From a virus: a stretch of 22,377 nt of DNA. Below, piece after piece: positions 1-22,377 of this stretch. The stretch's first letter is position 1. The number at the start of each line of letters is the position of its first letter. The position numbers were made by a program, and so were the translations under genes. Under the pieces are notes generated by a model. That model had not been told where the DNA came from. It saw only the letters and a list, made by a program, of their open reading frames with translations, and searched no databases. The stretch is from the IMG/VR virus record IMGVR_UViG_3300047562_003195, positions 1 through 22,377 of that record, one strand, 5' to 3'.

Positions 1-2
1 AA

Positions 3-1187
3 CTTCAGGAAGGTCAATATATTGAAGTTTCATATTTAATATCTTCTGGTGAAGCTGCAAATGGTGTATTGCCAACTAACTTTAACGGGAGAATTGTTTC
101 TCAGAGAACAAATGCAGTCATATCATCGGAAATTTCACTTATAACTATAAACCAGTCTTCTTTCGGTGGAAGAGATATTGAATCTATCGATTCAATTAGA
201 AAATATGCACCTAGAGTATATGCATCACAAAATAGAGCAGTAACAGCATCAGATTATGAGGCATTATTGCCATCAATATACCCAGAGACTGAATCCGTAT
301 CTGTATTTGGTGGAGAAGAGCTTAATCCACCACAATATGGTAAGGTATTTTTGAGTATTAAACCAATTAATGGTGCATATCTTTCAAACCTTATCAAGAG
401 TAATATTAAATCAGAACTTAGAAAGTATAGTGTTGCTGGAATTGTTCCAGAAATTACTGATCTAAAGTATCTTTATATTGAACCAACTATATCCCTTTAT
501 TATAATACAAACTTCTCATCGTCACCAAATTCACTCAAAACTGAAGTTCTAAGTAATATCCAAGCATATGCACGTTCTTCGGAATTGAACAAATTTGGTG
601 CTAGATTTAAGTATAGTAAATTTGTAAAACTAATTGATGAAAGTAATGATGCGATTACTTCTAACATAACAAAAATAGTTATGAGAAGAGATCTTCGTCC
701 CATATTAAATAGTTTTGGTGAATATGAAATTTGTTATGGAAATAGATGTCATGTTCGCAGTGATCTTGGATATAATATAAAATCTTCAGGATTTACTATT
801 AGTGGAGTAACCGGAACGGTTTATCTTTCAGACATACCAAATCCTGGCAGAGAAACAGGAACAATCTTCTTGTTCCGTCTTTTGTCTGAGAGTCAACCAC
901 AAATTGTTAGAAGAAATGTTGGTACAATTGATTATGTTAAAGGTGAGATTAAATTATCCCCGATTAATATTACAAGTACAGTTGTAAATAGGGGAACACC
1001 TTTAATTGAATTGTCAGTTTCACCGTATTCAAATGACATAATTGGATTACAAGATCTTTATCTTCAATTGGATGTAAATAATACTGTAGTTGATGTGTAT
1101 CAAGATCAAATATCCTCAGGTTACAATATTTCTGGTTCAAACTATATTGTCACTTCAAGTTACACAAATGGAGCCCTGGTAAGATAA
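3..1187 (+). CDS. 6: Baseplate wedge protein gp6, C-terminal part (5' end outside window)
   Basis: The frame is open from base 3 with no stop, so this is the 3' part of a gene that begins upstream. The TTG at 69 is internal, because codons 3-68 (LQEGQYIEVSYLISSGEAAN) already read like gp6. The visible ~394 residues contain the Baseplate_J/gp6-type core: YAPRVYASQNRAVTASDYEA, then YPETESVSVFGGEELNPPQYG and a KVFLSIKP strand, followed by a helical/strand region ending near IVMRRDLRP. In T4, gp6 (660 aa) forms a dimeric ring that joins neighbouring wedges around the hub and contacts gp7, gp25 and gp53. The stop TAA at 1185-1187 lies 1 nt before the next ATG, suggesting translational coupling. 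The last ~130 residues (after about nt 790) are beta-rich and less recognisable. The family call is confident; the exact N-terminal boundary cannot be given. Confidence 0.88.
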   Translation, partial: LQEGQYIEVSYLISSGEAANGVLPTNFNGRIVSQRTNAVISSEISLITINQSSFGGRDIESIDSIRKYAPRVYASQNRAVTASDYEALLPSIYPETESVSVFGGEELNPPQYGKVFLSIKPINGAYLSNLIKSNIKSELRKYSVAGIVPEITDLKYLYIEPTISLYYNTNFSSSPNSLKTEVLSNIQAYARSSELNKFGARFKYSKFVKLIDESNDAITSNITKIVMRRDLRPILNSFGEYEICYGNRCHVRSDLGYNIKSSGFTISGVTGTVYLSDIPNPGRETGTIFLFRLLSESQPQIVRRNVGTIDYVKGEIKLSPINITSTVVNRGTPLIELSVSPYSNDIIGLQDLYLQLDVNNTVVDVYQDQISSGYNISGSNYIVTSSYTNGALVR

Positions 1188-1188
1188 A

Positions 1189-4100
1189 ATGATATCAAAC
1201 GATCAAAAAAGAGTAAAAATTCAAGACGTAGTTGAAAATCAATTACCATCTTTTGTAAGAGAAGATTTTCCTCTCATTTCAGAATTTTTAAAGCAGTATT
1301 ATCTTTCCCAGGAGTATCAAGGTGCTCCATCCGATTTATTGGCAAATATAGATTTGTATTTGAACTTAGATATATTATCAGATAATGGCAATTCTACAAC
1401 TACTTTAACGAATGATATATCAACTTTTGATAGTACAATATTTGTTAATAGGGATTTGATTTATTCTTTCCCAGATAATTATGGACTGATTCAAATAGGC
1501 AATGAAATCATATTATATACATCTAAGGGAAATAATTCGCTGGATGGGTGTGTTAGAGGTTTTAGTGGCATAACTTCTTACACAAATAAGGGAGAACTAG
1601 TTTTCTCAGAATCTGAAGCTTCAGAGCACTCGTCAGGTTCTCAAGTTAAAAACTTAAGTGGACTATTTTTAAATAAATTCCTAACTAAGATTAAAAATCA
1701 AATTTCTCCTGGATTTGAAAATAGAGACTTATATAATAATACAAATACTGGAGAAAGAGTTAATCAGTCATTATTTCTCAAACATGTTAAAGATTTCTAC
1801 AATTCAAAAGGAACAGAAAACTCTTTTGAAATTCTTTTTAGGTCATTATATAACGAAGACGTTTCTGTCATTATTCCAAGTAAGAATCTTTTCAGACCTT
1901 CAGATGCTCAATATATTGTCACTAAGGATATTGTAGTAGAAAGCATTCAAGGAAATCCATTAGACCTTTTAAATAGAACTCTATATCAAGATAGTTACCA
2001 ATCTTATGGTATTGGCAATGCATATGGTTCAATTACATCAATAGAAAAAATATCCGTTGGTCAAAAAGATTATTATAGATTGAGTGTTGATTTTGATTAC
2101 TCAAAAGACATTATCTTAGAAGGAAGTGTATATGGAGATTTTTCTGTACATCCAAAAACAAGAGTCATAACTCAAGTTTCTTCTAATTCTTCTTCAATTG
2201 ATGTTGATAGTACAATAGGATTTCCAAATTCTGGGAATCTTGTAGTTCCATATGAAAATGGAACTACTGGAATAGTTACATATGCAAGTAAGACATATAA
2301 CCAATTCTTAGGTATTATTGGCATTAGCACTCTCAGTACTATAGAACCAGAGCAAGAAGTTAGAATTGATGCATTTGCATATGGATATTCTGGTGAAGAT
2401 ATTGTTACAATGAGAGTGGGTTCAGTTCTGTCAAGTTTAAATTTGGCAGAAGATACTTACTATTACAATGATAATGATAGTGCGAAAATTAAATCTTTAG
2501 GTATAGAAAAGTCATCACCAAAGACAGATTGTTGGTTATATAACATCCAATCAAAATTTGATTTGCAACAAGCCCCAACATTAATAGATCCAACTGACTT
2601 TACTTATAGAGTTTCTACACACATATCAAACAATTTTAGAATTGGTGATAATGTTGTAATCAGAACTAATCTTGCGGAGACTTATAACTCTGTTGTTATT
2701 GATATCTTAACAGAAACAACATTTACGTTAAGTGGTCAGGGAAACATTGCTACCGCAAATAGATTTTTTACTGTAGAAAGGAAATTAAAAAAACCAAACC
2801 TGAATGCATCTCTACTTTCAAAATATCAAAATATTTTGAAGTATACAACGGATGTGCAAAACACATATGCAAAGTTTAATGATGATGTTCTAGTTGCCTC
2901 ATCATCAATTCCATCTACTAATGAATTAAATTTTTATGATAGAATTCTTTTATTGACGGGTCCTTATGCAGAAGGTACACAAATATTCAATTTCCCAAAC
3001 CATGGATACTACACGGGCGATAAAGTTTTCTATGAAGCAAATCCAAATTCATTTCCCTTTATTAGTGGCCTCACTTCGAGTTCTTATATAGTACAAAGGT
3101 TAGATGAAAATAGATTTAGATTAGCTACCAGTCTTGCAAACATTTATGCTAGTTATAGAGATACTAATGAAGAAGATAGACAAAGTAGATTTATCTCAGT
3201 ATCCTCTGGATCTTCCAATGCAGAATATTTTGGTAGGTTAATTCCAGCAGAGTTTGTAGGAGATTCGTTAGAGCATCAGAATATTCTCAAGGAAATAAAA
3301 AATCCAGTAAACGATGGCGGAGTATATCCAACTGAGCCTGGCACAACTGGTATTTTGATAAATGGTGTTGAAGTTCTTAATTACAAATCAAATGATTACA
3401 TATACCACGGAAAAATAAATTCGATACAAGTTGCATCTGAGGGTCACGATTATGATGTAATTAATCCACCAATAATTAACATTTCAGATGAAGTTGGTTC
3501 TGGTGCTACTGCAAAATGTGCAGTCTCTGGATCTTTGCAGAGAATTGATATAATTGACACAGGATTTGATTATACAGAAATTCCTACTATCAGTATCAAT
3601 GGTGGAAATGGAACTGGAGCAACTGCGGAGATTAACACATCGTTAGTTACTCATTCTGTGAATTTTTATTCTGATATCGCATCATCTTACATAAGTACTT
3701 CTTCAAACACCATTGGATTTTCAACCTATCATAAATTTAGAAATTATGAAAGGGCAATTTATAAAACTGATGGCCAAATTGGGGTAACAGGATTAACCAC
3801 AGATTCTCATTATTATGTTGGGTTAGTTGATGCAGTTACTCTCAAGTTATTTGAAACAGAATCCGATGCAATTTCCGGAATTAACACTGTAGGATTGAGC
3901 TCCTTTGGGCAAGGAGTTCATAGACTAGTTGCATTTAATAAGAAAAGAATAGTTTCTGGAGTCACTGTAACTAATTCTGGAAATAACTATGAGAATAAAG
4001 AGAAAATTGCACTTCCCGTAGGAATTAATACAGCACTTGATACAATCAATATTCAAAACCACACATATAATTCCAGAGATATTGTAACATATGCAACAAC

Positions 4101-7100
4101 TGGAGTATCAATAACAGGACTATCCACAACTTCCACATATATTGTAACTAAAGTAGATGACGATAATTTCAAATTATCTCAAATTGGTCTAGGCGAAACT
4201 GCAAAATATTTCTATTATGATACAAATCAATATATAAATCTACAGTCTATCGGCAGTGGAGTTCATACTTTCAATTATGAGCCTATTTCTATCAGTATTA
4301 ATGGACCTATTGGAGTAACGACATTTTCTGGTTCAGGTCAAAATTTTGACGCTGTTATTCAACCAGTTTTTAGGGGTGTAGTTTCTTCTGTACAAGTTAC
4401 AGAAACTGGAGTTGGATATGGAGTAACTGATATTTTTAATTTGGATAGGCAACCGGTTATTACCCTCTCAAGTGGTTCTGGTGCTGCTCTTTTGCCAATT
4501 GTCAGTGATGGAGAAATAATAGAAGTTTTAGTAATTTCTCCGGGTTCTGGTTATAATTCTCCTCCGGATTTAAACATTGTTGGTCAAGGTAGAAATGCAA
4601 AATTAACCCCAGTTATAACGAATGGGCAGATAGAAAGAGTTGTAGTTAATCGTTCTGGAAGTGGTTATTCAAACTCAACTGGCGTTAATGTAGTATCTGC
4701 TGGTTCTGAAGCGAAGTTAACTGCAAATATTCAAAGTTGGAATGTAAATCTCTTCACTAAAAAGTATAATAATATTTTGAATGATGGGGATGATGGATTC
4801 CTATATCCATCAAACAAGTTTGGAATAAAGTATACTCACATGTATGCTCCAAGAAAGTTAAGAATGAGCATATATGGAAAAGATTTTAATAATAATATTA
4901 GGTATGGTAATTTTGATCTTACTTTAAATGAATCTGGAGAAGAAATTAATTCTCAGTATCATTCGCCTATTATTGGATGGGCATATGATGGAAACCCAAT
5001 ATATGGTCCGTTTGGATTTTCAAGACCAGATGGTGGAAATGTGAGATTAATGAAATCTGGATATACTTCAGCGTCTTCATTAACAGATCCAAATAGACCT
5101 CCATTCGAAGAAGAATTTTTTATTGAAGATTTTATCTTTACCAATGATGGAGATTTGGATGAGCACAACGGAAGATTTTGTATAACTCCAGAATTTCCTC
5201 AGGGAACATATGCATATTTTTCAACCGTTAATGTTGGCCCTATAGAGAACAGTGGTCCATTTTTTAATTACAAAAAGCCAATCTTTCCTTACATAATTGG
5301 AAATAGTTTCAAATCAAGACCAAATGAATTCAATTTCAACGTTAATAACAATCAAGTAGATTATGCTCTAAATGCGTCTGATTGGTTTAGAAACACAAAA
5401 CCCTATAATTTAAATGAATCAAAAGCATATTATAATTATTTGTTCCAACCAAATAAACTCAAAGAAAGTACAGTTAATTTGAGGGCATATAAAGGGTCTT
5501 TAGATTCAGTAAACATAGTGTCTGGTGGAAGCGGATATAAAGTAGGTGATACTATTGTATTCGAACCAGCAAATAGAGTTGCTCTTGCAAGAGTTGAAAA
5601 AATTTCGGGGAAGGATGTAAATTATGTAAGTGCAGCATCAACTACTTTCTACAATGTAGAAATAACTAGAAGCAATCCCGGCGAATACATTGCATTTACG
5701 GAAGTTCCCCACAGTTTTATTAATGGTGATATTGTTTACGTATCTGGTCTAAGTACGTCAACTAGAAATTTACAAAGAAATTTTGTTGTTGGTATCTCAT
5801 CAGAAACATATGAATTAACTTCCGATGTTGATAATGATACTGTTACTGGAATTGTCACTTATTTCAATATAAGAGGCAATTTAAATTACCCATCATTGAG
5901 AGTTGATGATATTCTCCAAATAGAGTCTGAAAAAGTAAAGGTATTATCAATCGACAATCTGAATTCCAGAATAAGAGTATTAAGAGCTCAAGATGGAACT
6001 TCTGGAGTGGCACACACATCAACAACTACATTAACTGAGTTAACCAAAAAACTGACATTTGCATCTATACCAGAAAATATAGCTTTTAATCAAAATAAAA
6101 AAATATATTTTAATCCAGAAGAAACTGTAGGAGTTGGAACAACTTCTGGTGTTGGTGTTGGTGTCACTCTTTCCTTTGCAAATCCAGGAGCAGGAGCAAC
6201 AGAAGTCTTTATACCGACAAGATCTCTTTATATACCAAATCATGGGTTAAATACCGGCGAGAGAGTTGTCTATTCCTTTAACCAGGGAAGTTCAATTGCA
6301 ATTTCAGCCACTGGAATTGGAAGCACGACTTTAGATAATGATTCATCTCTGTATGTTGCCAAAATCAATAACGACATTATTGGATTATCTACAGTTAAAG
6401 TTGGATTAGGTTCCACAGGTACTTTTGTTGGTATAGCAAGCACAACATCCAATTTAGGATTACTCTATTTTACTGGTATTGGTACAGGAGTCTATCATAG
6501 TTTAGAAACAACAAGAGAATCTGTTATATCAGAGGTCTCCAAAAATTTAGTCTCAGTTTCTCTTGCGGCAACTCATGGACTTTCTCTTGGAGATAGATTT
6601 GAATTATCTTTGAAACCAGTAACTACATTTACAGTCGTAGTAAAATACAATGATTATAATAGAAGAATAGTTTTCAATCCAAAATCATTTGTTTCTGGTG
6701 ATGTTGATACCATTAAAAATACAATCTATATTCAAGATCATAATTATGCTGATGGTGATAAGGTAATTCACTCTTCAACTTCTCCATGTGGAGGACTGGT
6801 AGATGAGAAGATTTACTATGTTATTAGATATAGTGTAGATAAAATTAGATTATCGGAGACCTATAATGGTTCTATACAAACAAATAAAGAATTTGTAGAT
6901 ATATCATCAAGTTCTTTTGGCACAATATCACCAATTAACCCCAAGATTACTGGGTATAAAAATTCTAAGATTAGATTTGATACATCAGATAGTTCTCTAT
7001 CTTACATCTCCGGAACAACTTATTCCGCATTTAAACTGAACTTCTATACCGATTCGAGTTTCACTACAGTATTTGAAAGTAGTAAGAGCACAGACACCTT

Positions 7101-10100
7101 CGAAGTTACTCGTTTTGGAAATATTGGATTTAATGGCTCTTATGTAGATTTGACAATTAGCGATTTTCTTCCTGAGGAATTATATTATAGATTCATTCCT
7201 GTAAATGGTGCTTCTTTGGTAAAATCTCAGATAGTTGTAGATGAAGAAGTATTCAACAATAATAAGATTGTTATCAAAAATAGTGAGTATCATGGAAATC
7301 ATGTAGTAGCAGGTATCGGTACAACAACATTCAATTTTAATTTAAATTATTATCCAGAAAAATCTTCATACAACACTCAAGAAGCATCTATTGAATATAA
7401 AACAACTTCTATAACAGATTCTGGTAGTATTGCTGAAATTAATATAATTGATTCTGGTTTTGGATATGACTACGTGCCTGGTGTTTCTACAATAAGAACT
7501 GCAAGTGGTAATTCTGCAATATTAGAATCGCAAAGCAGAAATATAGGATCAATTTCTTCATATGCTATAGAAAATATTGGATTTGACTACCCATCTGACA
7601 ATACTTTAAGACCAATATGCAATTTGCCAGAGATACTGAAAATAGAACCACTATCTTCATTTGAAGAAATTGGAATTACCTCCTCCGGAAGAAATTACTT
7701 AACTGCACCAAATTTGGTAGTAATTGATGGATTTACAAACAGAGTTATTAGAGATGTAGATTTAAGATATAGACTTGGTGACAACAGAGTGACTATTCTA
7801 ACTAATACATATGGAATTTATAATACTACACCGAGAATAATTCCAACAAATAATACAAATGGTGTTGGCATTAGCTCAATATTGTATAATTCATCAAGTC
7901 AAAATGTAACAGTATATTTAAATGCCGGATTCAGTGATTCTTTCCCATTCTCAGTTGGTGATAGAGTTTTAATTGAAAATGTCAGTGTTGGTGTTGCAAG
8001 CACTGGATATGGATATAACTCATCAAACTATGAATATACATTATTCACATTAACAGGTGTTCATCCAGGTTTGGGTGGAAACGTTGGAGTTGTAACATAT
8101 AGTTTATCTGACTATCTGCCAGTAGGAAGAACTCCGGGAAGTTATGATAGTGTAAATTCTTCTGGAAGAATAATTCCAGAAAAAGACTTCCCAATTTTTA
8201 GAACTACTTTAAGAAAAAATAATTTTATCATAGGAGAAACTGTAAAATCTTCTTCTAATCAAGGTGTTGTTGAAAGTTGGAATAATGATATTGATATACT
8301 AAAAGTTTCTACAGAAAAAGATTTTTCAATTGGAGAAGTTGTTGTTGGTCAAACATCAAGAACTCAAGGATTAGTATCCAGAAAGTATGATTTCAATGCA
8401 GATTTCTCTACATCATCTTCCTCAATCGTCAAAAAAGGGTGGGAATCTGATGCAGGTTTCCTTAATAGCAACACTGAAAGAATATCTGATAACTTCTATT
8501 ATCAAAAATTCTCATACTCATTAAAATCTAGAGTTCCTTTACAGGATTGGAATGATCCGGTAAGTTCACTTAATCATACTGCAGGATATTTAAAATTCTC
8601 AGATTTAAATATAGAATCTGAGAATACTTTATTGCCAATTTTTGGTGATAGGTACAATAATCTAGGTTCTACTGATGTTATAGTTGATCTCTATAGAGAA
8701 AGTGATTTGGATTGTTACTCTTCATATGATTATGCAACCGAAAATTCTTTAAATTTAAATTCTAGACAAGCATCTGATGAAATCTACTTCAGGAACTCTA
8801 TTCTAACGGATTACTTTGAATCAATAGGAAATAGAGTTCTTAGAATTGATGATGTTAGTGGAGAATTTAACAGCAATGAAAGAGTTACAAGATATTCTAT
8901 TGTTGATAGATTTTCTCTAGAATCAACATATAAAAAATATTTCATACTGGCACAGGATACAGTATTTTCTGACGAAAGGCAAATTTCTATAGTATCTCTT
9001 CTCCAAGATGGTTCACTCTCTTATATCAGTCAATATGGTAGAGTTGAAAGTCAATTAGATTTGGGATATTATGATTTTTCTATTTTTGGATCTGAAGGAA
9101 ATCTGAGATTCTACCCAACAAAATATCAGGCAAATAATTATAATGTAACGAATGTTTCTTTTGATATCAATGGTATTGCTGGTGTCGGAACAACTTCTCT
9201 CGGAGACGTTGTTAATGTAAGTACAGCAAATACATCTGTTTCTATTGGCACCACAACGACAATTGTTTCTATTGCTGACACCTATAGATCCTCTAAGGTT
9301 CTGGTTCAGGTAAAAACAACTGATGATCAATATCAAGTCAATGAGATTAATTTGCTCCACAATGGTTCTGAAGTATATGCCTTAGACTATGGCCAAATTA
9401 ATAGCACACCTGATTTAAATTTATCTGGACTTGGCACATACAATGCATATATTTCTGGAAATAATGTTATCTTAGACTTTATTCCATCTACTAGTGTTGC
9501 TTCTACAACATCTGCAATTATTGTTTCTATCGCAAGTACTCTATCCACTGGAATTGGTACAGAAACTTTATCTTTTGGGGCGAACAATCTATCTACACTA
9601 GAATCAAACTATGTTTCTATTTCATCATCACCAACACCAACAAATAATATAATTGCAGAATACTCAAACGAAAATTCTGGTGCATATTTAATCGTAAGTA
9701 TTGAAGATACAACCAATAATAATTATGAAATGTTGGAATTGATTGTAGTGAATGATTCCACAAACACATATTTAACCCAATATGGTGCTTTGGCTTCCAA
9801 CTCTGGAATAGGAACTTTTGGCTCATCTTTAGTTGGAAGTGACGTACAAATTTACTTTACTCCACTCCCAGATATTGATGTTCAAATAAGATCATTTGAA
9901 TTAGATTTGAGAATATCGGGAACCAATGGTTCATCCACTGAGCAAAGTATAATAGACCTAGAATCTGGTGAAATAAGATCAAATTATGGTTATTACTTTG
10001 GTACATTGACTGATGTTAAGAGACAATTTGAATTAACCCATAATAATAGAGAAATATTTGAGAGATTATTTGATGCATCTGACTCAGAAATTATCAGTAT

Positions 10101-10503
10101 TGCAGACGATACCATTACAATTCCTGAGCATTTCTTTGTAACTGGAGAGGAGGTTGTTTATGTTTGGCCTGGAGCAGGAACAACGGCATCAATTGGGATT
10201 GGAACAACAACTTTTGCAGGAATAGGTCAGACGGATAAACTACCTTCTTCTGTATTTGTTATAAAAGTAGATGATACAAAGATCAAACTTGCAAGAAGCG
10301 CGGAGGATGCTTTAAATGGTGTTCCAATTTCTGTTGATTTATTATCAGTTGGTGTAGGAACTGGTCACACAATAACTTCAATAAATCAAAATTCAAAGTG
10401 TATATTGGCAATTGATAATGTAATTCAATCTCCAATAGTTTCAACTGCAACAACAACGTTATTATCTTCGTATCTAGAAATTTCAAATTTTGTTCTAGAA
10501 TGA
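1189..10503 (+). CDS. Giant gp7-like baseplate wedge protein, N-terminal 3104 residues (frame broken at its 3' end)
   Basis: Starts at ATG 1189, 1 nt after gp6, with no clear Shine-Dalgarno. Residues ~10-60 (QLPSFVREDFPLISEFLKQY) and ~197-240 (FYNSKGTENS, LFRSLYNEDV, LFRPSD) resemble a block near the C-terminus of T4 gp7 (FYSTKGIEAS, LFKVLYNEEV, from memory). With its position between gp6 and gp8 this supports a gp7 role: the wedge initiator that binds gp10, gp8 and gp6. T4 gp7 is 1032 aa, so this protein is far larger. The rest is beta-rich: H-x-TGD modules (residues ~602-650, 955-1030, 1506-1548, 1682-1774, 1848-1914, 2978-3065), GxGY repeats (~743-820, 1063-1184), a YHYH-like domain (~1211-1346) and GDEI-type modules (~75-140, 337-400, 1572-1616). 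It has no signal peptide or membrane segment, and only about eight cysteines. It ends at TGA 10501-10503 inside a module that continues in the next frame, so the true product probably runs on to 13285. It could also be read as a generic virion structural protein; the gp7 call rests on the N-terminus and synteny. Confidence 0.75.
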   Translation: MISNDQKRVKIQDVVENQLPSFVREDFPLISEFLKQYYLSQEYQGAPSDLLANIDLYLNLDILSDNGNSTTTLTNDISTFDSTIFVNRDLIYSFPDNYGLIQIGNEIILYTSKGNNSLDGCVRGFSGITSYTNKGELVFSESEASEHSSGSQVKNLSGLFLNKFLTKIKNQISPGFENRDLYNNTNTGERVNQSLFLKHVKDFYNSKGTENSFEILFRSLYNEDVSVIIPSKNLFRPSDAQYIVTKDIVVESIQGNPLDLLNRTLYQDSYQSYGIGNAYGSITSIEKISVGQKDYYRLSVDFDYSKDIILEGSVYGDFSVHPKTRVITQVSSNSSSIDVDSTIGFPNSGNLVVPYENGTTGIVTYASKTYNQFLGIIGISTLSTIEPEQEVRIDAFAYGYSGEDIVTMRVGSVLSSLNLAEDTYYYNDNDSAKIKSLGIEKSSPKTDCWLYNIQSKFDLQQAPTLIDPTDFTYRVSTHISNNFRIGDNVVIRTNLAETYNSVVIDILTETTFTLSGQGNIATANRFFTVERKLKKPNLNASLLSKYQNILKYTTDVQNTYAKFNDDVLVASSSIPSTNELNFYDRILLLTGPYAEGTQIFNFPNHGYYTGDKVFYEANPNSFPFISGLTSSSYIVQRLDENRFRLATSLANIYASYRDTNEEDRQSRFISVSSGSSNAEYFGRLIPAEFVGDSLEHQNILKEIKNPVNDGGVYPTEPGTTGILINGVEVLNYKSNDYIYHGKINSIQVASEGHDYDVINPPIINISDEVGSGATAKCAVSGSLQRIDIIDTGFDYTEIPTISINGGNGTGATAEINTSLVTHSVNFYSDIASSYISTSSNTIGFSTYHKFRNYERAIYKTDGQIGVTGLTTDSHYYVGLVDAVTLKLFETESDAISGINTVGLSSFGQGVHRLVAFNKKRIVSGVTVTNSGNNYENKEKIALPVGINTALDTINIQNHTYNSRDIVTYATTGVSITGLSTTSTYIVTKVDDDNFKLSQIGLGETAKYFYYDTNQYINLQSIGSGVHTFNYEPISISINGPIGVTTFSGSGQNFDAVIQPVFRGVVSSVQVTETGVGYGVTDIFNLDRQPVITLSSGSGAALLPIVSDGEIIEVLVISPGSGYNSPPDLNIVGQGRNAKLTPVITNGQIERVVVNRSGSGYSNSTGVNVVSAGSEAKLTANIQSWNVNLFTKKYNNILNDGDDGFLYPSNKFGIKYTHMYAPRKLRMSIYGKDFNNNIRYGNFDLTLNESGEEINSQYHSPIIGWAYDGNPIYGPFGFSRPDGGNVRLMKSGYTSASSLTDPNRPPFEEEFFIEDFIFTNDGDLDEHNGRFCITPEFPQGTYAYFSTVNVGPIENSGPFFNYKKPIFPYIIGNSFKSRPNEFNFNVNNNQVDYALNASDWFRNTKPYNLNESKAYYNYLFQPNKLKESTVNLRAYKGSLDSVNIVSGGSGYKVGDTIVFEPANRVALARVEKISGKDVNYVSAASTTFYNVEITRSNPGEYIAFTEVPHSFINGDIVYVSGLSTSTRNLQRNFVVGISSETYELTSDVDNDTVTGIVTYFNIRGNLNYPSLRVDDILQIESEKVKVLSIDNLNSRIRVLRAQDGTSGVAHTSTTTLTELTKKLTFASIPENIAFNQNKKIYFNPEETVGVGTTSGVGVGVTLSFANPGAGATEVFIPTRSLYIPNHGLNTGERVVYSFNQGSSIAISATGIGSTTLDNDSSLYVAKINNDIIGLSTVKVGLGSTGTFVGIASTTSNLGLLYFTGIGTGVYHSLETTRESVISEVSKNLVSVSLAATHGLSLGDRFELSLKPVTTFTVVVKYNDYNRRIVFNPKSFVSGDVDTIKNTIYIQDHNYADGDKVIHSSTSPCGGLVDEKIYYVIRYSVDKIRLSETYNGSIQTNKEFVDISSSSFGTISPINPKITGYKNSKIRFDTSDSSLSYISGTTYSAFKLNFYTDSSFTTVFESSKSTDTFEVTRFGNIGFNGSYVDLTISDFLPEELYYRFIPVNGASLVKSQIVVDEEVFNNNKIVIKNSEYHGNHVVAGIGTTTFNFNLNYYPEKSSYNTQEASIEYKTTSITDSGSIAEINIIDSGFGYDYVPGVSTIRTASGNSAILESQSRNIGSISSYAIENIGFDYPSDNTLRPICNLPEILKIEPLSSFEEIGITSSGRNYLTAPNLVVIDGFTNRVIRDVDLRYRLGDNRVTILTNTYGIYNTTPRIIPTNNTNGVGISSILYNSSSQNVTVYLNAGFSDSFPFSVGDRVLIENVSVGVASTGYGYNSSNYEYTLFTLTGVHPGLGGNVGVVTYSLSDYLPVGRTPGSYDSVNSSGRIIPEKDFPIFRTTLRKNNFIIGETVKSSSNQGVVESWNNDIDILKVSTEKDFSIGEVVVGQTSRTQGLVSRKYDFNADFSTSSSSIVKKGWESDAGFLNSNTERISDNFYYQKFSYSLKSRVPLQDWNDPVSSLNHTAGYLKFSDLNIESENTLLPIFGDRYNNLGSTDVIVDLYRESDLDCYSSYDYATENSLNLNSRQASDEIYFRNSILTDYFESIGNRVLRIDDVSGEFNSNERVTRYSIVDRFSLESTYKKYFILAQDTVFSDERQISIVSLLQDGSLSYISQYGRVESQLDLGYYDFSIFGSEGNLRFYPTKYQANNYNVTNVSFDINGIAGVGTTSLGDVVNVSTANTSVSIGTTTTIVSIADTYRSSKVLVQVKTTDDQYQVNEINLLHNGSEVYALDYGQINSTPDLNLSGLGTYNAYISGNNVILDFIPSTSVASTTSAIIVSIASTLSTGIGTETLSFGANNLSTLESNYVSISSSPTPTNNIIAEYSNENSGAYLIVSIEDTTNNNYEMLELIVVNDSTNTYLTQYGALASNSGIGTFGSSLVGSDVQIYFTPLPDIDVQIRSFELDLRISGTNGSSTEQSIIDLESGEIRSNYGYYFGTLTDVKRQFELTHNNREIFERLFDASDSEIISIADDTITIPEHFFVTGEEVVYVWPGAGTTASIGIGTTTFAGIGQTDKLPSSVFVIKVDDTKIKLARSAEDALNGVPISVDLLSVGVGTGHTITSINQNSKCILAIDNVIQSPIVSTATTTLLSSYLEISNFVLE
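1411..1608 (+). repeat. GDEI-type beta module, copy 1 of 5
   Basis: Encodes residues ~75-140 of the giant protein: a STIFV strand, then GLIQIGNEIILYTS, then CVRGFSG and a final G-x-L-V strand. Related copies lie at 2197-2390 (IGFPNSGNLVVPYENG, YASKTYNQFLG), 5902-6036 (LRVDDILQIESEKVKV, VLRAQDGTSG), across the frame break at 10474-10668 (DLIKIDNEIMKI, VDRPWMGTG, HSSGSLI) and in the DUF4815 protein at 21103-21320 (YVLIGDEIIRYTS, IPIGSLVY-like PIGSLVYKYE). The pattern is G-x-[IL]-x-[IV]-x-x-E-I-x-x-[YI], then an arginine-containing turn, then [HN]-x-x-G-x-L-[VI]. Such modules are common in phage fibre and baseplate proteins. Boundaries are approximate. Confidence 0.6.
2992..3132 (+). repeat. H-x-TGD beta module, representative copy (family of about seven in the giant protein)
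   Basis: Pattern: I/F-x-N-H-x-x-x-T-G-D-x-V-x-Y, then about 10-25 residues, G-L-[ST]-x-x-x-x-Y-x-V, then D-x-x-x-[FI]-[KR]-L. This copy reads FPNHGYYTGDKVFYE, ISGLTSSSYIV, DENRFRLATS. Other copies are at about 4051-4272 (QNHTYNSRDIVTY), 5704-5832 (VPHSFINGDIVYV), 6232-6510 (IPNHGLNTGERVVY), 6730-6930 (IQDHNYADGDKVIH) and 10120-10383 (IPEHFFVTGEEVVY). A degenerate copy at 3727-3930 lacks the TGD. A shorter relative occurs in the DUF4815 protein at 21001-21060 (NHQNHGMYFDDNIT). The conserved His and Asp positions could be structural or bind an ion; that is speculation. Confidence 0.62.
4375..4740 (+). repeat. GxGY beta-repeat array in the giant gp7-like protein
   Basis: Three consecutive units encode residues ~1063-1184. 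Each has a short hydrophobic strand, then G-x-G-Y, then a P- or N-rich strand and a second strand starting A-x-L: VQVTETGVGYGVT, VLVISPGSGYNSPPDLNIV, VVVNRSGSGYSNSTGVNVV. Weaker units precede it at about 3415-3660 (IINISDEVGSGATAK, IDIIDTGFDYTEIPTISI) and follow it at about 5500-5610 (VNIVSGGSGYKVGDTIVF) and 7426-7730 (INIIDSGFGYDYVPG). The predicted architecture is repetitive beta-structure forming an elongated rod; this is inference from the periodicity. Confidence 0.65.
4819..5226 (+). other. YHYH-like domain inside the giant gp7-like protein
   Basis: Encodes about residues 1211-1346 of the giant protein. Signature elements in order are HSPIIGWAYDGNPIYGPFGF (from 4960), then DLDEHNGRFCITPEFPQG, then TYAYFST. 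These match the layout of the YHYH domain family (GWAYDGxPIYGPYGY, LDExNGR, then YHYH), but the family-naming tetrad is replaced here by YAYF. The family is found in secreted and phage structural proteins, and its molecular role is not established to my knowledge. It sits between a GxGY array and a further linker, so it looks like an inserted globular module on the virion surface. The domain call is fairly sure; the function is unknown. Confidence 0.72.
10497..10503 (+). other. Frame-change site: the giant gene passes from frame 1 to frame 2
   Basis: Upstream frame: CTA GAA TGA (10495-10503). Downstream frame: TAG (10496-10498), then AAT GAT ATT AAT TCT TTC TTT GGT. Only a shift between these two stops keeps both halves open. 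Skipping one base here (for example T10501) gives FVLE-DINSFFGNDLIKIDNE, which reads naturally for a virion-protein module. The downstream half has no credible own start: no Shine-Dalgarno, and the first in-frame ATG (10553) lies inside the conserved EIMKI motif. A TCTAGAA direct repeat (10473-10479 and 10494-10500, 21 nt apart) sits at the break. The cause could be a sequencing or assembly indel, a real mutation, or a +1 recoding event. GAA-to-AAU is a poor +1 slip and I see no prfB-like stimulator, so an indel is favoured. Confidence 0.8.
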
Positions 10504-10528
10504 TATTAATTCTTTCTTTGGTAATGAT

Positions 10529-13285
10529 TTGATTAAAATTGATAATGAAATTATGAAGATAAAAACTGTTGGATTTGGATCAACTAATAGAGTTTTGGTT
10601 GATAGACCTTGGATGGGTACAGGCATTTCAACACACTCAAGTGGATCCCTTATTACCAAAATTGAAGGTCAATATAACATAATTGATAACACGGTTCACT
10701 TTGTATCAGCACCATATGGAAATATACCAATAGGAAGTACAACAAATCCACCAGATGAAAGAGATTGGACTGGAATTACAACTAGTTCAAAATTCCAAGG
10801 AAGAGTATTTTTGAGAAGTGGTCAACCAAATACGTCTAGTGAGACCTACTCCAAAAATTATGTATTTGATGATATTTCAGAGCAATTTAATGCCATTACC
10901 AAAGATTTTATTCTAAAAGTTGACAATCAAAACATCACAGGCATATCTGATAATAATGCGGTCATACTAATTAATAGTATTTTCCAGAGTCCTTCTGCTT
11001 CCTTTGTTGTGAGGCAAGATTATGATTTACAAGAAACATCAGGAATTACAAGCATAAGATTTACAGGTGCGGCTTCTTCTGTTGCATATGACCCAAATAA
11101 TGCATCTATACCTGTTGGTGGTATAATAGTTTCAGTTGCTTCGACTGAAGGATTTGGTTATCAACCTCTTGTTGCCGCAGGTGGAACTGCCATAGTCTCG
11201 GTAGCGGGAACGATATCTTCAATTAGTATTGGTAACAGTGGTTCTGGTTATAGAGTCGGAATTCAAACTATAGTAAATGTTGGAGTATATACTTCTTCAA
11301 CAGGAACTCCAAATATTGAGTTTATTGGAACTGCAGCGGTTAGCAATGGAAACATTGTTAGTGTTGCTATTACAAATCCTGGAACGGGTTATACATCAAC
11401 AAATCCACCAAATGTTGTATTTGATAGTCCATTAAATTATTCAAACATACCATTGATTTATAGTTCATCTTCATCCGGAGTTGGAACAGAAGCAACAGTT
11501 GACGTTATTGTTGGTCAGGGTTCAAGTGTTATTGATTTTGAACTCAAATATACTGGATACAATTATCAAGTTGGTGACATACTAACTTTTGCTGCTGGAG
11601 GAACTTCAGGAATACCAACAGATACAACAAAACCATTTACAGAATTCCAGATTACTGTTGATACTACAGAAAGTGACAAATTCTCAGGATGGCATTTGGG
11701 TCAGCTAGAAGTTTTTGATAGTATTGAATCCCTATTTGATGGGCAGAGAAGAATCTTCCCTCTTTCCAAAGATGGAAGTCCAATATCAATTAGAGTTTCT
11801 CCTGGATCAAATATAGACATTCAATCCACACTATTAGTATTCTTAAATGATATTTTACAAGTGCCTGGCGAAGGATATACTTACAGAGGTGGTAGTGTTA
11901 TAAGTTTCCCTGAAGCTCCAAAGGGCCCATCTTTAGAATCGGGCGATCCAACATCTTCAGATAGATGTACGATATTGTTCTACAAGGGAAGTGGTGATAT
12001 TGATGTTATCTTTAGAGACGTTTTAGAAACTGTTAAAGTTGGCGACACTCTGACAATTAACGATGATAATTTTGTGTGCTCAAATATGATTCAGCAAGAT
12101 GAAAGAATTGTTACAGAAATTTTATCATCAGACAGTGTTGAGACAAATACTTATTTTGGTCCAGGAATAAATGGAAACCCAGATTGTTATAGAACTGTTG
12201 ACTGGTGTAAGCAAAAGAATGACTTAGTTATTGATGGAAGTATTGTAAGTAAGAGTAGAACATATTATGAACCTATAATTAATCCGGTTTCTTACTTAAT
12301 TCAACCTGTTGGGGTAGGATCTACTATAGTGTACGTTGATAGTATAAGACCATTCTTCAATCAGAATAATGAAAATAGCACTTTACAAAATAGCGTTACT
12401 TTCATTCCACAAGAACAAATTGTTGGAGCATCTGCAACCTCATTAGTGTCTGTAGCCGGAACAGTTTCTTCTATTAGCATAACAAATGGTGGAAGTGGTT
12501 ATACTTCAGTTCCAAATGTATCAATTCAAGTTGGTTTTGGTACTACTCAACCAGCAACAGCAGTGGCATCAGTCACTGCAGGCATAGTTACCACTATTTC
12601 AGTAACAGGTCCTGGAACCGGATATACTTCAACGAATCCACCAGTTGTTCTAATAGAACCCCCATCAATTTCAGTTGAAACCAATTCTGTTTCTCAATAT
12701 TTTGGTGACTATGGTAAGGTTGTGGGATTTGGATTTACCACTTCTTCTGGAATTTCTACAATTACTTTCGACCTTTGGATTGAGGAAGATTCATTTGTAA
12801 GAGATTCTGCATTGGTTGGAACAGCAGTTACTATTAGTGGAATTTCTACGGGCGACTATATTTTAATTAATGATTCTAATATCGGATTGGCAAATACATC
12901 CATAACTTCACTAAGAATTGATTCTTCTTCGATTGGAATTGGTTCTCAGTTTATAAGTAATGTATATCAAGTTATTACATCAACAGAAATTCAGAAATAT
13001 ATTATTGGCATTGGCACTACTTATGTCAATAGAATTGAGGTAAAGGTTAGTGGTATGGGAACTGATACATTGGATTCTTTTGATTCTTCGACAAGAGATT
13101 ATATTTACTCTGGTGGAATAACCACAGCAACTCATTTTGGTTCTTATAGTTGGGGAAAAATACATTTAAATTCTAGAACTGGGTTGGGTTCTTTTGGTTT
13201 CTATGGAGATGGTGGCGTTGGTGGAATAGTTACTTCTACTCTTGTAAGAAGAACAAATTCATTAAAATATACAGGTTATCTCTAA
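10529..13285 (+). CDS. C-terminal part (918 residues) of the giant gp7-like baseplate protein, separated by a frame break
   Basis: The frame is open from 10499. A caller would start at TTG 10529 or ATG 10553, but neither has a ribosome binding site, and coding sense begins at the break (D-I-N-S-F-F-G-N-D from 10502). I read it as the continuation of 1189-10503, giving about 4,031 residues if one base is skipped. Visible order, in residues from TTG: rest of a GDEI module with RPWMGTGISTHSSGSL (~1-50), a fibre-like N-x-x-x-Q-x-P module (~144-163), a GxGY pair (~219-301), a second N-x-x-x-Q-x-P module (LNDILQVPGEGY, ~435-464), a module with three cysteines (VCSN, DCYRT, DWCKQ, ~517-563) followed by a conserved-looking YEPIINPVSYLI segment, a second GxGY pair nearly identical to the first (~635-712), and a beta-rich tail ending KYTGYL at TAA 13283-13285. 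All are structural-type motifs; I see no catalytic site. As an independent protein it is unlikely. Confidence 0.6.
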   Translation: MIKIDNEIMKIKTVGFGSTNRVLVDRPWMGTGISTHSSGSLITKIEGQYNIIDNTVHFVSAPYGNIPIGSTTNPPDERDWTGITTSSKFQGRVFLRSGQPNTSSETYSKNYVFDDISEQFNAITKDFILKVDNQNITGISDNNAVILINSIFQSPSASFVVRQDYDLQETSGITSIRFTGAASSVAYDPNNASIPVGGIIVSVASTEGFGYQPLVAAGGTAIVSVAGTISSISIGNSGSGYRVGIQTIVNVGVYTSSTGTPNIEFIGTAAVSNGNIVSVAITNPGTGYTSTNPPNVVFDSPLNYSNIPLIYSSSSSGVGTEATVDVIVGQGSSVIDFELKYTGYNYQVGDILTFAAGGTSGIPTDTTKPFTEFQITVDTTESDKFSGWHLGQLEVFDSIESLFDGQRRIFPLSKDGSPISIRVSPGSNIDIQSTLLVFLNDILQVPGEGYTYRGGSVISFPEAPKGPSLESGDPTSSDRCTILFYKGSGDIDVIFRDVLETVKVGDTLTINDDNFVCSNMIQQDERIVTEILSSDSVETNTYFGPGINGNPDCYRTVDWCKQKNDLVIDGSIVSKSRTYYEPIINPVSYLIQPVGVGSTIVYVDSIRPFFNQNNENSTLQNSVTFIPQEQIVGASATSLVSVAGTVSSISITNGGSGYTSVPNVSIQVGFGTTQPATAVASVTAGIVTTISVTGPGTGYTSTNPPVVLIEPPSISVETNSVSQYFGDYGKVVGFGFTTSSGISTITFDLWIEEDSFVRDSALVGTAVTISGISTGDYILINDSNIGLANTSITSLRIDSSSIGIGSQFISNVYQVITSTEIQKYIIGIGTTYVNRIEVKVSGMGTDTLDSFDSSTRDYIYSGGITTATHFGSYSWGKIHLNSRTGLGSFGFYGDGGVGGIVTSTLVRRTNSLKYTGYL
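11183..11431 (+). repeat. GxGY repeat pair, first of two near-duplicate copies
   Basis: Encodes SVAGTISSISI, then NSGSGYRVG, then NPGTGYTSTNPPNVVF. A second copy with the same order lies at 12431-12664. The 11-residue stretch PGTGYTSTNPP is identical in both, and SVAGT[IV]SSISI differs at one position. Codon wobble differences between the copies (for example ccaggaacgggt versus cctggaaccgga-type changes) show the duplication is not brand new or has been under purifying selection. Confidence 0.7.
12431..12664 (+). repeat. GxGY repeat pair, second near-duplicate copy
   Basis: Encodes SVAGTVSSISI, then NGGSGYTSVPNVSI, then GPGTGYTSTNPPVVLI. It is the partner of the copy at 11183-11431, about 1.25 kb upstream in the same frame. 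The DNA between the copies encodes the fibre-like and three-cysteine modules, so the copies could recombine and delete or duplicate that segment. Confidence 0.7.
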
Positions 13286-13293
13286 AAATCTCT

Positions 13294-13301
13294 AATAAAT
13301 A
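13294..13301 (+). promoter_or_regulatory. T4-type late promoter (AATAAATA) upstream of gp8
   Basis: The gap between the giant gene and gp8 (13286-13317) contains AATAAATA, one base off the T4 late promoter core TATAAATA. T4-like cyanophages use very similar late elements, recognised by the gp55-type sigma factor with gp33 and the sliding clamp gp45. It lies 16 nt from the gp8 ATG, so transcription would start very close to the start codon and leave an almost leaderless mRNA with an A-rich (aaagaaaaaaac) stretch instead of a strong Shine-Dalgarno. I saw no equally good copy at the other gene junctions. No stem-loop terminator is visible in the gap. Confidence 0.55.
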
Positions 13302-13317
13302 AAGAAAAAAACAAAAA

Positions 13318-14877
13318 ATGTCTGCAATTATAACTGACCAACTTCGTATATTAAATGCAAAGAATTTTGTTGCTGGGGTATCTACAGCAAATAATTCTTA
13401 TTATACTTTCGTCGGTTTACCAAATCCTAATGATCTTTTATCTACTTGGGATACAACCCCATTAGATCCCCGTGATAGTTTTAATGATGAAAATAATTAT
13501 TGGGATACTATGATTGCATTGAAGAAAATTAGATCGACTGATGTTAAGCAGGTTGTTAGAAAAATACAATGGAGACTCGGCGATACTTTTGATATGTATC
13601 GCCACGATATTACTGCAGACAATCCCACTAACTCATCAAATAGTCTATCGTTATATGAATCAAATTTCTATGTATTAAATTCAGATTATAGAGTTTACAT
13701 CTGCTTACAAAATGGAACAGATCCTGATAACCCAAATGGTAGAACTTCTTTAGATGAACCAACATTTACTGATTTAGAACCAAAAGCCGCAGGATCGAGT
13801 GGAGATGGTTATATTTGGAAATATCTTTATACAATAAAACCAAGTGATGTAGTTAAATTTGATTCAACCAATTTCATGCCAGTTCCATCAAACTGGGAAA
13901 CTAATTCAGAAAATTCTTCGATAAGAAATAATGCCTCCACTAGTGGCCAAATAAAAGTAGTTTTAGTAAAGAATAGAGGAGAATCTGTTGGGCCTGCTAA
14001 TAGAGTTTATACAAGGGTTCCTATAAAAGGTGACGGTAATGGGGCAGAAGCGACAGTTGTTGTAAATGGTAGTTCCAGGATTGAATCGGTTACAGTATCA
14101 AATGGTGGATCTGGATATACATATGGAACTCTAGATTTGGTAGGTGGTGGGGTTCCCACTGGAACAACTTCACCCGAGTTTGAAGTTATTATTCCACCTC
14201 AGGGAGGTCATGGTTATGACATTTACAGAGAACTTGGTGCAAGAAATGTTCTAATCTACTCTAGAATAGAAAACGATGAAGAAAATCCAGATTTTATTAC
14301 AGGAAATCAATTTGCAAGATTTGGAATAATAGAAAATCCAAAAGCATATAACTCTACAGAAAATTTGGCTTTAGATAAAGCAAGTGCAGTTTATGCTTTG
14401 AAACTTACTGGTGCTGGTTATAGTTCAGCATCTTTCCCAGAAGATAGTTTTATAACACAAACAGTCGGTCTTGGTTCAACGGCTGTTGGTAGAGTTATTT
14501 CGTACAACCAAACAACTGGTGTGTTGAAGTACTGGCAAGATAGAACAACTTCAGGATTTAATACAAGTGGTACTGCAAATACATCACCAATCTATGGATT
14601 CTCTGCAAATAGATTTACTTCCTCACCAGATACTTTGAATGGTGGTTCTATCAATATTGTTGGAGTTGCAGCTACATTATCAATACATACATCTTTTACA
14701 GGAGTATCAACTGAGGTACTAAATAGAACATACTATCTTGGTCAATCATTTACGCAGGGTGTTTCTCAACCAGAAGTTAAAAAGTATTCTGGAAATATTA
14801 TTTACGTAGATAATAGACCTTCAATATTGAGATCAACCAACCAAAAAGAAGACATTAAAGTCATATTGCAGTTCTAA
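13318..14877 (+). CDS. 8: Baseplate wedge protein gp8
   Basis: A 519-residue protein starting at ATG 13318, 32 nt after the giant gene. Similarity to T4 gp8 (334 aa) can be seen by eye, with the T4 sequence recalled from memory: N-terminal NSYYTFVGLP, DSFNDENNYWDTMIALKKI and VVRKIQWRLGDTFD; central DGYIWKYLYTIKPSD (T4 DGYVWEYLFEIPPD); and C-terminal IIYVDNRPSILRSTNQKEDI ending in VILQF (T4 MIYMENRPPII, with TEEI and LFTF at the end). In T4, gp8 is a dimer that binds gp7 and gp10 within the wedge. The extra length comes mainly from residues ~242-280, a GxGY repeat unit (VTVSNGGSGYTYGTLDLV), and from ~365-470, a Gly/Ser/Thr-rich stretch. A late promoter precedes it. TAA at 14875-14877 is 6 nt before the next start. 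This is the best supported gene in the window. Confidence 0.93.
   Translation: MSAIITDQLRILNAKNFVAGVSTANNSYYTFVGLPNPNDLLSTWDTTPLDPRDSFNDENNYWDTMIALKKIRSTDVKQVVRKIQWRLGDTFDMYRHDITADNPTNSSNSLSLYESNFYVLNSDYRVYICLQNGTDPDNPNGRTSLDEPTFTDLEPKAAGSSGDGYIWKYLYTIKPSDVVKFDSTNFMPVPSNWETNSENSSIRNNASTSGQIKVVLVKNRGESVGPANRVYTRVPIKGDGNGAEATVVVNGSSRIESVTVSNGGSGYTYGTLDLVGGGVPTGTTSPEFEVIIPPQGGHGYDIYRELGARNVLIYSRIENDEENPDFITGNQFARFGIIENPKAYNSTENLALDKASAVYALKLTGAGYSSASFPEDSFITQTVGLGSTAVGRVISYNQTTGVLKYWQDRTTSGFNTSGTANTSPIYGFSANRFTSSPDTLNGGSINIVGVAATLSIHTSFTGVSTEVLNRTYYLGQSFTQGVSQPEVKKYSGNIIYVDNRPSILRSTNQKEDIKVILQF
14041..14154 (+). repeat. GxGY repeat unit inserted in gp8
   Basis: Encodes gp8 residues ~242-279, including AEATVVVNG, RIESVTVSNGGSGYTYGTL and DLVGGG. 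It is closely similar to units of the giant protein (VSSISITNGGSGYTSVPNVS at about 12454). T4 gp8 has no such segment as far as I recall, so it is likely a surface-loop insertion shared with the neighbouring wedge protein. Confidence 0.62.
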
Positions 14878-14883
14878 AGAATT

Positions 14884-17800
14884 ATGTCACAGGAAACTAA
14901 TCTCAACGTATCACCCTATTTTGATGATTTTGATGCAAATAATGACTATTATAAAGTACTATTTAAACCAGGTTATCCAGTTCAAGCTAGAGAACTGACA
15001 ACATTACAGTCAGTTCTACAAAATCAAATTGAAAAGACTGGACAAAGATTATTTAAAGAAGGCGATAAGGTAATTCCTGGAAATATTTCATATAACCGCC
15101 TATATTATGCCGTAGAAATTAACAACACATATTCTGGAGTTGCAGTTGCAGAGTATCTGTCTCAATTGGTTGGAGTCAAAATTACAGGTCAAACTTCTGG
15201 AGTTACTGCTGTTGTAAAAGAAGTAATTACCCAGGAAGAGTCTGATAGAGATAATGCAACACTTTATGTTAGTTACTTGTCGTCAAATTCTGCAGACTTA
15301 CAATCTCATTTCTTTCTAGACAATGAATTACTAATTACTGAACAGAATTTAACATCACAATCAACGACAATAACATCTGGCGACTTTTTTGCTTCAACAG
15401 TTGCAAATAATGCAACTTCGACCGGATCCTCATTTTCAATCTCAAGTGGAGTTTATTTTGTAAGGGGATATTTTGTAAATGTACCCGAAGAGTCCATCAT
15501 TCTAGACCAGTATTCAAATACACCAAGTTATAGGGTTGGTTTGCTTGTCTCGGAAGAGGTTGTAAACTCATATACAGATCCAACTCTTAACGATAATTCA
15601 AATGGGTTTAATAACTACGCAGCACCTGGGGCAGATAGACTAAGGATTAGTGTTTCTCTCTATAAGAAAGCTTTAAATGATTTTGATGATAATAACTTTA
15701 TTGAACTAGCCACGATTACAAATGGAGTTATTAGAACCAAAAATAAGAGTTCAGAATCTTTCGAGTTAGAAGAATCTTTAGCAAAAAGAACTTACTCAGA
15801 GACTGGTGACTATTACATAAGTCCAATAGATGTAAGTGTAAAAGAATCTCTATCGGATAATATTGGGAATAGAGGTATATACAATTCAACCCAAGTTACT
15901 CAATCTGGTTCTTCTCCAGCAGATAATTTGGCTTTATACCAAATATCTCCAGGAAAAGCTTTTGTTAAAGGTTATGAAGTAGAAACTACCAAAACAGTAT
16001 TTTTAGACGCTCCAAAACCAAGAACTACTAAAACATTATCAAATCAATCAATAAACTATTATACAGGACCAACATTTAGGATTAATAGAGTTAGTGGAAA
16101 TCCGGTGATTGGAATTGGAAATACTTATATTTTAAGTTTAAGAGATACTAGAGTTGGATCAGATTCTTTTTCTGCTGCTGGAAAGGAAATTGGAGTTGCT
16201 AGAGTTTATGACTTTAGACTAGATTCTGAAGCATATGATGCATCAAATACAAACTTAAATGATTGGAATTTATCTCTTTATGATATTCAAACTACAACTG
16301 AAATAACATTAAATGAACCAGTAACATTATCAACTCCGTCTTTTATAAAAGGAAAATATAGTGGTGCTACTGCTTTTCTAAAAGATTCAGTCTCTTCTGG
16401 CGCAGGAATTACAGTTTATCAGAAGTCTGGTCAGTTTTTGGAAAATGAACCATTCATAATTAATGGAATTGAAAATGGAAGAATAGCAATAGCTATTACT
16501 TCATATGACATTTCAGATATAAAGTCTGCATATGGTATTGTCGGTGCTGCAAATACATTTACAGCAGATATAATCCAAACAGAAAAGTCTTTTATTGGCG
16601 TTGCGACAATTAGTGCGGCTAGCGGTGGTATATCTACAGTTACAAGTACAAATTCAAGATTTATAAATCAAGTAAAAGTAGGAAATATTTTACAATATAG
16701 CAGCCAGTCACTTAATTTACCAACTTTTGTTAAAGTTGTTAGTATTTCTTCAACAACAGTTGGTGTAAGTTCAGTTCAAAGTGTTCCGGGAGTATGTTCT
16801 GGCGATTTGCCAGTATCAACATTAAATGTCTCAGATTTGAGACTATTAACAACCAATTTATCTTCATCTGAAGATGACACTTTATATACACCACTACCGA
16901 AGAAGAATATTTCTTCAATAAATTTACAGAACTCCACTGTAACTATTAGAAAAACATATTCATTTACAATTTCTGGAAATTCTTCTGGAACTTTGTATTC
17001 CGGTACAAATGAAACTTTCTTACCCTTTAGTGAAAAGAGATATTCTCTAATTAGGGTGGATGGAACAACAGAAGTTTTAACATCAGATCGCCTCAACTTT
17101 AATTCAGATTTTACTCAACTTCAAATTAACAACTTGAGCCAGAATGGTGATGCAGTATTAGTAGCAACTTTATCAAAAGCAAATCCAACATCAAAAGTAA
17201 AATTAAAGAATAGAGTCAATAGTGTCATAGTAGATAAGTCAAAATATCAAGGATCTGGTATTGGTTCAACCACACTCAATGATGGACTTCAATATGGAAA
17301 TTATCCATATGGAACAAGAGTTCAAGATGAAGTAATCTCATTGAATGTTCCGGATATTATAGAAGTGCATGGAATATATGAATTTGCAGGTTCTTCAAAT
17401 TTAAATAGTGATCCATCAGCACCAAATATCTTACTTTCTTCTATTAACAGTCTAACAAATACAACCTCAGATATAATCTTAGGCGAAAAGTTTATTGGTA
17501 GAACAAGTGGAGCTGCTGCAATATGCGCAGAAATTCCCGATTCTACAAATATCAAATTTGTTATGAAAAATCAAAATAATTTTGTAGAGGGCGAAGTAAT
17601 TTTCTTCGAAGAATCTAACGTAACTGCAACAATTTCAGAAATAAGTTCAACAAGTTTTGATGTTTCTTATAATTTTGAATATAAGAATGGTCAAAAGTCA
17701 AACTTATATGATTATGGAACTATTATAAGAAAATTAAATGTTGCAGAACCAAATAGAAAATTAAAAGTCTATTTCTCAAATGGTTATTATGAGTCTGGAG

Positions 17801-20800
17801 ATTCCGGAGATTTTACCACGATAGATTCTTATAATGGTTTTGATTATTCGAGAGAGATTCAATCTATTGATGGCATCAGAACAACAGATATTATTGATAT
17901 TAGACCAAGAGTTTCAAATTATAGTGTAACGTCAGGTGCATCAAGATCTCCATTAGAATTCTACGGAAGAGTTTTTAATGGTTCAGGAAACTCTGCTGCT
18001 AATATTTTGGCATCAGAGGAAGAAACCACACTTGGATTCTCATTCTATCTTGGAAGAATCGATAGAATTTATCTCTCCAAGGATGGGAAATACCAAATAA
18101 AATATGGAGTCCCATCAGAAAAGCCAGAAATTCCATCTTCTATTGATGACTTAATGGAAATTGCGATGGTCAATTTACCACCTTACTTGTATAGGGTATC
18201 TGATACTTCAGTATCTTTCTCTGTAAACAAGAGATTTAGATTTAACGACGTTAAAAATTTAGAGACAAGAATAAAGAATTTAGAATATTACACCGCATTA
18301 TCATTGCTAGAATCTAACACTTATAACTTGTTCTTACCAGATTCTACTGGACTTGATAGATTTAAGTCGGGTTTCTTTGTAGATAATTTTACATCACTCC
18401 AATCCCAAGAAGATATTGTTGAGTTTAAAAATAGTTTAGATTTAGATAATAAAGAGCTTAGACCAAAACACTATACAACTTCATTAGACTTGGTTGCAGG
18501 TCCCGTAGAAGGTATTGGTGCAAATTCGGACTATGGATTCACAAACCCAGAGGGAAGCAATATTCGCAGAACAGGAGACTTAATAACTCTAAGTTATTCG
18601 GATGTTGAGTGGATATCACAAAATTCTGCATCTAGAAGCGAAGTAGTCTCACCATATCCAGTGAATTTCTGGCAGGGAAGTGTTAAACTTTCACCAGCTT
18701 CTGATGTTTGGGCAGATACTATAAAAGTTGAGACAAGAATAATTTCTTCGGATGAAAAGTATACAGAAACTTTAAGAATCTCTTCAAGAACTCATAATGT
18801 AGATTCTCAGTCTGGATTTGTTCCAAATATATGGAATTCCTGGCAAACACACTGGGTCGGTGAAGAATATTATTCTAGAAGAGAATTTATTGATAAGACA
18901 TCACTAACAGCGAGTGATTGGAGAAGAAGTGGTTCTAGACAAATATTTGATAATGATATTACAAGTACATTCTCCGATGATGTAATTAGTGTACCTTCAA
19001 GTGGAAATAAGTCTTCATCAAATCTTATTAATGTTGATAGCAGAGAAACTGTAACAATAGGCGACAAAACAGTAGGTAGAGATCTTATTTCATTCATTAG
19101 GTCAAGAAATGTCAGTTTCAATGGAGTTGGATTAAAACCACTAACTAGAATTTATGCATTCTTTGATAGTGTTGATGTTACAAAATACTGTGTTCCCAAA
19201 TTGCTTGAAATTAGTATGGTTTCTGGAACTTTCCAGTCAGGAGAAACCGTAATTGGAAAGACTAACGTTGTAGGAAATTCTCCTTCAACCAATTCAGATT
19301 CACTACCATCAATCAAATTTAGAGTTGCACAATCAAACCATAAGTCTGGTCCATTCAATTCACCAACTTCCACTTTTGCAACAAACCCATATACCAATGC
19401 AACCCTCCAGACCACATACTCATCAACATCAACCATATTGAATGTAGATACTCTTTCTCTATCGAGACAGACTGAAGATTTTTATGGTCATGTTTCAACT
19501 GGAATGGTCTTGGTTGGTCAGTCAAGTGGGGCACAAGCAACAGTTACAAACGTTCGTTTAGTTTCTGATGATTCTTCATCTTTACTTGGAAGTTTCTTCA
19601 TACCAAATCCAAATATAGTAGGTAATCCTCGTTTTGAAACTGGTAGTAAGACATTTGTTCTTACAAGTAGTAGCACAAACGATTTAGAATCGCCAACAAC
19701 AATAGCTGAAGAAAGATTTACGTCTTCTGGTATATTGGAAACTGAAAGCAATAGCATACTTTCAACGAGAGAACCTAGACTACAAAATCGTAAGAATTTC
19801 AAACCAACATTTACAAGTAGAGTACTTGATACACAGGTTGCAAATGGTTCTCCATTATCACCTAAAGAACAATCGGAGTTTATTGGTTGGAATAATCCAA
19901 TTTCTCAATCATTTGTTGTTGATGATGAGCCAGGAATTTTTATAACAAAATGCGATCTTTTCTTTGGTTCAAAAGATGACATGAATATTCCTATTTTGGT
20001 CCAAATACGATCAATGTCAAATGGAATACCAACTCAGTATGTTTTACCATTTTCAGAAGTATCACTTCTACCAAATCAAATCCAAACATCTAACGATGGT
20101 TCTGTAGCAACGACAGTTGTATTTGATTCTCCAGTTTATCTAGAAGGTGGTTCAGAATATTCCATCTGCGTATCTTCTCTGTCAAGTAAGTATGAGATTT
20201 ATGTTTCTAGATCTAGCGAAAAAGATTTAATATCTCAAACATTAATATCACCACATTCATACATTGGAAATTTATTTAAGTCTCAAAATGTTTCCACTTG
20301 GGAATCTAGTAAGTTAGAATCTTTAAAATTCACTCTATACAGAGCTAGTTTTGTATCATCTGGTAATGTTGAGTTTTATAATCCAATTTTATCTGTTGGA
20401 AATGGGCAGATTCCAAAACTTCTACCAAATCCACTCAATTTTACTTCCAAAAAAATTAGAATTGGTATTGGTTCAACATTACAAGACACTAATTTAACAT
20501 TCGGTAACACTGTTCTTCAGCAGACAAACACTGGTTCTGGAAGATATGTTGGAAATGCAGGAATAGCCACAGGCACTCTGGGAATTATTAATGCCGGTAT
20601 TGGTTATACCCCCTCAGCAGGTTCTCTAACATTCTCAGATGTTGCATTGACTGCAGTAACTGGTAATGGAATAAATGCAACTGCAAACATCACAATTTCC
20701 AATGGCGTTGCAATAGCAGCAACAATTTCAAATTCTGGAAATGGATATCAAGTAGGTGATGTTTTAGGTATTACATCAATTGGAACTTTAAATGTTGGAA

Positions 20801-22341
20801 GAAATGTAAGATTTTCTTTGGTATCTATTGCAAGCACTAATGAACTGATAATAGATAATGTACAGGGAACATTTGATGTTGGTGTTGCAAAAACAGTTCA
20901 GTTTATTAACAACTTGGGAATTACAACATACCTGAATAGTAGTTCTGGTGGAGATGTTCAAATTAATAGCATTAATGTAATCAATGATGGATTACATGTA
21001 AAGGTAAATCACCAAAACCACGGAATGTATTTTGATGATAATATTACGACTCTTTCAAATATATTACCAGATACTACTCCAACACGTTTAACATCAGCAT
21101 ATAACACAGGTTCAACTTCCGCAATAGCTGTTGAAAATTCTTCTGAGTTCTCAACCTTCGAAGGTGTTGCCGTTTCTGCTAGCAATCCTGGATATGTTCT
21201 AATTGGAGATGAAATTATTAGATATACCTCAGTTGATTCTGGAATCATAAGTGGAACAATAACAAGATCAATAGACAGCACAACTTCTAGAAATTATCCA
21301 ATTGGTTCCTTAGTATACAAATATGAAATATCTGGAATTTCACTAAGAAGACTCAATAGGTCCCATGATTTAAGTAAAGTCACCATTTCAGACCCAATAT
21401 CTTTTGATTCGTATAATATTAAGTTGGACACCAGTTCCAACACCGGTATCGCAAGATCTACATCTTCAGATACTCTCCCAGAACTGTACATAAATGAAAC
21501 AAAGTCTGCTGGAGGTTTTGATGTTAGATCTACCCAAAATATACCATTTGAAGTGATAAATCTACAGGTTCAGAATATTACTGTTCAAGGAACTTCTCTA
21601 TCTGCCGACCTAAGAACCATTTCTGGGTCCAGTTTAAGTGGAACTGAAACTGCATTCATTAATCAAGGATATCAAACAGTTCCTTTAAACAAAAATGTAT
21701 ATTTTGATTCTACAAGAATTGTTGGTTCTAGAGTTAACGAAAATGAGAACTTGGACGATTTATCAGGAAATAGATCTTTGAATCTGAGGGTCTCTCTAGG
21801 AACGGTAAATGAAAAAGTAAGTCCTATAATTGACACACATAGGGTAAATGCTTTATTTACAACAAACAGAGTGAATAGTGTTATTCAGAATTACTCTACG
21901 GACAGTAGGGTAAATGGATTGAAAACAGATCCTTCATCTTTCCAATATATTTCTAAGGAAATTTCATTACAAAATCCAGCCACTTCTATAAAAATTCTAG
22001 TTGATTCATACATCAACCAATATGCAAACATAAGAGCATTCTATGCTATCAGTAACAATTCCGAATTTGAACCGATTTTCGTACCTTTCCCAGGTTATTC
22101 CAATTTGAATAGATTGGGCGAAACAATAAATGAGTCTAATAATGATGGTTTATCTGATTTCTACATCCAACCTTCACAATCTCTAGGATTCTCCCCAAAT
22201 GATTTAGATTATAAGGAGTATTCTTTCACTGCAAATAGTCTAACTTCATTCAAGTCATTTAGAATTAAGTTAGTTATAACTTCAACCAATCAAGTTTATG
22301 TTCCAAGAATCAGAAACTTGAAAGTCATTGCTTTAGCATGA
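14884..22341 (+). CDS. Giant DUF4815 virion (baseplate/tail) structural protein, 2485 aa
   Basis: Starts at ATG 14884, 6 nt after gp8, with only a weak AAAG upstream. The N-terminal ~550 residues carry DUF4815 hallmarks: YFDDFDANNDYYKVLFKPGY, PVQARELTTLQSVLQNQIEK, GVYFVRGYFVNVPEE, ISPGKAFVKGYEVE and PKPRTTKTLSNQS. Next come four TSGA-type modules (residues ~100, 488, 870, 1543). Residues ~1090-1150 include RFRFNDVKNLETRIKNLEYY, likely a short coiled-coil or trimerisation helix. Further segments are IWNSWQTHWVGEEYYSRREF (~1317), VGLKPLTRIYAFFDSVDVTK (~1415), and a fold beginning PISQSFVVDDEPGIFITKCD (~1672). A GxGY pair (~1897-1981) and a GDEI module (~2074-2145) follow. The C-terminal ~230 residues (SPIIDTHRVNALFTTNRVNS to RIRNLKVIALA) read as a beta-sandwich-like domain. 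It occupies the T4 gp9/gp10 position, so a peripheral wedge or fibre-anchoring role is inferred. About five cysteines and no membrane segment. Confidence 0.8.
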   Translation: MSQETNLNVSPYFDDFDANNDYYKVLFKPGYPVQARELTTLQSVLQNQIEKTGQRLFKEGDKVIPGNISYNRLYYAVEINNTYSGVAVAEYLSQLVGVKITGQTSGVTAVVKEVITQEESDRDNATLYVSYLSSNSADLQSHFFLDNELLITEQNLTSQSTTITSGDFFASTVANNATSTGSSFSISSGVYFVRGYFVNVPEESIILDQYSNTPSYRVGLLVSEEVVNSYTDPTLNDNSNGFNNYAAPGADRLRISVSLYKKALNDFDDNNFIELATITNGVIRTKNKSSESFELEESLAKRTYSETGDYYISPIDVSVKESLSDNIGNRGIYNSTQVTQSGSSPADNLALYQISPGKAFVKGYEVETTKTVFLDAPKPRTTKTLSNQSINYYTGPTFRINRVSGNPVIGIGNTYILSLRDTRVGSDSFSAAGKEIGVARVYDFRLDSEAYDASNTNLNDWNLSLYDIQTTTEITLNEPVTLSTPSFIKGKYSGATAFLKDSVSSGAGITVYQKSGQFLENEPFIINGIENGRIAIAITSYDISDIKSAYGIVGAANTFTADIIQTEKSFIGVATISAASGGISTVTSTNSRFINQVKVGNILQYSSQSLNLPTFVKVVSISSTTVGVSSVQSVPGVCSGDLPVSTLNVSDLRLLTTNLSSSEDDTLYTPLPKKNISSINLQNSTVTIRKTYSFTISGNSSGTLYSGTNETFLPFSEKRYSLIRVDGTTEVLTSDRLNFNSDFTQLQINNLSQNGDAVLVATLSKANPTSKVKLKNRVNSVIVDKSKYQGSGIGSTTLNDGLQYGNYPYGTRVQDEVISLNVPDIIEVHGIYEFAGSSNLNSDPSAPNILLSSINSLTNTTSDIILGEKFIGRTSGAAAICAEIPDSTNIKFVMKNQNNFVEGEVIFFEESNVTATISEISSTSFDVSYNFEYKNGQKSNLYDYGTIIRKLNVAEPNRKLKVYFSNGYYESGDSGDFTTIDSYNGFDYSREIQSIDGIRTTDIIDIRPRVSNYSVTSGASRSPLEFYGRVFNGSGNSAANILASEEETTLGFSFYLGRIDRIYLSKDGKYQIKYGVPSEKPEIPSSIDDLMEIAMVNLPPYLYRVSDTSVSFSVNKRFRFNDVKNLETRIKNLEYYTALSLLESNTYNLFLPDSTGLDRFKSGFFVDNFTSLQSQEDIVEFKNSLDLDNKELRPKHYTTSLDLVAGPVEGIGANSDYGFTNPEGSNIRRTGDLITLSYSDVEWISQNSASRSEVVSPYPVNFWQGSVKLSPASDVWADTIKVETRIISSDEKYTETLRISSRTHNVDSQSGFVPNIWNSWQTHWVGEEYYSRREFIDKTSLTASDWRRSGSRQIFDNDITSTFSDDVISVPSSGNKSSSNLINVDSRETVTIGDKTVGRDLISFIRSRNVSFNGVGLKPLTRIYAFFDSVDVTKYCVPKLLEISMVSGTFQSGETVIGKTNVVGNSPSTNSDSLPSIKFRVAQSNHKSGPFNSPTSTFATNPYTNATLQTTYSSTSTILNVDTLSLSRQTEDFYGHVSTGMVLVGQSSGAQATVTNVRLVSDDSSSLLGSFFIPNPNIVGNPRFETGSKTFVLTSSSTNDLESPTTIAEERFTSSGILETESNSILSTREPRLQNRKNFKPTFTSRVLDTQVANGSPLSPKEQSEFIGWNNPISQSFVVDDEPGIFITKCDLFFGSKDDMNIPILVQIRSMSNGIPTQYVLPFSEVSLLPNQIQTSNDGSVATTVVFDSPVYLEGGSEYSICVSSLSSKYEIYVSRSSEKDLISQTLISPHSYIGNLFKSQNVSTWESSKLESLKFTLYRASFVSSGNVEFYNPILSVGNGQIPKLLPNPLNFTSKKIRIGIGSTLQDTNLTFGNTVLQQTNTGSGRYVGNAGIATGTLGIINAGIGYTPSAGSLTFSDVALTAVTGNGINATANITISNGVAIAATISNSGNGYQVGDVLGITSIGTLNVGRNVRFSLVSIASTNELIIDNVQGTFDVGVAKTVQFINNLGITTYLNSSSGGDVQINSINVINDGLHVKVNHQNHGMYFDDNITTLSNILPDTTPTRLTSAYNTGSTSAIAVENSSEFSTFEGVAVSASNPGYVLIGDEIIRYTSVDSGIISGTITRSIDSTTSRNYPIGSLVYKYEISGISLRRLNRSHDLSKVTISDPISFDSYNIKLDTSSNTGIARSTSSDTLPELYINETKSAGGFDVRSTQNIPFEVINLQVQNITVQGTSLSADLRTISGSSLSGTETAFINQGYQTVPLNKNVYFDSTRIVGSRVNENENLDDLSGNRSLNLRVSLGTVNEKVSPIIDTHRVNALFTTNRVNSVIQNYSTDSRVNGLKTDPSSFQYISKEISLQNPATSIKILVDSYINQYANIRAFYAISNNSEFEPIFVPFPGYSNLNRLGETINESNNDGLSDFYIQPSQSLGFSPNDLDYKEYSFTANSLTSFKSFRIKLVITSTNQVYVPRIRNLKVIALA
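15184..15225 (+). repeat. TSGA-type module in the DUF4815 protein, copy 1 of 4
   Basis: Encodes TGQTSGVTAVVKEV. Related copies are at 16348-16389 (KGKYSGATAFLKDS), 17491-17534 (FIGRTSGAAAICAEI) and 19513-19554 (VGQSSGAQATVTNV). The gp7-like protein has a degenerate relative at about 8344 (VGQTSRTQGLVSRK). The pattern is [VIT]-x-G-[QRK]-x-S-G-[AV]-x-A-x-[VIL]. In several copies it is followed within ~25 residues by F-x-x-G-E/D. It is probably a short beta-hairpin unit reused in virion proteins; no function is known to me. Confidence 0.55.
20572..20826 (+). repeat. GxGY repeat pair in the DUF4815 protein
   Basis: Encodes residues ~1897-1981: LGIINAGIGYTPSAGSLTF, then GINATANITISNGVAIAATI, then SNSGNGYQVGDVLGI. 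It has the same strand, G-x-G-Y, P/N-rich strand layout as the arrays in the giant gp7-like protein and in gp8, making this module common to all three neighbouring genes. Confidence 0.62.
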
Positions 22342-22342
22342 T

Positions 22343-22377
22343 ATGAATAATACTAACTTGAAAAGAAACTATCATAA
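22343..22377 (+). CDS. Start of next gene (truncated by window end)
   Basis: ATG at 22343 lies 1 nt after the TGA of the DUF4815 gene and opens a frame reading MNNTNLKRNYH to the window edge. The 1-nt spacing copies the gp6/gp7-like junction and fits the tight packing of the block. Only 11 full codons are visible, so neither identity nor reality can be proven. In T4 order this would lie in the gp9-gp12 region. Confidence 0.42.
   Translation, partial: MNNTNLKRNYH

Follow-up and report, generated by a model that had tools for sequence, protein, structure and literature searches.

The sea harbours large numbers of cyanophages and pelagiphages. In bacteriophage T4, the outer baseplate is composed of several proteins, namely the gp7 arm, gp10, gp11 and gp12. 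According to the available text of PMC6300606, one chain of the gp7 type combines with a pair of gp6-type chains both in T4 and in the type VI secretion system (T6SS), giving rise to a bundle of three helices and a triangular trifurcation unit; the relation of TssG and P2 gpI to the gp7-type wedge proteins is taken from the same text. In XM1 and A-1(L), the helices of the core bundle make up the N-terminus of the wedge protein, as described in the available parts of PMC10457771 and PMC10966104. In these descriptions, the XM1 tail spikes are held by a loop and by the C-terminal tail of the gp7-type chain (PMC10457771), and A-1(L) gp32, which is a chain of the gp7 type, is in contact with the long tail fibre (PMC10966104). 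For marine phages, according to the available text of PMC7029224 (2020), cyano- and pelagimyophages lack gp7 and have VrlC as its substitute; in that of PMC3037559, gp7 is counted as one of the non-cyanophage core genes.

We analysed a viral fragment of 22,377 bases, the whole of which is called the window. The window encodes a giant protein, the nearest named relative of which is gp7 of the Synechococcus phage S-SM2 (GU071095; 54% identity over residues 6-325). S-SM2 gp7 is annotated as 'gp7, baseplate wedge initiator', consists of 4,156 aa and is encoded between gp6 and gp8. The giant protein is very probably the wedge protein gp7 of a marine phage related to T4; its gp7 core is split into two halves, and its inserts probably form the outer baseplate and make host contact.

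Gene organization and the frame break

All genes of the window described here are located on the plus strand. The 3' part of the gene for the baseplate wedge subunit gp6 (positions 3-1187), the 5' end of which lies beyond the window edge, matches Pfam Gp6_C-I (3.3e-6), Gp6_C-III (6.8e-6) and phrog_219 (2.5e-104). It is followed by an ORF of 3,104 aa (1189-10503), residues 6-3097 of which match PHROG 2885 (phrog_2885, baseplate wedge subunit) with an E of 0, and by an ORF of 918 aa (10529-13285), which matches positions 3545-4176 of the same family (E 4.1e-225). The gene for the baseplate wedge subunit gp8 (13318-14877, 519 aa) matches Pfam Phage-Gp8 (5.3e-13) and phrog_438 (4.6e-161). The order proposed in the preliminary description, with gp6 before and gp8 after the giant protein, is borne out by these Pfam and PHROG matches, and S-SM2 has the same order. 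The last ORF (14884-22341, 2,485 aa; Pfam DUF4815, 1.5e-52) encodes a VrlC-type structural protein, not gp7, at a position corresponding to that of the annotated VrlC gene of S-SM2. In Syn33 and P-RSM4 (loci L076 and L148), the gene next after gp7 (6,376 and 6,603 aa) is gp9, with gp8 several kilobases farther on, so that gp7 and gp8 are no longer adjacent in these phages.

The first ORF of the giant protein corresponds to residues 3-3136 of S-SM2 gp7 and the second to residues from 3159 onward (3159-4152). The frame of the giant gp7 is broken at about 10468-10528, because both ORFs match consecutive parts of one S-SM2 protein. The window therefore carries one gp7 gene with a frame break, which is either a sequencing error or real. 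It is unlikely that the break at about 10.5 kb is a true gene boundary and that the giant protein is cleaved or produced as two products, the parts of which act separately. The window does contain two ORFs, and a frame break places both gp7 halves in different ORFs at four further loci (L037, L064, L151 and L220). However, the protein is encoded by a single ORF in S-SM2 (4,156 aa), Syn33 and P-RSM4, and 34 of the 63 window-type ORFs with the core remain in one frame beyond the position of the break (at least 3,200 aa). In addition, the break in the window is located downstream of the second half, so that the core is not divided by it.

First half of the gp7 core

The preliminary description aligned FYNSKGTENS and LFRSLYNEDV of the giant protein, placed within its first 240 residues, with FYSTKGIEAS and LFKVLYNEEV in the last third of T4 gp7. 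Both quoted strings and their placement are correct. FYNSKGTENS and LFRSLYNEDV are located at residues 203-212 (1795-1824) and 216-225 (1834-1863) respectively, such that the motif spans residues 203-225 (1795-1863), and FYSTKGIEAS...LFKVLYNEEV starts at residue 734 of T4 gp7 (1,032 aa, NC_000866). When residues 1-300 are compared with 177,635 distinct PDB sequences by phmmer, two T4-type gp7 proteins lead the ranking (E 4.4e-6 and 6.1e-5), and the next rows (0.54 and 0.56) are unrelated proteins. The match to T4 gp7 is thus above chance. A T4-type gp7 HMM matches the first ORF at residues 178-255 (i-E 1.4e-10). The profile-profile comparison with T4 gp7 that had been proposed as a check aligns residues 193-300 with T4 724-813 (hhalign, probability 95.9, E 5.5e-9).

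The core profile A4 was made from 16 compact relatives, with T4-type and window-type sequences excluded. Among the 177,635 PDB sequences, T4-type gp7 alone is significantly matched by this profile (8.9e-9, at T4 646-760, and 2.1e-7; next 0.15). The profile finds the first ORF twice, at residues 9-60 (i-E 2.2e-9) and 179-252 (i-E 5e-21), with a small insert between them. The first core piece contains the N-terminal helices (residues 9-60, 1213-1368) and corresponds to T4 gp7 from about residue 645. The second core piece (residues about 161-325, 1669-2163, with an estimated boundary) contains the motif and corresponds to about T4 700-840. Insert 1, a small beta domain inside the core (residues about 61-160, 1369-1668), falls in a gap of the core profile.

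When whole genomes are searched with the core profile, exactly one ORF is found in each of 14 phages, of which IME-SM1, X1, ACP17, Cr30 and phiM7 match by construction and nine are independent. A second copy of the core, which would speak against the proposed identity, is thus absent from these whole-genome relatives. In S-SM2, Syn33 and P-RSM4, an insertion of about 100 to 600 residues interrupts the core near profile position 60, and in HTVC008M, Mosig and Melnitz the interruption is near position 42. A third arrangement is seen in ORM_20 and phiM9 (L142 and L145), in which about 250 residues precede the gp7 core; the core is located at residues 270-403 in ORM_20 and the motif at residue 349 in phiM9. 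The first ORF of the giant protein gives no match to Pfam PF23786 (Baseplate_wedge) at an E of 1 and is not filed under this family, which does match the homologues from IME-SM1, HTVC008M and Cr30.

Second half of the gp7 core and the inserts

A block, YQ-FSY...HPAG, near the C-termini of the compact relatives recurs at residues 2422-2484 of the giant protein (8452-8640), which correspond to T4 862-897. A second-half profile made without any cyanophage giant matches residues 2422-2479 with an i-E of 4e-19. Since the gp7 core resumes with its second half at this position, the bulk of the giant protein is probably an internal insertion. This insertion (insert 2, residues about 326-2421, 2164-8451) consists of about 2,100 residues and parts both core halves. 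The very long C-terminal extension envisaged in the preliminary description therefore does not account for the bulk of the protein, but it does exist for the region that follows the core, with about 620 residues in the first ORF (residues 2485-3104, 8641-10500, as judged from the comparison with S-SM2 gp7) plus the 918-aa second ORF. Residues about 465-477 were indicated by hhalign as a candidate for the second-half motif, but this candidate is rejected, because the second-half profile is blank there and finds residues 2422-2479 instead.

The second-half profile A2 consists of 14 blocks, with T4-type members excluded. When the 177,635 PDB sequences are searched with it, T4-type gp7 proteins rank first and second (E 0.024 and 0.053, within residues 863-892; next 0.59). 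These E-values are modest, yet the profile appears to find the expected protein at the expected place. In the genome search with A2, S-SM2, Syn33, P-RSM4, HTVC008M, IME-SM1, X1, ACP17 and Cr30 match by construction, and the others are independent. A compact relative is aligned by hhalign at residues 5-217 with T4 645-840 (probability 97.7, E 1.7e-12) and at residues 403-438 with T4 862-897 (probability 19.5, E 0.0012), in the same order as in T4. For 22 compact L069-type proteins compared with T4-type gp7, the E is 0.0017 for the core and 0.17 for the second half. The alignment of the second half to T4 is improved (E 0.0012) by the broader alignment A3, which comprises 75 of 93 listed sequences, with L100 and the HTVC008M type left out. 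Alignment A1 comprises 52 of the 64 window-type loci, three compact relatives and the window, and L110 and L113 were left out of the T4-type alignment. By sequence alone, the link between the second half and T4 is weak.

Co-occurrence of both halves was scanned in 1,267 ORFs from 259 loci (including relatives on viral contigs found by scans with single proteins; L001, L077 and L182 were left out). Both halves are present together in 195 ORFs. The first half alone is present in 56 ORFs, 50 of which run off the contig; of the six closed ones, four are complemented by a different ORF of their locus that carries the second half, and two are on contigs that end early. The second half alone is present in six ORFs, which are the four partners of the frame-broken first halves and two that are cut at the 5' end. 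The second half is present in one copy per ORF, always downstream of the first half. All 29 T4-type ORFs contain both halves, with values of 1.4e-11 to 7.3e-8 for the first and 2.3e-4 to 0.027 for the second; the best values of the reversed-sequence controls are 0.043 and 0.25, the latter for the second-half comparison. Thus, the homology, the order and the co-occurrence of both halves are observed.

The gap between the core halves is about 20 residues in T4, about 185 residues in IME-SM1 and about 2,100 residues in the window. When the distance is expressed as the number of residues between the ends of the two HMM matches, it is 100-105 for the T4 type (29 ORFs), 233-243 for the IME-SM1 type, 315-629 for the set found with the Cr30 query (67 ORFs), 487-525 for the HTVC008M type in IMG/VR (19 ORFs) and 729-978 for the L069 type (25 ORFs). 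It is 2,168-2,301 in all 37 giant proteins of the window type with both halves in one ORF, 2,708 in Syn33 and 2,700 in P-RSM4.

Insert 2 contains a YHYH domain (PF14240, residues 1184-1349, 4738-5235; Pfam E 6.4e-21). No significant match is found when a stretch of this insert (4372-4782 of the window) is compared with the PDB by phmmer. Pattern searches for a repeat unit in the giant protein, in one form, find none. A glycine-rich unit HMM finds six copies in the first ORF and five in the second, and the possibility that the insert is a repeat array is rejected, because these copies are too few.

Structure models

The AF2 model of residues 1-480 of the window protein, made with 55 relatives, is poor (pLDDT 53.2); the core is under 50 over long stretches, and residues about 70-130 are among the best-scored parts. 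The 503-aa gp7 of IME-SM1 (IMG/VR locus L136) was folded by AF2 with 74 relatives. The mean pLDDT of this model is 74.7, with mostly 70-90 at residues 61-140 and 400-440, lower values at residues 1-60 and less than 50 at residues 441-503. The top VIA matches to the IME-SM1 gp7 model are T4-type gp7 proteins (Z 9.3 and 9.0), in which residues 56-438 of the model correspond to residues 698-897 of the chain, and Foldseek places gp7 in ranks one to three. A Z of 9 is a little above the 7 to 8 that the tool reaches when a model has no clear match. The rmsd of the T4 rows is high (15.8), probably because the domains are placed differently. VIA also matches residues 55-447 of the model to residues 57-191 of a baseplate chain of phi812 (190 aa; Z 8.7, rmsd 3.1, 120 residues), such that one continuous stretch of the phi812 chain is built from both halves in the IME-SM1 gp7 model. 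Matches over model residues 90-436 are obtained with diffocin (Z 5.0) and a Streptomyces injection system (Z 4.7), and no TssG or P2 gpI chain is present among the best 50 VIA matches listed. These results suggest that both halves form one folded domain, as judged from the model of the compact relative and not from that of the window protein itself.

Residues 259-335 of IME-SM1 gp7, which belong to its insert, resemble a part of the T4 tail sheath, namely domain I of gp18 (VIA Z 8.2, rmsd 2.6, 74 residues, 23% identity). The same insert matches Pfam Gp18_dom_I at 3.4e-5, just below the cut-off, with a phmmer E of 0.005-0.01. One module may be common to sheath and wedge proteins.

According to a different explanation, the gp7 core is complete in the first 300 residues, the rest of the giant protein is a C-terminal extension, and the YQ-FSY-HPAG element near residue 2440 is an unrelated common motif. 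The similarity of this element to T4 is indeed weak when taken alone (E 0.024; hhalign probability 19.5). However, no ORF that is long enough lacks the element, since the exceptions to the 195 ORFs with both halves are cut contigs or frame breaks, and the element is single in each ORF and always follows the first half. Moreover, T4-type gp7 is the top PDB match of the second-half profile, at the expected place, and both halves of the compact relative's model superpose on one continuous 190-aa chain. This explanation is therefore quite improbable, and a gp7 core in two halves is preferred.

T4 arm, gp10 and gene labels

The core of the giant protein starts at residue 9, and no Straboviridae-type N-terminal arm (T4 1-640) precedes it. 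The giant protein is thus a gp7-type wedge protein but not a Straboviridae-type gp7, and the earlier proposal that the wedge core is kept at the N-terminus while the T4 arm is missing agrees with this result. The arm is found in only two of 14 whole genomes, those of T4 and Vibrio phage V07, when T4 gp7 1-640 is used as a single-protein query, which remote copies could escape. Full-length gp10 has the same distribution (2 of 14, T4 and V07). Four other genomes give a short N-terminal gp10 match of up to about 130 residues, which in Syn33 and P-RSM4 falls on the gene annotated as gp9. The arm and full-length gp10 are absent from the other whole-genome relatives searched. The preliminary description also proposed that the T4 arm was replaced in marine phages, but the direction is probably the reverse. 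The arm looks like an addition in the T4 lineage, because the compact relatives and, as described in the available parts of PMC10457771 and PMC10966104, XM1 and A-1(L) begin with the core helices. On this view, the T4 lineage would be characterized by the arm and gp10, and loops of the core would have grown in the marine lineage instead.

The identity of the giant protein as gp7 is not new, because S-SM2 gp7 is publicly labelled, a PHROG family exists, and a gp7 row comparing DLP6 with cyanophages and others, at very low identities, is present in the available text of PMC5349666. In the open-access literature, we found no description of a split gp7 core; the two-part core and the insertion distances are the part not found described there. 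The remark that cyanophage gp7 is often left unannotated does not apply to S-SM2, but it does to Syn33 and P-RSM4 ('structural protein'), IME-SM1 ('hypothetical') and HTVC008M ('head closure Hc2'). At the HTVC008M locus (L073; 13416-16466, 24126-26006 and 26654 onward), two genes other than that of the gp7 homologue are labelled 'baseplate wedge initiator'. PHROG 3465 carries the same 'head closure' label.

The published view that cyano- and pelagimyophages have VrlC in place of gp7 (available text of PMC7029224), with which the gene list in PMC3037559 and the lack of any match to the first 640 residues of T4 gp7 in these genomes agree, is hardly tenable, because the core profile finds one ORF, directly after gp6, in each of S-SM2, Syn33, P-RSM4, HTVC008M, Mosig and Melnitz and never matches the VrlC gene in these six genomes. 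The presence of a gp7 core in marine phages, as detected by this profile, thus contradicts the statement of absence in the available text of PMC7029224. The two-piece core explains how gp7 could be overlooked by whole-protein alignment.

Proposed architecture of the giant gp7

About 250 residues, the counterpart of T4 gp7 645-897, would form the core that builds the wedge. Its N-terminal helices would assemble with two gp6 chains into the core bundle, and the alpha/beta domain that follows them would represent the gp7 corner of the trifurcation unit. The coding region of this domain would be divided, with residues about 161-325 on one side and residues 2422-2484 on the other side of about 2,100 mostly beta-rich residues; the second, small insert (residues about 61-160) would lie between the helices and the alpha/beta domain, and about 1,500 residues would follow the core. 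The inserts most likely loop out of the folded core and form the outer baseplate, a role that is filled in T4 by the gp7 arm with gp10 and partners. They may carry host-contact modules, for which the YHYH domain is one candidate. The simplest reading is that the core performs the role of gp7 and the inserts make the baseplate periphery. The gp6 contacts, the location of the inserts in the virion and the host contact are inferred, and the inserts probably function in the baseplate periphery and in host contact.

It is conceivable, and is proposed here tentatively, that the outer baseplate of marine T4-related phages consists largely of one polypeptide, which arose by growth within a loop of the trifurcation domain of gp7. 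Such a chain, of 4,000 to 6,600 residues and present once in each wedge, would act as the nucleus of the wedge and also present the surface for host contact. The wedge domain appears to tolerate insertions of widely differing size at a few fixed points, and insertion at fixed points is a testable model of baseplate diversification. The results also provide a rule for finding gp7, namely the N-terminal helices, the KGT motif, and YQ-FSY-HPAG about 100 to 2,700 residues farther on, by which the disparate labels in use ('head closure Hc2', 'virion structural protein' and 'hypothetical') are corrected.

Comparison with known gp7-type proteins

XM1 gp17, A-1(L) gp32 and T6SS TssG resemble the giant protein in that each is the third chain of a (gp6)2-gp7-type heterotrimer with N-terminal helices in the core bundle, but they are small and without giant inserts; they are likened here by the descriptions in the available parts of PMC10457771, PMC10966104 and PMC6300606. 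T4 gp7 (1,032 aa) shares with the giant protein the core (645-840 and 862-897) and a gene located between gp6 and gp8. In contrast to the giant protein, it has a 640-residue arm before the core, about 20 residues between the halves and no giant insert. The compact gp7 proteins of IME-SM1, ACP17 and X1 (482-503 aa) have an N-terminal core with both halves, and no T4 arm is found in them, as in the giant protein, but the HMM ends are separated by about 233 residues, as compared with about 2,170 residues in the giant protein. S-SM2 gp7 is the most similar, with the same gene order, 44-56% identity to both window ORFs and two core halves with about 2,200 residues between them; it differs from the window protein in that its ORF is undivided and its GenBank label is already gp7.

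Follow-up and report, generated by a model that had tools for sequence, protein, structure and literature searches.

gp7 genes of T4-like cyanophages

In phage T4, gp7 is the essential wedge initiator of the baseplate. The Synechococcus phages S-SM2, SynMITS9220M01 and Bellamy encode gp7 as one CDS of 12,204–12,471 nt, giving proteins of about 4,000–4,150 aa, and the gene stands in the order gp6, gp7, gp8 and a gene for a VrlC-like protein. S-SRM01 also has one CDS for gp7 (3895 aa). A single uninterrupted reading frame is usual, but not strictly defining, for gp7 proteins of the family PHROG 2885.

Two cases depart from this picture. In the deposited record of Synechococcus phage S-SKS1 (HQ633071, L082) gp7 is spread over four successive frames, the breaks of which adjoin A runs at approximately 1130-1199, 5920-5935 and 9243-9261 and are likely homopolymer sequencing errors. 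Furthermore, in a clade of three diverged contigs (IMG/VR 3300025771_000171, 3300025815_000297 and 3300019937_000001; L086, L088 and L089, 91–92% identical) gp7 consists of 2531 codons ending with TAA, and an ATG 7 nt later opens a second gene of 1424 codons. Together the two genes span gp7 without loss, with the junction at approximately residue 2600 of Bellamy gp7. Since this split is common to diverged contigs it is regarded as real, and the clade therefore demonstrates that a two-piece gp7 can exist and what form a natural split takes. A literature search on split cyanophage gp7 returned nothing specific.

A baseplate cluster with gp7 in two frames

The window, i.e., the whole analyzed stretch of 22,377 nt that constitutes one virus record, is a baseplate cluster of a T4-like cyanophage containing the end of gp6, gp7, gp8 and a large VrlC-like structural protein (Table 1). 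The gp7 position is flanked by gp6 and gp8, as expected, and the gene order is likewise that of S-SM2, SynMITS9220M01 and Bellamy. However, whereas these isolates have one CDS, the window lacks a single uninterrupted gp7 frame and carries two overlapping ones instead. The two gp7 pieces were searched separately throughout and the sequence was left unrepaired. Both matched PHROG 2885, a baseplate wedge family of 4179 positions, in successive parts. On the basis of these matches and of the single CDS in the isolates, the two frames are two halves of one giant gp7 of approximately 4,030 residues in total, which upholds the proposal of the initial annotation that one giant baseplate protein is broken here. 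The length is similar to that in the three isolates, to which the C-terminal quarter is ~48–51% identical. Moreover, residues 179-270 of gp7 match residues 712-792 of a solved T4-type gp7 (9f4a) with an E-value of 1e-4, albeit over this short stretch only.

The second frame is preceded immediately by a TAG at 10496-10498, and the first one terminates with the TGA at 10501-10503, so that the frame change is confined to the seven nucleotides to which it had been assigned before. The first potential starts in the second frame are a TTG at 10529 and an ATG at 10553. Elsewhere in the 22.4 kb no frame break is present, and the contig does not appear to be generally error-prone. As a separate observation, gp7 harbors a YHYH domain (PF14240, E 6e-21) at window positions 4738-5235 (residues 1184-1349), which is unusual for a baseplate protein.

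Table 1. Features of the window and of the two-gene gp7 loci used for comparison.
Feature	Position	Strand	Evidence
gp6-position gene (baseplate wedge), C-terminal part, cut by the contig end	3..1187	+	gene order as in S-SM2, SynMITS9220M01, Bellamy
gp7, N-terminal three quarters, 3104 codons, ATG 1189 to TGA 10501-10503	1189..10503	+	PHROG 2885 positions 7-3083
Conserved six-strand beta-domain, interrupted after the second strand	10426..10668	+	relatives' alignments, AlphaFold2, hhalign
Frame-change interval; record ~5 nt shorter here than relatives	10497..10503	+	TAG and TGA positions, 64 vs. 69 nt
gp7, C-terminal quarter, open in frame 2	10499..13285	+	PHROG 2885 positions 3545-4176 of 4179 (better of two stretches)
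gp8, baseplate wedge protein, intact	13318..14877	+	Pfam Phage-Gp8
VrlC-like large structural protein, DUF4815, PHROG 358, intact; GDEI-type module at 21103-21320	14884..22341	+	
Natural gp7 split junction (two-gene clade)	L089:9660-9800; L086:7130-7270; L088:7840-7980		

The site in related phages

All 80 nearest IMG/VR relatives have one open frame across the break site. The site is also read through by 14 further, more distant contigs and by four loci of the two-gene clade, so that the 98 IMG/VR contigs covering it all do so in a single frame, and the frame is equally uninterrupted in the isolates S-SM2, SynMITS9220M01, Bellamy and S-SRM01. Neither a stop codon nor a new gene start was found at this site in any relative examined. 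The distance between the motifs QSPIV and I(T/N)SFF is 23 residues (69 nt) in 80 of 80 relatives, but 64 nt in the window, which indicates a shortage of about 5 nt in the record and not a simple 1-nt change. A 1- or 2-nt indel had been expected initially and does not fit this shortfall: in more distant relatives the segment comprises 22, 23 or 26 residues, and in none the 21 required for a pure 1-nt gain. A net loss of 2 nt combined with a natural difference of one residue is possible, but less simple than a loss of ~5 nt.

The frame-2 residues ahead of any possible start (10505-10552) retain their conservation with the relatives, and as the codons between break and possible starts are still conserved, the lesion is recent and arose after these phages had diverged. 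A search of IMG/VR for exact matches to the DNA surrounding the break, also with a gapped pattern permitting either form, had no hits and thereby gave no second contig from the same population, although near-identical records may have been kept out of the searches; queries with the upstream part of gp7 and with a further downstream part yielded no near relative either. A strain chimera at the break is not indicated, as upstream and downstream identities lie within the spread for pairs of relatives.

The break interrupts a predicted beta-domain

For domain modeling, alignments of 32 relatives' sequences and a tighter one of 49 were used. The AlphaFold2 model of the domain from the tight alignment (90 residues, pLDDT 80.3, pTM 0.70) is compact with six strands, and a longer model agrees locally (pLDDT 73–85). 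In these models strands 2 and 3 of the small domain lie on either side of the break, and hence a split at this site would cut a folded domain, with the second piece beginning inside it. In a fold search the domain was small and beta-barrel-like, with generic matches to phage tail proteins and F1-ATPase, none of them with E ≤ 0.001.

It had also been suggested that the break lies inside a conserved GDEI-type module. This holds at the profile level, since an alignment of relatives across the break matches the N-terminal module of gp7 in hhalign with a probability of 77 and an E-value of 2e-5 (five column-shuffled controls: 0.1–0.4). In pairwise comparison the signal is weak, and the window's own downstream piece has no significant similarity to the copies at 1411-1608 (61 of 1000 shuffles score as well) and 21103-21320 (211 of 1000). 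These two copies, one in gp7 and one in the VrlC-like protein, match each other, with 0 of 1000 shuffles being as good.

Origin of the break

Taken together, we assign a probability of roughly 0.88 to the reading that the window contains a single gp7, with a frame interrupted only in this record, through a private net loss of ~5 nt, and that neither a programmed frameshift nor an evolved split is present. On the sequence exactly as deposited, translation would stop at the TGA inside the beta-domain and the product would lack its last quarter. The cause is most likely technical, an error of assembly or sequencing in this metagenomic contig, which we consider probable. Private gp7 breaks of other kinds exist in three of 80 relatives, the open gp7 frames of which amount to 722 kb, and a single private break in one contig is therefore unremarkable. 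L041 has a private TGA nonsense codon in gp7 (4607-4609) at a position occupied by Cys in the gp7 of the window; L072 carries a private TAA (1799-1801) in place of a sense codon present in L068 and L073; and L056 shows a loss of ~227 nt with a frame change (5483-5487) relative to L079. However, a loss of ~5 nt is not a homopolymer-length error, which counts against a technical cause, and the break does not coincide with a homopolymer at all. As the event is moreover discrete and the 22.4 kb are otherwise clean, some weight has to be given to a recent real deletion in the phage or in a dominant population variant, by which gp7 would be truncated and the genome defective or complemented in co-infection; the C-terminal quarter would then go untranslated or be translated separately. 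We regard this as unlikely, because a defective allele of an essential gene should rarely dominate an assembly and the site is undisturbed in all relatives examined.

An established two-gene arrangement and recoding are both unlikely given that no shared stop or start, no slippery sequence and no usable repeat is present at the break. A functional two-gene gp7 would demand that translation restarts at the TTG or the ATG after the TGA and that both products enter the baseplate. The two-gene clade provides a precedent, as gp7 lies in two successive frames there as well, and a reinitiation distance of 25–50 nt is possible. Yet the natural split is located ~500 residues further upstream with a clean ATG following the TAA, and it is common to three diverged contigs, whereas the break in the window is confined to this record and separates strands 2 and 3 of a domain; no relative is split at this site. 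Neither of the two marks of a natural split, occurrence in independent contigs and a start codon beside the stop, is found here. Furthermore, the ATG at 10553 is the conserved Met of an EIMKI motif (47 of 49 relatives), so that its presence is uninformative about initiation. The downstream half had initially been described as lacking a usable start, but the strength of a Shine-Dalgarno sequence cannot decide this, since the intact gp8 and the next gene downstream are without one as well. Overall, we consider two functional gp7 genes improbable. It is very improbable that the shortfall of 5 nt is genuine and fixed, with two polypeptides complementing each other across the split beta-domain in the baseplate, which would mean that the giant gp7 has undergone fission a second time, independently. 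The frames of S-SKS1 resemble the situation in the window in that gp7 extends over several frames of a deposited record, but their breaks are at different positions.

Programmed +1 frameshifting of the prfB type at GAA-UGA, raised in the initial annotation as one way to join both frames, would agree with the stop codon occupying the A site and with the net +1 relation of the frames. Against it, relatives are free of stops and frame changes at this position, all 80 being in one frame, and, judging from the codons, the tRNA-Glu in the P site would form a poor pairing with AAU in the +1 frame. The recoded product would in addition still be two residue positions shorter than in all 80 close relatives, with the missing positions falling in a stretch that has Gly in 46 of 49 relatives. 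Thus, we consider recoding extremely improbable. Slippage on a TCTAGAA direct repeat, the other mechanism proposed, was rejected, because a spacing of 21 nt between the repeats would preserve the reading frame, and TCTAGAA is common, with nine occurrences in the window. No tandem repeat was found at the break site.

Significance

With private gp7 breaks in ~4% of related contigs as a yardstick, the break in the window is ordinary and of little biological weight. Where a giant phage gene from a metagenome shows a broken frame, this should be treated as noise unless the break is common to relatives. It is the two-gene clade, more than the break in the window, that is informative about how oversized cyanophage baseplate proteins can divide.
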